DNA of 64,000 nucleotides from Nitrosospira sp. NpAV (GTDB lineage: Bacteria; Pseudomonadota; Gammaproteobacteria; Burkholderiales; Nitrosomonadaceae). The notes below the pieces were generated by a model. It saw only the letters and a program-made list of their open reading frames with translations. It was not told where the DNA came from and did not search any database. The first letter of the stretch is position 1, and every line of letters begins with the position of its first letter. The stretch lies in NCBI RefSeq assembly GCF_000832065.1, contig NZ_JXQM01000001.1, positions 434,001-498,000 on the forward strand, in the 5' to 3' direction. Positions 1-64,000 of the stretch are shown piece by piece. The position numbers were made by a program, and so were the translations under genes.

Positions 1-649
1 AATTCTTATTGACGGGGTAGTTACCCAACAGCCCGACATGGGTAAATGGCTCGCCATTATTAAAAGTATAGGCGTGAGTATAGAAAAAATTGTCAGGAGC
101 GGGTACAGTCTCGTACCCGGTAGGCGAATAAAAATGGCCTGCTTTGACGGTCAGCCCATTCCCAACTGGAATGTAGGCTTCCACATAAGCCTGGGGGAGC
201 GCGATACCATAGGTACGAGTCGAAGAACAGCATAGATCCAGATCCCAATTTCCTCTGTTCAACGGCTGCCCCGAATTTACATCAAAAGGAGGGATACCAA
301 ATGCCTGGGTATAAATAGCATCTGTGCCAAACATGAAATCAAAGCGGCCACCGATATCGAATGATTTGCCTTCCGTCAATATGGTACGCTGTATGAATAT
401 ATTAAACTGATTCAGCTGAAAACGATTCGCCCGGTCAGCGAAAGTAACGGGGCCATTGTAGCCATTGCCCGGAAAATTTGGATTGAAGGTCGCTCCGGCA
501 TTAATCCACCCGCCCACCTTTATACCGCTATCTCTAAAGAAATTTACTACATTATTGGCATAAGCGCTGCTTGAGGCCATGGCGATTGACAATAGGCTGC
601 CTACTACGGCAAATGTTATCCAGCTTCTGCATTTGGGCAGACGTTTCAT
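1..649 (-). CDS. OmpL-like beta-barrel porin, N-terminal part (runs off window edge)
   Basis: The gene reads leftward from an ATG at 649 and is still open at base 1, so only the first 216 residues are visible. The product starts with a typical signal peptide (MKRLPKCR, a hydrophobic stretch, then a cut after SSAYA). The mature protein has alternating aromatic and polar residues (VGGWINAGATFNPNF, FDIGGRFDFMFG, VEAYIPVGNGLTVKAGHF), as expected of an outer-membrane beta-barrel. The pattern resembles the OmpL-like porin-2 family of betaproteobacteria, which forms passive outer-membrane channels. An AAGG ribosome-binding site lies about 10 bases before the ATG. A decayed paralogue lies just upstream on the same strand. 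Family assignment is from recalled similarity; substrate unknown. Confidence 0.75.
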   Translation of the reverse strand, partial: MKRLPKCRSWITFAVVGSLLSIAMASSSAYANNVVNFFRDSGIKVGGWINAGATFNPNFPGNGYNGPVTFADRANRFQLNQFNIFIQRTILTEGKSFDIGGRFDFMFGTDAIYTQAFGIPPFDVNSGQPLNRGNWDLDLCCSSTRTYGIALPQAYVEAYIPVGNGLTVKAGHFYSPTGYETVPAPDNFFYTHAYTFNNGEPFTHVGLLGNYPVNKN

Positions 650-762
650 TTTTGAATTTCCTTAGTTCCCTGGACATAAAGATCTTAGTAAGAAAATAGA
701 AAATCGTTAGAGGCTCTCAGGTATGGTATTACGCGCCGTCAATCCACCGCCGCTTCTCTCGA

Positions 763-1204
763 TCATAAAAAAGCTGACTTCATAAATTGCCGTTTAGCCG
801 GCAACACACATCCTGACCCTGAAATACCGAAATAAAAAAGGAACGTAGCATCCAGCGGAAACAAGAACGGATCCTTCCTTCCACAAAAAGGACGGAATGC
901 TACATCAATACCCTGTGCTCTGTCATAACGGATGTCTGGATGAATATTCAATTTCACCATTGATTTCCAGTCAATTTTTAGTCTTCTCGCAGGCTTCCAG
1001 TTCATATCCAGCGTGACCGCGTAATAATCAGCCGGTGCACCGATAAATGGGATGCCGCTTCCAGTCGCCAAACTCCATTCCGCTATCTTTCCACAGATTC
1101 TTTAAGCTGTTGGCATGCACATTATCCAAGCTCAAGACAGTCGATAGCAGGAAGCCGGCTGCCGTAAATATCGTCTGGTTTCCATATTCTGGCGTGCGGT
1201 CCAT
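763..1204 (-). pseudogene. Decayed porin paralogue with internal deletion and frameshift
   Basis: Reading leftward, an ATG at 1204 opens a frame with a signal-peptide-like stretch (TAAGFLLSTVLSLDNVHA) and then NLWKDSGMEFGDW, which parallels NFFRDSGIKVGGW near the start of the intact porin at 1-649. This frame stops at 1028. Overlapping it in another frame (1071 to 763) is a porin-like C-terminus (ADYYAVTLDMNWKPARRLKI, then IRYDRAQGID and PLDATFLF). The N-terminus and C-terminus are therefore joined almost directly, with the barrel middle missing and the frames out of register. This is what a tandem duplicate that lost its centre would look like. An extra tail after DATFLF suggests the original stop has also changed. 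Confidence 0.7.
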
Positions 1205-1341
1205 TTATATGATTGTCTCTTCTCAGCCTAAGATCCGGCAGTTGGATGTGAAGTGGGCGATTTCCAGGATTAGGGGCAAGTCACAACGCGGATGGTCGTT
1301 CTATTCCAAGAGACAGCAGCAGCCATGTGCCGGCCTCATTC

Positions 1342-2853
1342 CTACGCTAGAAACAATTTATATGCAGGATTGTTGCTCTCGTCCCAGTAATGATTGTCCA
1401 TCTGCTTGAGAAATGCCTTGAACTGGGCCTTTTCTTCAGGGGGTACCTCGATTCCCACCAGCACTCGGCCGTAGTCGGCACCATGATTGCGATAATGGAA
1501 CAGGCTGATGTTCCAGTGATGACTCATGCTGTTCAGAAACTTCATCAGCCCCCCGGGACGATCGGGAAACTCAAAACGATAGAGAAGCTCATTTTTTACT
1601 TCATGGGCGCGCCCTCCCACCAAGTGTCGTATATGTAGCTTTGCCATTTCATTGTCTGTTAAATCCATGGTGCGCAGGCCGCTCCTTTCCAGATTCATGA
1701 TCAGCTTTGACGCTTCTTCGCGATTGCGTACCGACACTCCGACAAATACGTGGGCTTCTTTTGGATCGGCGTAACGATAGTTGAATTCCGTAATACTCTT
1801 CGTTCCCAGCATGGCGCAAAATTTCCTGAAGCTGCCAGGCTGTTCGGGGATGGTAACCGCCATCACCGCTTCCCGCTGCTCCCCCAATTCGGCTCGCTCG
1901 GAAATATGACGCAGCCGGTCAAAATTCATGTTCGCGCCGGAAGCGATCGCGATCAGATTTTTATCGCGAATATTTTCTCGCTTCGCATAAAGTTTCGCGC
2001 CAGCGATCGAGAGTGCCCCCGAAGGCTCCAGGATGGTACGAGTGTCTTCGAACACATCCTTGATCGCGGCGCAGAGGGTATCCGTATCCACCAGGAGGAC
2101 TTCGTCCAGCAATTCACGGCACAAACGGAAAGGTTCCACCCCCACTTGCTTCACCGCCACACCATCCGCGAACAGCCCCACCTGCGCAAGCTTGATTCGG
2201 CGCCCCGCACGCAACGACTGATACATCGTATTCGCGTCCACAGGTTCGACGCCGATAATCTTGATTTCCGGATACAGTCTTTTCACATAGGCGGCAATGC
2301 CGGAAATAAGGCCGCCGCCGCCTATCGGTGCAAATATGGCGTGAATAGGACCGGTCCGCTGACGCAGAATCTCCATTCCAACGGTGCCTTGCCCCGCGAT
2401 TACATCGGGATCATCATAGGGATGCACAAAAGTCACGCGTTTCTCTGTTGCAAACTTCAATGCGTGAGCATAGGCCTCATCGTAGGAGTCGCCATGGGTA
2501 ATCACGGTCGCTCCACGCGCCTCTACTGCCTGCATTTTGATTTGCGGTGTGGTAACAGGCATCACAATGGTTGCCCGGCAATGAAGCCGCTGCGCCGCGA
2601 GCGCCACTCCCTGCGCATGGTTGCCGGCGGAAGCGGTCACCACACCACGCTTGAGCATCGCAGGAGAAAGCTTGACCATTTTATTGTAGGCCCCGCGCAC
2701 TTTGAATGAAAACACCGGCTGCATATCCTCGCGCTTCAAGAATAGTTGGTTGTGAATGCGCGCAGACAGATTGGATGCCAGCTCCAATGGGGTCTCTTCC
2801 GCCACATCATAAACCTGAGCGGTGAGAATTCTTTCGAGATAATCGTTTTTCAT
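1342..2853 (-). CDS. ilvA: Threonine ammonia-lyase, biosynthetic (threonine dehydratase)
   Basis: This PLP enzyme deaminates L-threonine to 2-oxobutanoate, the first committed step to isoleucine, in the cytoplasm. The 503-residue length fits the biosynthetic type (about 510). The PLP lysine is K51 in SFKVRGAYNK. SAGNHAQG (75-82) and the phosphate-binding GGGGLISG (178-185) follow. Two ACT-like regulatory domains occupy the C-terminal third (VTIPEQPGSFRKFC and YRFEFPDRPGGLMKF), so isoleucine/valine allostery is expected. I chose the ATG at 2853; an in-frame TTG 18 bases upstream is less likely. It is divergent from rpiA and stands alone. Confidence 0.95.
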   Translation of the reverse strand: MKNDYLERILTAQVYDVAEETPLELASNLSARIHNQLFLKREDMQPVFSFKVRGAYNKMVKLSPAMLKRGVVTASAGNHAQGVALAAQRLHCRATIVMPVTTPQIKMQAVEARGATVITHGDSYDEAYAHALKFATEKRVTFVHPYDDPDVIAGQGTVGMEILRQRTGPIHAIFAPIGGGGLISGIAAYVKRLYPEIKIIGVEPVDANTMYQSLRAGRRIKLAQVGLFADGVAVKQVGVEPFRLCRELLDEVLLVDTDTLCAAIKDVFEDTRTILEPSGALSIAGAKLYAKRENIRDKNLIAIASGANMNFDRLRHISERAELGEQREAVMAVTIPEQPGSFRKFCAMLGTKSITEFNYRYADPKEAHVFVGVSVRNREEASKLIMNLERSGLRTMDLTDNEMAKLHIRHLVGGRAHEVKNELLYRFEFPDRPGGLMKFLNSMSHHWNISLFHYRNHGADYGRVLVGIEVPPEEKAQFKAFLKQMDNHYWDESNNPAYKLFLA

Positions 2854-3154
2854 CGCTGCGTATGCTCGCAAAGTCGGAAATTGCGGATTTTAGCATGCCG
2901 GAGGTTGCCTAGCAGCTTGTTGAACTTGAAGAATCGTCTCTGAAAAGTGATTGGCCGGGACAAGTTCTGACGGTTTTGAAAATCAATAGTTGTTCCATTG
3001 ACTGAGAAAATCCATGAAATAGACCCGACGAGACGCTTTGCGGATGATCTGCTTTAAGTTGGACAGCCCACCCGGACATCCCGCTGCATTGTTAAAATTG
3101 GCGGATAGGATTATCCTGATAAAAAATCATTTATTTTTATTCACAAAATACATC
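2854..3154. other. Intergenic region between divergent ilvA and rpiA
   Basis: About 300 bases separate the two divergent start codons and must hold both promoters. The stretch before rpiA is AT-rich (3105-3154). I see no convincing riboswitch, leader peptide rich in branched-chain codons, or hairpin. Confidence 0.4.
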
Positions 3155-3814
3155 ATGACGCAAGACGACCAAAAACGTGCGGCCGCGCAAGCTGCTATTC
3201 AGTATGTCCCCGCTGGCTGTGTGGTTGGAGTGGGCACCGGCTCCACCGCAAATTATTTCATAGATGAATTGTCTAATATCAAACGCAAAATTGAAGGTGC
3301 GGTGGCAAGCTCAGAGGATACAGCTCAGCGCCTTCGCGCACATGGCATCGAGGTTGTCGATCTGAACAGCATCGATGTGCTCCCGGTATACGTAGACGGC
3401 ACAGACGAAATCACTGAGCACTTGGCCATGATAAAAGGAGGCGGTGGCGCACTGACACGTGAGAAAATTGTTGCTGCCGTGGCGAAAAAATTTATCTGCA
3501 TTGCGGACCAGAGTAAGCTGGTGCAAGTGCTCGGCAAATTTCCACTCCCGGTGGAAGTGATACCCATGGCCCGCGGCTATGTGGCACGCGAGATCACGCG
3601 GCTGGGGGGAAGGCCGGTGTTACGCGAGGGATTTATCACGGATAACGGCAATATAATCCTGGATGTGCATGGCTTGCAAATCCTGAATCCCATTGAGTTG
3701 GAGACAACACTTAATCAGATAACGGGTGTTGTCACCAATGGTCTTTTCGCAAACCGCGGCGCAGATGTGCTGCTGCTGGGCGCCGATACCGGCATCCGGA
3801 CGATCGTTATCTGA
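3155..3814 (+). CDS. rpiA: Ribose-5-phosphate isomerase A
   Basis: It interconverts ribose 5-phosphate and ribulose 5-phosphate in the pentose phosphate and Calvin cycles. The 219 residues match the usual RpiA length. Visible signatures are the phosphate-binding GTGST (27-31), SSEDTAQ (52-58), the catalytic DGTDE (81-85) and [11 protein letters not shown] (94-104), containing the general-base glutamate. The frame is open upstream to a TTG at 3038, but the ATG at 3155 starts exactly where the family starts. It lacks an obvious Shine-Dalgarno sequence. The gene precedes phoU by 83 bases. Confidence 0.95.
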
Positions 3815-3897
3815 TCTGATGGAATGCGAAAAGCAACAAAACTGTCACAACTTGCGAGTATCATTTTTTGTTTTTTCTAACCAATCAAGGCCATGCA

Positions 3898-4605
3898 ATG
3901 GCAAGTAGCGAACACATATCCAAGCAATTTGATGCCGATCTTGAGGCGGTGCGCACGCGCGTGTTGCATATGGGCGGATTTGTGGAAGAACAGATCGAAA
4001 AAGCTATTGAGGCGCTTACCAGCGGCAACGAAAGTCTGATCGAGAATATTGTTGCCGATGACCACCGAGTCAATGCGATGGAAGTGTCGATCGACGAGAT
4101 TTGCAGCCAGATCATCGCGCGCCGCCAACCTGCCGCCGGCGATTTACGCATGATCATGACAGTCATTAAAACCATCACCGATCTGGAACGCATTGGCGAT
4201 GAGGCAGAAAAAATTGCGCGCATGGCCAAGCTGATTTACGCAGCCGATCGCATGCATATGCCGCGGTTTGTCGAGATCAGACACGTCGCCAATATCGCGA
4301 TGGAAATGCTGCACAAATCCTTGGATGCCTTTGCCCGCCTGGATCTGACAGCGGCCGCCCGTGTCGTGCGTCAGGATGAACAGGTCGATGAGGAATTCCG
4401 CTCCATCATGCGTCAGCTCATTACATTTATGATGGAAGATCCGCGCAAAATTTCCACTGCCCTGGAAATCCTGTTTGTAGCGAAAGCAATCGAACGTATT
4501 GGCGATCACGCCAAAAATATGGCGGAATATGTGATCTATATGGTTAAGGGCAAGGATGTGCGGCATGTGACAGTTGAAGAGATTGAACGCGAAGTCAGAG
4601 AATAA
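3898..4605 (+). CDS. phoU: Phosphate-specific transport accessory protein PhoU
   Basis: PhoU links the Pst phosphate transporter to the PhoR sensor and dampens the Pho regulon. The 235 residues form two tandem three-helix PhoU repeats; the metal-contacting pattern appears twice (TDLERIGDEAEKIA near 100 and KAIERIGDHAKNMAE near 205). The ATG at 3898 has an AAGG about 7 bases upstream and is preferred over an upstream TTG. No pst or phoBR gene is in the window. The gene is followed after 32 bases by an exopolyphosphatase, so a phosphate/polyphosphate unit is likely. Confidence 0.93.
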   Translation: MASSEHISKQFDADLEAVRTRVLHMGGFVEEQIEKAIEALTSGNESLIENIVADDHRVNAMEVSIDEICSQIIARRQPAAGDLRMIMTVIKTITDLERIGDEAEKIARMAKLIYAADRMHMPRFVEIRHVANIAMEMLHKSLDAFARLDLTAAARVVRQDEQVDEEFRSIMRQLITFMMEDPRKISTALEILFVAKAIERIGDHAKNMAEYVIYMVKGKDVRHVTVEEIEREVRE

Positions 4606-4637
4606 AGCTGTCTAGCAACGTTTGGAATCGGAAAACT

Positions 4638-6182
4638 ATGCTCGAATATTCCACTCTCGCGGCAGTAGACCTCGGCTCTAACAGCTTTCGTTTGCAGGTA
4701 GCGCGGGTGGTGGGAAAACAGATTTATCCCTTGGACAGCTTGCGCGAAATGGTGCGGCTCGCCGCCGGCCTCACTGCCGATAAGCGATTGGACGAGGATT
4801 CCCAGGCACGCGCATTGGAGTGCCTGAAACGTTTTGGTGAGCGTCTGCGCGGTTTCCCCCCACACTCCGTTCGAGCAGTCGCAACAAACACGCTAAGAGT
4901 CGCGAAGAATGCGCCGGCATTTTTAAAAAAAGCGGAGGCCGCCATCGGATTCCCCATCGAAGTTATCGCGGGGCGGGAGGAAGCGCGGCTGATCTACTTG
5001 GGTGTCGCACATAGTCTGCCATCGTCCACCAATGATCGTCTGGTTATGGACATCGGCGGAGGTTCTACCGAATTTATCATCGGCAAACGTCTGAAACCCG
5101 TCAAGCTGGAGAGTCTCTATATGGGCTGCGTCAGTTACAGCCTGCTTTTTTTCCCGGATGGTAAGATCACCAAGGGCGCGATGAAGCGGGCCGAGCTCGC
5201 GGCGCGGAGCGAAGTACAGGCTATCGCCACGGGATTCTCCAGTACCCATTGGCAGGAGGCATTCGGCTCGTCCGGCACTGCGCGCGCGCTGGGTGACATA
5301 ATAGAGCTGAACAATCTTGATAATGGCGCTAGCGATGGGGATATCACTCTGGAAGGATTGGACAGTTTTCGCGACTATCTCCTCAAGGCTGGCGATACTA
5401 AAAAACTGGAAATTGCCGGCCTGCGTGCTGATCGGGCACCTGTCATCCCTGGCGGCTTCGCCATCATGTCCGCCGCGTTCTCCGAGTTGGGCATCCACCG
5501 CATGTCACAGGCTATGGGAGCATTGCGCCAAGGCGTGCTCTATGATCTGCTGGGACGTTTCCATAATCAGGATATGCGGGAAGTGACAGTAAGACAATTC
5601 ATGCAACGCTACCGGGTAGATTCAGCTCAGGCGAGGCGAGTGGAGTCGTCGGCGCTGCTGCTGGGAAAACAATTGCTGGCGGATTTCCCTGATGAGATCG
5701 AAGAAATGCTGCAAAGCCTGTCATGGGCAGCACGGCTGCATGAAGTCGGTATTTCAGTGGCCCATTCCGGCTATCACAAGCATTCGGCATATATTCTCGG
5801 TAATGCCGACATGCCGGGGTTCTCAAAAATGGAACAAGAGCGACTGAGTATGCTTACACTTGCTCATCGGGGACTTATCGGTAAAGCGCGAGGGGCTGTT
5901 ATCGAACCGCTGGATTTTGCGCTGCTATTTGCGCTGCGTCTGGCGACATTGTTTCACCGCAGCCGCAGCGATATTAAGTTGCCTCAGCTCGAAGTGCGTC
6001 TGGACAATACAGAATTCGAACTGATTATCGAACCGGGATGGTTGCAACGCAACCCGCTGACCGATACCGCGCTGTCCGCTGAAATCGAGGAATGGGCCAC
6101 TCTTGGTTTCAATTTTCGTATCAAAGGGGGGCTGGAAGAAAACATAAGTTGCAAAACAGCCAGAAGTACAACCGGTGTATAA
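4638..6182 (+). CDS. ppx: Exopolyphosphatase (Ppx/GppA family)
   Basis: The protein is expected to remove terminal phosphates from polyphosphate, and may also act on pppGpp as GppA does. The 514-residue length fits Ppx. The ASKHA-fold ATPase signatures are DLGSNSFR (11-18) and DIGGGSTE (138-145). The C-terminal part has an HD-domain-like helical region (WAARLHEVGISVAHSGYHKH). It lies between phoU and corA on the same strand. The polyphosphate kinase gene is elsewhere in the window at 50-52 kb. Ppx versus GppA cannot be separated from sequence alone. Confidence 0.9.
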   Translation: MLEYSTLAAVDLGSNSFRLQVARVVGKQIYPLDSLREMVRLAAGLTADKRLDEDSQARALECLKRFGERLRGFPPHSVRAVATNTLRVAKNAPAFLKKAEAAIGFPIEVIAGREEARLIYLGVAHSLPSSTNDRLVMDIGGGSTEFIIGKRLKPVKLESLYMGCVSYSLLFFPDGKITKGAMKRAELAARSEVQAIATGFSSTHWQEAFGSSGTARALGDIIELNNLDNGASDGDITLEGLDSFRDYLLKAGDTKKLEIAGLRADRAPVIPGGFAIMSAAFSELGIHRMSQAMGALRQGVLYDLLGRFHNQDMREVTVRQFMQRYRVDSAQARRVESSALLLGKQLLADFPDEIEEMLQSLSWAARLHEVGISVAHSGYHKHSAYILGNADMPGFSKMEQERLSMLTLAHRGLIGKARGAVIEPLDFALLFALRLATLFHRSRSDIKLPQLEVRLDNTEFELIIEPGWLQRNPLTDTALSAEIEEWATLGFNFRIKGGLEENISCKTARSTTGV

Positions 6183-6196
6183 CCCGGATAAGGTCG

Positions 6197-7267
6197 ATGG
6201 CATCCCACTCAAAAAAGAGATCCACGAAAGCCGGTTTGCCGCCGGGTACCCTGGTGCATATCGGCAAAAAGAAAAATGTCACCCCCCGCATCATTTTGAT
6301 GGATTATGACGACAATGGTGTGCGCGAGTCAGAGATAACTGCTTCGGATCTGGCTGATAAAACCAGGTTTGCGCATGGGATCAAGTGGCTCAATGTTCAT
6401 GGCCTGGGTGATACCCGCATGATGGAGCAAATCGGTGCTTGTTTTGACCTCCATCCATTGGTGCTGGAGGACATATTCAACACTGAACAGCGTTCTAAGC
6501 TGGAGGATTACGGCGGTTATCTCTACGTAGTGCTGAAAACCTTTAGTTATGAATACAATGGCAAGGAAGAAAGACTAGATTCGGATCAGGTCAGCCTGGT
6601 GCTAGGAAGAAATTTCGTACTATCATTTCTTGAAGCGGATAGCGCCCAATTCGGGGCGGTGCGTGAGCGACTACATGCTGGTAAAGGTCAGATCAGGAAA
6701 TCGGGTGCGGATTTTCTAATGTATAGTTTGATTGATTCCATTATCGACAGCTACTTCGTCATTCTTGAGCAGCTCGACGAGAAAACTGAAGTGCTGGAGA
6801 CAGAGTTGATAGCCGACCCTCAACCCAGTACCCTGCATTCAATCTACCGCCTAAAGCGTGAAGGAGTTTTTCTACGTAAATCGCTGTGGCCGCTACGGGA
6901 AGTGATCAGTTCATTGCAACGGGGGGATTCGCCGCTGTTCACCCGCAATACATTACTTTATCTGCGGGACGTATACGATCACATCATTCATATTATCGAG
7001 TCGATCGAATCCCTGCGCGACTTGACAGCAGGCATGCTCGATATTTACGTATCCAGCGTGAGCTATCGCATCAGTATAGTGATGAAAGTTCTCACCGTTA
7101 TCACCACCATATTCATGCCTCTGACATTGATTGCGGGCATCTATGGCATGAATTTTAAACACCTGCCGGGACTCGAATGGGAGTGGGGATTTTTCGTGGT
7201 GCTGGGGGTGATGGTCACAATTAGCGTTGGAATGCTGGCCCTGTTTCGCAGGAAGAAATGGCTGTAG
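6197..7267 (+). CDS. corA: Magnesium/cobalt transporter CorA
   Basis: CorA is a pentameric inner-membrane channel for Mg2+ (and Co2+/Ni2+). The 356-residue product has a long soluble N-terminal domain, a coiled region, and two C-terminal membrane helices. The diagnostic YGMNF (GMN at 317-319) lies between the helices, and a basic RRKKW tail follows. The ATG at 6197 begins 14 bases after the ppx stop with AAGG close upstream, suggesting co-transcription with phoU and ppx. No magnesium riboswitch is evident, and the 14-base gap leaves no room for one. Confidence 0.93.
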   Translation: MASHSKKRSTKAGLPPGTLVHIGKKKNVTPRIILMDYDDNGVRESEITASDLADKTRFAHGIKWLNVHGLGDTRMMEQIGACFDLHPLVLEDIFNTEQRSKLEDYGGYLYVVLKTFSYEYNGKEERLDSDQVSLVLGRNFVLSFLEADSAQFGAVRERLHAGKGQIRKSGADFLMYSLIDSIIDSYFVILEQLDEKTEVLETELIADPQPSTLHSIYRLKREGVFLRKSLWPLREVISSLQRGDSPLFTRNTLLYLRDVYDHIIHIIESIESLRDLTAGMLDIYVSSVSYRISIVMKVLTVITTIFMPLTLIAGIYGMNFKHLPGLEWEWGFFVVLGVMVTISVGMLALFRRKKWL

Positions 7268-7355
7268 AAAACGGGACGCAAAACCTGGGAACCATTGAAT
7301 AAATTCTCCGTGAAACGTATCACTGGGCGAGAGCGAAGGCTTATTCAAAGATTTC

Positions 7356-8120
7356 TTAAAGCTCGAATACCTGCCCGCGCTTCAATCTTTCCGGTTTGAA
7401 CTCTCCCGCCGCTACCTGGATTTCTGCCATCGTGGCATCCTCGTTGCCCGGCTCCATATGAGTAATCAGAAAGCGCACCTTCTTATTGAGCTGTTTTAAC
7501 CCCTTTGCCAGCAATTCCGGACGCATATGACCGGAGGCCTCCGCACCTGCCGTGTTGTAGTTGAGAAACGTTGCCTCGATCATCAGGTAGCGCAAATTGC
7601 TGATGGCGTTCAGCGCGTTCCAGAACGGTTCATGGTAGGTGGTATCACCACTGAAGACAAAGCTTGCATTGCCACTGTCAAGTTGATAGGCCACTCCCGG
7701 CACAGCATGCCGTACCGGTAGCGGAGTGATTTTTCTTCCCGATGATTCCACCACCCCCCCCACTACGATGGGCTTGAATACGACATAGGGTTTCTCCGGC
7801 GACGGCAGGACAGTGTAATCCGGCCAAAGGCGGAAATTGAACATATCCTGCTTAAGGATGGCGATTGTTTCAGGCAAGGCATAAACCGTGAGAGGCGTAT
7901 TCCGGCGTGGTCCTACAACGTCAGCCAGCATCGGCAGCAGTGCTACATGGTCAAGATGGGAGTGGGTAAGAAATACCGTATCGACCCGCAGCATCTGGCT
8001 CACGGTTAAATCTCCCGCACCGGTACCCACATCAACCAGAATATCGTCGTCCAGCATCAGGCAAGTGCTTCTTAAATCTGCCGCCGCGCCGCCGGTGCAT
8101 CCAAGTATAGTTATGCGCAT
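7356..8120 (-). CDS. MBL-fold hydrolase, class II cyclic-nucleotide phosphodiesterase-like
   Basis: A 254-residue metallo-beta-lactamase-fold enzyme with the dinuclear metal motif HSHLDH (53-58), a further metal-binding FSGDTTYHE segment and a C-terminal ITHMEPGN histidine. The N-terminal ILGCTGG and the general layout resemble class II 3',5'-cyclic-nucleotide phosphodiesterases and RNase Z relatives. The likely reaction is phosphodiester hydrolysis, perhaps of cAMP, but the substrate cannot be read from sequence. It is convergent with corA and not clearly in an operon. Confidence 0.75.
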   Translation of the reverse strand: MRITILGCTGGAAADLRSTCLMLDDDILVDVGTGAGDLTVSQMLRVDTVFLTHSHLDHVALLPMLADVVGPRRNTPLTVYALPETIAILKQDMFNFRLWPDYTVLPSPEKPYVVFKPIVVGGVVESSGRKITPLPVRHAVPGVAYQLDSGNASFVFSGDTTYHEPFWNALNAISNLRYLMIEATFLNYNTAGAEASGHMRPELLAKGLKQLNKKVRFLITHMEPGNEDATMAEIQVAAGEFKPERLKRGQVFEL

Positions 8121-8301
8121 TTTTACGTTCCGATCGACAATATGCTTTTAGATTAACTCCTAAAGATTGAAGCCAATCCGGCAATTAAGCGCCTCATTTC
8201 TCACTCATTTTCAAGTTCGGCGCTATGATCCGCGAAGATCCTCCGCATCGTTTGATTTTCACCTTCCGGTAAGTTTGCCACGACCAGATGCAGATAAAGG
8301 A

Positions 8302-9348
8302 TTAAGGTGCCTCAGCCTCCGTTGTAGCGGCCTCCTCCCATAATAGTACTTTAAGGTCATGGATGCGCGCCCAAAAGCCGAGCAAAGCACGCCACGCGCG
8401 CGGGGCATCCGATAAAACCCACACTTCGGTGATGCGCTTGTCGGCACGCCAGCCCCGTAGCATGAGCTCTATACTGAAGCCGTGCCGCATTTGCAGGCAT
8501 GGAAGCAATCGTGCGGGTTGTGGCGTAAGCCAATGAACGTATCCTCCTTCGTGAAACACGTTCTCGATCTTGTCCAGAAGATTCGGGGGAAAATGTGCCA
8601 GTACGGAATTACCCGAGAGGAGCAACACATTGCGCCGCGCATTGGGGTAACGCGAGTAGTAGAGATTGCGGTTGCGGCGCGCCAGTTCCCTGAATGCACG
8701 CCCGCGTCCGAACGACCCGCCGCCTTTATGGTATACATAAGCATCGGGATGTACACCGAAGCGCCATCCCCCCAGGTCTAGCCGTCTGCCGAGGTCTATA
8801 TCCTCATAATATCCGCGACCGAACGCCGGGTCGAAACCACCGATTTCCATGAAAATGTCGCGGCGAACCAGAAACGCGTGGCCTTGCAGACGGTGCGTTG
8901 AAATGTAGCCACCGGGCTGACGCAGATAGCAATCCAAATCATGCCTGGCATAGTCATTGCCGGCGGGAATGATCACCGCCAGCTGCGGGTCGGCCGCTAA
9001 CGCGGCATACAACGGCGGCAGAAAATCCTCGCTGACTTCGATATCTGAATTGAGTACCAGCACAGCGGATGCGCCGCATCGATTAACCGCTTCATTTACC
9101 GATGCGCCAAAGCCCTGATTCTTCGGGGCATGATGGACATGGATGTGCTCATACGGTAAGTGATCGAGCATCTGACGCGTTTCAGCGCCGGATGCATCAT
9201 CCTGAATATAAATATGCTTTATGGAGCCGCTGAGGTGAGCCACGACAGAATCAATACAGCGTCGCGTCAACTCGGGTGCATTATAAACCGGGATCACCAC
9301 GTCGATGGAGGGGTTGGACATGGGGGAAACCGAAGATTGAACCGGCAT
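8302..9348 (-). CDS. Family 2 glycosyltransferase (rhamnosyltransferase-like)
   Basis: The N-terminal GT-A domain starts DVVIPVYNAPE (16-26) and carries the metal/nucleotide-binding NSDIE (100-104) with the acceptor-side GYYEDIDLGRR motif. This is typical of inverting family 2 enzymes that add sugars to O-antigen or capsule. The 348 residues contain no membrane helices. The start at 9348 is uncertain; an internal ATG at 9321 begins nearer the domain. The gene lies 47 bases downstream of the capsule-type gene at 9396-10760 on the same strand, so the two probably act on the same envelope glycan. Confidence 0.8.
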   Translation of the reverse strand: MPVQSSVSPMSNPSIDVVIPVYNAPELTRRCIDSVVAHLSGSIKHIYIQDDASGAETRQMLDHLPYEHIHVHHAPKNQGFGASVNEAVNRCGASAVLVLNSDIEVSEDFLPPLYAALAADPQLAVIIPAGNDYARHDLDCYLRQPGGYISTHRLQGHAFLVRRDIFMEIGGFDPAFGRGYYEDIDLGRRLDLGGWRFGVHPDAYVYHKGGGSFGRGRAFRELARRNRNLYYSRYPNARRNVLLLSGNSVLAHFPPNLLDKIENVFHEGGYVHWLTPQPARLLPCLQMRHGFSIELMLRGWRADKRITEVWVLSDAPRAWRALLGFWARIHDLKVLLWEEAATTEAEAP

Positions 9349-9395
9349 GGCGGTTTAGTAACTTCCTTTAAAAAAGCCCCGGCCACATCGGGAAA

Positions 9396-10760
9396 TCATC
9401 CGGACGCGACCTTTACAGCGCATTCGTCCGGATAAGGTTGACCTTGGCTGGTCCGAGCCCGTCCTTGCTCCTCCAGCAACGCTACGTAGCGGGAGAGTAC
9501 GTCCGCGTCCCCCACATTGATCATTTCCTTCACGAAACGCTGGTGGTGCGCTTCAATATAAAAATTATCACAGCCGTGAGTCAGAAATCCTTCTATCTGC
9601 CGATAAACGTCATCCCGGCAGCGCAGTTCCGTCTCGGGCAGATATTCCGCCAGGGCGGAGCGGCCCGCATGCAGATAATCGCCCGCCAGTACCGGCTTCT
9701 TCGCCTTGACCGCTTCAAATACCACCGAGGTGGCCAGGTCAATGATCACGTCCGCCCAGTTCATCAGATGGATGGAATGAATGTCTCCAGCCACGCTCAC
9801 GTTCGGCAGGCGCCGCAGCGAGGCATCGCTGGTCAGGGATTGCTGGGCGCCGCCACGGGTATGCGGCTTGATGATCAGCTCCACCCCCGGAAAGCCGGCA
9901 ACAACGCGCACCACTTCACCCACTTCTTCCCAGAAGGTGGAAAAGTTGCTCTTCCTCAGAAAGAGGACGACTTTGAGCCGGCTGCCGGAGCGCGTCAGCG
10001 GCGAAGGCGGCATCAGCGTGGCCAGCTTGGCGAGCCATTCGTCACAGTAGCGCGGCGAGCCCAGGACGGCAAGCTTCTGGTTGTCCATGAAGGGCCGAAA
10101 ACGCACGGAGCAGAGTTCATTCGGAACCACCACTTTGTCGAATATCCCTGCATTGGCAAAGGTGGTGTCGGGCTCCAGGCGCAACTCACGCCGCCGGATC
10201 AACTGGCTCGCATGCGGGCTGTCTCCATGCGGCAGCGATACGGTGCCAAGCCCCATGGCGCGGGCCGTCGATAGCATGACCCCTACCCATTCCACGCAGA
10301 TGGAGGAGTTTCTTTCGATCCAGTCAAATACCACCACGCCCTCATGCGTATCCCCGAAGCTGCGGGCCAGCAGCCGTTGGGTGGTGCTGTGCCACACCGG
10401 TGCGCGCCGTCTGGTATCATAGAGTTTGTTGAATGCCCCCGTTACCGGTGCCAGGAAAGGGTAGCGCACATTGCGGATCAGTATCAGCGTTTGCAGAAAC
10501 CAGCGGGCAAATTCAACTGGCGGCAGCAAGTCACGGATGTGAGCCATGCGCACGCCGTTGAGCTTGCGCAGAAATTCAATGCGGTAGTCATTACGGAACC
10601 GCGAGTTGCCTATCAGCACGATATCGCAGGTGTGACCCGAGTTGACCCACTTGTAGATCACCGGGGTAACATGATCAATGTCATTATAATGACGAAGAAA
10701 AAAAAGGGCTTTCATACCCACGCATTCAGCTCCGGCGGGATGGGGCAGTATATCCATCAT
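9396..10760 (-). CDS. Capsule polysaccharide biosynthesis / CDP-glycerol glycerophosphotransferase-like protein
   Basis: A 454-residue protein with a GT-B-like layout. The N-terminus (MKALFFLRHYNDIDHVTPVI from residue 16) resembles proteins that handle a surface glycan acceptor. The C-terminal half has IIKPHTRGG, then the nucleotide-binding-like MNWADVIIDLATSVVFEAV, seen in CDP-glycerol transferases and capsule synthesis proteins. Either residue 1 (ATG at 10760) or residue 16 (ATG at 10715) could be the start; neither has a strong Shine-Dalgarno sequence. It is upstream of the family 2 glycosyltransferase. The exact reaction is unknown. Confidence 0.6.
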   Translation of the reverse strand: MMDILPHPAGAECVGMKALFFLRHYNDIDHVTPVIYKWVNSGHTCDIVLIGNSRFRNDYRIEFLRKLNGVRMAHIRDLLPPVEFARWFLQTLILIRNVRYPFLAPVTGAFNKLYDTRRRAPVWHSTTQRLLARSFGDTHEGVVVFDWIERNSSICVEWVGVMLSTARAMGLGTVSLPHGDSPHASQLIRRRELRLEPDTTFANAGIFDKVVVPNELCSVRFRPFMDNQKLAVLGSPRYCDEWLAKLATLMPPSPLTRSGSRLKVVLFLRKSNFSTFWEEVGEVVRVVAGFPGVELIIKPHTRGGAQQSLTSDASLRRLPNVSVAGDIHSIHLMNWADVIIDLATSVVFEAVKAKKPVLAGDYLHAGRSALAEYLPETELRCRDDVYRQIEGFLTHGCDNFYIEAHHQRFVKEMINVGDADVLSRYVALLEEQGRARTSQGQPYPDECAVKVASG

Positions 10761-11273
10761 TTAATTGAATGATTAGATACCCTGGGTGGCGAAAAGGGCG
10801 TAATTGTACACTCGTAGATATGGGTTTACCAGTGTAGCGCCGCCGGACGGTCTCAGAAGTATAGTTGGAAGAAGCCCATGGCTGGCGGGTCTATGGACGC
10901 CGAGGCAGCAGCACTCGATAGGCTATAGAACCCCTTCATGGATTATCTGGATTAAACCAGAACCCAGGCGCGTGGAGGCGCAAAATATGCAACGATGCTC
11001 AAAAAGCATGAAGCCATTTGATCATTGCCTTGAAATTCTGTATCTACCCAAAAGGCGCGCACCTACCTGGTCCCACGGATGACATGTTCAACGATTCTAC
11101 CCGGCGAAAACGGGTTCAAATTATCGCAGAGCATTCCCTCTGATGGTAGGATAACGGCCAGAGCGAACAAGCTCCATTGTCGCTAACATGTAGAGCCAAA
11201 TAACTGTTAACTATTGGTGAAACATGGAGCGAATCCTTATGACAACAAACCCTCCAATAAATATAGATAACTA
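10761..11273. other. Intergenic region, no recognised gene
   Basis: This 513-base gap separates the leftward glycan gene from the rightward kdsB-like operon. No domain-like reading frame is seen. The right end holds a possible 11-codon leader (listed separately). It may contain the operon promoter, but I cannot point to convincing -35/-10 boxes. Confidence 0.4.
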
Positions 11274-11274
11274 A
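11239..11274 (+). CDS. Possible 11-residue leader peptide coupled to kdsB-like gene
   Basis: An ATG at 11239 with a GGAG about 10 bases upstream opens an 11-codon frame (MTTNPPINIDN) whose TAA overlaps the next ATG as TAATG. The kdsB-like gene lacks its own Shine-Dalgarno sequence, so translational coupling through this minigene is plausible. It could equally be chance; the length is too short to judge by codon use. Confidence 0.3.
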   Translation: MTTNPPINIDN

Positions 11275-12032
11275 TGAAAACAATTGCTGTAATACCGGCA
11301 CGTATGGGTTCATCGCGTTTTCCCGGCAAACCGCTTTCAAAGCTGTTGGGCCGAACCATGCTGGAACACGTCTACAAGCGTGTTGCCTTGAGTAAAGCCC
11401 TTGATGCTACCTACATTGCCACTTGCGATGAGGAAATCCGGCAAGTAGCGCAGGATTTTGGCGCTCCCGTGATAATGACCGCCGATACTCATGAACGCGC
11501 CAGCGATCGGGTTGCCGAAGCAGTTGCCGGGATTGATGCGGAACTTATAGTCATGGTACAGGGCGACGAACCGATGACCCATCCAGAGATGATTGACGCC
11601 GCGGTGGAGCCATTCCGCCATGACCCACAACTGGGTTGTGTCAACCTGGTCCGCAGTATTGATAACAGGGCTGACTTCTATGATATCAACACCATTAAAG
11701 TGGTAATGAATCAACAGGGTGACGCCATATATATGTCGCGGCAGCCAATACCGACTGCTCCGGCTTCAGCTCAATCTAATTTTGTGCATACCTGTGCCTA
11801 CAAACAGGTATGTATTATCCCGTTCCGCCGGGAAACGTTGCTCGATTTTGCCCGATTACCGCCCACTCCGTTGGAACAACTAGAGTCCGTGGACATGCTA
11901 CGACTGCTGGAGCATGGTCATCGCATAAAGATGGTGAGAACGAAGTTCAATACTCAGGCGGTGGATACGCAGGCTGATTTGGAGCGTGTGGCTGGACTGA
12001 TGGAAGCCGACCCCCTGCTGGCCTCATATTGA
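11274..12032 (+). CDS. kdsB: 3-deoxy-manno-octulosonate cytidylyltransferase (KdsB family)
   Basis: KdsB family enzymes use CTP to make CMP-Kdo, or a related CMP-ulosonate. The 252 residues include the nucleotide-binding IPARMGSSRFPGKPL (7-21), the VQGDEP magnesium site and the HTCAYKQ region typical of KdsB. It heads a compact plus-strand operon with a pyruvate-type aldolase, a 2-hydroxyacid dehydrogenase, an epimerase, a phosphatase and a second nucleotidyltransferase. No kdsA or kdsD is nearby. It may be the housekeeping CMP-Kdo synthetase or a paralogue dedicated to this cluster's sugar. Confidence 0.85.
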   Translation: MKTIAVIPARMGSSRFPGKPLSKLLGRTMLEHVYKRVALSKALDATYIATCDEEIRQVAQDFGAPVIMTADTHERASDRVAEAVAGIDAELIVMVQGDEPMTHPEMIDAAVEPFRHDPQLGCVNLVRSIDNRADFYDINTIKVVMNQQGDAIYMSRQPIPTAPASAQSNFVHTCAYKQVCIIPFRRETLLDFARLPPTPLEQLESVDMLRLLEHGHRIKMVRTKFNTQAVDTQADLERVAGLMEADPLLASY

Positions 12033-12083
12033 ATCAAGTACTCTCGCACACCCGTTCAAGTAGCTTTTCCTTGTGGAGCACCT

Positions 12084-12845
12084 ATGCAATTGAAATCAAA
12101 ACTGACTCGGAATGCCTTAACCATCGGTTCATGGATCACGTTGGGACATCCAGCAATCGCCGAAATTATGGCCGCTGCGGGATTTGACTGGCTGGTATTG
12201 GATATGGAACACAGTGTTCTGGAACTCAGCGAAGTTCAAATGCTGATCCAGGTGCTCGACAGCCAGCAATGCCCGGCCATCGTGCGACTGACGTCGAATC
12301 ATCCCGATCAGATCAAGCGGGTTATGGATGCGGGCGCGGCGGGAGTGATGGTGCCTATGGTCAAAACCGCCGCTGATGCGGAGGCCGCGGTACAGGCCGT
12401 TTATTATCCGCCTCGAGGCCGGCGCGGAGTCGGCCTGGCACGTGCTCAAGGTTATGGCGCAAGATTTCAAGAATACCGGCACTGGTTGGAAGATAACGCC
12501 ATCATCGTGGCCATGATTGAGCATATAGATGCGGTCAATGCCATTGATTCCATTCTCTCCGTTCCCGGCATTGACGCCTATATCATCGGGCCTTACGATT
12601 TGTCCGGTTCCATGGGACGGCCCGGCGAACTCGATTATCCGGATGTTCAATCCGCTATTGAAAAAGTTAGGGAAGCAGGACGCCGATTAGGCAAACCTGG
12701 AGGTATTCACGTGGTCGAACCGGATCCCGAGATGTTGCGACGCAATATTGATGCTGGCTTCAACTTTCTCGGCTATGGTTTGGATATTCGCATTCTCGAC
12801 ACACTTTGCCGCGGTCATATGCAAAATATAAGGGCAGCGCTATGA
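12084..12845 (+). CDS. HpcH/HpaI-family class II pyruvate aldolase
   Basis: This TIM-barrel family reversibly adds pyruvate (or a related enolate) to an aldehyde, giving a 2-keto-3-deoxy acid. Visible sites are the catalytic histidine in LDMEHS (H43), the pyruvate-binding R68 in AIVRL, and the metal ligands E146 (MIEH) and D172 (GPYDLSG). PPRGRRGVG near 110 is typical of the family. The length of 253 is normal. The gene overlaps the next by ATGA and follows the KdsB-type transferase by 51 bases. That suggests it makes or breaks the ulosonic acid the transferase activates; direction and aldehyde are inference. Confidence 0.82.
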   Translation: MQLKSKLTRNALTIGSWITLGHPAIAEIMAAAGFDWLVLDMEHSVLELSEVQMLIQVLDSQQCPAIVRLTSNHPDQIKRVMDAGAAGVMVPMVKTAADAEAAVQAVYYPPRGRRGVGLARAQGYGARFQEYRHWLEDNAIIVAMIEHIDAVNAIDSILSVPGIDAYIIGPYDLSGSMGRPGELDYPDVQSAIEKVREAGRRLGKPGGIHVVEPDPEMLRRNIDAGFNFLGYGLDIRILDTLCRGHMQNIRAAL

Positions 12846-13780
12846 GCAAACTTGTTATTTCCACCTCGTCGTTCGATGTGGACAACAATCCCCATCTCCA
12901 GTACTTACAAAGGGAGGGCATGGATATTGCCGGGAATCCCTATAAACGTAAACTGACCGAAGACGAAGCTATCGAATTGCTGGGTGCGGATACTGTCGGG
13001 ATGATAGCTGGTATAGAACCTCTGACAGAACGGGTTCTCGCCTCCGCAAAAAAACTAAAAGTCATCTCCCGCTGTGGAAGCGGCCTGGATAGTGTCGATC
13101 TCGCGGCAGCAAAGCGTTACGGTATCGCTGTCCTTAATACCCCGGAGGCGCCAGCTCAGGCCGTGGCTGAGCTTACCATGGGTCTGATATTGGCTGCGCT
13201 GCGGCGAATATGCCAGATTGATCGACAGGTGCGAACGGAAGAATGGCCAAGAACGCAGGGCCAGTTACTCGCTGCCCAGTCGGTGGGCATCATTGGCCTG
13301 GGACGCGTCGGTGGGCGGGTTGCCCGTTTATGCCAGGCTTTTGATGCCAGGGTGGTAGCACATGATTCCTATGTAAAGCAGCCACCTCAAGGTATAGAAT
13401 TAGTACCGCTTGAGCAACTTCTGGCGGAGGCGGATATCGTGAGTCTCCACCTGACGTATGATGCTGACACTCACCATCTGCTAAATGGGGAAACTTTCGC
13501 ACGCATGAAACCCGGCGCGGTGGTAATAAATACGGCTCGCGGCGGTCTTATTGACGAAACCGCCCTGGCCGAGGCACTGGCTTGCGGACAACTCAGTGCG
13601 GCTGCGTTGGACGTTTTCGAGCAAGAGCCTTATCACGGTCCATTGCTCAAATGCGACAATATTATTCTCACTTCACATATTGGCTCACTTGCCAGGGAGT
13701 CTCGTCAGCGCATGGAAATCGAGGCGGCGGAGAATCTGCGGCAAGGCCTTGTCAATGCTGGTTTAATGAAAAACAGGTAA
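12842..13780 (+). CDS. D-2-hydroxyacid dehydrogenase (phosphoglycerate dehydrogenase-like)
   Basis: The 312-residue product has the NAD-binding GLGRVGGRV (152-160), the substrate-binding NTARGGLIDE segment, and the catalytic histidine in LTSHIGS. It lacks the C-terminal ACT domain of SerA-type enzymes. The start at 12842 overlaps the aldolase stop (ATGA), and the next gene begins 8 bases after its stop, so translation is probably coupled. In this operon it may oxidise or reduce a glycerate-like or ulosonate-derived hydroxyacid rather than serve serine synthesis. Substrate unknown. Confidence 0.82.
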   Translation: MSKLVISTSSFDVDNNPHLQYLQREGMDIAGNPYKRKLTEDEAIELLGADTVGMIAGIEPLTERVLASAKKLKVISRCGSGLDSVDLAAAKRYGIAVLNTPEAPAQAVAELTMGLILAALRRICQIDRQVRTEEWPRTQGQLLAAQSVGIIGLGRVGGRVARLCQAFDARVVAHDSYVKQPPQGIELVPLEQLLAEADIVSLHLTYDADTHHLLNGETFARMKPGAVVINTARGGLIDETALAEALACGQLSAAALDVFEQEPYHGPLLKCDNIILTSHIGSLARESRQRMEIEAAENLRQGLVNAGLMKNR

Positions 13781-13788
13781 AAAAAGGA

Positions 13789-14718
13789 ATGGCTAACGAA
13801 ATCGCTATCGTATATGGCGCCAGTGGTTTTCTTGGCAGTCATGTCGCCGACGCATTATCCGCCGCCGGCTATCGGGTGCGTCTGTTTGACCGGTGTCCAT
13901 CACGCTATCAGGGTCCCGATCAGGAAATGATCATTGGCGACATCATGGATCTTGACCAGGTGACGGAAGCGGCCAAGGGCGCAGACGTGGTCTACAATTT
14001 TGCGGCAATCGCGGACATTGATGAGGCTCATGACAAACCATTGGCTACCGCCACGATCAATGTATTGGGTAATATGCACGTGCTGGAGGCTGCCCGTCTC
14101 GCTGGAGCCCGCCGCTTCGTCTTTGCCAGCACGATTTACGTTTATTCCGAATCCGGTTCGTTTTACCGTGCCAGCAAGCAAGCGGCGGAGCGCTTTATAG
14201 AAACCTATCACGAGCGCTATGGACTGGACTATAGTATTTTACGCTATGGATCTTTGTATGGGAGGCGCGCTGATGCCCGCAATGGAATCTACCGGATGCT
14301 GCACGAAGCCGTTGAACGGCATTCGATAACCTACCACGGTACCGGCGAAGCGCTCCGCGAATATATTCATGTGGAGGACGCGGCGCGCATGAGTGTACAG
14401 GTGCTATCGGCCGAGTTCGCCAACCGTCATTTGATCTTGACAGGACAGGAGCGGTTGCGGATCAAGGATGTCATGACGATGATCTCGGAAATCATGCCCT
14501 GGGAAATAGCATTGAATTTTGATGAAGGCAATGCCGTGCATCACTATGAGGTAACCCCCTACGCATTTCAACCCCGCATCGGCCGCAAACTGGTGCTTAA
14601 TGAACATGTCGATCTTGGCCAGGGGCTGCTTGATTGCCTCAGGGATATTCACAAAACCATGCATCATTCCGGCGACGATGATGATGCCACCCCTTCAGTA
14701 TCCGCCAACAAAGCATGA
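13789..14718 (+). CDS. NAD-dependent epimerase/dehydratase (extended SDR)
   Basis: The N-terminal GASGFLGS (10-17) is the Rossmann nucleotide site of extended short-chain dehydrogenases. Y126 and K130 (YRASK) are the catalytic YxxxK pair, preceded by the FASTIYVYS serine/threonine region. The 309-residue length is usual for nucleotide-sugar epimerases or dehydratases. The ATG at 13789 is unusually close to AAAAAGGA. It lies inside the kdsB-like operon and overlaps the next gene by ATGA. It probably changes the stereochemistry of a nucleotide sugar or sugar acid; the exact substrate is not known. Confidence 0.82.
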   Translation: MANEIAIVYGASGFLGSHVADALSAAGYRVRLFDRCPSRYQGPDQEMIIGDIMDLDQVTEAAKGADVVYNFAAIADIDEAHDKPLATATINVLGNMHVLEAARLAGARRFVFASTIYVYSESGSFYRASKQAAERFIETYHERYGLDYSILRYGSLYGRRADARNGIYRMLHEAVERHSITYHGTGEALREYIHVEDAARMSVQVLSAEFANRHLILTGQERLRIKDVMTMISEIMPWEIALNFDEGNAVHHYEVTPYAFQPRIGRKLVLNEHVDLGQGLLDCLRDIHKTMHHSGDDDDATPSVSANKA

Positions 14719-15356
14719 AGACAGCGCACTGGCAAGCCATCATTTTCGATTTCGATGGTGTAATAGTTGAGTCTGGAGACATCAAAACACAAGCCTTCGG
14801 TAATCTCTACCGGTCCTATGGCGAAACGGTAATGACTGCAGTGATGCAGTATCACACCGCAAACGGCGGGATGTCTCGTTACCAGAAATTTCATTATTTT
14901 CAGAAACATCTGTTGGACAGACCACCTTTGACGGCGGATGAAGAGCGGCAGCTGGATCGACTTTTCTCCGAACTGGTGATCGAGGCGGTCATTGCCAGCG
15001 AAACAGTGCCCGGTGCAGCCGAACTGATTCGTAAAGAGGCCCCAAGAATACCTTTATTTGTCGCATCCGGTACGCCGGAAACAGAGCTTAATACGATTGT
15101 CACGCGTCGTGGCCTGGCATCCTATTTCACCGCGGTGCGCGGTTCCCCAACGCCAAAACAGATGCTCATTGCGGATATTTTGTCGTCCCACGCCCTTTCC
15201 CCCGAACGGGTGCTGATGATAGGCGATGCGCTGATTGATTATCAGAGTGCGCAGATGAACAAGATCGCATTTCTGGGGAGAGTGCGCCCGGGGGATACCA
15301 ACCCCTTTCCGGCAGAGGTAGATACGTTACCCGATCTGAGTCCACTGCTCACCTGA
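14715..15356 (+). CDS. HAD-superfamily phosphatase
   Basis: The nucleophile motif FDFDGVIVES (D12 nucleophile, D14 acid/base) and the later GDALIDYQSA metal loop mark a haloacid-dehalogenase phosphatase of the phosphoglycolate/beta-phosphoglucomutase type with a helical cap. It is 213 residues long. It overlaps the epimerase stop by ATGA. In sugar-acid pathways such a phosphatase releases the free sugar acid before CMP activation (as KdsC does), and I infer a similar role here. Confidence 0.8.
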   Translation: MKTAHWQAIIFDFDGVIVESGDIKTQAFGNLYRSYGETVMTAVMQYHTANGGMSRYQKFHYFQKHLLDRPPLTADEERQLDRLFSELVIEAVIASETVPGAAELIRKEAPRIPLFVASGTPETELNTIVTRRGLASYFTAVRGSPTPKQMLIADILSSHALSPERVLMIGDALIDYQSAQMNKIAFLGRVRPGDTNPFPAEVDTLPDLSPLLT

Positions 15357-15515
15357 GAAGAATCAATCCGCTACTGTTCCGATGGTATGAAATCGATAGC
15401 TCAAGCAGCGCTCCGCAGATGGAGTAGTGATCCACGCCAAAGCGAATACGATGCGAAAAATGGTTCAGTACGCATAGTTTGTCGCATTTCTTGAACATTC
15501 GAAAGGTTGGCGGAT

Positions 15516-16307
15516 ATGACTGGCAGCAAAGAAAAAAGGCCTATCAAAACGATTATTCTCAGCGCCGGTCAGGGGCGGCGACTGCTGCCGCTAACCGAAA
15601 ACATCCCAAAATGTCTGTTGCCGATTGGAGGCAAGCCAATTATTGAATGGCAAATTGATGCGTTACTCGCCGCCGGAATTCATAACATCACTGTCGTTAC
15701 CGGTTTCAAATCCAGCTTGGTTGAAGCGCTGTTGCAAAACTATGCGAACCGGGCGCAGATTAATACGATTTTTAATCCATTCTTCGAAGTTGCAGATAAC
15801 CTGGCCAGTTGCTGGATTGCACGTTCCGCCATGGATTACGACTTTCTGCTCCTGAACGGAGATACTATTTTTGATGAAGCGCTATTGATACAGGTATTGA
15901 ACTCGGCCTCCGCACCCATTACTCTCAGCGTGAGTCACAAACCCATCTATGATGCAGACGACATGAAGGTGCAGTTGGACGAAAACGGATGGGTCAAGCA
16001 CGTAAGTAAGAGCTTATCCGCAGATCAAGTCGACTGCGAATCCATCGGTCTTATTTTTTTTCGCGAGAACGGACCGCAATTGTTTCGCAACGCGGTCGAA
16101 GATGCGCTTCGAGACCAAGCAAAGCTTAAATACTGGTATCTTTCCATCGTGGATGGCTTGGCCGCCAAGCAACTAGTGAATACGTACTCTGTGCCCGGAC
16201 ACCTCTGGTGTGAAATTGATTTCATCGGAGATCTGGCAAAGGCTGAAGCACTTTTCAACAAAATAGATCAGGATAGAATGCCGCATAACTGCCTGTACAT
16301 AGGTTAG
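15516..16307 (+). CDS. Sugar-phosphate / LicC-like nucleotidyltransferase
   Basis: The N-terminal LSAGQGRRL (15-23), then PKCLLPIGGKP, is the NTP-transferase signature. NPFFEVADNLASCW and the C-terminal CEIDFIGDLAKAE resemble phosphocholine or inositol-phosphate cytidylyltransferases more than glucose-1-phosphate enzymes. Length 263. The ATG at 15516 has AAAGG 9 bases upstream and is preferred to a TTG at 15507. It follows the HAD gene by 159 bases and is probably the last gene of the operon. The nucleotide and the activated phosphate ester are unknown. Confidence 0.75.
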   Translation: MTGSKEKRPIKTIILSAGQGRRLLPLTENIPKCLLPIGGKPIIEWQIDALLAAGIHNITVVTGFKSSLVEALLQNYANRAQINTIFNPFFEVADNLASCWIARSAMDYDFLLLNGDTIFDEALLIQVLNSASAPITLSVSHKPIYDADDMKVQLDENGWVKHVSKSLSADQVDCESIGLIFFRENGPQLFRNAVEDALRDQAKLKYWYLSIVDGLAAKQLVNTYSVPGHLWCEIDFIGDLAKAEALFNKIDQDRMPHNCLYIG

Positions 16308-16592
16308 TCACTTCGAGTTTGCCCGCCCGCGACAGTTTTACGTAATCCTACACCCCAGAGATAAAACACCATCGTTCGTTAATAATCGCGCAGGAAACGG
16401 TGGTATCGGGTTTCGTTTCAGGGTGATTCAAGTAATCATCGGCTGAGTCTTCGAAGATGCTTTTTTATGCGAGGAGTTGTGTGAAGGTCATACAAATAGT
16501 ACCCTGACAACCCAGCACGATGATTCATAAACTTGATTGAAATATTCCTGGGCGAAATGCATCAGCCCGAGAAAAGTACATGGGCTTCTTGA
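16308..16592. other. Intergenic gap between operon end and HIT gene
   Basis: The 285 bases show no convincing terminator hairpin, repeat copy or reading frame. Confidence 0.35.
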
Positions 16593-17054
16593 ATGGTTAG
16601 TTTACCACGACCGGATGCACCAATCTTTAACGCGACAATGCGAAAGTTTGGAGCACCACACACAATAATTCATCGATATCAATACTGGAGTGTCATGCTC
16701 CGCCCAGTGCAGTTAACGCTTGGTTCTCTTGTTCTCGCCGCTCATGAGCCGGCTCACGAATTCTCTAAACTGAGTCAAGCGAGTTATACCGAGCTTCACA
16801 AAATAACAGCGCAGCTGGAACCTGCTTTAGCAAAAGCGTTTAATTACGACAAACTTAATTATCTGATGCTAATGATGGTTGACCCAGATGTACACTTCCA
16901 TGTTATTCCGCGTTACGCAAAGACAAAGTATTTTAATGGCCTGGAATTTATGGATTTCGGTTGGCCTGGAGCGCCTGACTTCCACCGCTCAAATGAAACT
17001 GATGCTGAAACTAACCAGCATATCATCCATTATATTTTGTCCTGTTGGACATGA
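16593..17054 (+). CDS. HIT-like protein with altered histidine triad
   Basis: The 153-residue product has the HIT fold features of bacterial Ap4A-hydrolase-like proteins (YQYWSVMLRPVQLTLGSLVL and NYLMLMMVDPDVHFHVIPRY). The usual HxHxHxx triad reads DVHFHVI: the first histidine is Asp99, while H101 and the catalytic-position H103 remain. The family hydrolyses or transfers nucleotides from phosphoramidates and dinucleoside polyphosphates. The first ATG (16593) and one at 16638 are both possible; the second fits family starts better. The gene is isolated by gaps on both sides. Confidence 0.75.
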   Translation: MVSLPRPDAPIFNATMRKFGAPHTIIHRYQYWSVMLRPVQLTLGSLVLAAHEPAHEFSKLSQASYTELHKITAQLEPALAKAFNYDKLNYLMLMMVDPDVHFHVIPRYAKTKYFNGLEFMDFGWPGAPDFHRSNETDAETNQHIIHYILSCWT

Positions 17055-17600
17055 GCATCATGCCGCCATGATACGTATACTATTTGACTTTCATTTTTCT
17101 GGTAAAGCGCTACAGGGTAAATTAGGCGGGTTTTTGCGGCCCAGGGCTGCGTTGGGTGCAATGCCTTGGAATGAGGGGACGCCCCTGTAGGAGACAACCT
17201 TTTCAGCGAAAAGCGCTTCTCCACCTGCGTGATCATTCCGCGTCGGAGCGCCTTGCCCTGCACCCCAAAAACTACATGCGCCACCCCATCCAATTATTGG
17301 ATTCAGAATGAATTAATTCATATTCGGGTAACCTTAATTCCCCGGTGGTTGCTTATGAATTCGGGTAATGGTATGTTCGGCAGCCTGGGTATCGATGGGC
17401 CATCGTCAAAAAAGGGGCTTCAGATTAATGCTTCGCTTTACAATTGCTACAATTCCGTAGACGCTGTATCCAGATAATCTGCTATAGCGGGCCTGCATGA
17501 TACTGGCAACATTCCCGGACAGACTGGCTTCCATCACTCATTAAACTTGTTAAACTTTTGACTGGTTAACGACTGATATGATTTTTGAAATGAGTCGACG
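17055..17600. other. Intergenic region carrying a partial dispersed repeat
   Basis: This 546-base gap between the HIT and phosphoglycerate mutase genes has no convincing gene. Its middle (17231-17310) holds a degraded copy of the dispersed repeat described separately. The stretch just before 17600 is AT-rich and could hold the gpm promoter. Confidence 0.4.
17231..17310 (-). repeat. Dispersed repeat R1, partial copy
   Basis: Read on the minus strand it contains AGTTTTTGGGGTGCAGGGCA followed by AGGCGCTCCGACGCGGAATG, closely matching the copy near 62.1 kb. The far end of the element (the GAGCGG and GGATTTAGG segment) is not found here, so this copy is truncated. Confidence 0.6.
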
Positions 17601-18386
17601 ATGATACAACTTGTTCTGTTGCGACATGGAGAAAGCATCTCGAACCGGGATGGGTATTTTACCGGCTGGAACGATGTCGCATTGAGTCAACGGGGGGAAC
17701 ATCAGGCGGAGCAGGCTGGTCGCCTGCTCAAGGAGGCGGGTTGCGAGTTCGACATATGTTTTACTTCGGAACTTAGACGAGCCACCGATACGGCGCGTAT
17801 CGTATTATCAGCGATGGGACTTGACGGATTGACTACACGGCAGAGTTGGCGCTTGAACGAGCGCCATTATGGCGCGCTGGAGGGAGTCCATCGCGTTAAT
17901 GCTATCGGGAAATTTGGCATATGGCCTGTCCTTAGTCCTCAGTTACGATTTAATGCAACACCCCCGCCGCTCCGTCCCGGTGACGCACGTTACCCGGGAA
18001 ATCAGCTTCGCTATTCTGATGTGGACAAGAAAGACTTGCCACTCGCGGAGAGCATGCAGCAGGCCCTCTCCCGAGTCTTGCCTTATTGGCAGGAAACAAT
18101 CGTGCCTGAGATCCAGCGCGGGAAGCGGGTTCTCGTGGTATCTCACCGCCACGTCTTACGTTCATTGATGATGCAGTTGCATGGATTGTCCGTTTCCCAA
18201 CTAATGAAATTGTCCATAGCAACGGGACGTCCGCTGGTATACAACCTTGACGATAAACTGGGGCCTGTCCAGCATTACTATGCTGATCATCAATCCACGC
18301 GTAAAGTTCAGTCCCAGGCTCAGCCCTCCCGGTCTCTATCCTTGCCCATAACAGACGATAGTCAAAGGGATAGATACCGAACATGA
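17601..18386 (+). CDS. gpmA: Phosphoglycerate mutase, 2,3-bisphosphoglycerate-dependent type (divergent)
   Basis: The enzyme interconverts 3- and 2-phosphoglycerate through a phosphohistidine. The phosphorylated histidine is H9 in [20 protein letters not shown] (82-95) carries the acid/base glutamate, and H182 in SHRHVLR is the second active-site histidine. That last motif is normally AHGNSLR, so the GNS triplet is changed to RHV. The 90-110 segment is also unlike usual GpmA, and there is an extra polar tail to 261 residues. It may be a paralogue with altered substrate. Confidence 0.8.
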
Positions 18387-18662
18387 ATCCCGGTGGACTT
18401 CAATGACCGCAACCCGCTTAGCCTGCTCTCGACAAAAATTTGAATTGGATTAACAAGCTTATTTGAACTACTCGCTCAACTCGAAATAGGCCTTCCGCCC
18501 TCCCCCACGCAGGCTACCCTCGATGGCCCCATTTTGGCTAACTATGGCATGGTTGATGGGCCCGCATTGCACAAGAATATTTAAGTAAAGATTCTTAATC
18601 CCAAATCCGTCAAGCTGACCACTCATTCAACTGACCGGTAGCTTGCTTATAAATGGCGGGTA

Positions 18663-19646
18663 TCAGCGTATCACGCCACGCCGCAACAATTGCCATGAAA
18701 TCTTAAAACCCCATAACACTGGGTGTCGTCGCAACATGGGCGTCACCTCGACACGAACCCCGGTATGGCGTTCGATTTTCCATGCAGCATAACTAATGCT
18801 GTCGCTGAAAGTGAACGCCGCCTTTGTCAGACGAAGCACCGACAAGACTGTTCCCTGCCAGCGCCGTAACCGCCAGCGCCAGCGCGCACGCTTGCGGTCC
18901 GCCTCATCGATCAGGCATCGATAGTGCCCGTCTGGCAGCGCCTCCAGGACTCCCACCAATGCCGGCGCGGCATGCTCAGTCAAGCGCGTATAATCATCCA
19001 GGTTGATCTGGGCGAGCTGTTGCGCCCGTGTTGCACGTTCGGGCCGCAATTCGGCTGCATAGGTTTGCGTCAAACCGTTGACCCAGATTGCTTCGACATT
19101 CGCCACGGACGCGTTTAACATGGGGAGACTGGATTTCAGGAATGTCACCACAGCTTGGGCCAGCGCAGTGTAAATATGCTTGCGGATGTTCTCGTCACGC
19201 GCATACAACAATCGGGAAGGTTGAGCAAAGCGTGCCCACAAATATGGATGAAACCAACGCCGGGTGCCTTGCTCGAAGTCTGCCATTGAGACCACCGCAT
19301 ACTTGGCCCGGAATTTCTTTTCCTGCATATCTTCCTGTGCGGCCACTTCAAGATAGAACACATTTGGAGCTAACCAGGCGTTAAGGTAACCAAGATAACG
19401 CTCTGGATAAGCTTTCCCGTAGCTGTTCACTATCGCGTAGAAATCTACCACCCCCTCACCGAGATCACCGGATCGCAGGCAGGATCCATAAAGAAGAATG
19501 GCCTCCAGCGAGGAGCCGAAACGTAATTTCAATGCTTCGACCAGAACGAGAAAATCCGGCGATACAGACCTCGAACTCAGCGAGGCCATCTCAGCGACTA
19601 GATCACTGGGAATGTGTTGATCAAATATTGAGGCGCGGTCTGTCAT
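18663..19646 (-). CDS. Nucleotidyltransferase-fold protein resembling Tam41/Mmp37 CDP-diacylglycerol synthase
   Basis: The 327-residue product has a Pol-beta-type nucleotidyltransferase signature: LLYGSCLRSG (G54, S55) with a metal-binding D68 in GVVDFYAIV. Further along, KYAVVSMADFEQGTRRW and YLWARFAQPSRLLY mirror the order of the KYGVVS, W and LYxxGRxxKPV blocks that I recall for Tam41, the mitochondrial enzyme making CDP-diacylglycerol from phosphatidate and CTP. No long membrane helices are seen. It overlaps the lipid-kinase stop by ATGA and ends a three-gene operon with that kinase and a CDP-alcohol phosphotransferase. That context supports a CDP-lipid synthase role, which remains inference. 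Confidence 0.55.
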   Translation of the reverse strand: MTDRASIFDQHIPSDLVAEMASLSSRSVSPDFLVLVEALKLRFGSSLEAILLYGSCLRSGDLGEGVVDFYAIVNSYGKAYPERYLGYLNAWLAPNVFYLEVAAQEDMQEKKFRAKYAVVSMADFEQGTRRWFHPYLWARFAQPSRLLYARDENIRKHIYTALAQAVVTFLKSSLPMLNASVANVEAIWVNGLTQTYAAELRPERATRAQQLAQINLDDYTRLTEHAAPALVGVLEALPDGHYRCLIDEADRKRARWRWRLRRWQGTVLSVLRLTKAAFTFSDSISYAAWKIERHTGVRVEVTPMLRRHPVLWGFKISWQLLRRGVIR

Positions 19647-20656
19647 GACTGTGAGTTTACCTTACCGGCTCCCACGAAGATAATTGGACCGGCGGCTGTG
19701 ATACGCAATGGCCCATTCCCGCTTGATGCCCGATAGGATTCACCATCGACGATGTAATCGTCATCTATCAACAGCTCCAGCGCTCTGGTATTGCAACTAT
19801 GATAACCATCTTGCTCCTTAAGTGTGTTCCCGCGGCCTGAAAGGAGCACCCATAGCGAACGCAAGGGACGTTTCGACCCCTGCCGGACGAATGTTATATG
19901 CAGCGGCTCCTCTTGGCTTCCCCAGTACGGACGCATGCCAAACAGCAGACGATCCAGACTACTGGCGAAAAGGAACGCGTAGGTTCCACGATGCAGTTCG
20001 ATATTCCTCTCGATAATCGACATTTGAACCGGTGCCCAGGCTCCGTGGCGACGCCCAAAAATCAAGCCGACAAGGTAGCCAAGTGTAATAAGAGCTGAAT
20101 AAATTTCTCCGGTAATACCCAGCTGTTTTATCTTGCTCCGAGAAAATATCACAGCACGGGCAATAAGTCCCACACCAAAAAACATCCCATAAACCTTTGC
20201 CATCCCCGCTTGTTCGATACACAGTACATGGCGTTGTATCAACACGGGAGGTACCCGCTTCAGCAGATGCTCCTTCAATTGCTGGACGATAAATTCCAGT
20301 TCACCGCAAATACCCAGATCCAGCGCCGTCATGTTGGTGGTACCACCCGGGACAACCATCAGTAAGGGCCATCTGGCGAGTGGTTGCGTTGCAAACAAAT
20401 GACACAAAACTCCCTGAACGGTACCATCCCCACCAACAATTACCAGCAAATCAACATCTGCCTGGACAAAGGCATCCACCGATGCGTTAATCTCAGGCGC
20501 GTTCGTGACTTCACGGCAGGTTGCGCCCGGAATCTCGGCGAGGGCTCGCCTTATTGCATCCTTGCGCTTGCGAATACGTCCGCTGAAAGGATTGAAAAGC
20601 AATCCGATTGCGGCCTCCCCAGCTCTCAATCTATTTATCCGTGAATTTTCTATCAT
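19643..20656 (-). CDS. Diacylglycerol kinase-family lipid kinase
   Basis: The catalytic domain has LLFNPFSGR near the start, the ATP-site GGDGTVQGVL (75-84) and PGGTTNMTALD (103-113), characteristic of DgkB/YegS/sphingosine-kinase-type lipid kinases. The 337-residue product would phosphorylate diacylglycerol, ceramide or a related lipid at the membrane face. The ATG at 20656 has AGGAG just upstream and overlaps the preceding gene by 26 bases; longer in-frame starts exist up to 20731. It is coupled by ATGA to the Tam41-like gene, so its phospholipid product could be the substrate for CDP activation. Confidence 0.82.
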   Translation of the reverse strand: MIENSRINRLRAGEAAIGLLFNPFSGRIRKRKDAIRRALAEIPGATCREVTNAPEINASVDAFVQADVDLLVIVGGDGTVQGVLCHLFATQPLARWPLLMVVPGGTTNMTALDLGICGELEFIVQQLKEHLLKRVPPVLIQRHVLCIEQAGMAKVYGMFFGVGLIARAVIFSRSKIKQLGITGEIYSALITLGYLVGLIFGRRHGAWAPVQMSIIERNIELHRGTYAFLFASSLDRLLFGMRPYWGSQEEPLHITFVRQGSKRPLRSLWVLLSGRGNTLKEQDGYHSCNTRALELLIDDDYIVDGESYRASSGNGPLRITAAGPIIFVGAGKVNSQS

Positions 20657-21872
20657 TTCTCCTAACCGCCAAGGGTGCAAAAATACGAACTGCCAGTCTC
20701 CCTTCATCCTGACCCGGAACAATGTCCTCAAACCATGATCGTAAAGACCCGTGGGACCGCCATGCTTGCCAACCCATCATTACCCGAACAGCAAGAAAGA
20801 CAGTCGAGAAAAGATGCCAGATAATTACCGACCAGAGACCGACGTCCGGTCGGCCAATGAACCAGCCAAATGTCAACAGGATCAGGTTGGGATTGCGCCG
20901 GGCAGTAACAAGCCGATTAAATGAATCCAGCGGCCGCCAGATAAAAATATCAAACGATGCAATCCAAAACTGGAAAATTCCTTCACACAATCGGCCGCCC
21001 ACGTAACCGATGAGTATCAACGAGAATATTATTGGCAGATCCGATACCTGCGTGAGTGCTCCCGTCAAGCCTACACCCCAAGCCATATACCATAGCGGTG
21101 GATGAATAATATCCAGGCCGTGATCGAGCACATCTCCAAAACGGCTTGAGGTGACGGTTACTCGCGCCAGCTTCCCGTCGACGGTATCCATAAAGGTCAT
21201 CAACCATCCCATCACCAGCCCCATGCCATAGTGGCCATGCCAGAAGGCAACTCCGGCCAGCAGTGCAAATACAAGACTGAGCAAGGTAACCTGGTTTGGC
21301 CGTATACCGAAGCGTACACAAATACGCACAGCCCAGAAGGCGGGTATGGGCCAGAGCCATTTCGTCACGAGGTCGGTCACGCCTTTGTAGGATCGGGCAA
21401 ATAGTTCTAATTCAAGCTGCCTCCTGTTATCGCTGCTGATAAATAACAGGTAGGGCAGATCCCTTTTCTTGAGATTCTGCTGAAGACCCAACAGATTCAA
21501 GTCTTTCAGCGTATAACGCGGCAAGGCGGAGAGAGCCTCTCCTTCTCCCCCGTCCATGAAATTCGCGAGCACATGGCGCATATTTCCATCCGTAATCCGG
21601 ATTGCAACCGGCTGGCCTATATCGCTGCTAAGCACTAGGTTCACTCGCGTATTAATCAATGCCGCCAAGACCCTGGCGTCAAACAAATGATCCGCCCGCA
21701 AAAATATTGCCGGCGCATGTGCTGGAATCTGCTCCGGATTATCAACCGTCCTGGTTTGATTGAATGCTCCTAACATCCGTCGTAGCCGCTCGCGGCCGCT
21801 CAGACCCCAGACGTTCGTCTCGCTATCTCCGAGGAGATAAATGTAGGTTACCACTGGAATATCCCGGGTCAT
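20631..21872 (-). CDS. CDP-alcohol phosphatidyltransferase with degenerate N-terminal domain
   Basis: The C-terminal membrane domain carries a complete CDP-alcohol phosphotransferase motif at 229-254: D229, D232-G233, A236-R237, G246, D250, D254. Several membrane helices surround it. Such enzymes join a CDP-activated group to an alcohol with loss of CMP. The first 160 residues (LLGDSETNVWGLSGRERLRR, AIFLRADHLFD) recall the nucleotidyltransferase half of bifunctional inositol-phosphate cytidylyltransferase/phosphotransferases but lack the GxGTR-type site. It begins the lipid operon. A dispersed repeat copy lies directly upstream at 21909-22083. Confidence 0.85.
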   Translation of the reverse strand: MTRDIPVVTYIYLLGDSETNVWGLSGRERLRRMLGAFNQTRTVDNPEQIPAHAPAIFLRADHLFDARVLAALINTRVNLVLSSDIGQPVAIRITDGNMRHVLANFMDGGEGEALSALPRYTLKDLNLLGLQQNLKKRDLPYLLFISSDNRRQLELELFARSYKGVTDLVTKWLWPIPAFWAVRICVRFGIRPNQVTLLSLVFALLAGVAFWHGHYGMGLVMGWLMTFMDTVDGKLARVTVTSSRFGDVLDHGLDIIHPPLWYMAWGVGLTGALTQVSDLPIIFSLILIGYVGGRLCEGIFQFWIASFDIFIWRPLDSFNRLVTARRNPNLILLTFGWFIGRPDVGLWSVIIWHLFSTVFLAVRVMMGWQAWRSHGSLRSWFEDIVPGQDEGRLAVRIFAPLAVRRNDRKFTDK

Positions 21873-22230
21873 TTATCTGCGTCTGGACTTGGGATCGCCC
21901 TAGATCCGGTAACTGAGCGGGGTGAAGTGTGCGGTTTTCGGGATACAGGGCAAGGCGCAATCATGCGAACTATGCAATTCATCCCGTGGCAGCCTCACCC
22001 AGAAGGGGGGAGTCAATATGAAATATTGTTATTAGTCTTAACACTGATCTATTAAATGAGCGGTATCAACTATCGGATTCAGGATTATTGGATGGCCCGT
22101 TATATTCATGCGAATACCGGCCATATGCCAGCACAGATAGATCGACATGTATGCCGCACTACCACGGCAATACGCTGTCAGAAACGAGCGCCGAATCCTT
22201 TTACTCTAATGGAAAATAATAAGCAAGCAG
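21873..22230. other. Intergenic region with dispersed repeat, upstream of the lipid operon
   Basis: The 358 bases between the lptG stop and the CDP-alcohol phosphotransferase start are mostly taken up by repeat R1 (21909-22083). No gene-like frame or clear terminator is seen. The promoter for the leftward lipid operon must be in or beside the repeat, or further upstream. Confidence 0.45.
21909..22083 (+). repeat. Dispersed repeat R1 copy
   Basis: It starts with GGGGTGAAGTGTGCGGTTTT, continues into ACAGGGCAAGGCGCAA, and ends GATCTATTAAATGAGCGG followed by CAACTATCGGATTCAGG. The same order and spacing occur at 33397-33622 (plus) and 61965-62170 (minus). Confidence 0.75.
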
Positions 22231-23295
22231 CTAAAAAACCCGCCGCAACCAGAAATTAGCAATAGCAATCAACAGTAGCCCAGGAAAAAGAGCCGTTAGC
22301 GCAGGATTCAAATGCAGCAATAGACCCGCATTCGCGATAACCTGATCAAACAAGTAAACACTGATTCCAAGCATGGATGAGAGCACCAGCTTATTGCCGA
22401 GGCCTGTCCGTACCGATCCGAAAACAAAAGGAATGGAAAGCAACAACATGGCAATTGTCATCAGCGCTCCACCAGCCTTCCTCCACAAAGCCAGCGCATA
22501 GGCATCGGCCTCCTGCCCCGTCGCACGCAAGAAACGCACATGCAGAAACAATTCAATGGGGGAAAGACTCTCAGGTGACTTGGTCAATGTCGAGATATCA
22601 TCTGGATTCAGAAATGATTTCCAGTTCATCGATTTTTTGCTCACGGACTCGATGCGTTGTTCCGCAAATGTCTTGATGGTGACGTCGCTTAATTCCCATA
22701 GATCATCAGCAACAAGATCCGCATGTTTAGCATAGGTATAGGTTAGCAGGAACCCGTTATCATCAAAATGCATTACCTCAATATCCGCAGCCTTTTTTGC
22801 ATGCAGCATCTCGCCGATACGTAATATATTCCGCTCGTCCCGGGTCCAGATACCCAGATGTTTGCCAAGCGCAGCGCTCTTGTCAAGCGCGACAGCGCGG
22901 GAGGAGATGGCTCTCTGTTGAAGTTGCGGCGCGACAAATTGTTCTAGTACAGCAATGAATAATAGGAGAATCAGTCCCACTCCCAATGGAGCAAGACTGA
23001 TACGAATGGGAGAAATACCCGCTACCCGTAATGCGGTCAATTCTGAATTAACAGCTAGCCGTCCCAAAGCAATCACATTGCCCAGCAGCGTAATAAAAGG
23101 CGCAAGCTGGACAAACCTGCGCGGCAGCAGTAATGCGGTATGCAGGAACGCATCCTGGATGCGATAAGTCCCTTTTCCCACGTCGTCAAGCTGATCCAGC
23201 AAGTCGAGAAAACTGAATAGCGGCAAAAGCACCGCAGTCGCAATGCCCAAGCCCATTAAAACCTGCAAGGCCAGGTAACGGTTGGCTATTGTCAT
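22231..23295 (-). CDS. lptG: LptG-like permease of lipid/LPS export ABC transporter
   Basis: The 354-residue product has the LptF/LptG layout: three N-terminal helices, a large periplasmic beta-jellyroll domain (about 120-260), and three C-terminal helices. NSELTALRVAGISPIRI is the cytoplasmic coupling helix region that contacts LptB. The start at 23295 overlaps the lptF stop by ATGA. In the canonical machine LptFG with LptB extract lipopolysaccharide from the inner membrane. Here the neighbours are lipid and nucleotidyltransferase genes rather than pepA, so a dedicated second exporter is possible. Confidence 0.85.
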   Translation of the reverse strand: MTIANRYLALQVLMGLGIATAVLLPLFSFLDLLDQLDDVGKGTYRIQDAFLHTALLLPRRFVQLAPFITLLGNVIALGRLAVNSELTALRVAGISPIRISLAPLGVGLILLLFIAVLEQFVAPQLQQRAISSRAVALDKSAALGKHLGIWTRDERNILRIGEMLHAKKAADIEVMHFDDNGFLLTYTYAKHADLVADDLWELSDVTIKTFAEQRIESVSKKSMNWKSFLNPDDISTLTKSPESLSPIELFLHVRFLRATGQEADAYALALWRKAGGALMTIAMLLLSIPFVFGSVRTGLGNKLVLSSMLGISVYLFDQVIANAGLLLHLNPALTALFPGLLLIAIANFWLRRVF

Positions 23296-24368
23296 CGCCG
23301 AGGAAATAGCTTTCGCCAATAACCCGGTGACAGCAAAATGAATGCGACCACGGACATCAAGACGTAAAGCCACCAGACACCGGGTACTCTGCCGATGGTC
23401 CCCTGCTCCACCCATGTTTGAGCCAGTCCATTCAGGATATAGTAGATCGCAAAAACCAAAGCGGCGGCATAATAAGTCTTCTCCCCTTTATCCTGGCGAG
23501 GTGAAGCGCGGCTGAAAGGCACGGCGATAAGTGCCAGCAGAATGGTGGCAATGGGACGTGAAAGCCGCCATTGGAATTCCGCGATGTCGCGCGGCTGATC
23601 GGATTTCTGCAACGCCGTGGTGGCGGCGGCTTTGCGCTTGTAATCCAGCACGTTGCCGCTATCAGTAAAATACACCAGCTTCTCGAACCGGACTGCCGTA
23701 TCTCTCATTTCAGAATGCATCAGCCGGTAAGTAGCGCCATCACGCAAATGTACTTGAGGACGTTGCCCGGCTGCCGGCTCCTGCGGATAGGCTTCCTTGG
23801 CTACAATGATCTCGCTGCTGTCTTTCTTTCTGATGTAATGAAACACATCCTTCATCTCCTTGCCGGTGCTGTCCTTGGTATGAAGATAAATGACCCTGCC
23901 GCTACTTTCGCTTCCATAGAAACGCCCGGCTTGGAATCGATCCAAATTTAATTCAGCTTCCGCCTGCGCGTTCAGAATATAACTTTCTTCATAAGCCCAT
24001 GGGCGTATGAAGATAGACAGCGCACCGCTGATAATTCCCACGGGAATGGCAACGATGAGTACAGCATAAATTATGCGATTATCGCTGACACCGGCGGAAC
24101 GCAGTACATTAATTTCCTGATCCCTGTGCAGCCGCCCAAGACCCATGACAATAGCGACATAAAGAGCGATCGGCATCAGCACTTCCAGGGCAATCAGCGT
24201 CTTCAGCAGCACCAGCTTCAGCATGGCGGCGATACCCAGCGATTCTGTGACTGCCCCCGCCAGGAAGCGTGCACTGCTGAAACTCGAGAATAATGCCGCC
24301 AAAATGACGATCACCACCGTAAATGGTATTAACAATTCACGCGTAATATATCGTTCTATTATTTTCAC
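23292..24368 (-). CDS. lptF: LptF-like permease of lipid/LPS export ABC transporter
   Basis: A 358-residue permease with N-terminal helices (IERYITRELLIPFTVVIVIL), the coupling segment RDQEINVLRSAGVSDNRI, a periplasmic jellyroll (about 125-260) and C-terminal helices. It pairs with the following lptG gene (ATGA overlap), and 35 bases separate it from a MobA-like gene upstream. From memory, betaproteobacterial LptF near pepA looks different at the N-terminus, so this copy may not be the housekeeping one; that needs a genome-wide check. Confidence 0.82.
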   Translation of the reverse strand: MKIIERYITRELLIPFTVVIVILAALFSSFSSARFLAGAVTESLGIAAMLKLVLLKTLIALEVLMPIALYVAIVMGLGRLHRDQEINVLRSAGVSDNRIIYAVLIVAIPVGIISGALSIFIRPWAYEESYILNAQAEAELNLDRFQAGRFYGSESSGRVIYLHTKDSTGKEMKDVFHYIRKKDSSEIIVAKEAYPQEPAAGQRPQVHLRDGATYRLMHSEMRDTAVRFEKLVYFTDSGNVLDYKRKAAATTALQKSDQPRDIAEFQWRLSRPIATILLALIAVPFSRASPRQDKGEKTYYAAALVFAIYYILNGLAQTWVEQGTIGRVPGVWWLYVLMSVVAFILLSPGYWRKLFPRR

Positions 24369-24403
24369 GGATTCTTTTACTTCATCCTGAAACGGCCATA
24401 GAC

Positions 24404-25246
24404 CTAGGGAAACGGGTCGGGCGAGTCTGTTTTCTCTTGAGCAAGCGGCATTGCTCCCGCCAGGACGGATTCCACAAGCAGCATATCCTCAACTTTGTCC
24501 ACATCAACCCCAGCTTGGGGGAAAGGCAAAAAAACCGGCTGTACCTCGATTCCGGTCCTGGCCGTAACGGCTTTCAATCCTCGGGCGAGTGTCAATAATC
24601 CCAGCAAATACAAGAATACAGCCTTGAAACCAAAGGTCTGCCCGATCAGTAACCAGGGACGCTTGCGTAAATCCTCCGCCCGCTGCCAGAACGAGACCAA
24701 GCCACGGCCACGAGAATTAATAAATGCATAAAGATTGCAGCCGCAGACGCCGCCATCCTGCAACCGTATGACGGTTCGCTTGGCACCGGGAAATGCCGCG
24801 GCGACATCTTCATATTTGACCACTCCTACGGTGGCGTCACTTCCCGCCTTTTGCGATTCGCCCAAGAAATAGCGCACAATTGGAGATGTCAATAAAGCAT
24901 GGTCGGCTGTCGTCAGTAACACCGGAGCATTCTGATCGATGTGTGCGAGTCCGCTATTGGCGCTGCGGCTGGGAGAGTCCAGGTTCGGCAGCCAGCTGAC
25001 GCGCCCGCTCGCGATCCGCCTTTCCAGCTCGGGACAGCCTGGGAGCGCTGATTTGGGCGGGCCGCATACAATAATCGTCTTTACCATATCGCTGGCCTCC
25101 AGTGCATCCAGCACTCGGATGATCATCGGCGTTCCATAAATCGGTGCAAACGCCTTGCAGGCCACGCCTGCTTTAGTCGCAACCGGATCACCCGTCGCGC
25201 GGTCCGCGGCCAGTACGATAGCGGTAAATTGATTAATTTTATTCAT
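24404..25246 (-). CDS. MobA-like NTP transferase domain protein
   Basis: The 280-residue product has a Rossmann-like start TAIVLAADRATGD with a lysine in CKAFAPIYGTPMI (about 30-42), then LTTADHALLTS as the metal-binding segment. These correspond to the LAGGxGxR, K and D sites of MobA/GlmU-type transferases but are diverged (LAADR). A hydrophobic stretch (FGFKAVFLYLLGLLTLARGL) may touch the membrane. The ATG at 25246 starts the domain; the frame is open 45 codons further upstream. It lies 35 bases before lptF. The activated compound is unknown; a phospho-head-group for an exported lipid is one guess. Confidence 0.7.
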   Translation of the reverse strand: MNKINQFTAIVLAADRATGDPVATKAGVACKAFAPIYGTPMIIRVLDALEASDMVKTIIVCGPPKSALPGCPELERRIASGRVSWLPNLDSPSRSANSGLAHIDQNAPVLLTTADHALLTSPIVRYFLGESQKAGSDATVGVVKYEDVAAAFPGAKRTVIRLQDGGVCGCNLYAFINSRGRGLVSFWQRAEDLRKRPWLLIGQTFGFKAVFLYLLGLLTLARGLKAVTARTGIEVQPVFLPFPQAGVDVDKVEDMLLVESVLAGAMPLAQEKTDSPDPFP

Positions 25247-25451
25247 TGCAAACGTTAATCCAGATAACCCATCACGCAAATCCTGGAGTCCCCGCGAGTG
25301 CCGGCGGACAGTTTGTGGCCATTCCCGCCGCTTGCCCGGCGTCCATGGGATAAGCCATGAGCCTCCCTCAACCCGCAACACCGTCTCGCCATCATCTCAT
25401 GTCCTAAGGGATTATCTGGATACTCATACTATCTTGCCTGTCATATATCGA

Positions 25452-26606
25452 TTACAGCGTCTTGCCAAAAATCCGGTAACGTTTGTACTGCCGGCAGCCG
25501 AGGTAATCCAGAATTCCCCGCATTGCCTTGTTGTCCTCCAGTATCCATGACAATTCAACCGCCTGGATTCCCCTGGAAAGCCCTGCCTGCCGGGGCGCAT
25601 CAATTACCATGATCGCCAGCGCCATGCCAATCGGGGAACTCTGAAACTGCTTGCGCACTCCCATCAAGGGTATCCGGCCGGTACGAACTTTTCTGGATTT
25701 AAGGTACCTGATCATTCGAATCCAGCCAAGCGGAAACAAACTGCCATCAAGTTCGGCGAATATCTCGTTTAGATTGGGCAGGCCCGCCATAAATGCCGCC
25801 GGGCGACCATCCACTTCTGCAATCCGAATAAACTCATCGGGCACGAGTAGACGAAGACTGCTGCCGAGTTCGGCAAACTCGGCCTGGGTAAAAGGAACAA
25901 AGCCCCAATTCTCCGACCAGGCATCGTTGAATATATCACGCAAAATTTCCATCTCTTCATCAAATTTGTCGCGGCGTAGCGTTCGTAATCGCACCTGTCC
26001 GGAAAATCTTTCAATCACGCTGCTCATCAATCGGGGCATCTTTTGGTTAGTCTCCGCCCAATAGGCAAGTAGATCCTTCAGCGGTTGATATCCCTGTTCT
26101 TCAAGTAATTTACCGTACCAGCGGCGTGAATGCGGCATCATTACCATCGGCGGCGTATCAAAACCCTCCACGAGAATGCCGCACTCCTGATTGATGGATA
26201 GATTGAATGGTCCGCTGACATGCCTGGTATGCCGGGCAGCCAACCATTCCTCGGCGGTACGCATAAGCACAGCGAATACCTCTGTATCATCTATTCCTTC
26301 CAGCAGACCAAAATGCCCGGTATCCGCACCATAGCGCTGCCGGTGCAGCTGATCAATTTGTGCACTGATCCTTCCCACTGGCTGGTTACCCCGGTATGCA
26401 ATCCATGCCTGCCATTCTCCATGCTTGAAAAAGGGATTAAATCTGGAGAAGTGCAGACGCCGCTCCAGACGTAGGGGGGGTACCCACATCGGATCGTCCG
26501 CATATATGCGCCAGGGGATATCGATAAATACGCCCATCTCGCGATGATTTGTGACCGGGCATATAGTGATGGCTCCGTCTATTGGCGGATCCGGCCTTTC
26601 ATTCAT
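25452..26606 (-). CDS. GNAT-like acyltransferase family protein
   Basis: The 384-residue product begins with a block I recognise from an uncharacterised GNAT-like family (IPWRIYADDPMWVPPLRLER, NPFFKHGE, VGRISAQID, GHFGLLEGIDD). It continues through SGPFNLSINQECGILVEGF to a C-terminal GNAT-like fold (FMAGLPNLNEIFAELDGSLF, VELSWILEDNKAMRGI). As I recall, a member of this kind is the bacterial ceramide synthase of Caulobacter, an N-acyltransferase; this is memory, not shown here. It lies upstream of the MobA-like and lptFG genes on the same strand (205-base gap). Confidence 0.6.
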   Translation of the reverse strand: MNERPDPPIDGAITICPVTNHREMGVFIDIPWRIYADDPMWVPPLRLERRLHFSRFNPFFKHGEWQAWIAYRGNQPVGRISAQIDQLHRQRYGADTGHFGLLEGIDDTEVFAVLMRTAEEWLAARHTRHVSGPFNLSINQECGILVEGFDTPPMVMMPHSRRWYGKLLEEQGYQPLKDLLAYWAETNQKMPRLMSSVIERFSGQVRLRTLRRDKFDEEMEILRDIFNDAWSENWGFVPFTQAEFAELGSSLRLLVPDEFIRIAEVDGRPAAFMAGLPNLNEIFAELDGSLFPLGWIRMIRYLKSRKVRTGRIPLMGVRKQFQSSPIGMALAIMVIDAPRQAGLSRGIQAVELSWILEDNKAMRGILDYLGCRQYKRYRIFGKTL

Positions 26607-27135
26607 AACAGGGTATGGCTAATAAGCGAGCCATCAGGCTAGGCATCATATGTTGGTTATCCGGGAAATCAAATAAACTTAATCGATTATTGAATTTGCT
26701 CTGCTCGATTTCACCCGTTATCAGCCTGCATTTAACACAGTGCGTTAACTCGATGGCACATTGATGACGTGTGCTATTATAATTGCCGACTTAAGACAAC
26801 CGGTTTTCAGCAATGCTTCACATACCAAAGCGCGCATCAGGCCACTACCACCGTGCCGGATACTGAGCTCGCACAATTGTTGATTTTACCATTGAGGCAT
26901 TTGCGATATCATTTACTTGTGACAAAAGTGCGTAACCCGCAAAAGGAAGAATCAAAAGCGATAACGCTTGGTCTGAATCGGCAAACGAAACTTTTGTTTC
27001 TCCTGCTCAATAAAATGGCTTATCAGCAAACAAAAAAATGGAGTGAAAGAATTATTGAGGTCTTACTGGCTACAAGAAAAAGTAAAAAACAGATAAAATT
27101 TTCCTGGCAATACTTCACGAAGAGGTTAATGATTA
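26607..27135. other. AT-rich intergenic region between divergent units
   Basis: The 529 bases between the leftward GNAT-like gene and the rightward small membrane protein are AT-rich compared with the genes. An open frame at 26769-27149 exists but shows no domain or coding character. Promoters for both directions are expected here. Confidence 0.4.
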
Positions 27136-27390
27136 ATGGACAGTCCTGAGTATAACCTGTTAATTTCCCTGGCTCTTATCCCTGTCGTTTTTATGCTGCA
27201 GATGTGGGTGAGACAACGTCGGGTCCGCCGGCGTAATGAATCCGGACAACAGGAATTCGATAGCCTTGCGGCAACGCTCTTATCCGCAATTGCCGAGGGA
27301 TTAGCCGTTATCGGCAGTCTAATACTCATTATCTGGATCATGGGAGCTCTATTGAGATACCTGTTCCCCGTCATATTTAATGCGCAGTAA
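27136..27390 (+). CDS. Small two-helix membrane protein, unknown function
   Basis: This 84-residue product has one hydrophobic helix near residues 7-24 (NLLISLALIPVVFMLQMWV), a very basic loop (RQRRVRRRNESGQQ), an amphipathic stretch, and a second helix near 55-80 (GLAVIGSLILIIWIMGALL). The helix-basic loop-helix layout argues for a real inner-membrane protein with a cytoplasmic loop. No family is recognised. It precedes the fabF-acp pair by 156 bases on the same strand. Confidence 0.5.
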   Translation: MDSPEYNLLISLALIPVVFMLQMWVRQRRVRRRNESGQQEFDSLAATLLSAIAEGLAVIGSLILIIWIMGALLRYLFPVIFNAQ

Positions 27391-27546
27391 TTCGCGATCC
27401 GAGAAACCAGGTAGCAGCCGAAGATCAACCAGTTCCTTTAATTCAACCTGCGACAGATGGAATCGCTGTTTTGTCGTGCAAACTATCCACTTTATTTTTT
27501 CTTTCTTGCGCTACTTTTCGAATTTGATGATTAATCCTGATTGCGT

Positions 27547-28767
27547 ATGCGCATAGTCGTTACAGGAATGGGGATTGTCTCGCCAATTGGCATAGGCGTT
27601 GACCAATTCTGGACAGCGGCCGTCAATGGTGTCAGTGGTATCCGAACGATTACGGGCTTCGATCCATCCAGTCAGCGCTCCCAGGTAGCGGGAGAGATCC
27701 CGGGGTTCGATCCCGCCAGCTTTCTGACTGCCAAGTATATAGACCAAACGGACAGATTCACCCAACTGGCGCTGCTGGCCGCTAAACTCGCGCTGGAAGA
27801 CGCGGGTGGACTTGATACATACGCGCCTCAGCGTGTAGCCATAAGTATCGGTTCGGGAATGGGCGGTTTCGGTACCTTCGAATCCTCTGCTACGCGCAAG
27901 TTCCGGAATCAGCCTATCCCACCGTTTACAGTACCTCGGACCATGGCAAACGCCGCGGCTGCCTGGATCGCGATCAAACATCGATTTAAAGGGGTGAATC
28001 TGACCTGCAGCACGGCATGTTCCTCCGGAGCCAATGCGATTGGCATGGCTCTTGATCTTTTGCGGACGGGAAGGGCCGATGCGGTGATTGCCGGTGGTGC
28101 GGAGGGTTGCGTATTGCCTCTAACCATGACAAGTTTCGAAGTTCTGCATGCGCTGACTACCGGCTCTAATGCTGATCCGGCACGAGCATCCCGGCCTTTC
28201 GCCAAGGGTCGGGATGGATTTGCGATGGCGGAGGGCGCGGGTATGCTCATCCTGGAGAGGGAAGATCAGGCCCAGCTGCGAGGGGCAAAAATGTACGCTT
28301 GCCTTGCTGGGTATGGACAGGCATGTGATGCGACGCATATCGTGATGCCCGACATGGAGGGCCAGATAACGGCAATGCGGACGGCGGTGCTGGACGCTGG
28401 AATGAATATTGACTCCATTGACCATATCAACGCGCATGCGACATCCACACCCCTTGGAGATATCGTGGAAACCCGGGCCATTAAGAATCTTTTTGGCACC
28501 CGGGCAGGGGATATTGCCGTGAATGCCACCAAATCCATGATCGGACATTCGATCGGCGCATCGGCCGCCATGGGTAGCATTGCCACTATCATGGCCCTGC
28601 ATACGGGTACCATACATCCAACTATCAATCTTGATGAGGCTGATCCGGAATGCGATCTTGATTACATACCCAACCGCGCACAGCAGCGGAACCCACGAAA
28701 CGGGCTATGTAATGCTTTTGGTTTTGGTGGCAACAATGCAAGTATTATCTTCACAACCCTTGAATGA
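27547..28767 (+). CDS. fabF: 3-oxoacyl-ACP synthase II (FabF family)
   Basis: A condensing enzyme that extends an acyl chain on ACP with malonyl-ACP. The catalytic triad is C158 (STACSSG), H297 (NAHATST) and H334 (MIGHSIGASA), with K329. The 406-residue length is usual. The ATG at 27547 is preferred over a TTG 6 bases upstream. The gene is followed immediately by an acyl carrier protein gene, and the normal fabHDG neighbours are absent. This points to a specialised fatty-acyl or polyketide-like chain rather than the main fatty acid operon. Confidence 0.9.
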   Translation: MRIVVTGMGIVSPIGIGVDQFWTAAVNGVSGIRTITGFDPSSQRSQVAGEIPGFDPASFLTAKYIDQTDRFTQLALLAAKLALEDAGGLDTYAPQRVAISIGSGMGGFGTFESSATRKFRNQPIPPFTVPRTMANAAAAWIAIKHRFKGVNLTCSTACSSGANAIGMALDLLRTGRADAVIAGGAEGCVLPLTMTSFEVLHALTTGSNADPARASRPFAKGRDGFAMAEGAGMLILEREDQAQLRGAKMYACLAGYGQACDATHIVMPDMEGQITAMRTAVLDAGMNIDSIDHINAHATSTPLGDIVETRAIKNLFGTRAGDIAVNATKSMIGHSIGASAAMGSIATIMALHTGTIHPTINLDEADPECDLDYIPNRAQQRNPRNGLCNAFGFGGNNASIIFTTLE

Positions 28768-28784
28768 AGGAATGGAACCAGATT

Positions 28785-29042
28785 ATGGATACAGCGGATA
28801 TTGAAGCAAAGGTAGTACAGTTTATCGCGACAAAAGTGGAGAATCTGGATGCTTCCACCATAAACAGGTCTTCAAAATTTGAAGACCTTGGACTTGATTC
28901 CATGGATACGATCCAACTTTTATTCGATGCGGAAGATACATTCGGTATTAATTTTGATAGCGAAGAAGCGAAAGGATTTACCAGTGTGGGAGATATTGTT
29001 TCCTATATTGAAAAAAATCAGGTACCGACCACTGAAGGATGA
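28785..29042 (+). CDS. Acyl carrier protein
   Basis: An 85-residue acidic protein with the phosphopantetheine attachment serine at S39 in DLGLDSMDTIQ. The acidic recognition helix (LLFDAEDTFGINFDSEEA) follows. The ATG at 28785 gives the usual ACP length; an ATG at 28764 overlapping the fabF stop (ATGA) would add 7 residues. It pairs with the adjacent FabF-type synthase. Because the housekeeping acpP normally sits with fabG, this is probably a dedicated carrier. Confidence 0.9.
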   Translation: MDTADIEAKVVQFIATKVENLDASTINRSSKFEDLGLDSMDTIQLLFDAEDTFGINFDSEEAKGFTSVGDIVSYIEKNQVPTTEG

Positions 29043-29139
29043 AAGTCGAATACCGCATCTCAGCCAATCCACCTGACCTATCGAAGCCCTAAACCCAGAT
29101 AATCCCAGGACGCCCGGCAAGCGGCGAAAATGGCCGGGA

Positions 29140-31683
29140 CTATGATTTACCGCTATTAGTTTTCCTGACGGCGGATGTTCTGGATTTTGGTCTCGCCATC
29201 TTGGTTTCCACAGTTGCAATGGTTGCTTTTGTTTTTGTTTCTCTTGGCTCAAACTCAAACCCCACTTTTCCGTCCGCACCGACCACAAGATAGGCTGAAA
29301 ACGGCCTTCCCTTCTTGGATATGAATTTTGTTAGCAAGTCGGTTTTGCCGGAGCGCAACAATTTGCTGACCTGTTCCCGTTCAAGGGGACGTGCGAGGAT
29401 TATTTTTCCGATTTTAAAATTGCAGGTATGCGCAGAACCGACAGCCTTCTCGCACGCGTAACTCATCCCGTGATCAAATACCCCGCCGTCGCAGCGGGGA
29501 CATTTTCCCAGCGATTCCTGGCCGGAAAAATCGATAGGTCCGGCACTGTCTTCACTGTCGCCACCAAAATCAAATTTCATTTCAAATTCGTCGGTAAGCT
29601 TAATATTGGCATTGAACAGTCGCCCCATTTTGCTACGAAAGCCTTGCAACGGACCCACTTCGCGCCGGGTGATCAGTTGCTCCATTTCCTCAGTTTCGAA
29701 TTGCCGGCCAGCCAGAATTTTCCATAATGCAAAATCGCATTTCTGACACTGAAATTTTTTGTAAGTCTCCTGTACTACGCTACCGCATTTGGGGCAAGGG
29801 GACTTGAGCGTGGAAAAATCCCCGCTTATGGTTTCACCGCGATGACTTTTCGCCTGCGTCACCATATGATTCGTCATGCCGGCAATTTCTTCCATGAATT
29901 TGTTGCGTTCGAGTTTGCCCTGCTCGATCTGACGGAGTTTGAATTCCCAGTCACCCGTTAATTCCGGTGAGGTAAGTTCGGGCACCTTCAATCCACGCAG
30001 CAATGTAATTAACGAGAATGCCTTGGCGGTAGGATGCAGTTCCCTTCCCACGCGCTGCATATAGTTTTCGAATACCAGGCCTTCGATGATCGAAGCCCGG
30101 GTAGCGGGTGTGCCTAGCCCTTTCGCGCTCATGGCTTCCCGAAGATCCTCATCTTCCACCAGCTTACCCGCGCCTTCCATGGCGGATAGCAGCGTAGCTT
30201 CATTGAATCTGGCCGGTGGCCGGGTCTTGCTGGCCACGACGTTAATCTCTCTGGTGAGCACCGGCTCGTTGGAAGTCACCGCAACCAGAGTCGAGCCATC
30301 ATCCGCATCCTCCATCTGAGCCTCTTTGCCGTAAACCGCCTGCCAGCCGGGATTGATCATCACCTTACCTTCGGTTTTGAATGGCTCGTTCTCTACACGG
30401 GTGATTCGAGTGGTTACAAGAAATTCCGCAGCGGGATAAAAAATGGCTAAAAACCGCTTGGTTACAAGATCATAAAGTTTCTCTTCCGCCTCGCTTAGAC
30501 CTCTGGGTTCAAGCAAAGTTGGAATAATGGCGAAGTGATCAGAAATCTTCGCATTATTAAATACCCGCTTATTGGGCTTGACCCAGTCCGCTTTGAGAAT
30601 CTGTCTGGCAAATATGCGATACCGGGTCTTTTCCAGAGAATTAAGGGTATCCTTGACGGTTCCAATATAGTCTTCCGGCAGCGCACGCGAATCAGTACGC
30701 GGATAGGTCAATGCTTTATGCTTTTCATATAGCGCCTGGGCCAGTCCCAGCGTTGTTTTGGCGGAAAAACCAAAGCGCCCGTTAGCATCGCGCTGCAAGC
30801 TGGTGAGATCATATAGCAGCGGACAGATTTCTGCGGTTGGTTTGCTTTCTTCGCTGACAATGCCAGGCTTATCCTGACATTTGGCGCGAATAACCTCAGC
30901 CTTGTTCTGGTCCCATAATCGCTCGGCCTTTTGTTCGCTATCCTTTTTATCTTTTGAAAACTTTTCATCGAACCAGCGTCCGTTATAAGTTCCCGCATTG
31001 GCGGCAAATGTGCCGTGTACTTCCCAGTAACTGCGGGGAATAAATTTCCTGATCGTATCTTCCCGTTCAATCAGAATTGCCAGTGTGGGAGTTTGCACCC
31101 GTCCCACAGTGGTTTTATGAAAGCCACCCTCCTGAGAATTAAACGCGGTCATGGCGCGAGTACCATTTATTCCCACGAGCCAATCGGCTTCCGAGCGGCT
31201 CACGGCCGCTTCCGCCAGCGGCTGAACAGCAGCGTCGTCAAGTAATTTGGTAAACCCCTCGCGGATCGAGGCGGGAGTCATCGATTGCAGCCAAAGTCGC
31301 TTCACCGGTTTCTTGTTGCCCGCATGACGCACAATGTAACGAAAAATCAATTCGCCCTCGCGTCCTGCATCGCAGGCATTGATAAGTTCGCTCACATCCT
31401 TGCGTTTGATGAGCTTAGTTAAAAGCTTTAGGCGTGATTCTGATTTCTCGATAGGATTGAGATCAAAGTATGGCGGAATTACCGGTAAATTGGAAAAACT
31501 CCATTTTCCGCGTTTGACTTCGTATTGCTCAGGTACCGCCAGCTCAAGCAAGTGGCCGACAGCCGACGACAGCACGTACGTATCGTTCTCGAAATAATCG
31601 GTATGCTTGGTAAAGCCTCCTAGTACCCGCGCGATATCGGCGGCGACGGAAGGTTTCTCAGCGATGATTAAGGTTTTTCCCAT
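29140..31683 (-). CDS. topB: DNA topoisomerase III
   Basis: A type IA topoisomerase that passes single strands and decatenates DNA. The N-terminal Toprim domain starts TLIIAEKPSVAADIARVLG and contains NACDAGREGELIFRYI. The active-site tyrosine is in ALTYPRTDSRALPEDY. Two zinc-ribbon-like cysteine clusters occupy the C-terminus (CPKCGSVVQE with CQKCDFALWK; CPRCDGGVFD). The 847-residue product is longer than E. coli TopB because of this tail. The ATG at 31683 has AGGAG 5 bases upstream. It is convergent with the acp gene and followed upstream by dprA. Confidence 0.93.
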   Translation of the reverse strand: MGKTLIIAEKPSVAADIARVLGGFTKHTDYFENDTYVLSSAVGHLLELAVPEQYEVKRGKWSFSNLPVIPPYFDLNPIEKSESRLKLLTKLIKRKDVSELINACDAGREGELIFRYIVRHAGNKKPVKRLWLQSMTPASIREGFTKLLDDAAVQPLAEAAVSRSEADWLVGINGTRAMTAFNSQEGGFHKTTVGRVQTPTLAILIEREDTIRKFIPRSYWEVHGTFAANAGTYNGRWFDEKFSKDKKDSEQKAERLWDQNKAEVIRAKCQDKPGIVSEESKPTAEICPLLYDLTSLQRDANGRFGFSAKTTLGLAQALYEKHKALTYPRTDSRALPEDYIGTVKDTLNSLEKTRYRIFARQILKADWVKPNKRVFNNAKISDHFAIIPTLLEPRGLSEAEEKLYDLVTKRFLAIFYPAAEFLVTTRITRVENEPFKTEGKVMINPGWQAVYGKEAQMEDADDGSTLVAVTSNEPVLTREINVVASKTRPPARFNEATLLSAMEGAGKLVEDEDLREAMSAKGLGTPATRASIIEGLVFENYMQRVGRELHPTAKAFSLITLLRGLKVPELTSPELTGDWEFKLRQIEQGKLERNKFMEEIAGMTNHMVTQAKSHRGETISGDFSTLKSPCPKCGSVVQETYKKFQCQKCDFALWKILAGRQFETEEMEQLITRREVGPLQGFRSKMGRLFNANIKLTDEFEMKFDFGGDSEDSAGPIDFSGQESLGKCPRCDGGVFDHGMSYACEKAVGSAHTCNFKIGKIILARPLEREQVSKLLRSGKTDLLTKFISKKGRPFSAYLVVGADGKVGFEFEPRETKTKATIATVETKMARPKSRTSAVRKTNSGKS

Positions 31684-31844
31684 GAAACTCCTGTGAACAT
31701 TCCGTAGTTGAGTGGCGGTCCTGAGAAAGCACACACTATTACCGGGCGGCAACAATCCAACTATGCAAGAATTACGGTTACTTCACACTCAACCGTTTTT
31801 GGATACACGGATGGCGAGAACAATTGGACTATCTGCCGTAGTAA

Positions 31845-32927
31845 CTACCGAAGCCGCTGATAGCACCCACCCGGCAGCGTGGCGACCACGCCATCCAGCT
31901 CAAGTGACAATAGCATCGCCGATACCGTTTCCGCCGTCAAGCCGCTGCGGATGCACAGTGTATCGATATTGGCGGCATCATGGCCGAGATATCTCAGCAA
32001 TAGCGATTCTTTCGCAGCAGGTTCATCTGTATGGTCGACTTCACTTCGCGCGGCCTCATACCCAAGCTCATCCAGTATATCTTCGGCACTTTCTACCAGT
32101 TTTGCCCCCTGTTTGATAAGCGCGTGACAACCCTTCGATAATGGAGAATGAATCGAACCGGGAATGGCAAATACGTCGCGGCCCTGCTCCAGCGCCTGCC
32201 GGGCGGTAATAAGAGAGCCACTTTGCAACGCGGCTTCCACTACCAGGCAACCCTGGCTGATGCCGCTTATAATGCGGTTGCGGCGTGGAAAATTGCTACC
32301 CACGGCAGGAGTGCCCAATGGAAACTCGGAAACAAGCACTCCATGTTCCGCCAGCTCATGGGCAAGATCACGGTTGCGGGCAGGATAAACGATATCCAGT
32401 CCGGTTCCCACGACCGCGATACTGGCTGCTGTTCCACGCAGACCTCCACGATGCGCCGCCGCATCAACACCAAGTGCCATTCCACTCACGATGCACAATC
32501 CCGCATTGCTTGCGGCCTCGGCAAAAGCTTCCGCGTTGGCAAGCCCTTGGGGTGTGGCATTACGGCTGCCCACCACCGCAAGAGCGCGTGAACTCAACAA
32601 CTCCCGCTTCCCCTTGAGATAAAGAAGCGGGGGTGGATCCGCAATATTGAGCAGCATCGGGGAATAATCGGGGTCAGCCAGCGTCATAATCGAGTTCGCG
32701 GGATCTTCAAGCCATCTGAGCGTTACCGCAATTTTCTTCCTATCCGCCCCTTGTACAATGCTGTCGGCTACTTTTCTTTTCACGAGGCGTTCGAGTGCAG
32801 CAGTTTCTGCGGAGAAAATACCTGCGGGACTGCCGAAAGCCACCAGCAATCGCCGAATTGACTCGTCACCGAGACCATCAATCAAGCCAAGCGCAAGCCA
32901 GGATTCGATACCTTCTGTCGATTTCAT
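31845..32927 (-). CDS. dprA: DNA processing protein DprA
   Basis: DprA binds incoming single-stranded DNA and loads RecA during natural transformation. The 360-residue product has an N-terminal SAM-like helical domain (LALGLIDGLGDESIRRLL), a central Rossmann-like DprA/Smf domain (LAVVGSRNATPQG, SGMALGVDAAAH, VVGTGLDIVYP, SEFPLG) and a C-terminal winged-helix domain. The N-terminal residues (MKSTEGIESWLALGL) fit the annotated start at 32927. It is on the minus strand, upstream of topB by 161 bases, and divergent from def, as in many betaproteobacteria. Confidence 0.93.
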   Translation of the reverse strand: MKSTEGIESWLALGLIDGLGDESIRRLLVAFGSPAGIFSAETAALERLVKRKVADSIVQGADRKKIAVTLRWLEDPANSIMTLADPDYSPMLLNIADPPPLLYLKGKRELLSSRALAVVGSRNATPQGLANAEAFAEAASNAGLCIVSGMALGVDAAAHRGGLRGTAASIAVVGTGLDIVYPARNRDLAHELAEHGVLVSEFPLGTPAVGSNFPRRNRIISGISQGCLVVEAALQSGSLITARQALEQGRDVFAIPGSIHSPLSKGCHALIKQGAKLVESAEDILDELGYEAARSEVDHTDEPAAKESLLLRYLGHDAANIDTLCIRSGLTAETVSAMLLSLELDGVVATLPGGCYQRLR

Positions 32928-33625
32928 CTTAATCGACCCATGATCCGGCAGTTTGATCGCACATTTCGAAGCTCATATTTTTGGCGCCATGACCCGGAAC
33001 AATTTTTGCGTCTGATCTTCATTGGTGAGTCAGCTTTTGGATAAACGCTACGGTAATCACGCTGCGTGATGACCCACAAGCTAACAGTATTTTTTGATTA
33101 CCGAGAAACGATTGACTCTTCCGGAAAACCCAAGAAAAGCTCAACCTATTGTCCAGATCAACGAATTGATAATCAGACTGTCCGAAATTTCGTATCGGTG
33201 TCTTCGGCGGACTGACCGGGCTCAAGCCTCCGGCCCAAATCAGGATATAATGGACTTACGCGTGGAGAATCACCGGTACCGAGACCGCAGACGTAGACCC
33301 AAGACAAGGGGTCAAACAGAATATCGTAATAATACAATTTAAATTCTGCATTTAGATTATTAAATGCGCAAGTCTTTTTATCCTAAACCAGTCATGTTGG
33401 ACAGGGTGAAGTGCGCGGTTTTTGGGATGCAGAGGCAAGGCATGACAACATGGAATGACCGTTCCATTCCAAGATGTTGCGAACAACGCAGGTATATGCC
33501 CCGGAAACGATACTATTCATCCATAGCGGCTTTACCCGGAGGATGAAAGTTAAATAATACGAAATATTGTTATTAATCATGATATTGATCTATTAAATGA
33601 GCGGCCAACTACTGAATTTAGGCTC
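32928..33625. other. Intergenic region between divergent dprA and def, with dispersed repeat
   Basis: The 698 bases contain repeat R1 at 33397-33622, ending just before the def start codon. The left part (32928-33396) has no gene-like frame and is AT-rich around 33320-33365. It must hold the dprA promoter. Confidence 0.45.
33397..33622 (+). repeat. Dispersed repeat R1 copy, ending at the def start
   Basis: It begins GGACAGGGTGAAGTGCGCGG, has GATGCAGAGGCAAGGCATG in the middle, and ends GATCTATTAAATGAGCGG and CAACTACTGAATTTAGG, three bases before the def ATG. It is the longest copy, about 226 bases. Confidence 0.75.
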
Positions 33626-34129
33626 ATGGCACTTCTGAAGATACTACAGTACCCGGATGAACGGCTGCATACCGTGGCGAGCCAAGTGCCGAAGGTTACT
33701 GACGAGACTCGTGCTCTGGTGAATGATATGGCGGAAACCATGTACTCCGCTCCGGGAATTGGACTGGCCGCGACCCAGGTTGACGTGCACCAGCGTGTCA
33801 TCGTCATCGACGTCTCCGATACCCATAACCAGTTGCACGTATTGATCAACCCTGAAATTACCGCTCGCAGCGGTGAGTCCGACTACGAAGAAGGTTGTCT
33901 GTCGGTACCTGGAATCTTCGGGAAAGTCGAGCGCGCGGAGCGGATCACAGTCGAGGCGTGGGATCGCGAGGGTAATCCGTTTGTGCTCGACGCCGATGGC
34001 TTGCTGGCGGTATGCATTCAACACGAAATGGATCATTTGGTAGGTAAGGTATTTGTTGAATACTGGTCGCGGATGAAGCAATCACGTATTCAGACCAAGT
34101 TCAAAAAGCAGCGACGCAAGGTAATGTGA
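33626..34129 (+). CDS. def: Peptide deformylase
   Basis: It removes the N-formyl group from new proteins, using a bound metal. The three family motifs are GIGLAATQ (44-51), EGCLS (89-93, metal cysteine) and HEMDH (133-137, two metal histidines with the catalytic glutamate). The 167-residue length is typical. It precedes fmt, the enzyme that adds the formyl group, on the same strand with a 268-base gap. Its start codon lies directly after repeat R1, so its ribosome-binding context is supplied by the repeat end. Confidence 0.95.
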
Positions 34130-34397
34130 GAGCCCGTTTCCAGGCCCGCTGGCACAGTAGTTGACCGCTGAATTGAGAAACCCTGCGTAGATCCAAGGCT
34201 ATAAGAGCACGCTGTCTGGAAAATCGGGATAATCACGAAGTGTACGATTTGAGTCCTGGCTTGATTCACTACGCCAAGACACGTAACTCGCAGCGCGCGC
34301 TGACGAGATATTTTGTTCAGCGGTTTCTTGCAGTGGCGATCACGCCTTCTCTTTGTAAGGCTTGTTCATGTACGCTCCCGGTTAAACCGCACCTCAT

Positions 34398-35339
34398 ATG
34401 AAAATTATTTTTGCGGGCACTCCGCCATTTTCCGTCCCTGCGCTTGAAGCCCTGGCAAATGCCGGGCACGAGATTGCACTGGTGTTGACCCAGCCAGACC
34501 GCCCTTCCGGACGGGGTATGAAACCCACCGCAAGCGCGATCAAATTACTTGCGCAGCAACGCAAACTTACGGTACTGCAGCCATACTCGCTTAAACAGCC
34601 GGAGTTGCATGCGCAGCTCGCCGCCATCAATGCAGATGTCATGATAGTTGTCGCTTATGGATTGATCCTTCCTTCAGCCATTTTGAGTATTCCTCGACTG
34701 GGTTGTCTTAATATCCACGCTTCCTTGCTGCCTCGCTGGCGGGGTGCGGCCCCGATCCAGCGGGCAATATTGGCGGGTGATCAGGAGACCGGGATCACTA
34801 TCATACAAATGGATCGCGGCCTAGATACAGGCGCAATCCTATTGCAACGAAGCGTCGCAATTGCACAGAATGATACCGCGCAGACTCTGCATGATAGGCT
34901 TGCCTTGCTGGGAGCAGTTTGTATTGTTGAAGCATTGGCGCATTTGTGTGGAAATATGCTTGCCGAAGCTCCCCAGGATGAAATTGCCGCGACATATGCA
35001 CCGAAACTGGAAAAAAAGGAAGCGGAAATTGACTGGCGATTAAGCGCGGAAAACATCAATCGGGTAGTGCGGGCGTTCAATCCTCGCCCCGGCGCTTATT
35101 CGCAGGTATGTGGAAACTCTATGAAAATATGGCAGGCGAAGGTCGCCGTGGATGCCGCTGGCCAGCCGGGAGAAGTTGTTGCAACAGGACGCGACGGAAT
35201 CGTGGTCGCATGCGGCAAAGGGTCGCTTGTACTGGAAGTCTTGCAGAGATCTGATGGGAAAAAAATGGGTGCAGCAGAATTTCTGTCGGGGCATTCACTG
35301 CGGCCGGGCGATCTATTTGAACCTAAACGCGATAGCTGA
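34398..35339 (+). CDS. fmt: Methionyl-tRNA formyltransferase
   Basis: It formylates initiator Met-tRNA with 10-formyltetrahydrofolate. The 313-residue protein has the N-terminal Rossmann domain (MKIIFAGTPPFSVPALEAL), the catalytic region SLLPRWRGAAPIQRAIL and MDRGLDTGAILLQ, and a C-terminal OB-fold domain that binds tRNA (FNPRPGAYSQ). It fits the usual def-fmt-rsmB order. The ATG at 34398 matches the family start. Confidence 0.95.
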   Translation: MKIIFAGTPPFSVPALEALANAGHEIALVLTQPDRPSGRGMKPTASAIKLLAQQRKLTVLQPYSLKQPELHAQLAAINADVMIVVAYGLILPSAILSIPRLGCLNIHASLLPRWRGAAPIQRAILAGDQETGITIIQMDRGLDTGAILLQRSVAIAQNDTAQTLHDRLALLGAVCIVEALAHLCGNMLAEAPQDEIAATYAPKLEKKEAEIDWRLSAENINRVVRAFNPRPGAYSQVCGNSMKIWQAKVAVDAAGQPGEVVATGRDGIVVACGKGSLVLEVLQRSDGKKMGAAEFLSGHSLRPGDLFEPKRDS

Positions 35340-35343
35340 TTAC

Positions 35344-35437
35344 TCATTTCTCCGCTCGGGACCATGACCCATAATGATTTCTTGCCATACTTGAGCTTCA
35401 CCTGCCTGATGAGTCCGCTACAATTGCCGGATTTAGG
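35344..35437 (+). repeat. Dispersed repeat R2 copy before rsmB
   Basis: A stretch beginning TCATTTCTCCGCTCGGGACC and ending CTACAATTGCCGGATTTAGG aligns along its length with 45589-45681, which ends CTACAACTACCGGATTTAGG just before pyk. The 20-base end is shared with repeat R1. Confidence 0.55.
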
Positions 35438-35449
35438 TTGAATGCCGGC

Positions 35450-36727
35450 ATGATTACCACTCAGCGTTTGGCTGCCGCAGCGGTGGGCAAAGTATTGGCC
35501 GGCGCGAGCCTGACAGAGGTATTGCAGGGAGTCTGGCGTGCCCACCTCGATCTTTCCGGTCAACAACGCGGCGCAATTCAGGATTTAAGCTATGGTGTGC
35601 TGCGTTTCTACGGCCAGCTCGACAGCGTGCTTGGCTTATTGCTGAACAAGCCATTGTGGAACCAGGATATACGTCATTTATTATTGGTCGGCCTGTATCA
35701 GCTGGCATATAGCAAAGCCTCCGCGCATGCGATCGTGGATCACGCCGTATCCGCTACTCATGTTGTAAGCGGCAATAAAGGTGCGCAAGGACTGGTCAAT
35801 GCGGTATTGCGCAACTTCGTACGACAACGCGCAAGTCTTCTCGAACGGGCGGCTGAAAGTGAGGTGGGACGGTATTCTCATTCACAGTGGTGGATAGACA
35901 AACTCCACGCGCACTATCCGCAAAACTATCAGGCAATATTGGAGGCCGGTAATCGGCGCCCACCCATGACGCTGAGGGTCAACCGGCGCAAAATCAGCGT
36001 GGCGGAATACGAGAAACTTCTCAATCAAGCCGGCATGGATGCGCGACAATTATGGAATGGCGCGCTTGAGTTGGTGCAACCGGTCGCAGTTGATAGGCTG
36101 CCGGGATTTGCGCAAGGACTGGTCTCGGTCCAAGATGCCGGCGCCCAACTCGCCGCGCCATTGCTGGACGCACACAACGGCATGCGTGTTTTGGATGCTT
36201 GTGCCGCGCCCGGGGGCAAAAGCGCGCATTTGCTGGAATTGGCGAAAGTGGAATTAACCGCATTAGACAATGACAGCGTGCGAGTCGCTCGCATAGCAGA
36301 AAATCTATCTCGCCTGGAATTAGACATCCACCGCATCATTCGCGGGGACGCCGCGCACCCGGCGGAATGGTGGGATGGCAAGCCATTCGATCGCATTCTG
36401 GCCGATGTACCTTGCTCCGCCTCGGGCGTGGTGTGCCGCCACCCGGATATCAAATGGCTAAGGCGTGAAAGTGATCTCTCCCGGTTTGGCCAGAAGCAGG
36501 GCGAAATCCTGGATGCCTTGTGGCAGATCCTGATCAGAGATGGTAAATTGCTCTATGCCACCTGTTCGATATTTGCCGAAGAAAACAAGCTGCAGGTGGA
36601 GAAGTTTCTGCACCATCATTCAGATGCCCGTCTGTTGCCTCTGTCCCAGGTTGAAACAATCGATGGGCAACTGTTGCCGAATTCTCATCATGACGGTTTC
36701 TTTTATGCCTTGCTGCACAAAGTCTGA
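35450..36727 (+). CDS. rsmB: 16S rRNA (cytosine-967-C5)-methyltransferase
   Basis: RsmB methylates C967 of 16S rRNA. The N-terminal NusB-like RNA-binding domain (QQRGAIQDLSYGVLRFYGQL) is followed by a Rossmann methyltransferase domain with the SAM site DACAAPGGKSAHLLEL and the two catalytic cysteines in DVPCSASGVVCRHP and LYATCSIFAEEN. The length is 425 from the ATG at 35450; a TTG 12 bases upstream is possible. The next gene overlaps its 3' end by 23 bases. Confidence 0.95.
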   Translation: MITTQRLAAAAVGKVLAGASLTEVLQGVWRAHLDLSGQQRGAIQDLSYGVLRFYGQLDSVLGLLLNKPLWNQDIRHLLLVGLYQLAYSKASAHAIVDHAVSATHVVSGNKGAQGLVNAVLRNFVRQRASLLERAAESEVGRYSHSQWWIDKLHAHYPQNYQAILEAGNRRPPMTLRVNRRKISVAEYEKLLNQAGMDARQLWNGALELVQPVAVDRLPGFAQGLVSVQDAGAQLAAPLLDAHNGMRVLDACAAPGGKSAHLLELAKVELTALDNDSVRVARIAENLSRLELDIHRIIRGDAAHPAEWWDGKPFDRILADVPCSASGVVCRHPDIKWLRRESDLSRFGQKQGEILDALWQILIRDGKLLYATCSIFAEENKLQVEKFLHHHSDARLLPLSQVETIDGQLLPNSHHDGFFYALLHKV

Positions 36728-37322
36728 TTCCTTCGCGCGCTTGTTGCAGGGAGCAGCGGCAATACTGCTGAGCCTGGTGTTGCCGCTGAGCACTGGTGCT
36801 CATGCGGAAGGCATACAGATAAAATCCATCGTGATAGACGCGGCAGACGAAGGTTATCAGTTTGACGCTGATTTCGAGATCGCGCTTAACCCCAAGCTGG
36901 AACGCGCACTTGAGAAAGGCATTGTGCTTTACTTCGTCACCGAACTCAATCTGATGAATTTCCGATGGTACTGGCTGGATGAAAGAGTTGCACAGAGCAG
37001 GGTACGTGAGGGCTTGAGCTATTACGCGCTGACCCGTCAGTACCGTCTGAGTCGCGGAACATTGTCACAGAATTTCAACACCCTTAAGGAAGCGTTACAA
37101 GCGCTAAGTCGCGTGCGCGATCGTCCCCTTATCGCAAGCTCCGAGCTAAAGCCGGATATGGAATATACAGTGGAATTGCGGATGCGACTTGATATATCGG
37201 CATTACCTAAGCCTTTCCAAGTGGAAACACTTGGCTCCAGGGAGTGGGATTTCAGCACCGGCACCCTACGGTGGAGCACAAGGTTACCATTACCCAAGTT
37301 CCAAGATGGTACTCGGCCGTGA
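36705..37322 (+). CDS. DUF4390 secreted protein
   Basis: The 205-residue product has an N-terminal signal peptide (LLQGAAAILLSLVLPLSTGA followed by HAEG) and a beta-rich domain (KSIVIDAADEGYQFDADFEI, LYFVTELNLMNFRWYWLDER). This matches the DUF4390 proteins encoded between rsmB and ntrY in betaproteobacteria. Function is not known; it may act in the periplasm with the NtrY-type sensor. The ATG at 36705 lies inside rsmB and its stop overlaps the kinase start (GTGA), so the three genes are translationally linked. Confidence 0.75.
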   Translation: MPCCTKSDSFARLLQGAAAILLSLVLPLSTGAHAEGIQIKSIVIDAADEGYQFDADFEIALNPKLERALEKGIVLYFVTELNLMNFRWYWLDERVAQSRVREGLSYYALTRQYRLSRGTLSQNFNTLKEALQALSRVRDRPLIASSELKPDMEYTVELRMRLDISALPKPFQVETLGSREWDFSTGTLRWSTRLPLPKFQDGTRP

Positions 37323-39466
37323 AATATGTCATCATCATCGGAGTGAGCCTCGGTGCCGTCATGTTATTTCTGCTCGCCACCGCGGGGGCCGACACAGGAC
37401 TCTTTGAGCGAAAGTATAGACTTCTGATCCGGATCAACGTCGGCTTCGTGCTGTTTCTCATGGCAGTGGTGGGATATTTGCTATGGAGACTCAAACACAG
37501 GCTCAAGGCTGGCGTCTTCGGTTCCAGGCTGGCGCTGCGCCTGTTGCTGATCTTTTCCCTGATGGCGATCCTGCCGGGTGCGCTGGTATATGGCGTCTCG
37601 GTGCAGTTTCTCGGGAAAAGCATCGAATCCTGGTTCGATGTCAAGGTGGATCGGGCGCTCGAAGGGGGATTGAATCTGGGGCGCACCATCCTTGACAATC
37701 TACTGGTGGAACTACGCAATAAAGCTAAAGCCGCCGCACTTACGCTGTCCGAAGAATCTGCCTCACCGCTCCCGGCGCTGGATCAATTGCTGAATCAATC
37801 GCAGATACAGGAAGCCGCATTGTTTGATCAGAACGGCGAAATAATCGTATTTGCCGGCTTACATGACAAAGGGTTATTCCCGGAAACATTGAGTACGGCA
37901 GTAATGCGGCAGGTAAGAACAGAAAATGTCTACAGCACGGTTGAATCGATTCCTGATAAAGGCTTGTATTTGAGAGTAGTGATGCCTATCCATGGAACCG
38001 GCACGCAAGGAGATGCATGGGTATTGCAATTATTGCAACCGGTACCGAAACAGCTAACCGAAGATGCGGAAATAGTGCAGGCGGCATATCGCGATTATCA
38101 GGAATTGTTGCTCTCGCGCGAAGGCCTGAAGGGGCTGTATGGGGTGACGCTCACACTCGCGCTCCTGCTTTCGCTTTTTTCCGCACTAGCAGCGGCGTTC
38201 CTCATCAGTGAGCGGTTGAGCGCGCCGCTGGGCATGCTGGCCGAAGGTACCCGGGCTGTGGCGCAAGGCGATTTCAGCAGACGTCATCCAGTTCAAAGCC
38301 GGGATGAACTGGGCGTGTTGACTGAATCATTCAACCTCATGACCCAGCAACTGGAGGAAGCTCGCGTGACCGCTGAACGCAATCAGCAGGAAGTGGAAAG
38401 CGCCCGGGCTTATCTGGAAAATATATTGGCCAACCTCTCATCGGGCGTTTTGGTATTCGACGAAAACTTGCGCATGCGTACTGCCAATCTTAGCGCGGAG
38501 CAAATTCTGAAGGTTCCGCTGATGAGTCTTCAGGGATTAACCATTGAAGAATGTGCGGCGCGCGAACCTCAACTTAACTCTTTCAAGGCAGAAATTCTTG
38601 AAGGATTTCATTCAGGGAAAAGAGGCGAATGGCAGTGTCAGGTAGAGCGCCTAAGGGACCGTGCCAGCCAGGTATTGCTGCTTCGCGGGACACGCCTGCC
38701 GGACGTATCAGGCGGCGGAGGTGTGGTGGTATTTGATGACATTACCAGTTTATTGCAGGCTCAGCGTACCGCCGCGTGGGGCGAGGTGGCGCGGCGCCTG
38801 GCCCACGAGATCAAGAATCCGCTCACACCGATACAGCTGTCCGCAGAACGTATGCAGCACAAGCTCGCGGAGAAATTAGGTACGCAGGATGCACATATTT
38901 TGCAGCGCTCCACCGAAACTATCGTCAATCAGGTCGAGGCGCTTAAGAAGATGGTCAATGAATTCAGCGAATATGCGCGGGCGCCTGAACTGGAATTCCA
39001 TGAACTGGATTTCAACGGTCTGGTGCGGGAAGTGCTCGCATTGTATGAGGCTGCAAGCATAGCGGCGCCTGGAAATCCGCAACCGCACATTTATTTGACT
39101 CTGGCGTCAGATCTGCCGGCCGTAAGGGGTGATTCCGCACGGTTACGCCAGGTTATTCACAATCTCCTGCAAAATGCTCAAGATACACTGATAGGTGTCC
39201 CCGAACCCGCAATCACGGTGCGAACCGAAATTGCACCCGGTGGAGTACAGTTTAGCGTAAGTGATAACGGTGCGGGATTCCCGGAACAAGTCAGGGCTCG
39301 CGTATTCGAGCCGTACGTGACCACCAAATCCAGGGGCACGGGACTCGGACTACCCATTGTAAAAAAAATAGTCGAAGAACACAGCGGAACGATCCAAATA
39401 GAGAATATCCAGCCTCACGGCGCGCGAGTTTCAATTACCCTTCCGGTTAGGCAAGGGAACAATTGA
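37319..39466 (+). CDS. ntrY: NtrY-type sensor histidine kinase
   Basis: A membrane sensor kinase of 715 residues. Helices near the N-terminus (YVIIIGVSLGAVMLFLLAT; INVGFVLFLMAVVGYLLW) precede a periplasmic-type sensor stretch, another helix, a HAMP region (APLGMLAEGTRAVAQGDFS), a PAS-like domain (NILANLSSGVLVFDE), the phosphoacceptor H496 in LAHEIKNPLTPIQLS, and an ATP-binding domain (NLLQNAQD, GTGLGLPIVKKI). The GTG start at 37319 overlaps the DUF4390 stop. With the downstream regulator it forms an NtrYX-like pair, usually linked to nitrogen or redox control of the envelope or respiration. Confidence 0.9.
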   Translation: MKYVIIIGVSLGAVMLFLLATAGADTGLFERKYRLLIRINVGFVLFLMAVVGYLLWRLKHRLKAGVFGSRLALRLLLIFSLMAILPGALVYGVSVQFLGKSIESWFDVKVDRALEGGLNLGRTILDNLLVELRNKAKAAALTLSEESASPLPALDQLLNQSQIQEAALFDQNGEIIVFAGLHDKGLFPETLSTAVMRQVRTENVYSTVESIPDKGLYLRVVMPIHGTGTQGDAWVLQLLQPVPKQLTEDAEIVQAAYRDYQELLLSREGLKGLYGVTLTLALLLSLFSALAAAFLISERLSAPLGMLAEGTRAVAQGDFSRRHPVQSRDELGVLTESFNLMTQQLEEARVTAERNQQEVESARAYLENILANLSSGVLVFDENLRMRTANLSAEQILKVPLMSLQGLTIEECAAREPQLNSFKAEILEGFHSGKRGEWQCQVERLRDRASQVLLLRGTRLPDVSGGGGVVVFDDITSLLQAQRTAAWGEVARRLAHEIKNPLTPIQLSAERMQHKLAEKLGTQDAHILQRSTETIVNQVEALKKMVNEFSEYARAPELEFHELDFNGLVREVLALYEAASIAAPGNPQPHIYLTLASDLPAVRGDSARLRQVIHNLLQNAQDTLIGVPEPAITVRTEIAPGGVQFSVSDNGAGFPEQVRARVFEPYVTTKSRGTGLGLPIVKKIVEEHSGTIQIENIQPHGARVSITLPVRQGNN

Positions 39467-39593
39467 TTGCTCGTTTCTTCAGCCGGAGGCTATGATTTAT
39501 AAATATTTTTTATCCAACTTAATCTTCATATTTTTGATGAATTCGCTACCAGGCGGATCGCACTCAATCCAACTAAGGATTTTAGATTGAATT

Positions 39594-40844
39594 ATGAGCA
39601 ACAATACAATACTTGTCGTTGATGACGAAATCGGTATACGTGAGTTATTGTCCGAAATCTTGCGGGATGAAGGCTATCAAGTAGCCCTTGCAGAAAATGC
39701 GGGACAAGCACGCAACTGGCGCAAGCAAACGCGGCCCGATCTGGTACTGCTGGATATCTGGATGCCGGATACCGACGGCATCACGTTGCTGAAGGAATGG
39801 GCAAGTGGCGGATTGCTCACCATGCCGGTGGTAATGATGTCAGGACATGGCACCATAGACACGGCGGTAGAGGCAACCCGGATGGGGGCATCCGGTTATT
39901 TGGAGAAACCGGTGCCGCTGCAAAAGCTATTGAGCACGGTAGGGCGCGCGCTGCGTGGCGGACAAGGCAACCTTCCCACGATACTTCCGCTTGCTACCCT
40001 GGGCAGGGGGCCATTGATCGCCGACCTGAAGAAAAGGCTGGAACAGGTAGCCAACCTTAGAACGCCGCTATTGCTCACCGGCGAACCAGGAACCGGTGCG
40101 GATTTGTGCGCACGATTTCTACATCGCCCAAACACCCCCTGGGTGGAGCCGGATACCCTCACGGCGCTTGCGAACGCCCCATTTGATCTGCTTGAACGCG
40201 CAAAAGGCGGTTTGTTGTTTCTCAAGGAGATTGGAGATCTCAACAGATTGGCACAAAAAGGTCTGCTGCTGCTGCTGGGCAAACTGGAAAAGTACAGCGT
40301 GCGGTTAGTGTGCGCCACATCGATGCCGTTGGCGGGGTTAACTGCGCAGGGCGCCTATGACCAGAAATTATATGAAATTTTGAGTGGCCTTTGCATCAAC
40401 GTTCCCGCACTGAGAGAACATCGGGAAGACATTCCCGAACTGGCCAACCAGATTCTCTCGCGCTGTATTGAATCAGGCGAAGTACCCCTGCGGCAATTTA
40501 GTACCGCCGCACTCAACGGCCTGCGAAATTACGACTGGCCCGGCAATCTTGCGCAGCTCACCGGCGCGGTGCACTCTCTGGCCCTCACATGCGCTGACGA
40601 CGAAATATCGGCGGATGATGTAAAACAGATACTGATTTCTTCATCTCCCGCCCAAGCGGTAGCGGGTGTTCCGCTTAATATTCCATTACGCGAGGCACGC
40701 GATATGTTTGAGAAAATTTATTTTGAACAGCTCATTGATCAGGAAAGCGGCAATATGACTCGGGTGGCGGAGAGAGCGGGGCTGGAACGCACTCATCTTT
40801 ACCGCAAGCTCAAACTCCTGGGGATCAAGCTGCGCAATCACTGA
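39594..40844 (+). CDS. ntrX: NtrX-type response regulator with crippled AAA+ domain
   Basis: The 416-residue regulator has a normal receiver domain (D10, D11, phosphoacceptor D54 in LLDIWMPD, K105) and a C-terminal Fis-type helix-turn-helix (TRVAERAGLERTHLYRKLKL). The central domain is altered. The Walker A site reads GEPGTGAD (163-170) with alanine in place of the lysine, and the Walker B reads FLKEIGD with lysine in place of the first aspartate. The GAFTGA loop that contacts sigma-54 is absent because the A-to-B interval is much shortened. It should therefore bind DNA without acting as a sigma-54 ATPase. Confidence 0.88.
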   Translation: MSNNTILVVDDEIGIRELLSEILRDEGYQVALAENAGQARNWRKQTRPDLVLLDIWMPDTDGITLLKEWASGGLLTMPVVMMSGHGTIDTAVEATRMGASGYLEKPVPLQKLLSTVGRALRGGQGNLPTILPLATLGRGPLIADLKKRLEQVANLRTPLLLTGEPGTGADLCARFLHRPNTPWVEPDTLTALANAPFDLLERAKGGLLFLKEIGDLNRLAQKGLLLLLGKLEKYSVRLVCATSMPLAGLTAQGAYDQKLYEILSGLCINVPALREHREDIPELANQILSRCIESGEVPLRQFSTAALNGLRNYDWPGNLAQLTGAVHSLALTCADDEISADDVKQILISSSPAQAVAGVPLNIPLREARDMFEKIYFEQLIDQESGNMTRVAERAGLERTHLYRKLKLLGIKLRNH

Positions 40845-41106
40845 AAAATTATTCTGTTTACCCCCCTCATTTACCGGAATCATCCAGATTAACGGATATG
40901 CGGTCAGAGCAATAGCGCGTAGCAGCCACTCACCCCTAGCGCTTTTAGGTTTACTGCCCACCCATTTGGAATCCGGCATTAGCGTCAACGGTTGTCTGAC
41001 ATCGTATCTTAAGCGATAATAACGGTTTTGCCGACCTACGCCGCTGCCCGGGTTAGGGGGTAGTTTTTTATTGCCATATATCTATTGAACGAGGGAGTTT
41101 GTGTCC

Positions 41107-44197
<3,091 letters not shown>

Positions 44198-44332
44198 TTA
44201 TTGTGACGTGTCTGGAATCGGCGGAATATAAAAAATTCGCCCGATCCTCTTTCCATCTTCCACTTTCATTTCGACCAGGCATAAGGAATTGCGCGCAAGC
44301 CGTCCTTATGCCGCACAAATTTGGAGCTTCCC

Positions 44333-45511
44333 GTGTCTGTCATCAAAGTCATCGACCTCGATCTTAAAGGCAAGCGTGTATTCATTCGCGCCGATCTGAA
44401 TGTACCTGTTAAAGACGGCAAGGTTACATCCGATGCGCGTATTACCGCTTCCATGGCCACCATCAATCACTGTCTGAAACAAGGGGCCAGGGTCATGGTG
44501 ACTTCGCATCTGGGCCGCCCCGAAGAAGGCGTGTGGTCCGAGGAGAATTCACTCAAGCCGGTTGCCGATAATATCGCGGTCCGTCTGGGAAAACCCATAC
44601 GCCTGATCAAGGATTGGGTAGATAGCGGATTTGAGGTCGCAGAAGGGGAGTTGGTCGTTCTGGAAAACTGCCGTATCAACAAAGGCGAAAAGAAGAATGT
44701 TGATGAAACCGCGCAAAAATATGCCAGGTTGTGCGATGTATTTGTGATGGATGCCTTCGGCACAGCGCATCGCGCTGAGGCCTCGACCCATGGTATTGCC
44801 AAGTATGCCCCGGTTGCTTGCGCCGGTATTTTGCTGACGGAAGAACTGGAGGCACTGACCAAAGCGCTACTGAATCCGGCGCGTCCCATGGTCGCCATCG
44901 TTGGAGGCTCGAAAGTTTCGACCAAGCTTACCGTGCTTGAGTCTCTCTCTGAGAAAGTGGATCAGATGGTGGTTGGCGGCGGCATCGCCAATACCTTCCT
45001 CAAAGCTGCCGGCAAGAATACCGGAAAATCCTTGTGCGAAGACGACCTGGTTCCAACCGCGAAGACGTTGATGGATAAGATGGCGAAACGCCAGGCGTCC
45101 ATTCCTATCGCGGTGGATGTCGTGGTGGGAAAAAAATTCGATGCCAACGAACCCGCAATATTGAAAGACGCCGATTCGGTCGCCGATGATGAGATGATCT
45201 TCGATATTGGTCCAAAGAGCGCCCAAGAATTGGCGGATATCATCATGAAAGCCGGCACCGTGGTATGGAATGGCCCTGTTGGCGTATTCGAATTTGATCA
45301 GTTCGGCTCCGGTACCAGAACCATCGCCATGGCAATTGCCGATACCAAGGCATTCACCCTGGCGGGTGGGGGCGATACCATCGCCGCGATCCAAAAATAC
45401 GGTATCTATGACAAGATATCGTACATTTCCACCGCGGGCGGCGCCTTCCTGGAATTTCTGGAAGGCAAGAAACTGCCTGCCGTGGAAATACTCGAGCAGC
45501 GTGCACGCTGA
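44333..45511 (+). CDS. pgk: Phosphoglycerate kinase
   Basis: It transfers phosphate between 1,3-bisphosphoglycerate and ADP. The N-terminal [11 protein letters not shown], the substrate-binding TSHLGRP, the [12 protein letters not shown] segment, the hinge [10 protein letters not shown] and the nucleotide-binding GGGDTIAAI are all present in the 392-residue product. The GTG at 44333, with GGAG upstream, matches the family start. It is the third gene of the carbon block. Confidence 0.96.
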
Positions 45512-45588
45512 TTTTGTCCGGGTAAAACCGATGCGCAGCACCTATCCGGAAATGCTCCTGGAGCAGGTAGGCGGCACTTGTTCTTGAT

Positions 45589-45681
45589 TCATTTTTAAGC
45601 TCGGCGCCATGGTCGACAAAGATTTTTTATATTGTGTAGCCTTTACTCTTGAGTCAGTTTGCTACAACTACCGGATTTAGG
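45589..45681 (+). repeat. Dispersed repeat R2 copy before pyk
   Basis: It starts TCATTTTTAAGCTCGGCGCC, contains GAGTCAGTTTG, and ends CTACAACTACCGGATTTAGG touching the pyk ATG. The same order occurs before rsmB at 35344-35437. Confidence 0.55.
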
Positions 45682-47136
45682 ATGATTCGAAGAACAAAAA
45701 TTGTTGCTACGCTTGGCCCTGCATCCCGGGATCCCAAGGTTCTGGAACGCATGATAAATGCCGGTGTGGATGTAGTACGTATCAACTTCTCTCATGGCAC
45801 CCGAGAGGAGCACATCGAATGTGCCGAACTGACGCGTTCGCTGGCACGCGCTGCAGGCCATGCCGTGGGGGTATTGGCGGATTTGCAGGGACCAAAAATC
45901 CGGATTGGCAAATTTGAGAAAGGAAAAATCGCGCTCAAGACCGGCGACAAATTCATACTCGACGCCGAATGTACGCTTGGCGATCAGGAACGGGTGGGGC
46001 TGGATTACAAAGAGCTTCCCAATGACGTCGAAACGGGTGCGACACTCATCCTGGATGATGGCCGTATCGTGCTCGGCGTCTCCGATGTCAAGGGACCCCG
46101 GGTGTATTGCGTGGTTGAACAGGGCGGCGTGCTGTCCAACAACAAGGGTATCAACCGCAAAGGCGGCGGACTCAGCGCCCCCGCGTTGACCAGCAAGGAC
46201 GTGGAAGATATCAGGACGGCTGCGGCGCTCAAGGCGGACTACCTCGCGGTATCCTTCCCGCGTTCGGGAGAGGATATGCGTTGGGCACGCGAAGTGATGC
46301 AGGAAGCGGGTGGCAAAAGTTTACTGATGGCAAAAATTGAGCGATCCGAGGCCATTCTGGCGCTGGATGATATCTTGCAGGCATCCGATGCCATTATGGT
46401 AGCACGTGGTGATCTTGCGGTGGAAGTCGGCGACGCGGTGGTACCGGCGCTGCAGAAACGCATGATCCGCACGGCACGCGCCAACAATAAACTGGTGGTC
46501 ACCGCTACGCAGATGATGGAATCAATGGTCACCAGTCCGGTACCTACCCGTGCCGAAGTATCCGATGTCGCGAATGCGGTGCTGGACGGCACCGACGCGG
46601 TAATGCTGTCCGCGGAGTCCGCTGCCGGACAGTACCCGGTCGAATCCGTTGCGGCCATGGCCAGGGTTTGTCTTGAAGCGGAAAAGGAATATCTGGCGAG
46701 CAGCGAACTTCGCCGGCTTCAGGGCGGGCTTCCGGACACCATTGAGGAAGCGATCGCTCGCGCCACCATGTTCACTGCCGGTGGTCTGAAACTCCGCGCC
46801 ATTGCCGCGCTTACACAGAGCGGCAGAACAGTATTGCTGATGTCACGTAGAAGCTCTAATGTACCTATATTTGCTTTAAGCCCGCAAGAGGATACTCGCC
46901 GTAAGATGACCTTGTTTCGCGGTGTTTATCCGATAAAATTCGGCGGGGGTTCGAATGATCCCGAGATCATCCTGAATCATGCGGAAAACGAACTGCTCAA
47001 GCGGGGCGTGGTACGCAATGGCGATCTGATCATCATGACCATCGGCGAACCGGTGGGCAAGGCGGGCGGCACCAATACCATGAAGATCGTCAAGGTGGGA
47101 GAATACAGAAAGGCGTCGGTGAAGCATGAAATCTGA
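45682..47136 (+). CDS. pyk: Pyruvate kinase
   Basis: It makes pyruvate and ATP from phosphoenolpyruvate and ADP. The 484-residue protein starts MIRRTKIVATLGPASRDP and has RINFSHGT, the catalytic-lysine segment LLMAKIERSEA, and VARGDLAVEVG, with the C-terminal regulatory domain (FTAGGLKLRAIAALTQSGR). The ATG at 45682 fits the family start. Repeat R2 ends directly at this codon. Confidence 0.95.
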   Translation: MIRRTKIVATLGPASRDPKVLERMINAGVDVVRINFSHGTREEHIECAELTRSLARAAGHAVGVLADLQGPKIRIGKFEKGKIALKTGDKFILDAECTLGDQERVGLDYKELPNDVETGATLILDDGRIVLGVSDVKGPRVYCVVEQGGVLSNNKGINRKGGGLSAPALTSKDVEDIRTAAALKADYLAVSFPRSGEDMRWAREVMQEAGGKSLLMAKIERSEAILALDDILQASDAIMVARGDLAVEVGDAVVPALQKRMIRTARANNKLVVTATQMMESMVTSPVPTRAEVSDVANAVLDGTDAVMLSAESAAGQYPVESVAAMARVCLEAEKEYLASSELRRLQGGLPDTIEEAIARATMFTAGGLKLRAIAALTQSGRTVLLMSRRSSNVPIFALSPQEDTRRKMTLFRGVYPIKFGGGSNDPEIILNHAENELLKRGVVRNGDLIIMTIGEPVGKAGGTNTMKIVKVGEYRKASVKHEI

Positions 47137-47203
47137 GTAACGTGTCAGAACTATGGTTACATGATATTCACCCTATACAGATTCTAACTTAGAGGAGGCT
47201 CAA

Positions 47204-48268
47204 ATGGCACTCGTATCATTGCGTCAACTTTTGGATCATGCGGCGGAAAATGGCTATGGTCTGCCCGCTTTCAATGTAAATAATCTGGAGCAGATTCAGG
47301 CCATCATGCAGGCGGCCGATGAATGCAACAGCCCAGTAATCATGCAGGGTTCCGCCGGTGCCCGTAAATATGCCGGTGAAGCTTTTCTGCGCCACCTGAT
47401 TGCAGCGGCGGTGGAGTCTTACCCGCATATTCCCGTCGTTATGCATCAGGATCACGGTGCTTCTCCGGCGGTATGCATTAACGCCATCCGTAGCGGTTTT
47501 TCCAGCGTGATGATGGACGGTTCGCTGGAGTCGGACGCGAAGACGCCATCATCCTATGAATACAACGTTGAGGTCACCGCCAAGGTGGTCGAGATGGCCC
47601 ACTCCGTGGGTGTTTCCGTCGAAGGCGAACTGGGTTGTCTGGGCTCGCTCGAGTCCGGCATGGGTGAAGCGGAAGACGGCCATGGGGCCGAAGGAAAGCT
47701 ATCGCACGATCAGCTGCTGACCGACCCGGAGCAGGCGGCGGACTTCGTCAAACAAACGGGCGTGGATGCGCTGGCCATTGCCATCGGGACTTCTCATGGC
47801 GCATACAAATTCACGCGCAAGCCAACTGGAGACATTCTCGCTATCGAACGCGTCAAGGAAATCCATCAGCGTATTCCCAATACTCATCTGGTCATGCACG
47901 GTTCCAGTTCTGTTCCGCAGGAGTGGCTCGATATCATCCGCGAATATGGTGGAGAAATGAAGGAAACTTATGGCGTCCCGGTGGAGGAAATCCAGGAAGG
48001 CATCAAGCATGGTGTGCGCAAGATCAATATCGATACCGACATCCGCCTCGCCATGACAGGTGCGATCCGCCGCCATCTTGCCAAAAACAAGAGCGAGTTC
48101 GATCCGCGCAAATTTCTCAAGGATGCAACCGCTGCGGCGAAGGATATTTGCAAGGCACGCTTCGAAGCATTTGGTTGCGCCGGCCAGGCCGACAAGATCA
48201 AACCTGTCCTGCTGGACAATATGGCAAACAAATACGCCAAGGGTGAGTTGAAGGCCGTTATCAAATAA
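47204..48268 (+). CDS. fba: Class II fructose-bisphosphate aldolase
   Basis: This zinc aldolase forms or cleaves fructose 1,6-bisphosphate, and in autotrophs also sedoheptulose bisphosphate. [11 protein letters not shown] carries zinc-binding histidine and catalytic aspartate; [16 protein letters not shown] and [10 protein letters not shown] are the further metal and phosphate sites. The 354-residue length matches the CbbA type. A GAGGAGG-like site precedes the ATG. The gene is followed by a strong terminator, ending the carbon operon. Confidence 0.95.
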
Positions 48269-48336
48269 GTAGGGAAAACTGATCCAGGCGATACTTCCCT
48301 TTCGGCCCATGAAGGGTGACGGAAGTCCGGATATAC

Positions 48337-48368
48337 AAAAAGGCGGTCAACATCGACCGCCTTTTTTT
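48337..48368 (+). terminator. Rho-independent terminator after fba
   Basis: AAAAAGGCGGTC pairs with GACCGCCTTTTT across a six-base loop, followed by a run of seven T. It ends the tkt-gap-pgk-pyk-fba block and, through its A-rich left arm, may also serve the leftward CYTH-CHAD gene. Confidence 0.9.
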
Positions 48369-48440
48369 GTCCGAAATAAGACCTGCCGGTGGATGGACAA
48401 CGCATGCCTCCCATTGACGGCTGCATGGCACAAGCACCAT

Positions 48441-49991
48441 TTACCAGAATGGGTCATTTTTATGGAAATGTTTCCAGGCGGCGTTCAGTTCCTGCTTCTT
48501 TATCAGTGCCAGGCTCGCACTCCAGCCCCGTATGATGCCGGCTGCTTCATGCTCCCCACTTTCATCTCTGGTAATAGATACTTCGCTCAGCAAGCGCTCG
48601 ACAACGGCAGTATCGTTCATTGCGCCCAAAATATCTTGAAGCGTGGATAAAGACTGAATGTAACGTTTGGTGGATTCCTTATGCGGAAAGAATCCGGCAA
48701 AAAACTCGGCGGCGTAACGTTGTTTCTTGGCGACGATGCGCAACGCGTGTAATTCCGGTACACTGAGACTCTCCAGTTTCTTACCGTATTTCTTCAGTTG
48801 ACGATGGCGATGCGCCAATAGCGTTCCAGCGAATTCTCTCACTGGTACATCAGATCTGCCAGCCGGATTGTCGGATGCCGCCAGATCCGGCTGGGCGAGC
48901 CAGGATTCCGTGCATAACCACGCACCCAGCTTCAACATCAATTCCGTATAATGCCTGGATTCTATGGCCTTACGCGCAGTATCGTTGTGATGGCGGCGCA
49001 GTCGCTCACACTTTCCGCGCAGCGCCACCATGCCCTGATGATTGGGAAAGGCGGGGTAAACCGCAGCGAATGTTTCCTTGACGAATACATCCCAATCCCG
49101 CGCCGGGCCAAACTGCCCGGCCAGCCACTTCAATTCCTGCGCGATGGGTAAAAATGCTGTCTTGGAAAATACCCTGGAAAAAATACTCAAGGCCGAACGT
49201 TGTCTGCGCAAAGCAACACGCATTTGATGCAGGTATTCGATATCGCTTCCATCCAGCATACCGGCTTCGTTGCTGTGCAAATGACCGAGGCAATTCCATG
49301 TGATCGCTTTGAACGCTTCACTGACGCTCATTTCGGCCGCAAGTTGGACTGGCTGGGCCTTAAGCGGCGGAGAACCGGAGCCGGAAGCCAGTACATAGCC
49401 ACGCTCTGCTTTACTGACATTTTCCAGCCTGAGGGGAATGTCGTGCAGCAGATCCTGCGCAAGCTGGAATAATGGCAACGGACTCCCCGATTCCAGCTCC
49501 AGTTCAATTTCACAAATTGGCGTGCTGATATCACCGGCGACAATCGTTCCCCGATCGAGACAGAACTCCGCTTCGCCGCCGTCAGGCAGGCGCAGTATGC
49601 GCGTATGGCGGTTGAACACCGTCGTAAACACCGGATGCAGTTGCTCACGCAAACTGGCGGTACTAATCAGTTTAATAAGCTGTGGATCGGAGATTTTGGT
49701 GAAATCGGGTCGCGCCTTCAGCACAGGCGCTTCCGACTCGTCGCGCTGATGCAATCCCGCTGCGGCGCTGCCTCCACCCTTGATAGTCTGCACCCACTGC
49801 TTGCCTTCACGGCGCAACCGCAGTGCGATTCCATTGCGCCTGAGAGCAAAATCAGGCGTGTCATAGTAGATGCTGTAAAGTTTCCGCGTGACGGAATTTG
49901 AAATACTTAAGGATTTCAGCAGTGGGTTGCGCTGCAACCTGGCGGTAGCGGCCGGCGGCAAACGCAATTTGAGTTCGATTTCGGTAGGCAT
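48441..49991 (-). CDS. CYTH-CHAD domain protein (triphosphatase-like)
   Basis: The N-terminal CYTH domain begins EIELKLRL, the ExExK signature of triphosphate-tunnel enzymes, and has further acidic and basic strands (ALRLRREGKQWVQTIKGGG, EAEFCLDRGTIVAG). The C-terminal CHAD domain (MRVALRRQRSALSIF, ALRIVAKKQRYAAEFFAGFF) is a conserved-histidine helical bundle that binds polyphosphate. Length 516, like E. coli YgiF, an inorganic triphosphatase. It starts 13 bases downstream of the ppk stop on the same strand, which supports a polyphosphate role. Confidence 0.85.
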   Translation of the reverse strand: MPTEIELKLRLPPAATARLQRNPLLKSLSISNSVTRKLYSIYYDTPDFALRRNGIALRLRREGKQWVQTIKGGGSAAAGLHQRDESEAPVLKARPDFTKISDPQLIKLISTASLREQLHPVFTTVFNRHTRILRLPDGGEAEFCLDRGTIVAGDISTPICEIELELESGSPLPLFQLAQDLLHDIPLRLENVSKAERGYVLASGSGSPPLKAQPVQLAAEMSVSEAFKAITWNCLGHLHSNEAGMLDGSDIEYLHQMRVALRRQRSALSIFSRVFSKTAFLPIAQELKWLAGQFGPARDWDVFVKETFAAVYPAFPNHQGMVALRGKCERLRRHHNDTARKAIESRHYTELMLKLGAWLCTESWLAQPDLAASDNPAGRSDVPVREFAGTLLAHRHRQLKKYGKKLESLSVPELHALRIVAKKQRYAAEFFAGFFPHKESTKRYIQSLSTLQDILGAMNDTAVVERLLSEVSITRDESGEHEAAGIIRGWSASLALIKKQELNAAWKHFHKNDPFW

Positions 49992-50003
49992 GAGCCCCGC
50001 GCT

Positions 50004-52091
50004 CTACACCTCGGTCTGCTGCGCTGCCACCAGTTCCGTCAGCAGAACTTCTTGGGCGCAGAATTTTTTGCTTGCACGGGCCAGCCTGAGACGATAATTA
50101 CCGTCGCTGTCCATTTCCCATGCTTGTGTGTTGTCCTTGAGGTATATATTCAAACCTTCGACGAGCACACGCTTTTTCAGCTTGGGCTCCAGGACAGGAA
50201 AGCATATTTCAATGCGGCGAAAAAAGTTCCGATCCATCCAGTCGGCGCTGGAAAGATACATAGCATGGGCGCCGCCACTTCGGAAATAGAAAATTCGGGT
50301 GTGCTCAAGGAAGCGTCCAATTATCGAACGCACGCGGATGTTTTCCGATAATCCCGCAATGCCGGGGCGCAAGGCGCACACACCGCGAACGATGAGATCG
50401 ATCTTTACCCCCGCGCCTGAAGCGGCATAAAGCGCTTTAATAATTTCCGGCTCAAGTAACGCATTCATTTTAGCGATGATACGCGAGGGTTTTCCCGCTT
50501 TGGCGTTCTGCGCCTCTTTATCGATAGCGACCAGCATCTGGCTGTGAAAACTGAAGGGAGACTGCCATAAATGCTTTAATTTTCCCGCCTTGCCGAGACC
50601 GGTCAATTGCATGAAGACTTCATTCACATCGGCGCAGACTTCCTCATTGCAGGTAAACAAACCGAAATCGGTGTAAAGCCGGGCAGTGCTGGGATGATAA
50701 TTACCGGTACTCACGTGCACATAACGCCGGAGTTTGCCCTCTTCGCGCCGTACTACCATTGCCATCTTGGCGTGGGTTTTGTGAGCCACCACGCCATACA
50801 CCACATGTGCGCCGACTTCCTCCAGACGGCTGGCCCAGTTTATGTTGGCCTCTTCATCGAAGCGCGCCAGCAATTCCACCACGACCGTGACTTCCTTACC
50901 GCTACTTGCCGCGGCGATAAGCGCCATCATGACCAATGAATCCGTTCCCGTGCGGTATACCGTCTGTTTGATTGCCACGACGTCGGGATCCGTCGAGGCC
51001 TGTTGAATGAAGTGAATCACTGGCTGGAACGATTGATACGGGTGATGCAGGAGAACATCGTTTTTACGAATTATCTGAAAAATGTCGGCGGCCTTTTTCT
51101 TTTGCAGCGTGAGCGGCAGACCGGGAATAAAGGGGGAGTATTTCAGATTGGGACGCGCAATGCGGTCAGGCACCTGCATCAGCCGTACAAGATTCACCGG
51201 TCCTTCCACTTGATAGAAGTCATCGCGCGAAAGGCCGAGCTGCTCTAGCAAAAAATCCGCCATGTGTTGCGGGCAGTTATCTGCCACTTCCAGCCGTACC
51301 GCGTTGCCGAAATGGCGCTGAGGCAATTCTCCCTGCAGCGCGATGCGCAGATTTTTAACCTCCTCCTCATCCACGAACAAGTCGCTATTCCGGGTGGCAC
51401 GAAATTGGTAGCAGCCCAGCACGCTCATGCCGGAGAACAATTCACCCACATGGGCATGCAGAATGGATGACAGAAATACGAAGTTATATTCGCAGGTACT
51501 GATCTCGCTCGGCAGAAGAATTACGCGCGGCAATACCCGGGGGGCTTGCACGATAGCTGTTCCGGAACTGCGCCCGAAAGCATCCTTGCCTTCCAGCTCG
51601 ACTGCAAAATTCAAACTTTTGTTGAGTACTCGCGGAAAAGGGTGCGAGATGTCAAGGCCTATGGGAGTGAGCACAGGCATCAGTTCGCGAAAGAAAAAAG
51701 CCTTGATCCATTCGCACTGGGCATCATTCCAGGCAGCGCGGCGCAGGAAGCGGATACCTTCGTTTGCAAGTCCGGGCAGGACCTCCTGATTCAATAACTG
51801 GTATTGGCGCGCCACCAGCGAATGAGCGTGCTCGGCGACCTGCTTGAATACCTGCTGCGGCAACATGCCATCGGGTCCGAAACCGTGCGTATCCAGAGTG
51901 ATCTGCTCCTTTAACCCGGCGACGCGAACCTCGAAAAACTCATCGAGATTACTGCTGACGATGCAAAGAAATTTCAGCCGCTCCAGAAGAGGATTGTCTT
52001 TATTATCGGCCTGAGCTAGAACCCGCCGGTTAAACTCGATCTGGCCGAGTTCGCGGTTGAGAAACTGGCTGCCGGTTGGGAGATTTGGCAT
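50004..52091 (-). CDS. ppk: Polyphosphate kinase 1
   Basis: It reversibly polymerises the gamma-phosphate of ATP into inorganic polyphosphate at the membrane. The 695-residue protein begins with FLNRELGQIEFNRRVL, has the nucleotide-binding region, and carries the autophosphorylated H459 in RYVHVSTGNYHPSTARLYTD. The four-domain length is typical. It is followed closely by the CYTH-CHAD gene. Together with phoU-ppx at 4-6 kb the window holds both synthesis and breakdown enzymes for polyphosphate. Confidence 0.95.
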   Translation of the reverse strand: MPNLPTGSQFLNRELGQIEFNRRVLAQADNKDNPLLERLKFLCIVSSNLDEFFEVRVAGLKEQITLDTHGFGPDGMLPQQVFKQVAEHAHSLVARQYQLLNQEVLPGLANEGIRFLRRAAWNDAQCEWIKAFFFRELMPVLTPIGLDISHPFPRVLNKSLNFAVELEGKDAFGRSSGTAIVQAPRVLPRVILLPSEISTCEYNFVFLSSILHAHVGELFSGMSVLGCYQFRATRNSDLFVDEEEVKNLRIALQGELPQRHFGNAVRLEVADNCPQHMADFLLEQLGLSRDDFYQVEGPVNLVRLMQVPDRIARPNLKYSPFIPGLPLTLQKKKAADIFQIIRKNDVLLHHPYQSFQPVIHFIQQASTDPDVVAIKQTVYRTGTDSLVMMALIAAASSGKEVTVVVELLARFDEEANINWASRLEEVGAHVVYGVVAHKTHAKMAMVVRREEGKLRRYVHVSTGNYHPSTARLYTDFGLFTCNEEVCADVNEVFMQLTGLGKAGKLKHLWQSPFSFHSQMLVAIDKEAQNAKAGKPSRIIAKMNALLEPEIIKALYAASGAGVKIDLIVRGVCALRPGIAGLSENIRVRSIIGRFLEHTRIFYFRSGGAHAMYLSSADWMDRNFFRRIEICFPVLEPKLKKRVLVEGLNIYLKDNTQAWEMDSDGNYRLRLARASKKFCAQEVLLTELVAAQQTEV

Positions 52092-52186
52092 AAAAAAAGT
52101 TGTTCTACGCGGATTCAGTTAGAAATAGGCGGAATGGCGGGCTTGCCGTCCATGCAAAGGACGCGGCCATTCTTCCCTGCCCTTTG

Positions 52187-52459
52187 TCATTTCGTGGGAG
52201 GCACATAGCCCGCAGGCTGTTCCGCCCCGGTTCCAAAAAAATAGGCTTCCATCTGTTCGGCCAGATATTTACGGGCCTTGATTTCTGCAAGATTCAGGCG
52301 GTTTTCATTGACCAGCATGGTCTGGTGTTTGATCCACCCTGCCCACGCCTCTTTTGATACGTTATCGGCAATACGCTTTCCCAACTCACCCGGATAAGGC
52401 GGAAAATCCAGCCCTTCTGCTTCTCGCCCGAGTTTGATGCATTTAACGACTCTTGCCAT
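52187..52459 (-). CDS. yggX: Oxidative damage protection protein / Fe(II) trafficking protein
   Basis: The 90-residue YggX family protein protects iron-sulfur clusters and may carry Fe(II). [20 protein letters not shown] with its single N-terminal cysteine, then [10 protein letters not shown] and [10 protein letters not shown]-like [15 protein letters not shown], are diagnostic. The ATG at 52459 matches family starts; an extended frame to 52492 does not. It lies between argA and ppk on the same strand. Confidence 0.92.
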
Positions 52460-52600
52460 TGATGGTCTCCAGATAAGAAATTGTGAGCTCATTATGGCTA
52501 CTTCGTGCTATCGCGTAAACCACGCACGGCAGCATACCATCAATGAACGCGACCAGTGGATGCCGAAATAGTGACTTGCCGCAGAAAACAATCGGCGTAA

Positions 52601-53941
52601 TTATATTTCTTTGACGAATACCTTGGAACGGCGCTGATAATTGTAGAGTCCCTGTTTGGCTTTTGGTAATTCCGCTACACCGGTTTCGATAAAACCCCGC
52701 TCGACAAACCAGTGAGCGGTCCGAGTGGTGAGGACAAATAATTTTTTACCGCCTTGCAACCGGAGCTTCGTCTCAATGTTCTTGAGCAACGCATCGCCGC
52801 ATCCGGTACTTCGATAATCGGAGTGGACGGTGAGGCATGCAAGCTCACCTGCCTTGTCGTCGGGAAAAGGGTAGAGTGCGGCGCAGCCTACGATCATGCC
52901 GTCATGCTCTACCACGACAAAGCGATCGATTTCCATTTCCAGCAGTTCGCGGTTCCGCCGCACCAGCGTACCATCGATTTCGAGCGGTTCAATCAATTGC
53001 AGGATACCGCCCACATCTTCAATTCCTGCTTCCCGCAGGTTCTGCAACGGCCCTTTCGATATCATGCTGCCGATACCGCTATGAGTGAATAATTCCTGCA
53101 ACATGGCACCATCCACATGACGGCTGATGAGGTGGACACGCGATACGCCACCTTCGCAGGCGCTTACGGCGAAAGGCAGGTACAGCTGGGCGTCATCGGA
53201 AAGTTGGGTGTTCTTGTTTGCAAGGTTCGTGAGCAACGCCTTGCTCTCGGCGACGGTCAGTTCGCGTAGCAGTGGTGGCTCTGCGCCACTACCATATTCC
53301 TTCTCTACGCCTGCGGTGTCCATCAAAAAAATAAGCTTCTCAGCTTTGAGCGCAATTGCCGCTTCAGCCGCAACGTTTTCGAGGGTCAAATTAAAAATCT
53401 CACCAGTGGGTGAATATCCCAGTGGCGAAAGCAGCGCCACCTCACCCTGTTCCAGCCGCGAGCGGATAGCCGCAATATCCACCTTGCGCACCTCGCCGGT
53501 ATGCATCAGGTCAATACCTTCGATCACGCCCACCGGGCGGGCCGTGACGAAATTTCCGCTGGCGACGCGAATATCGGCATTGGCCATGGGTGAGTTTGGC
53601 AATCCCATCGACAACAGAGCCTCAATTTCGACGCGGACGCGCCCTATCGATTCTTTCACGCATTGCAGCGTGGCGGCATCGGTGACGCGCATTCCTCTAA
53701 CATATGCCGTCTGAAGCTGGCGTTCATTCAATCGCGCTTCGATCTGCGGACGCGCGCCATGCACCAGCACCAGCCGCACACCGAGGCTCGCCAGCAAGTT
53801 GAGATCATGAACCAGCTCGACAAACTTTCCATCAGCCACCACTTCGCCACCGAAAGCAACGACGAAGGTCTTGCCGCGAAACGCGTTGATATAAGGTGCC
53901 ACTGAACGGAACCAGCTTACAAAGTCGGCGTCAGGTTTCAT
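52601..53941 (-). CDS. argA: Amino-acid N-acetyltransferase (N-acetylglutamate synthase)
   Basis: It acetylates glutamate, the first step of arginine synthesis. The 446-residue protein joins an N-terminal amino-acid-kinase-like domain, which binds the arginine inhibitor (FVVAFGGEVVADGKF, VLVHGARPQIEARL), to a C-terminal GNAT domain (GCAALYPFPDDKAGELACLT, VHSDYRSTGCGDALL). This is the ArgA architecture. It lies 80 bases downstream of rsmE. Confidence 0.94.
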   Translation of the reverse strand: MKPDADFVSWFRSVAPYINAFRGKTFVVAFGGEVVADGKFVELVHDLNLLASLGVRLVLVHGARPQIEARLNERQLQTAYVRGMRVTDAATLQCVKESIGRVRVEIEALLSMGLPNSPMANADIRVASGNFVTARPVGVIEGIDLMHTGEVRKVDIAAIRSRLEQGEVALLSPLGYSPTGEIFNLTLENVAAEAAIALKAEKLIFLMDTAGVEKEYGSGAEPPLLRELTVAESKALLTNLANKNTQLSDDAQLYLPFAVSACEGGVSRVHLISRHVDGAMLQELFTHSGIGSMISKGPLQNLREAGIEDVGGILQLIEPLEIDGTLVRRNRELLEMEIDRFVVVEHDGMIVGCAALYPFPDDKAGELACLTVHSDYRSTGCGDALLKNIETKLRLQGGKKLFVLTTRTAHWFVERGFIETGVAELPKAKQGLYNYQRRSKVFVKEI

Positions 53942-54021
53942 GCTTGCACTTTATATATCGGTAAATCCCGGGTCTTGATAGGCGCATACCTCAAGCTGTG
54001 TGCGATCCAGGTGCGGCGGAA

Positions 54022-54789
54022 TCAATAGTCACCCCATAGTGCCTGTATCGCCGCAACTGCTGCCAATGCGGCGCTCTCTGTACGGAGGATGCGCCGACCC
54101 AGGCGTATCGGAATAAAACCGGTCGTCAGAGCGGCCGCCTCTTCCTCAGGCGTGAAACCGCCTTCCGGCCCCACTACTATAGTTAAAGCAGTAATAGCGG
54201 CGGGTTCGCGAAAATCATGCAATCCCTTCCGGGCAGTGGGCAAGAGCATAAAACATGGATTGGGCGGAGCTCCATTACTTAAATTTCTCCGCTCATCCAT
54301 CTGCGAACCGAGCCAGCCGGATAATGATAGCAACGGCAACACTTGCGGCACGCGATTTCTCCCGCACTGCTCGCAAGCTGAAACCACTATTTTTTGCCAA
54401 TGCTTTATGCGTCTTTCCGCTCGCTCGCCCGAAAGTTTTACTGTGCTCAGCTTTGTGACGAGAGGCTGAACACGTGAAACGCCCAGTTCCACGGCCTTCT
54501 GCACAATCCAATCCATTTTTTCATTCGCACATATAGCCTGTGCAAGCGTGATGGCAAGTGGCGACTCACGTTCAATTTCCAGGTATTCTTCAACCGCCGC
54601 TGTCGCACCGCCTTTGCCAATACGCGCCATAGTCGCCTGGAATTCGCCCCCGCTACCATCAAATAAAATCAATTTATCGCCTTGTTCCAGTCTCAATACG
54701 CCTAAGGCATGGTGTGCGACGCCAGCGGGTAACTTGATGATCTGCCCCGCGATAATCGGTTCAGGACAGTAAAAACGGGGAAGTGCCAT
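54022..54789 (-). CDS. rsmE: 16S rRNA (uracil-1498-N3)-methyltransferase
   Basis: A SPOUT-fold methyltransferase of 255 residues that modifies U1498 of 16S rRNA. The N-terminal PUA-like domain (ALPRFYCPEPIIAGQIIKLP) is followed by AICANEKMDWIVQKAVELGV and the SAM-binding knot VGPEGGFTPEEE and IRLGRRILRTESA. The ATG at 54789 fits the family; an extended frame to 54843 does not. Confidence 0.94.
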   Translation of the reverse strand: MALPRFYCPEPIIAGQIIKLPAGVAHHALGVLRLEQGDKLILFDGSGGEFQATMARIGKGGATAAVEEYLEIERESPLAITLAQAICANEKMDWIVQKAVELGVSRVQPLVTKLSTVKLSGERAERRIKHWQKIVVSACEQCGRNRVPQVLPLLSLSGWLGSQMDERRNLSNGAPPNPCFMLLPTARKGLHDFREPAAITALTIVVGPEGGFTPEEEAAALTTGFIPIRLGRRILRTESAALAAVAAIQALWGDY

Positions 54790-55013
54790 CGTTTCCAGAG
54801 CACGGCAATCAATAATCAGTCCCCCATGATAATATAACAGCACTCCGAGGAATGTGAATATTGTCCGGACGCGCTATTCAAGAATATCTCAGTGTTTGGC
54901 TTTCAATTATATACGGTAAGTTAAGATCTTATCCGTGCTGATTCCACTTGGCATTTTTCGCCCGGCATGGATGTATCGAAAGCATTTTTTGTCATTTATA
55001 TGGGAGGAGAGAC

Positions 55014-55571
55014 ATGGCTAGCCTGGAAACGCCTGTTTGTGATTTCGGCTGGAAGGCGCCAGATTTTAATTTACCAGGTGTAGATGGGAAACGCTACACG
55101 CTGGCCTCGGTAGAGGGTGACAGGGGGTTGCTTGTGATGTTTATCTGCAACCACTGTCCCTATGTAAAGGCGATCCGGGATCGTATTGTCCGCGACGTAA
55201 GAGAATTGAGGACGCATGGTATAGGTGCCATCGCCATCATGTCGAACGATCCTGCCGACTATCCCGAGGACTCATTCGATAACATGGTACGGATAGCAAG
55301 GGAACACGATTTTCCTTTCCCCTACGTGTGGGATGAAACCCAGCAGGTAGCGAAAGCATATGGCGCGGTGTGCACACCGGATTTCTTTGGGTTTAACAAC
55401 AAACTTGAACTACAGTACCGCGGTCGGCTGGATGCCTCCCGCAAGGAGGCCGCGCCGGTTAACGCCCGCCGCGACCTGTTCGAAGGCATGCTTCAGGTCG
55501 TGAAAACCGGGCGCGGGCCTGATGATCAGATCCCCAGCATCGGTTGTTCGATCAAATGGCGGACGGAATAA
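55014..55571 (+). CDS. Thioredoxin-fold redoxin (AhpC/TSA family)
   Basis: The 185-residue product has a thioredoxin-fold start (APDFNLPGVDGKRYTLASVE) and an active-site CNHC (45-48) followed by PYV, as in redoxins fused or related to thioredoxin. It should act as a cytoplasmic thiol reductase or peroxidase; no signal peptide is seen. GGGAGGAG lies before the ATG at 55014. The next gene starts only 3 bases after its stop, so the two are co-transcribed. Confidence 0.82.
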   Translation: MASLETPVCDFGWKAPDFNLPGVDGKRYTLASVEGDRGLLVMFICNHCPYVKAIRDRIVRDVRELRTHGIGAIAIMSNDPADYPEDSFDNMVRIAREHDFPFPYVWDETQQVAKAYGAVCTPDFFGFNNKLELQYRGRLDASRKEAAPVNARRDLFEGMLQVVKTGRGPDDQIPSIGCSIKWRTE

Positions 55572-55574
55572 CAG

Positions 55575-56357
55575 GTGCTGGATGCGGTCATTAGTGCTAT
55601 TAGGGCGGTTGCACAACAGGAGATTGTGCCGCGGTACCTAAGAGTTGCGCGCCAGCGAAAGGCTGATGGCAGCCTGATTACCGAAGCTGATCTTGCCACG
55701 CAGGAAGCGCTGTCGTGCGAGTTGCGAAAAATTTGCCCCGGTGCCGTGGTGGGAGAAGAGATGACGGAACAGGAGCAAATCGACCAGTGGCTTGCAGGGG
55801 ATGCCGGACTGTGGTGCATGGATCCGATAGATGGTACCTCTAATTTTGTCAATGGCCTACCCTATTTTGCCGTTTCGGTGGCACTGATGCGGCAGGGAAG
55901 AAGCATTCTTGGTGTGGTCTATAACCCGGTCGCGGACGAAATGTTCTACGCGGAGCAAGGCGGCGGGGCCTATCTCAACGGCGAAAAGCTGCCGATCAAA
56001 GAACATGTCCCGCTACTCAGAAGCGCGATGGCGAACGTGGATTTGAAGCGGCTTAGCGCCAAACTTGCGGAGGGAGTCTGCACCAAGCGGCCGTTCTCTT
56101 CCCAACGCAACTTCGGCTCCTGTGCACTGGAATGGTGCTACACCGCCGCCGGAAGATTTGATCTTTCTCTGCATGGGGGACAAAAACTGTGGGATTACGC
56201 CGCAGGCAGTCTCATTCTGCAAGAGGCGGGTGGGCACATGTGCGGGTTCGATCAGGACGATTTCTGGGCGGAGCCGCTCTGGCAACGCTCGGCCATCGCT
56301 GCACTCGATCCAGGGCTGTTTATCCAATGGCGCGACTGGGTGCGGGCGCATCGATAA
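55575..56357 (+). CDS. Inositol monophosphatase family phosphatase
   Basis: The 260-residue product has the metal-dependent phosphatase motifs VVGEE (58-62), DPIDGTSNFVNG (83-94) and the C-terminal LWDYAAGSLILQEAGG. Members remove phosphate from inositol 1-phosphate, histidinol phosphate or 3'-phosphoadenosines. It starts with GTG at 55575, three bases after the redoxin stop. The substrate cannot be decided from sequence; histidinol phosphatase or a role in inositol phospholipids are both open. Confidence 0.85.
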   Translation: MLDAVISAIRAVAQQEIVPRYLRVARQRKADGSLITEADLATQEALSCELRKICPGAVVGEEMTEQEQIDQWLAGDAGLWCMDPIDGTSNFVNGLPYFAVSVALMRQGRSILGVVYNPVADEMFYAEQGGGAYLNGEKLPIKEHVPLLRSAMANVDLKRLSAKLAEGVCTKRPFSSQRNFGSCALEWCYTAAGRFDLSLHGGQKLWDYAAGSLILQEAGGHMCGFDQDDFWAEPLWQRSAIAALDPGLFIQWRDWVRAHR

Positions 56358-56809
56358 ATCGCGCTTTTTTATCGCCTTCCAATTCTCCCTTCCTGAATAT
56401 CCGTTTCATCGGGTAGTTGTCAATAAACCCGACCAAAATTGTCTCCTTTTGACGACAAAAAATTTAGTTCATAAACATATAGTTATTTTTAAAGCGACAA
56501 TAAACAGTCGAATTTGGAGACAAAATCTATCTGGCATAACTAATAACTTTATGATTATTAATGGATGAATGTTGTGGCATGGATTGTGCTTAATGGTAGG
56601 GCAACGAATTCGGTTAGCTCAAGCAAGAACACTTCACGACGTGGCAACCAAGCAAGTGTCCTCCCATGGTGAGTGCAGCCCGGTCAGTTCTCATACATTC
56701 ATCTATCGGGGAAACGGTGGCCATACTGAAATTGCGTGCATACCCCATACACCTCAGGTATTGCATCCCGGAAGAGACCTATGTCTACTAAATCTCTGGA
56801 CCCTCTGAC
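56358..56809. other. Intergenic region with sigma-54 promoter before the FeeM-like gene
   Basis: The 452 bases are AT-rich (56430-56565) and hold a -24/-12 promoter at 56575-56590. Between that and the start codon lie about 220 bases of leader, within which a 79-codon open frame (56569-56808) looks spurious. Confidence 0.5.
56575..56590 (+). promoter_or_regulatory. Candidate sigma-54 promoter of the FeeM-like gene
   Basis: TGGCATGGATTGTGCT matches the -24/-12 pattern TGGCACGN4TTGCT at 14 of 16 positions counting N. The invariant GG (56576-56577) and GC (56588-56589) are exactly 10 bases apart. Confidence 0.6.
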
Positions 56810-57595
56810 ATGCAACTAAATACTAAAGAATATCTGCACCCCAATATCCGCTCTCACTTCCCGGCGGGAATCAGCGAGAACTACGCTATACCACACTCTT
56901 CGTCGATTGAGCGCCACTTCGACAAAACCCCCGATGAAGAATTTGTTCTGAAGCGCAGTGGTTACCATATTCGCTTGGTGGATACACCCAGACAACGCGC
57001 CAGAGCCGGCATGCTTATTGAGCGCATGTACTCGTGGCGCGGTTACCATACGGACACCGCCGCAGCGGCGATGCTGAATAACATCAACCAATTGACGCTC
57101 GAGGCATCCAGCGAGCATCAAATTTTCGGGACGTTAACGCTGGGCATGGACTCCGAAAGGGGTCTGCTCGCGGACGAGCTTTACGAGCAGGAAATCAATA
57201 GCTTTCGTGGAGGGGGTAGAAAAGTCTGCGAACTCTCAAAACTCGCTATAGATTCCGAGTACAGCTCAAAAGAAATGCTGGCTTCACTTTTTCACCTTGC
57301 TTACATTTTTGGGCGCAATATTCATAAAGCGACAGACTTGTTTATCGAGGTCAACCCGCGTCATGCAGGGTTCTACAAACGTATGCTCGGACTTCGCCAG
57401 ATCGGAGAGGAACGAACCTGCCGGCGTGTCCAGGCGCCGGCGGTATTGATGCACCTTGAGCTGGATTATGTGGACGCCCAGATTGCTTCCTTGGCTGGCT
57501 CGTGCAAATCTGGCGAAAAGTCTCTCTATCCCTATTTCTTTTCGCGGCATGAGGAAATAGGATTAGCGCGGAAACTCCAATGGTACAACAACTGA
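56810..57595 (+). CDS. FeeM-like N-acyl amino acid synthase / exosortase-system acyltransferase
   Basis: The 261-residue product resembles the GNAT-fold long-chain N-acyl amino acid synthases (FeeM type) and the acyltransferase often found with PEP-CTERM/exosortase systems. Signatures are ERMYSWRGYHTD (71-82), IFGTLTLGMDSERGL and VCELSKLAIDSEY, and VNPRHAGFYKRMLGL, which place the acyl-ACP substrate and amine. No signal peptide. A sigma-54 promoter lies 220 bases upstream. The product may be a signalling or surface N-acyl amino acid; which amino acid is unknown. Confidence 0.72.
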   Translation: MQLNTKEYLHPNIRSHFPAGISENYAIPHSSSIERHFDKTPDEEFVLKRSGYHIRLVDTPRQRARAGMLIERMYSWRGYHTDTAAAAMLNNINQLTLEASSEHQIFGTLTLGMDSERGLLADELYEQEINSFRGGGRKVCELSKLAIDSEYSSKEMLASLFHLAYIFGRNIHKATDLFIEVNPRHAGFYKRMLGLRQIGEERTCRRVQAPAVLMHLELDYVDAQIASLAGSCKSGEKSLYPYFFSRHEEIGLARKLQWYNN

Positions 57596-57747
57596 GCCGC
57601 AGTGCCACGGGCTTGTTTTATGGCCGGAAATCTAAATTCGCCCGCTTGTAGCTTGGGAAAATAGTTTTGATTGCTCTCTACATTCCACGTCTCTACAATA
57701 AGATCCTGGAGATACCCCGAAGCAAAAAATCATAGGTGGAGGGTGGA

Positions 57748-58755
57748 ATGAGAAAGATACTCAGCGCATGTGTGCTGCTGATAACAGTGTTTTCGCTGCC
57801 TGTCGTTTGGGCTGCACCACCCAAATACGACACGCTTTATGTATTTGGCGATAGCTTGTCTGACACCGGTAACGATATTATTCTTACCAGAGTCCAGAGA
57901 ATTGATCCGCCTATCCCCCCTTCAGAGAGTCCCCACCGCACATACTACAACGGGCGCTTCTCCAATGGTCCGGTTGCGGTCGAATATCTATGGCGCCTGT
58001 TGCGAGGTAACGACAGCGCATCGCTTAACCCTTTTCTTTCCAATATCAATCTTCCCGCTCAAGGAGGCATCAACTTTGCGTTTGGGGGGTCGACGTCAGG
58101 CTACTTGAACCAGATGCCCGGAGGGATTTATGTACCGGGAGCGCTCGGTCAAATAGAATTATTCCGCAAAGCATTAAAAGGCAAACGAGCCAAAGACACT
58201 GCGTTATACACGGTTTGGACGGGGGTGAATGACTATCTACTGGGCCTGGAAGCAGGAATGAGTCCACCTTCGCCCGCTAATACTGTGGCAAACATCACTA
58301 AGGCCATACAAACGCTCCATTCCCTCGGTGCACGCAATTTCCTCATACCAAATCTGCCTAACTTGGGCTTAACCCCCTTTATTCAGGAAAAAGGGCTGGG
58401 AGCGGAATTCCTGCTGCTCACCGAAGGCCATAATGCGCTACTGTCTCAAGCCCTAAATGAGCTTACGCCCAGACTACCAGGAATCAGGATTTTCCTCGTC
58501 GACCTGTTCAAGGTATCACAAGACCTCCTGAACGAAAGCGAAAATCCCATCATTACCATGCCGCCCGCCCTTGAAACGCTTCCTGGTGGAACCGGGGCCG
58601 CAAGTTGTTTTTTTATAGATCCCACGACTTGTCCGGATGTCGATGTGACCGCCGCCTTAGCACAGCCTTTCGCTTTCTGGGATATCATGCATCCCACGAC
58701 CTTTATCCATAATTACTATGGACAAGCCATGTTTAAAAGCTTGCAACCCAAGTAA
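57748..58755 (+). CDS. Secreted GDSL (SGNH) esterase/lipase
   Basis: The 335-residue protein has a signal peptide (ILSACVLLITVFSLPVVWAA) and the block I motif FGDSLSDTGND with nucleophile S36. Block II-type GRFSNGPVAVEYL, block III GVNDY, and the C-terminal WDIMHPTTFIHNYYG with the catalytic Asp-x-x-His complete the SGNH set. It is related to the thermolabile hemolysin/autotransporter esterase group but has no barrel. It would hydrolyse acyl esters in the periplasm or outside. A GGAGGGTGG site precedes the ATG. No PEP-CTERM motif is present. Confidence 0.88.
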   Translation: MRKILSACVLLITVFSLPVVWAAPPKYDTLYVFGDSLSDTGNDIILTRVQRIDPPIPPSESPHRTYYNGRFSNGPVAVEYLWRLLRGNDSASLNPFLSNINLPAQGGINFAFGGSTSGYLNQMPGGIYVPGALGQIELFRKALKGKRAKDTALYTVWTGVNDYLLGLEAGMSPPSPANTVANITKAIQTLHSLGARNFLIPNLPNLGLTPFIQEKGLGAEFLLLTEGHNALLSQALNELTPRLPGIRIFLVDLFKVSQDLLNESENPIITMPPALETLPGGTGAASCFFIDPTTCPDVDVTAALAQPFAFWDIMHPTTFIHNYYGQAMFKSLQPK

Positions 58756-58852
58756 TAATCACCCGTAACGGTCATTTGATGAGCGATCAAGCTACTGCTC
58801 GCTGAACTCTCAAGAAAGCCCTGATGCCGTTGCAGAGAATGTCTGATTTTTC

Positions 58853-58871
58853 TTGTCGAGTATTTTTACAC
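58853..58871 (+). repeat. 19-bp direct repeat, copy 1, candidate activator site
   Basis: TTGTCGAGTATTTTTACAC is repeated exactly at 59006-59024. The two copies lie about 240 and 88 bases upstream of the -24/-12 promoter, where sigma-54 enhancer-binding proteins usually bind. Confidence 0.6.
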
Positions 58872-59005
58872 CGGGATACGAGAGATCTGCGAAATATTTC
58901 GATTAATAATCGATACTATCATTTAAATATCAATGACTTATAGGATATTCCCGCTATTAGCGCTAAGCGTTCTTATAAGATAGCCCTCAGGAAAGTTCGG
59001 AATTT

Positions 59006-59024
59006 TTGTCGAGTATTTTTACAC
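59006..59024 (+). repeat. 19-bp direct repeat, copy 2, candidate activator site
   Basis: Exact second copy of TTGTCGAGTATTTTTACAC. The bases just before it (AAAGTTCGGAATTTTTGTC) resemble AAAGTTCAGTACTTTTGTC upstream of the other PEP-CTERM gene near 60805-60823. Confidence 0.6.
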
Positions 59025-59110
59025 TTTGATAAAAGAACTACCTCAAAATTGTTTAAGGTATTATTTAATTCATTTATAGATCATAAGCTTATATAAAAAA
59101 CATCTATCCT

Positions 59111-59126
59111 AGGCACAAGGCTTGCT
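59111..59126 (+). promoter_or_regulatory. Candidate sigma-54 promoter of PEP-CTERM gene 1
   Basis: AGGCACAAGGCTTGCT fits the -24/-12 pattern: GGCAC, six bases, TTGCT. GG (59112-59113) and GC (59124-59125) are 10 bases apart. The start codon is 97 bases downstream. Confidence 0.7.
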
Positions 59127-59221
59127 TATATAAAACCGAGTAGCAAAGAGCTCGGGGAATTCAAGCTCCCACAGCGGAGTTGGAACCAAATAATTACTTT
59201 TAATCTTTTGAGGGTCACATT

Positions 59222-60067
59222 ATGAATAAAACTATAACTTCGGTTCTTGCGGCAGTAGGCATTGCAGCATCGGCTCCGGCATCGGCGATTATCGTCGGTG
59301 GGATTGATTTCGGGGTATTGGGAGGAGATCCTACCCGTACACATATAGAGACCGCTACGCTCGCACAAACCTTCGTAAATGGCAACGGGCAAAGTGCATC
59401 TGTCTACGGATACATTACCACTGTCAATGGCGATAACACCTATTGCGCCGACGGCAGCGGTAATTGCGGACTGTTCTATACTGCGACCTTTAGCGGTTCG
59501 CAGAACTTCAGTCCCTCTTACGTCGAATTCACCAGTGCAACCGTTTCGGTTTATTACAGCAATGTCTCCCCTATCAATTTGCTGAATCAGGATTCGCCGA
59601 CCAATTTAGCGACCATCCAGGCGTTTAACGGCGGAAATCCCTGGGTAACGCTGACGGGTCACGGCAATCTGGGCGGTATCGCCGATCCCCTGGCAGTTGT
59701 TAACGGTGGCGGTATCTTAACCGGTGCAACCTTGAGCGGAACTGGTTTCGGGCTGTTTGATGTGACAGGCCCCGGCGATGCCTCGGTAATCTCGTTCCTC
59801 AACGCAAACGGCGTGCTGGATGCCGCGGGTGGTGCAACGGACATCGTGCTCACCAGCTCGTTTAACAACGAAGTGTTGAATTCCTTCGACGTAGCGAATG
59901 GTTTTGCCAATGGCTGCCAGGATGGAACAGCTGCCCCGGGAGCCTGGTGCTTTCAAGGTACGGCAAATATACGCGGTGACACCCAGATCCCCGAACCCGG
60001 CATACTTGGGCTGGTGGGCATCGGTCTTCTCGGATTGGGCGCAGCAGTTCGCCGCCGCAAAGCCTGA
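59222..60067 (+). CDS. PEP-CTERM sorting domain protein, copy 1
   Basis: The 281-residue protein begins with a signal peptide cut after APASA (residue 22). The C-terminus is a PEP-CTERM sorting signal: IPEPGILGLVGIGLLGLGAA (from 256), then the basic RRRKA. Exosortase is known to recognise this signal, cut the protein and release or anchor it at the cell surface, usually with an extracellular polysaccharide. The mature part is rich in Gly, Asn, Ser and Thr, as in surface proteins. A near-identical copy lies at 61035. It has a sigma-54 promoter and a perfect terminator. No exosortase gene is in the window. Confidence 0.93.
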   Translation: MNKTITSVLAAVGIAASAPASAIIVGGIDFGVLGGDPTRTHIETATLAQTFVNGNGQSASVYGYITTVNGDNTYCADGSGNCGLFYTATFSGSQNFSPSYVEFTSATVSVYYSNVSPINLLNQDSPTNLATIQAFNGGNPWVTLTGHGNLGGIADPLAVVNGGGILTGATLSGTGFGLFDVTGPGDASVISFLNANGVLDAAGGATDIVLTSSFNNEVLNSFDVANGFANGCQDGTAAPGAWCFQGTANIRGDTQIPEPGILGLVGIGLLGLGAAVRRRKA

Positions 60068-60105
60068 TTAGCCTCAATACCGCAGTAACAGGCTTTAGCA
60101 GAAAT

Positions 60106-60135
60106 AAAAGCGCCCACCATGGTGGGCGCTTTTTT
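60106..60135 (+). terminator. Rho-independent terminator after PEP-CTERM gene 1
   Basis: AAAAGCGCCCACC pairs with GGTGGGCGCTTTT around an AT centre and runs into a T tract. Near-identical hairpins follow the decayed copy and copy 2, so it belongs to the duplicated unit. Confidence 0.92.
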
Positions 60136-60386
60136 ATGTGGCTACAGTAAACTTTGTTAAGGAAGCGCTGAACAGGAAGTGGTACCCAAGATTTTAAGGT
60201 ACTACTGCCGGTATTTTTGAATACAGCTGATCGGTAGCCCATTCTAAGGCGCGTTCGTCGCCGAGTTCCCTATTTTTCTGTTTATCGTCCATTCTAGGTG
60301 CCGCGGACGATGCTTCACCAGGCTGCGGTAGCGTCAGCTGACGACCTTGCCGGCCGCTTCTTACCTTAACGCATGCGGGGTGTCGG

Positions 60387-60615
60387 ATGCTGCAGGTGGT
60401 GCACACAGACATTGTGCTGACCCGTTCATTTGATAGCGCCGTGTTGAATTCTTTCAACTTAGCGCATGGTCTTGCCAATGATTGCAGCGCCCAGGAGCTT
60501 GGTGCTTTCAAGACATCGAATATACCCGGATGTGCTCGGATTCCAGAGCCTGGCAAACTCGGGCTGCTCAGCTCGGTCTTCTCGGATTGGGGCGCCGCTG
60601 CAAAGCCTGACCCAC
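60387..60615 (+). pseudogene. Decayed third PEP-CTERM copy (C-terminal remnant)
   Basis: A frame beginning near 60387 encodes HTDIVLTRSFDSAVLNSFNL, then AHGLANDC and RIPEPGKLGLL, matching the C-terminal third of the flanking copies (TDIVLTSSFNNEVLNSFDV; IPEPGILGLVGI). The sorting signal is disrupted after IPEPGKLGLL and the signal peptide and first two thirds are absent. A degraded terminator follows at 60661. The remnant is the middle of three tandem copies. Confidence 0.75.
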
Positions 60616-60660
60616 CGCAATACCGCCGTTGCCGCCGTAACGCTTTAACCAGAAACAGAC

Positions 60661-60687
60661 ACGCCCACCATGATGGGCGTTTTTTGT
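60661..60687 (+). terminator. Degraded terminator of the decayed PEP-CTERM copy
   Basis: ACGCCCA pairs with TGGGCGT across a six-base loop, followed by six T. It matches the terminators at 60106 and 61919 with a mismatched centre. Confidence 0.7.
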
Positions 60688-60786
60688 GTCACCGTGATAA
60701 ACATTCAGCAGACTCAGCTGGGAGCGCCTCCCGTTTCGCTGAGGATCAGAGATAAGTACTAGGGGTAATTCTCAAGACTATTTGAC

Positions 60787-60842
60787 TAGTACCAAGGTAC
60801 TATCAAAGTTCAGTACTTTTGTCACAGGTTTTGACAAACCTG
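60787..60842 (+). promoter_or_regulatory. Candidate activator sites upstream of PEP-CTERM gene 2
   Basis: Two inverted repeats lie here: TAGTACCAAGGTACTA (60787-60802) and CAGGTTT with AAACCTG around TGAC (60825-60842). They are about 120 and 80 bases before the -24 box, the usual range for sigma-54 enhancer sites. Confidence 0.45.
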
Positions 60843-60921
60843 ACGATAGGATTTTACCTAGCCCCTTGCTATGCATGATTTATTCCATATATATCATCAT
60901 GTTAATAAATAATTTAATAAC

Positions 60922-60937
60922 AGGCACGGAGTTTGCT
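60922..60937 (+). promoter_or_regulatory. Candidate sigma-54 promoter of PEP-CTERM gene 2
   Basis: AGGCACGGAGTTTGCT fits GGCACG, four bases, TTGCT. GG (60923-60924) and GC (60935-60936) are 10 bases apart. The start codon is 99 bases downstream, nearly the same distance as for copy 1. Confidence 0.72.
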
Positions 60938-61034
60938 TATAAGAAAGTAGCAGCTCAAAAGATTCACCGATATTAAATTCCCCGGTGGGGTTGGAACCAA
61001 TAATATTACTTCTATAACCTTTAAGGATCATAAA

Positions 61035-61880
61035 ATGAACAAAACTATAACAACACTTCTTGCCGCAATAGGTATTGCCGCGTCGGCTCCAGCATCTGCG
61101 ATAGTTGTTGGCGGTGTTGATTTCGGAGCATTGGGAGCAGCTCCTACTAACATACACCTGGAAACCGCCACGCTTGCCCAAACCCTTATCACCGGGAACG
61201 GACAGAACGCGACCGCCTATGGGTACATCACCACGCTTAACGGGGATAATACCTATTGCGCCGATGGAAGTGGCAATTGCGGGTTGTTTTATGTCGCGCA
61301 CTTCAATGATTCACAGAACTTCAGCTCCTCTTATGTTGAGTTCACCAGTGCAACGGTTTCGGTTTTTTTCAGCAACTCTTCACCTATCAATTTACTGAGC
61401 CAGGACTCGCCGACCAATATCGCCACCATCCAGGCGCTTAATGGCGGGAATCCATGGGTAACGCTGGCGGGTCACGGCAATCTCGGCGGTATCGCCGATC
61501 CCCTGGCGGTTGTTAATGGCGGCGGCGTCTTGACTGGTGCAACCGCAAGTGGTACGGGTTTCGGTTTATTTGATGTAACGGGTCCCGGCGAAGCTGCGGT
61601 AATTTCATATCTCGACGCAAACGGTGTTCTGGATGCCGCGGGCAATCCTACCGACATTGTGTTGACCAGTTCATTTAACAACAGAGTCCTGAATCCCTTC
61701 GATCAATTGCATGGTCTTGCCAACGGATGCCAGAACGGGACGGCTCAGGCAGGAGCGTGGTGCTTTCAAGGTACGGCTAATTTGCGTGGCGACACTCAAA
61801 TCCCCGAACCCGGCATACTTGGACTGGTCGGCATCGGTCTTCTCGGCTTAGGCACAGCAGTCCGCCGCCGCAAAGCCTGA
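61035..61880 (+). CDS. PEP-CTERM sorting domain protein, copy 2
   Basis: A 281-residue paralogue of the 59222 gene, the same length and nearly identical through most of its course, including the signal peptide (cut after APASA) and the C-terminal IPEPGILGLVGIGLLGLGTA with RRRKA. Differences cluster in a few residues, such as FFSNSSPINLLSQ for YYSNVSPINLLNQ. It is exported by the same exosortase-type system. Its leader, sigma-54 promoter and terminator also match copy 1, so the whole transcription unit has been duplicated. Confidence 0.93.
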   Translation: MNKTITTLLAAIGIAASAPASAIVVGGVDFGALGAAPTNIHLETATLAQTLITGNGQNATAYGYITTLNGDNTYCADGSGNCGLFYVAHFNDSQNFSSSYVEFTSATVSVFFSNSSPINLLSQDSPTNIATIQALNGGNPWVTLAGHGNLGGIADPLAVVNGGGVLTGATASGTGFGLFDVTGPGEAAVISYLDANGVLDAAGNPTDIVLTSSFNNRVLNPFDQLHGLANGCQNGTAQAGAWCFQGTANLRGDTQIPEPGILGLVGIGLLGLGTAVRRRKA

Positions 61881-61918
61881 TCAACCGCAATACCATAATA
61901 ATAGGCTTAGCCAGAAAC

Positions 61919-61949
61919 AAAAGCGCCCACCCTGGTGGGCGCTTTTTTT
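61919..61949 (+). terminator. Rho-independent terminator after PEP-CTERM gene 2
   Basis: AAAAGCGCCCACC pairs with GGTGGGCGCTTTT across a two-base loop, then T tract. It is almost the same as the terminator at 60106. Confidence 0.92.
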
Positions 61950-61964
61950 GCCTGTCACAATAAT

Positions 61965-62170
61965 CCTAAATCTGGCGATTGACCGCTCATTTATCAATCT
62001 CGGACCATGATTCCCACCTTCTGGACGAGTCCGCCAAGGGGCGGATTGCATAACTTTTGCGCAGGCACTGCGTCATTCGCAACATCCCTGGTATAAACGG
62101 CATTCCGCGTCGCTGCGCCTTGCCCTGTACTTCAAAAACCGCACACTTCACCCTTCCAGCTACCGAATTT
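61965..62170 (-). repeat. Dispersed repeat R1 copy beside the FAD-oxidase stop
   Basis: On the minus strand it reads AAGGGTGAAGTGTGCGGTTT, then GTACAGGGCAAGGCGCAGCG, and ends ATAAATGAGCGGTCAATCGC with AGATTTAGG. This copy preserves both ends of the element. It occupies most of the 312-base gap between PEP-CTERM gene 2 and the oxidase; the rest is the terminator. Confidence 0.75.
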
Positions 62171-62192
62171 GGATAGCAGGGCTTCAGCAGGC

Positions 62193-63806
62193 TCAACCCT
62201 GGGAATATCTCCCAGGCGCTATCAATCCGTCGGGATCCAACTCCCGTTTGAGTGCGGCAACAGCTTGCCAGTAAGGCGTTTCAAGTTTTATGAAATGCTG
62301 CATCGAGTCGACGGTGGCACGATAAGGAATACAGCCGATTGCGCGCCCCGCCTCGAAGAGCGCATCGTAGCATTGCCTGCCACGTTCTACCGCTTCTTCA
62401 CTGGCGCGATCGAAGAGCAATGGTACGGTACTGTTGAAACAGCGATCGGATAAACTGGTTAGCGTTATCAGTGGCTCAAAACCATGCGCGAGGCAGACCT
62501 CATGCACCATCCGCGCATACGCCCTGACAGTATCCGCACGCATGGGCACCAGGGGCGAATACCATATCAAGCCGCAGCCGTCCCGTGCGGGGTTCATCGG
62601 TGAGTTATCCGCCGGCCGCTTACCCGAGATCCAGTAAGCCAAAGGCAGCGCGATCTCGCTAGGTCTGCCCGCCAGCGCCTGCAAGGTCTTGTCAAGCAGA
62701 CCAAGCATATTTTGCAGCCCCAGGCCCGATTCACCGGGGATGAAATGACTCAGCCGTTTAAGATTGCCCACCGACTCCGGCGTGAAAAAAACCAATTTTT
62801 TGACAATACCTGAGAGTCTCTTTTTTATCACGGACTTGACGGCGCGAACCACTTGTACATTGCCATATATTGCGCCCGTCCCCATCCAAGGCATGACCTG
62901 ATTTCGACGAGCCATTTTCAAAAGATACTGTTCATCGATGAGGCCATTTTCATCAAGCTGATCGCGAGGATAGGGCTCCATCATCGATAACACTCTGCGC
63001 GTATTCAGCAGGTTGATTAATCCAAGCGTTCCCCCCACCTCGCTCAATAAAACGCGTACCGCTTCCACCGCGCGTTCGATATCGGCATCATGCGGCAACC
63101 CGAAAAAAAAAGCTTCCACCCGCTCGGGAATCGGTGCAAGCGCAATTGTCATCTGCGTGACAATACCAAATGCGCCCTGAGAAAAAATACCATCGAGAAA
63201 TGGCCCAACCCCCCATTTGAAAGCCCTGTCCACCTCAATGCAACCCAGTTCGGCCAGTGGAGGCCTGTAAACTCTGCCATCGGAAAGTACTGCCTCCAGT
63301 GACGTCACCGAAAGAAAGTGGTCAGCATGCGGAGTCATGCCATAACCACGCTCAAGCGCGTTTCCTACCAGACTGCAATCAGGACCGGCACCGGTAACCG
63401 GACAAAGAAATCTTAGCGAGTTTTCATCAAGATACTTCTGCAGAAGTCGCTGCGTGACCCCCGGCTCAAGTGTCGCCAGTCCGGCATCGATGTCCAGCGT
63501 AATGCGGGTCATGCCTGAAAGATCAACAATCACACACCCATCGATAACTGGATTTGCGCTGCCATAACCCCAATTATTACCGGTACTGACAGGGTACAAC
63601 GGTACCTTCAGCTCCCGCGAAGCTTTGACGATGGCCTTAATCTGGTCTTGGGAAATAGGACAAACTGCGCCCGGAATAGTCCTGTGTACACCAGTGGTGC
63701 AAACACCATATTTGCCTTCGGCCGCCGACTGGTCAAGCACTTGGCTAGAGCCCAATTCGTCAGTCATCCTCTCCAGAAATAACCGATATTGACTTTCGTG
63801 ATCCAT
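62193..63806 (-). CDS. VAO-type FAD-linked oxidase (4-cresol dehydrogenase / vanillyl-alcohol oxidase family)
   Basis: The 537-residue flavoprotein has an N-terminal FAD-binding PCMH domain (PLYPVSTGNNWGYGSANPV, GVTQRLLQKYLDENSLRFLC, DCSLVGNALERGYG, DHFLSVTSLEAVLSDGR) and a long C-terminal substrate domain. The arrangement is that of vanillyl-alcohol oxidase and p-cresol methylhydroxylase subunits, which oxidise para-substituted phenols with electrons passed to oxygen or cytochrome. No signal peptide or cytochrome partner is visible. The substrate in this organism is unknown. Confidence 0.85.
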   Translation of the reverse strand: MDHESQYRLFLERMTDELGSSQVLDQSAAEGKYGVCTTGVHRTIPGAVCPISQDQIKAIVKASRELKVPLYPVSTGNNWGYGSANPVIDGCVIVDLSGMTRITLDIDAGLATLEPGVTQRLLQKYLDENSLRFLCPVTGAGPDCSLVGNALERGYGMTPHADHFLSVTSLEAVLSDGRVYRPPLAELGCIEVDRAFKWGVGPFLDGIFSQGAFGIVTQMTIALAPIPERVEAFFFGLPHDADIERAVEAVRVLLSEVGGTLGLINLLNTRRVLSMMEPYPRDQLDENGLIDEQYLLKMARRNQVMPWMGTGAIYGNVQVVRAVKSVIKKRLSGIVKKLVFFTPESVGNLKRLSHFIPGESGLGLQNMLGLLDKTLQALAGRPSEIALPLAYWISGKRPADNSPMNPARDGCGLIWYSPLVPMRADTVRAYARMVHEVCLAHGFEPLITLTSLSDRCFNSTVPLLFDRASEEAVERGRQCYDALFEAGRAIGCIPYRATVDSMQHFIKLETPYWQAVAALKRELDPDGLIAPGRYSQG

Positions 63807-63858
63807 AAAAATTGTCTCCAGAAGAATCGGTGCTGAAATAGCAATATTTTACGGGTCA

Positions 63859-64000
63859 TCAGACAGCCGCAACGACCCGCAGCATCTGCTTTTCATGAGG
63901 CAGCAACGAGTAGAATCCTCGCAGTGAGCTGATGATGGATGAGAATGTGACGTCAAAAAGGAATCCGAGTTGGGAAATTCTGTTCATGACTGCGAACGGT
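63859..64000 (-). CDS. Possible C-terminal end of a gene entering from the right edge
   Basis: The minus-strand frame is open from base 64000 to a stop at 63859 and encodes a hydrophobic-rich tail (NRISQLGFLFDVTFSSIISS, then LRGFYSLLPHEKQMLRVVAAV). It ends 52 bases before the FAD-oxidase start on the same strand. It may be the end of an upstream operon gene, but only about 47 codons are visible and no family is recognised. Confidence 0.35.
   Translation of the reverse strand, partial: PFAVMNRISQLGFLFDVTFSSIISSLRGFYSLLPHEKQMLRVVAAV

Follow-up and report, generated by a model that had tools for sequence, protein, structure and literature searches.

A Nitrosospira-like orthologue of the Caulobacter ceramide phosphoglycerate locus, with a Tam41-fold protein proposed to make CDP-ceramide

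Results

Gene content of the locus

The window, a 64,000-nucleotide stretch of DNA from a Nitrosospira-like ammonia-oxidising bacterium, contains a trio of overlapping genes that runs on the minus strand from 21872 down to 18663. The coordinates, strand and coupling given for these genes in a first-pass annotation were right, as was its identification of the trio; the functional unit, however, also takes in 15507–18386 (plus strand) and 22231–26606 (minus strand), which that annotation omitted. The genes are as follows:

15507..16307, plus strand: CpgD-like cytidylyltransferase (PF00483, E = 1.3e-15)
16593..17054, plus strand: HIT-domain protein (PF01230, E = 0.0023, 19 bits, under the cut-off of 21.5)
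17601..18386, plus strand: PGAM2, a divergent phosphoglycerate-mutase paralogue (TIGR01258, 251 bits, cut-off 81.7)
18663..19646, minus strand: CpgC-like Tam41-fold nucleotidyltransferase, 327 aa (CC_1161 orthologue by synteny)
19643..20731, minus strand: CpgB-like lipid kinase (DAGK_cat PF00781, E = 4.3e-15, above cut-off; orthologue by synteny)
20631..21872, minus strand: CpgA, 413 aa, CDP-alcohol phosphotransferase with an N-terminal domain (PF01066, E = 2.8e-10; CC_1159 orthologue by synteny)
22231..23415, minus strand: LptG permease (TIGR04408, 325 bits, cut-off 240)
23292..24368, minus strand: LptF permease (TIGR04407, 331 bits, cut-off 230)
24404..25381, minus strand: MobA/CofC-like nucleotidyltransferase (PF12804, E = 1.4e-14; CC_1153 orthologue by synteny)
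25452..26606, minus strand: GNAT-like protein (PF00583, E = 1.8e-4; orthologue by synteny of CerS, the ceramide synthase CC_1154)

Orthology to Caulobacter genes was assigned from gene order, protein families and the N. eutropha list in the available text of PMC11324152, not from alignment of Caulobacter proteins. The kinase, which had already been read as of the diacylglycerol-kinase type, has a reading frame that extends as far as TTG 20731. An alternative ATG at 20656 is preceded by the Shine-Dalgarno sequence TAGGAGAA; starting there, the gene would share 26 nt with the end of CpgA. Either codon may be the start, because where CpgA is not encoded nearby, homology begins at positions ranging from residue 1 to residue 31. 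The ATG of the Tam41-like gene and the TGA of the kinase lie in a 4-nt overlap, and homology of the MobA/CofC-like protein begins near residue 40–50 in most relatives.

A Tam41-fold protein paired with a lipid kinase

The 327-aa protein had been called a Tam41-like enzyme on the strength of peptides that are indeed found in it. This assignment holds at the level of the fold: an AlphaFold2 model (pLDDT 82.5), searched against the PDB with Foldseek, matched Tam41 structures at ranks 1–5 (E 7e-8 to 5e-7; TM-score by target 0.53–0.56), the next kind of structure following at E = 1.7e-4. According to the model, the protein is a Tam41 fold, made up of a nucleotidyltransferase and a second domain. 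The assignment does not extend to the family profile, since Tam41_Mmp37 (PF09139) gave E = 0.01 and 15.6 bits, below the gathering cut-off of 24, and at E 0.01 this profile matches just 6 of 37 Tam41-like members. Across 398 Pseudomonadota, PF09139 produced a single sub-threshold match (G024, 21 bits), and there was none in 14 control genomes (named controls, including a Caulobacter). A sequence-profile search of the PDB placed Tam41 at E = 0.05, no better than two chance-like neighbours, and an NCBIfam search with the 327-aa protein returned no match.

In an alignment of 37 Tam41-like homologues, comprising 12 of 33 near sequences and all 25 fetched distant ones (another alignment took in 27 of the 33 near sequences), residues Y53, G54, D68, K115, W137, R139, Q142 and P143 are invariant. 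D68 is the sole invariant acidic residue before residue 199; Tam41 keeps one of the three nucleotidyltransferase acidic residues, according to the accessible part of PMC11646218, and the 327-aa protein displays the same pattern through D68. A conserved C-terminal region, W258–R327, lies outside the stretch matched by PF09139.

The gene is present in every one of the 37 family genomes (the window's own and 36 relatives; in G034 the end of a contig leaves just a fragment) against 0 of 24 genomes from other families of the order, so its presence is not chance. A separate listing of stretches encoding a relative covered the best 80 of 404. The kinase adjoins it in 57 of 58 loci (the window, 32/32 near and 24/25 distant, the exception being L145), and in two of the 37 family genomes both are joined in a single uninterrupted reading frame. 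The two genes are a fixed pair.

CpgA and CpgD occur together

CpgA scored 41.2 bits against PF01066 (cut-off 22), in agreement with its earlier description as a CDP-alcohol phosphotransferase with a complete motif. The motif of this family, D-x2-D-G-x2-A-R-x8-G-x3-D-x3-D, is present as D229..D232-G233..A236-R237..G246..D250..D254 and is invariant in all 14 aligned homologues. By fold, AF2299 is the top match, followed by PIP synthases and IPCT-DIPPS; the best NCBIfam scores, to archaetidylinositol-phosphate and PIP synthases, are all below cut-offs. An inositol lipid product was rejected on these sub-cut-off scores and on a genomic context that favours glycerate. The CpgD-like protein matched NCBIfam IPCT/DIPPS at 7.7e-15, likewise below the cut-off.

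Among the 37 family genomes, 25 have both CpgA and CpgD and 12 have neither; strong CpgD matches (E<1e-80) occur in exactly the 25 CpgA-bearing genomes, and weak ones (E 1e-11 to 1e-12) in five of the 12 CpgA-less genomes were scored as other nucleotidyltransferases. On a tree of 33 of the 37 members (without G003, G007, G008 and the fragment-bearing G034), CpgA/CpgD changed six times, five of these forced by supported branches; independent pairs number just five, all concordant (sign test p = 0.0625). From this co-occurrence, CDP-glycerate is most likely the substrate of CpgA. Caulobacter CpgD makes CDP-glycerate (PMC12275187, available portion), and by analogy we propose that the CpgD-like protein converts CTP and 2-phosphoglycerate into CDP-glycerate.

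These data do not sustain the earlier view of phosphorylation, activation and head-group transfer as one path, as 12 of the 37 family genomes retain the kinase and Tam41-like gene without CpgA, the transferase tracks CpgD, and in Caulobacter CpgA is not required for the first head group (PMC11324152). A genetic need for both CpgC and CpgA has been shown there (PMC11324152). The CC_1153-like nucleotidyltransferase, whose Caulobacter counterpart is required for CPG2 (PMC11324152), occurs in 37/37 family genomes and 0/24 from other families, and is retained in all 12 genomes without CpgA/CpgD.

CpgD is linked to a HIT protein and a mutase paralogue

All 25 CpgD genomes (the window, 4 and 20) hold CpgD together with the HIT protein and the phosphoglycerate-mutase paralogue, a linkage that is new in the present analysis; the word "mutase" is absent from the main text of PMC11324152, PMC12275187 and PMC13228409. 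A HIT homologue also precedes LptF in the distant locus L154. The mutase paralogue was found at E<1e-80 in 28 of the 37 family genomes, among them all 25 with CpgA/CpgD; G026, G029 and G035 keep it without them. Its catalytic residues are retained, and residues conserved in 10/10 housekeeping GpmA sequences are altered. Because of these alterations and the three genomes that keep it without CpgA/CpgD, the paralogue may not be a 3-PG/2-PG mutase. A dedicated phosphoglycerate enzyme was postulated in the CpgD paper, and the phosphoglycerate source for CpgD is left open in the available text of PMC12275187 and PMC13228409; the paralogue, linked to CpgD, is a candidate for that enzyme.

The Tam41-like gene tracks serine palmitoyltransferase

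An AasR-CerR-AcpR-SPT operon, in that order, lies elsewhere in the source genome (L169, G000 contig C153), with identities of 48%, 38%, 31% and 53%, respectively, to the copies at the distant locus L141. Its SPT scored 588 bits against the serine palmitoyltransferase equivalog NF047599 (cut-off 500). An epimerase at 13780–14718 was considered as CerR and rejected, being about 30% identical to L141 CerR over partial length, with the better CerR (38%) standing beside SPT. At L141 and L154 the trio sits amid nearly the whole Caulobacter-type gene order.

All 37 family genomes, each of which has the Tam41-like gene, also have SPT; the 24 genomes of other families yielded one SPT, a weak match. Across the 398 Pseudomonadota, 27 have the Tam41-like gene, 36 have SPT and 26 have both (Fisher 1.6e-31, uncorrected for relatedness), with at most five and four candidates scored per genome, respectively, so that absences are soft. 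One genome (G401) has the Tam41-like gene and no SPT match at E 1e-80, and SPT stands without the Tam41-like gene in 10 of its 36 genomes. The nesting of this gene in SPT genomes, together with the presence of a CdsA-type synthase in any case, makes ceramide-1-phosphate rather than phosphatidic acid the most likely substrate, and ceramide rather than diacylglycerol the most likely lipid acted on.

Discussion

Proposed pathway

We infer functional orthology to the Caulobacter proteins, and propose, with a probability of roughly two in three, that the locus decorates ceramide with glycerate groups through CpgB, CpgC, CpgD and CpgA. Ceramide would come from the AasR-CerR-AcpR-SPT operon and the CerS-like GNAT protein (25452–26606) and would be phosphorylated to ceramide-1-phosphate by the CpgB-like kinase; ceramide kinase activity of CpgB has been demonstrated in Caulobacter (PMC10331486, available text). 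The 327-aa protein, proposed as a CTP:ceramide-1-phosphate cytidylyltransferase, would then transfer CMP from CTP to ceramide-1-phosphate, and glycerate would displace CMP from the resulting CDP-ceramide through a putative transferase, yielding ceramide phosphoglycerate (CPG). In a separate branch, CpgD (15507–16307) would form CDP-glycerate, for which the linked mutase paralogue probably supplies or processes phosphoglycerate, and CpgA (20631–21872) would pass phosphoglycerate from CDP-glycerate onto CPG, giving CPG2. CDP-ceramide is not named in the literature searched. The general form of this proposal, that a Tam41-type family of sphingolipid-making Pseudomonadota makes CDP-ceramide and that lipid and head group undergo two separate CTP activations, the former for the first glycerate and the latter for the second by a co-inherited CpgA/CpgD/HIT/mutase module, we consider slightly favoured.

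Alternative readings

A glycerophospholipid path, with phosphatidic acid formed by the kinase, CDP-diacylglycerol by the Tam41-like protein and a head group added by the CDP-alcohol transferase, agrees with the Pfam and fold names and with the gene overlaps, and bacterial Tam41 is able to make CDP-DAG (PMC11646218 in its accessible part, citing Kimura 2022). It is nevertheless highly improbable. PF01148, the CdsA-type synthase, scores above cut-off in 61/61 genomes, so no second enzyme is needed for CDP-DAG and a housekeeping CDP-DAG synthase role for the Tam41-like protein was rejected; SPT accompanies the Tam41-like gene in 26 of 27 genomes, the transferase is dispensable, and phosphatidic acid levels were unchanged in Caulobacter cpgB mutants (PMC10331486, available text). 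Of the path suggested by the first-pass annotation, the tie to a lipid kinase is supported and CDP-lipid chemistry is the best guess, but phosphatidic acid as the substrate is not supported; genomic context argues that ceramide-1-phosphate most likely takes that place. It is unlikely, if worth weighing, that the nucleotidyltransferase serves the ceramide pathway with another acceptor, for example by activating glycerate or phosphoglycerate to be attached directly to ceramide-1-phosphate, or by nucleotidylating another partner. In favour of this reading, CpgC is needed for CPG by a mechanism termed unidentified in the available text of PMC12275187 and PMC13228409, a separate glycerate transferase is not known, and W258–R327 falls outside the Pfam match. 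Against this, lipid-phosphate cytidylyltransferases are the top folds, ahead of aminoglycoside nucleotidyltransferases, the gene is tightly paired, with two shared frames, to a kinase expected to make ceramide-1-phosphate, and in Caulobacter CDP-glycerate is already made by CpgD.

The trio might also be an isolated unit among accidental neighbours, given that LptF/LptG exceed the cut-offs of ordinary LPS-export equivalogs and are the only two PF03739 genes in the source genome. We regard this as quite improbable, because many distant loci hold LptF/LptG homologues and the kinase/Tam41-like pair within the same 14 kb, 6/25 have the CC_1153-like nucleotidyltransferase there and 6/25 a CerS-like homologue (E 3e-75 to 7e-108), and, of 15 distant genomes with just two PF03739 genes, 11 have both beside the Tam41-like gene. 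One LptFG pair may serve LPS and sphingolipid alike in this family.

The comparison offers direct, cheap tests of both the CpgC mechanism and the phosphoglycerate source of CpgD. Among the 37 family genomes, 12 are predicted to stop at CPG and 25 to proceed to CPG2.

Comparison with known systems

CpgA has the layout of IPCT-DIPPS (4mnd) and AF2299, an N-terminal domain plus a CDP-alcohol transferase, and matches both by fold (TM by target up to 0.72 for AF2299 and 0.49 for IPCT-DIPPS). CpgD resembles the IPCT half, so that CpgA and CpgD look like a split IPCT-DIPPS, but the nucleotidyltransferase is a separate gene and scores lie below all NCBIfam cut-offs.

Mitochondrial Tam41/TAMM41 CDP-DAG synthase (PF09139; 6ig2, 6ig4) and Firmicutes Tam41 (7ecd) share the nucleotidyltransferase fold and are the best structural match to the 327-aa protein, which has K-Y-x-V-x-S and R-F-x-x-P in common with the 6ig2 chain and, like Tam41, keeps only one acidic residue of the nucleotidyltransferase motif, the invariant D68. 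It differs in its identity of 13–15% in structure alignments, its sub-threshold family score and a genomic setting that points to ceramide-1-phosphate. The supposition that a bacterial Tam41 operon with its own kinase is unusual is not supported, given the solved bacterial structure (7ecd) and a published cluster in Caulobacter and N. eutropha (PMC11324152).

That cluster, CC_1168–CC_1152 of Caulobacter crescentus (described in the available text of PMC11324152, PMC10331486 and PMC12275187, the first of which names the N. eutropha orthologues), is the closest parallel. It shares the kinase, Tam41-type protein, CDP-alcohol transferase, CerS-like GNAT, CofC-like and CpgD-like nucleotidyltransferases, LptF/LptG and an SPT operon in the genome; by synteny and families, homologues of CpgB, CpgC, CpgA, CpgD, CC_1153 and CerS are all six in the window. 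A tblastn search of the window with the CC_1158-like metallophosphoesterase of L141 found no counterpart, and N. eutropha, which should be able to form CPG/CPG2, is also without one (PMC11324152). In the source genome the ceramide genes are on another contig, and Caulobacter has second copies, LptF2/LptG2, whereas the PF03739 search of the source genome found none beyond its sole LptF/LptG pair. The locus can be described as a good orthologue of a system already known, to which it brings testable additions; it differs from the Caulobacter cluster in that a HIT protein and the phosphoglycerate-mutase paralogue accompany its CpgD.

A Tam41-like fold outside the Pfam family

The three genes that the first-pass annotation had coupled in one operon were found, overlaps included, on the minus strand; they and the neighbouring genes considered here are as follows.

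15507–16307, plus: CpgD-like cytidylyltransferase
16593–17054, plus: HIT protein
17601–18386, plus: phosphoglycerate-mutase paralogue
18663–19646, minus: Tam41-like protein, CpgC by synteny (327 residues)
19643–20731, minus: lipid kinase, CpgB by synteny
20631–21872, minus: CDP-alcohol phosphotransferase, CpgA by synteny
22231–23415, minus: LptG
23292–24368, minus: LptF
24404–25381, minus: CC_1153-like nucleotidyltransferase
25452–26606, minus: CerS-like protein

The CDP-alcohol phosphotransferase and diacylglycerol-kinase-type domains gave clear Pfam matches (2.8e-10 and 4.3e-15, respectively), and homologue comparison left two kinase starts standing, ATG 20656, preceded by TAGGAGAA, and an upstream TTG. 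The 327-residue protein matched Pfam Tam41 weakly (15.6 bits, cut-off 24) and had no NCBIfam match. For its AlphaFold2 model (27 natural sequences in the input alignment; mean pLDDT 82.5), the top five PDB matches were all Tam41 (E 7e-8 to 5e-7, TM by target 0.53–0.56), four of them mitochondrial chains (6ig2, 6ig4) and the fifth from Firmicutes (7ecd), followed by aminoglycoside nucleotidyltransferases from E 1.7e-4 (TM ~0.3). Aligning 37 homologues (27–76% identity to the window protein) revealed invariant Y53, G54, D68, P94, K115, A117, W137, R139, Q142, P143, Y196, E199, R201 and E203 and, further towards the C terminus, R272, A276, T279, Y286, K290, R293 and H294. Within the nucleotidyltransferase motif, D68 is the only acidic position without variation, the same single-acidic-residue pattern that PMC11646218 gives for Tam41. 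Only 6 of the 37 homologues matched PF09139 at E 0.01. Taken together, the PDB matches, invariant residues and sparse PF09139 matches indicate that the protein, as modelled, has the Tam41 fold and probably Tam41-like chemistry, and that it falls outside the Pfam family as drawn; the Tam41 assignment thus held for the fold, while the PF09139 cut-off was missed.

The Tam41-like gene and the kinase form a conserved pair

The Tam41-like gene was present in all 37 Nitrosomonadaceae genomes (36 relatives and the window's own), in none of 24 genomes from other families of the order, and in 27 of 398 genomes drawn from the phylum; a PF09139 search of a 398-genome draw returned a single, sub-threshold match. 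Among the best 80 of 404 matching stretches, the top relatives bearing names came from Nitrosospira, Nitrosovibrio and Nitrosomonas. At all 33 family loci examined (the window and L002–L033) and at 24 of 25 distant loci, the gene adjoins a kinase of this type. In two family genomes (G013 and G033), both proteins share one uninterrupted reading frame, although translation of the second may still begin internally at its customary position.

Ceramide is the most likely lipid

At two distant loci, L141 and L154, genes for an AMP-binding enzyme, an epimerase and a serine palmitoyltransferase (SPT)-type aminotransferase, joined in L141 by an acyl carrier protein, are followed on the opposite strand by the trio (Tam41-like gene, kinase, then CDP-alcohol transferase), and then by a metallophosphoesterase, LptF and LptG. 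PMC11324152 gives this same order for the phosphosphingolipid cluster CC_1165–CC_1155 of Caulobacter. With L141 proteins as queries, the ceramide genes AasR, CerR, AcpR and SPT were found adjacent on another contig (C153) of the window's own genome, where SPT scored 588 bits against its NCBIfam model (cut-off 500). SPT occurred in all 37 family genomes (E 1e-60), the same set as the Tam41-like gene; outside the family, one of 24 genomes had a weak match (35% identity). Across the 398 genomes, SPT (E 1e-80) was found in 36, the Tam41-like gene in 27 and both in 26 (Fisher p 1.6e-31, relatedness ignored), leaving ten genomes with SPT alone and one, G401, with the Tam41-like gene alone. A CdsA-type gene (PF01148) was present in 61 of 61 genomes. 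Because of this gene order, the ceramide genes of the own genome, the co-occurrence with SPT and the ubiquity of CdsA-type genes, the lipid handled by the locus is most likely ceramide, and not the phosphatidate envisaged in the first-pass annotation. One family genome, G027, has its Tam41-like gene, SPT and CpgD on three contigs, and N. eutropha orthologues are likewise spread over three regions (PMC11324152, in part).

Upstream of the CerS-like gene, the plus strand encodes a FabF-like ketosynthase together with an acyl carrier protein (27541–29042); AcpR from the SPT operon had no match there at E 1e-5.

CpgA co-occurs with CpgD

CpgA was found in 25 of the 37 family genomes, and strong CpgD matches (E <1e-80) in exactly these 25 and none of the other 12, so that the proposed single chain holds one enzyme too many; apart from this and the lipid, the earlier reading of the sequence was correct and perceptive. 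In a tree holding 33 of the 37 members, the CpgA/CpgD label requires six changes, five of them forced by supported branches; the five independent pairs all concur (p 0.0625 by sign test, with too few pairs to reach 0.05), and the Fisher value for the 37 genomes is 5e-10, relatedness disregarded. In G014, G016 and G001, a CpgD–HIT–mutase–CpgA module lies away from the kinase and ends in a short stretch matching kinase residues 1 to 41–78, partly overlapping CpgA; G021 has a looser form. In G001, a CpgD next to the kinase/Tam41-like pair is broken into two frames (L177:11280–12043), and another contig carries full-length CpgD and a second CpgA.

In its fold, CpgA resembles AF2299 and IPCT-DIPPS, and CpgD resembles the IPCT part of the latter, so the two look like a split IPCT-DIPPS. 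Caulobacter requires CpgA for the second glycerate only (PMC11324152), and synthesis of CDP-glycerate by its CpgD has been shown in vitro (PMC12275187).

A mutase paralogue accompanies CpgD

CpgD, the HIT protein and the phosphoglycerate-mutase paralogue are grouped in all 25 CpgD genomes, with 817 to 4490 bases between CpgD and mutase. The paralogue (251 bits against the 2,3-bisphosphoglycerate-dependent mutase model, cut-off 81.7) was found at E <1e-80 in 28 of 37 genomes, namely these 25 and three without CpgA/CpgD (G026, G029, G035), where neither a HIT match nor a close CpgD was present in the surrounding 6-kb stretches. Compared with ten housekeeping copies, all 28 paralogues keep R8, H9, R60 and E87; the second catalytic histidine (182) is present in the four displayed, with no change flagged in the alignment. 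The Arg-Arg pair 114–115, Gly183, Lys98 and Asn18 are replaced in 28/28 and Thr24 in 27/28, residues that we take to be substrate contacts. The substrate may therefore have shifted, and the paralogue is a candidate for the dedicated phosphoglycerate enzyme postulated in the CpgD paper; our literature search found phosphoglycerate mutase nowhere joined with ceramide phosphoglycerate or CDP-glycerate.

A run of genes at 11274–15356 (plus; KDO-cytidylyltransferase-like, HpaI-type aldolase, phosphoglycerate-dehydrogenase-like, epimerase, HAD phosphatase) recurs next to CpgD in 11 of 20 loci examined, and could represent a sugar-acid pathway or possibly glycerate supply. Elsewhere in the window (59222–61880), two tandem 281-residue proteins, 83% identical and ~1 kb apart, have a PEP-CTERM-like tail (IPEPGILGLVGIGLLGLG...RRRKA).

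Comparison with the Caulobacter cluster

The cluster itself is already known, and PMC11324152, as excerpted, lists N. eutropha orthologues; the additions made here are comparative and testable. In the source portions consulted, Caulobacter CpgB was demonstrated to be a ceramide kinase (PMC10331486), and CC_1161 (CpgC) is required for ceramide phosphoglycerate, its authors pointing out a CDP-DAG-synthase-like InterPro domain and proposing NDP-activated ceramide (PMC11324152); its mechanism was still termed unidentified in 2025 and 2026 (PMC12275187, PMC13228409). Our literature search returned no mention of CDP-ceramide, cytidine diphosphate ceramide or ceramide-1-phosphate cytidylyltransferase.

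In Caulobacter, the nucleotidyltransferase CC_1153 is needed for ceramide with two phosphoglycerates (CPG2; PMC11324152, in part), whereas its counterpart here is kept in 37/37 family genomes regardless of CpgA/CpgD, and thus has no tie to them within the family. The Caulobacter cluster copies of LptF and LptG are termed second versions (same source portion), but those of the window (22231–24368) are the only PF03739 genes of their genome and cannot be second versions. Two such genes were counted in 18 of 19 family genomes checked (three in G021) and in 15 of 25 distant genomes, adjoining the Tam41-like gene in 11 of these 15. Since LptF/LptG is the genome's only such pair, one permease pair may serve both LPS and sphingolipid, where Caulobacter has a second set.
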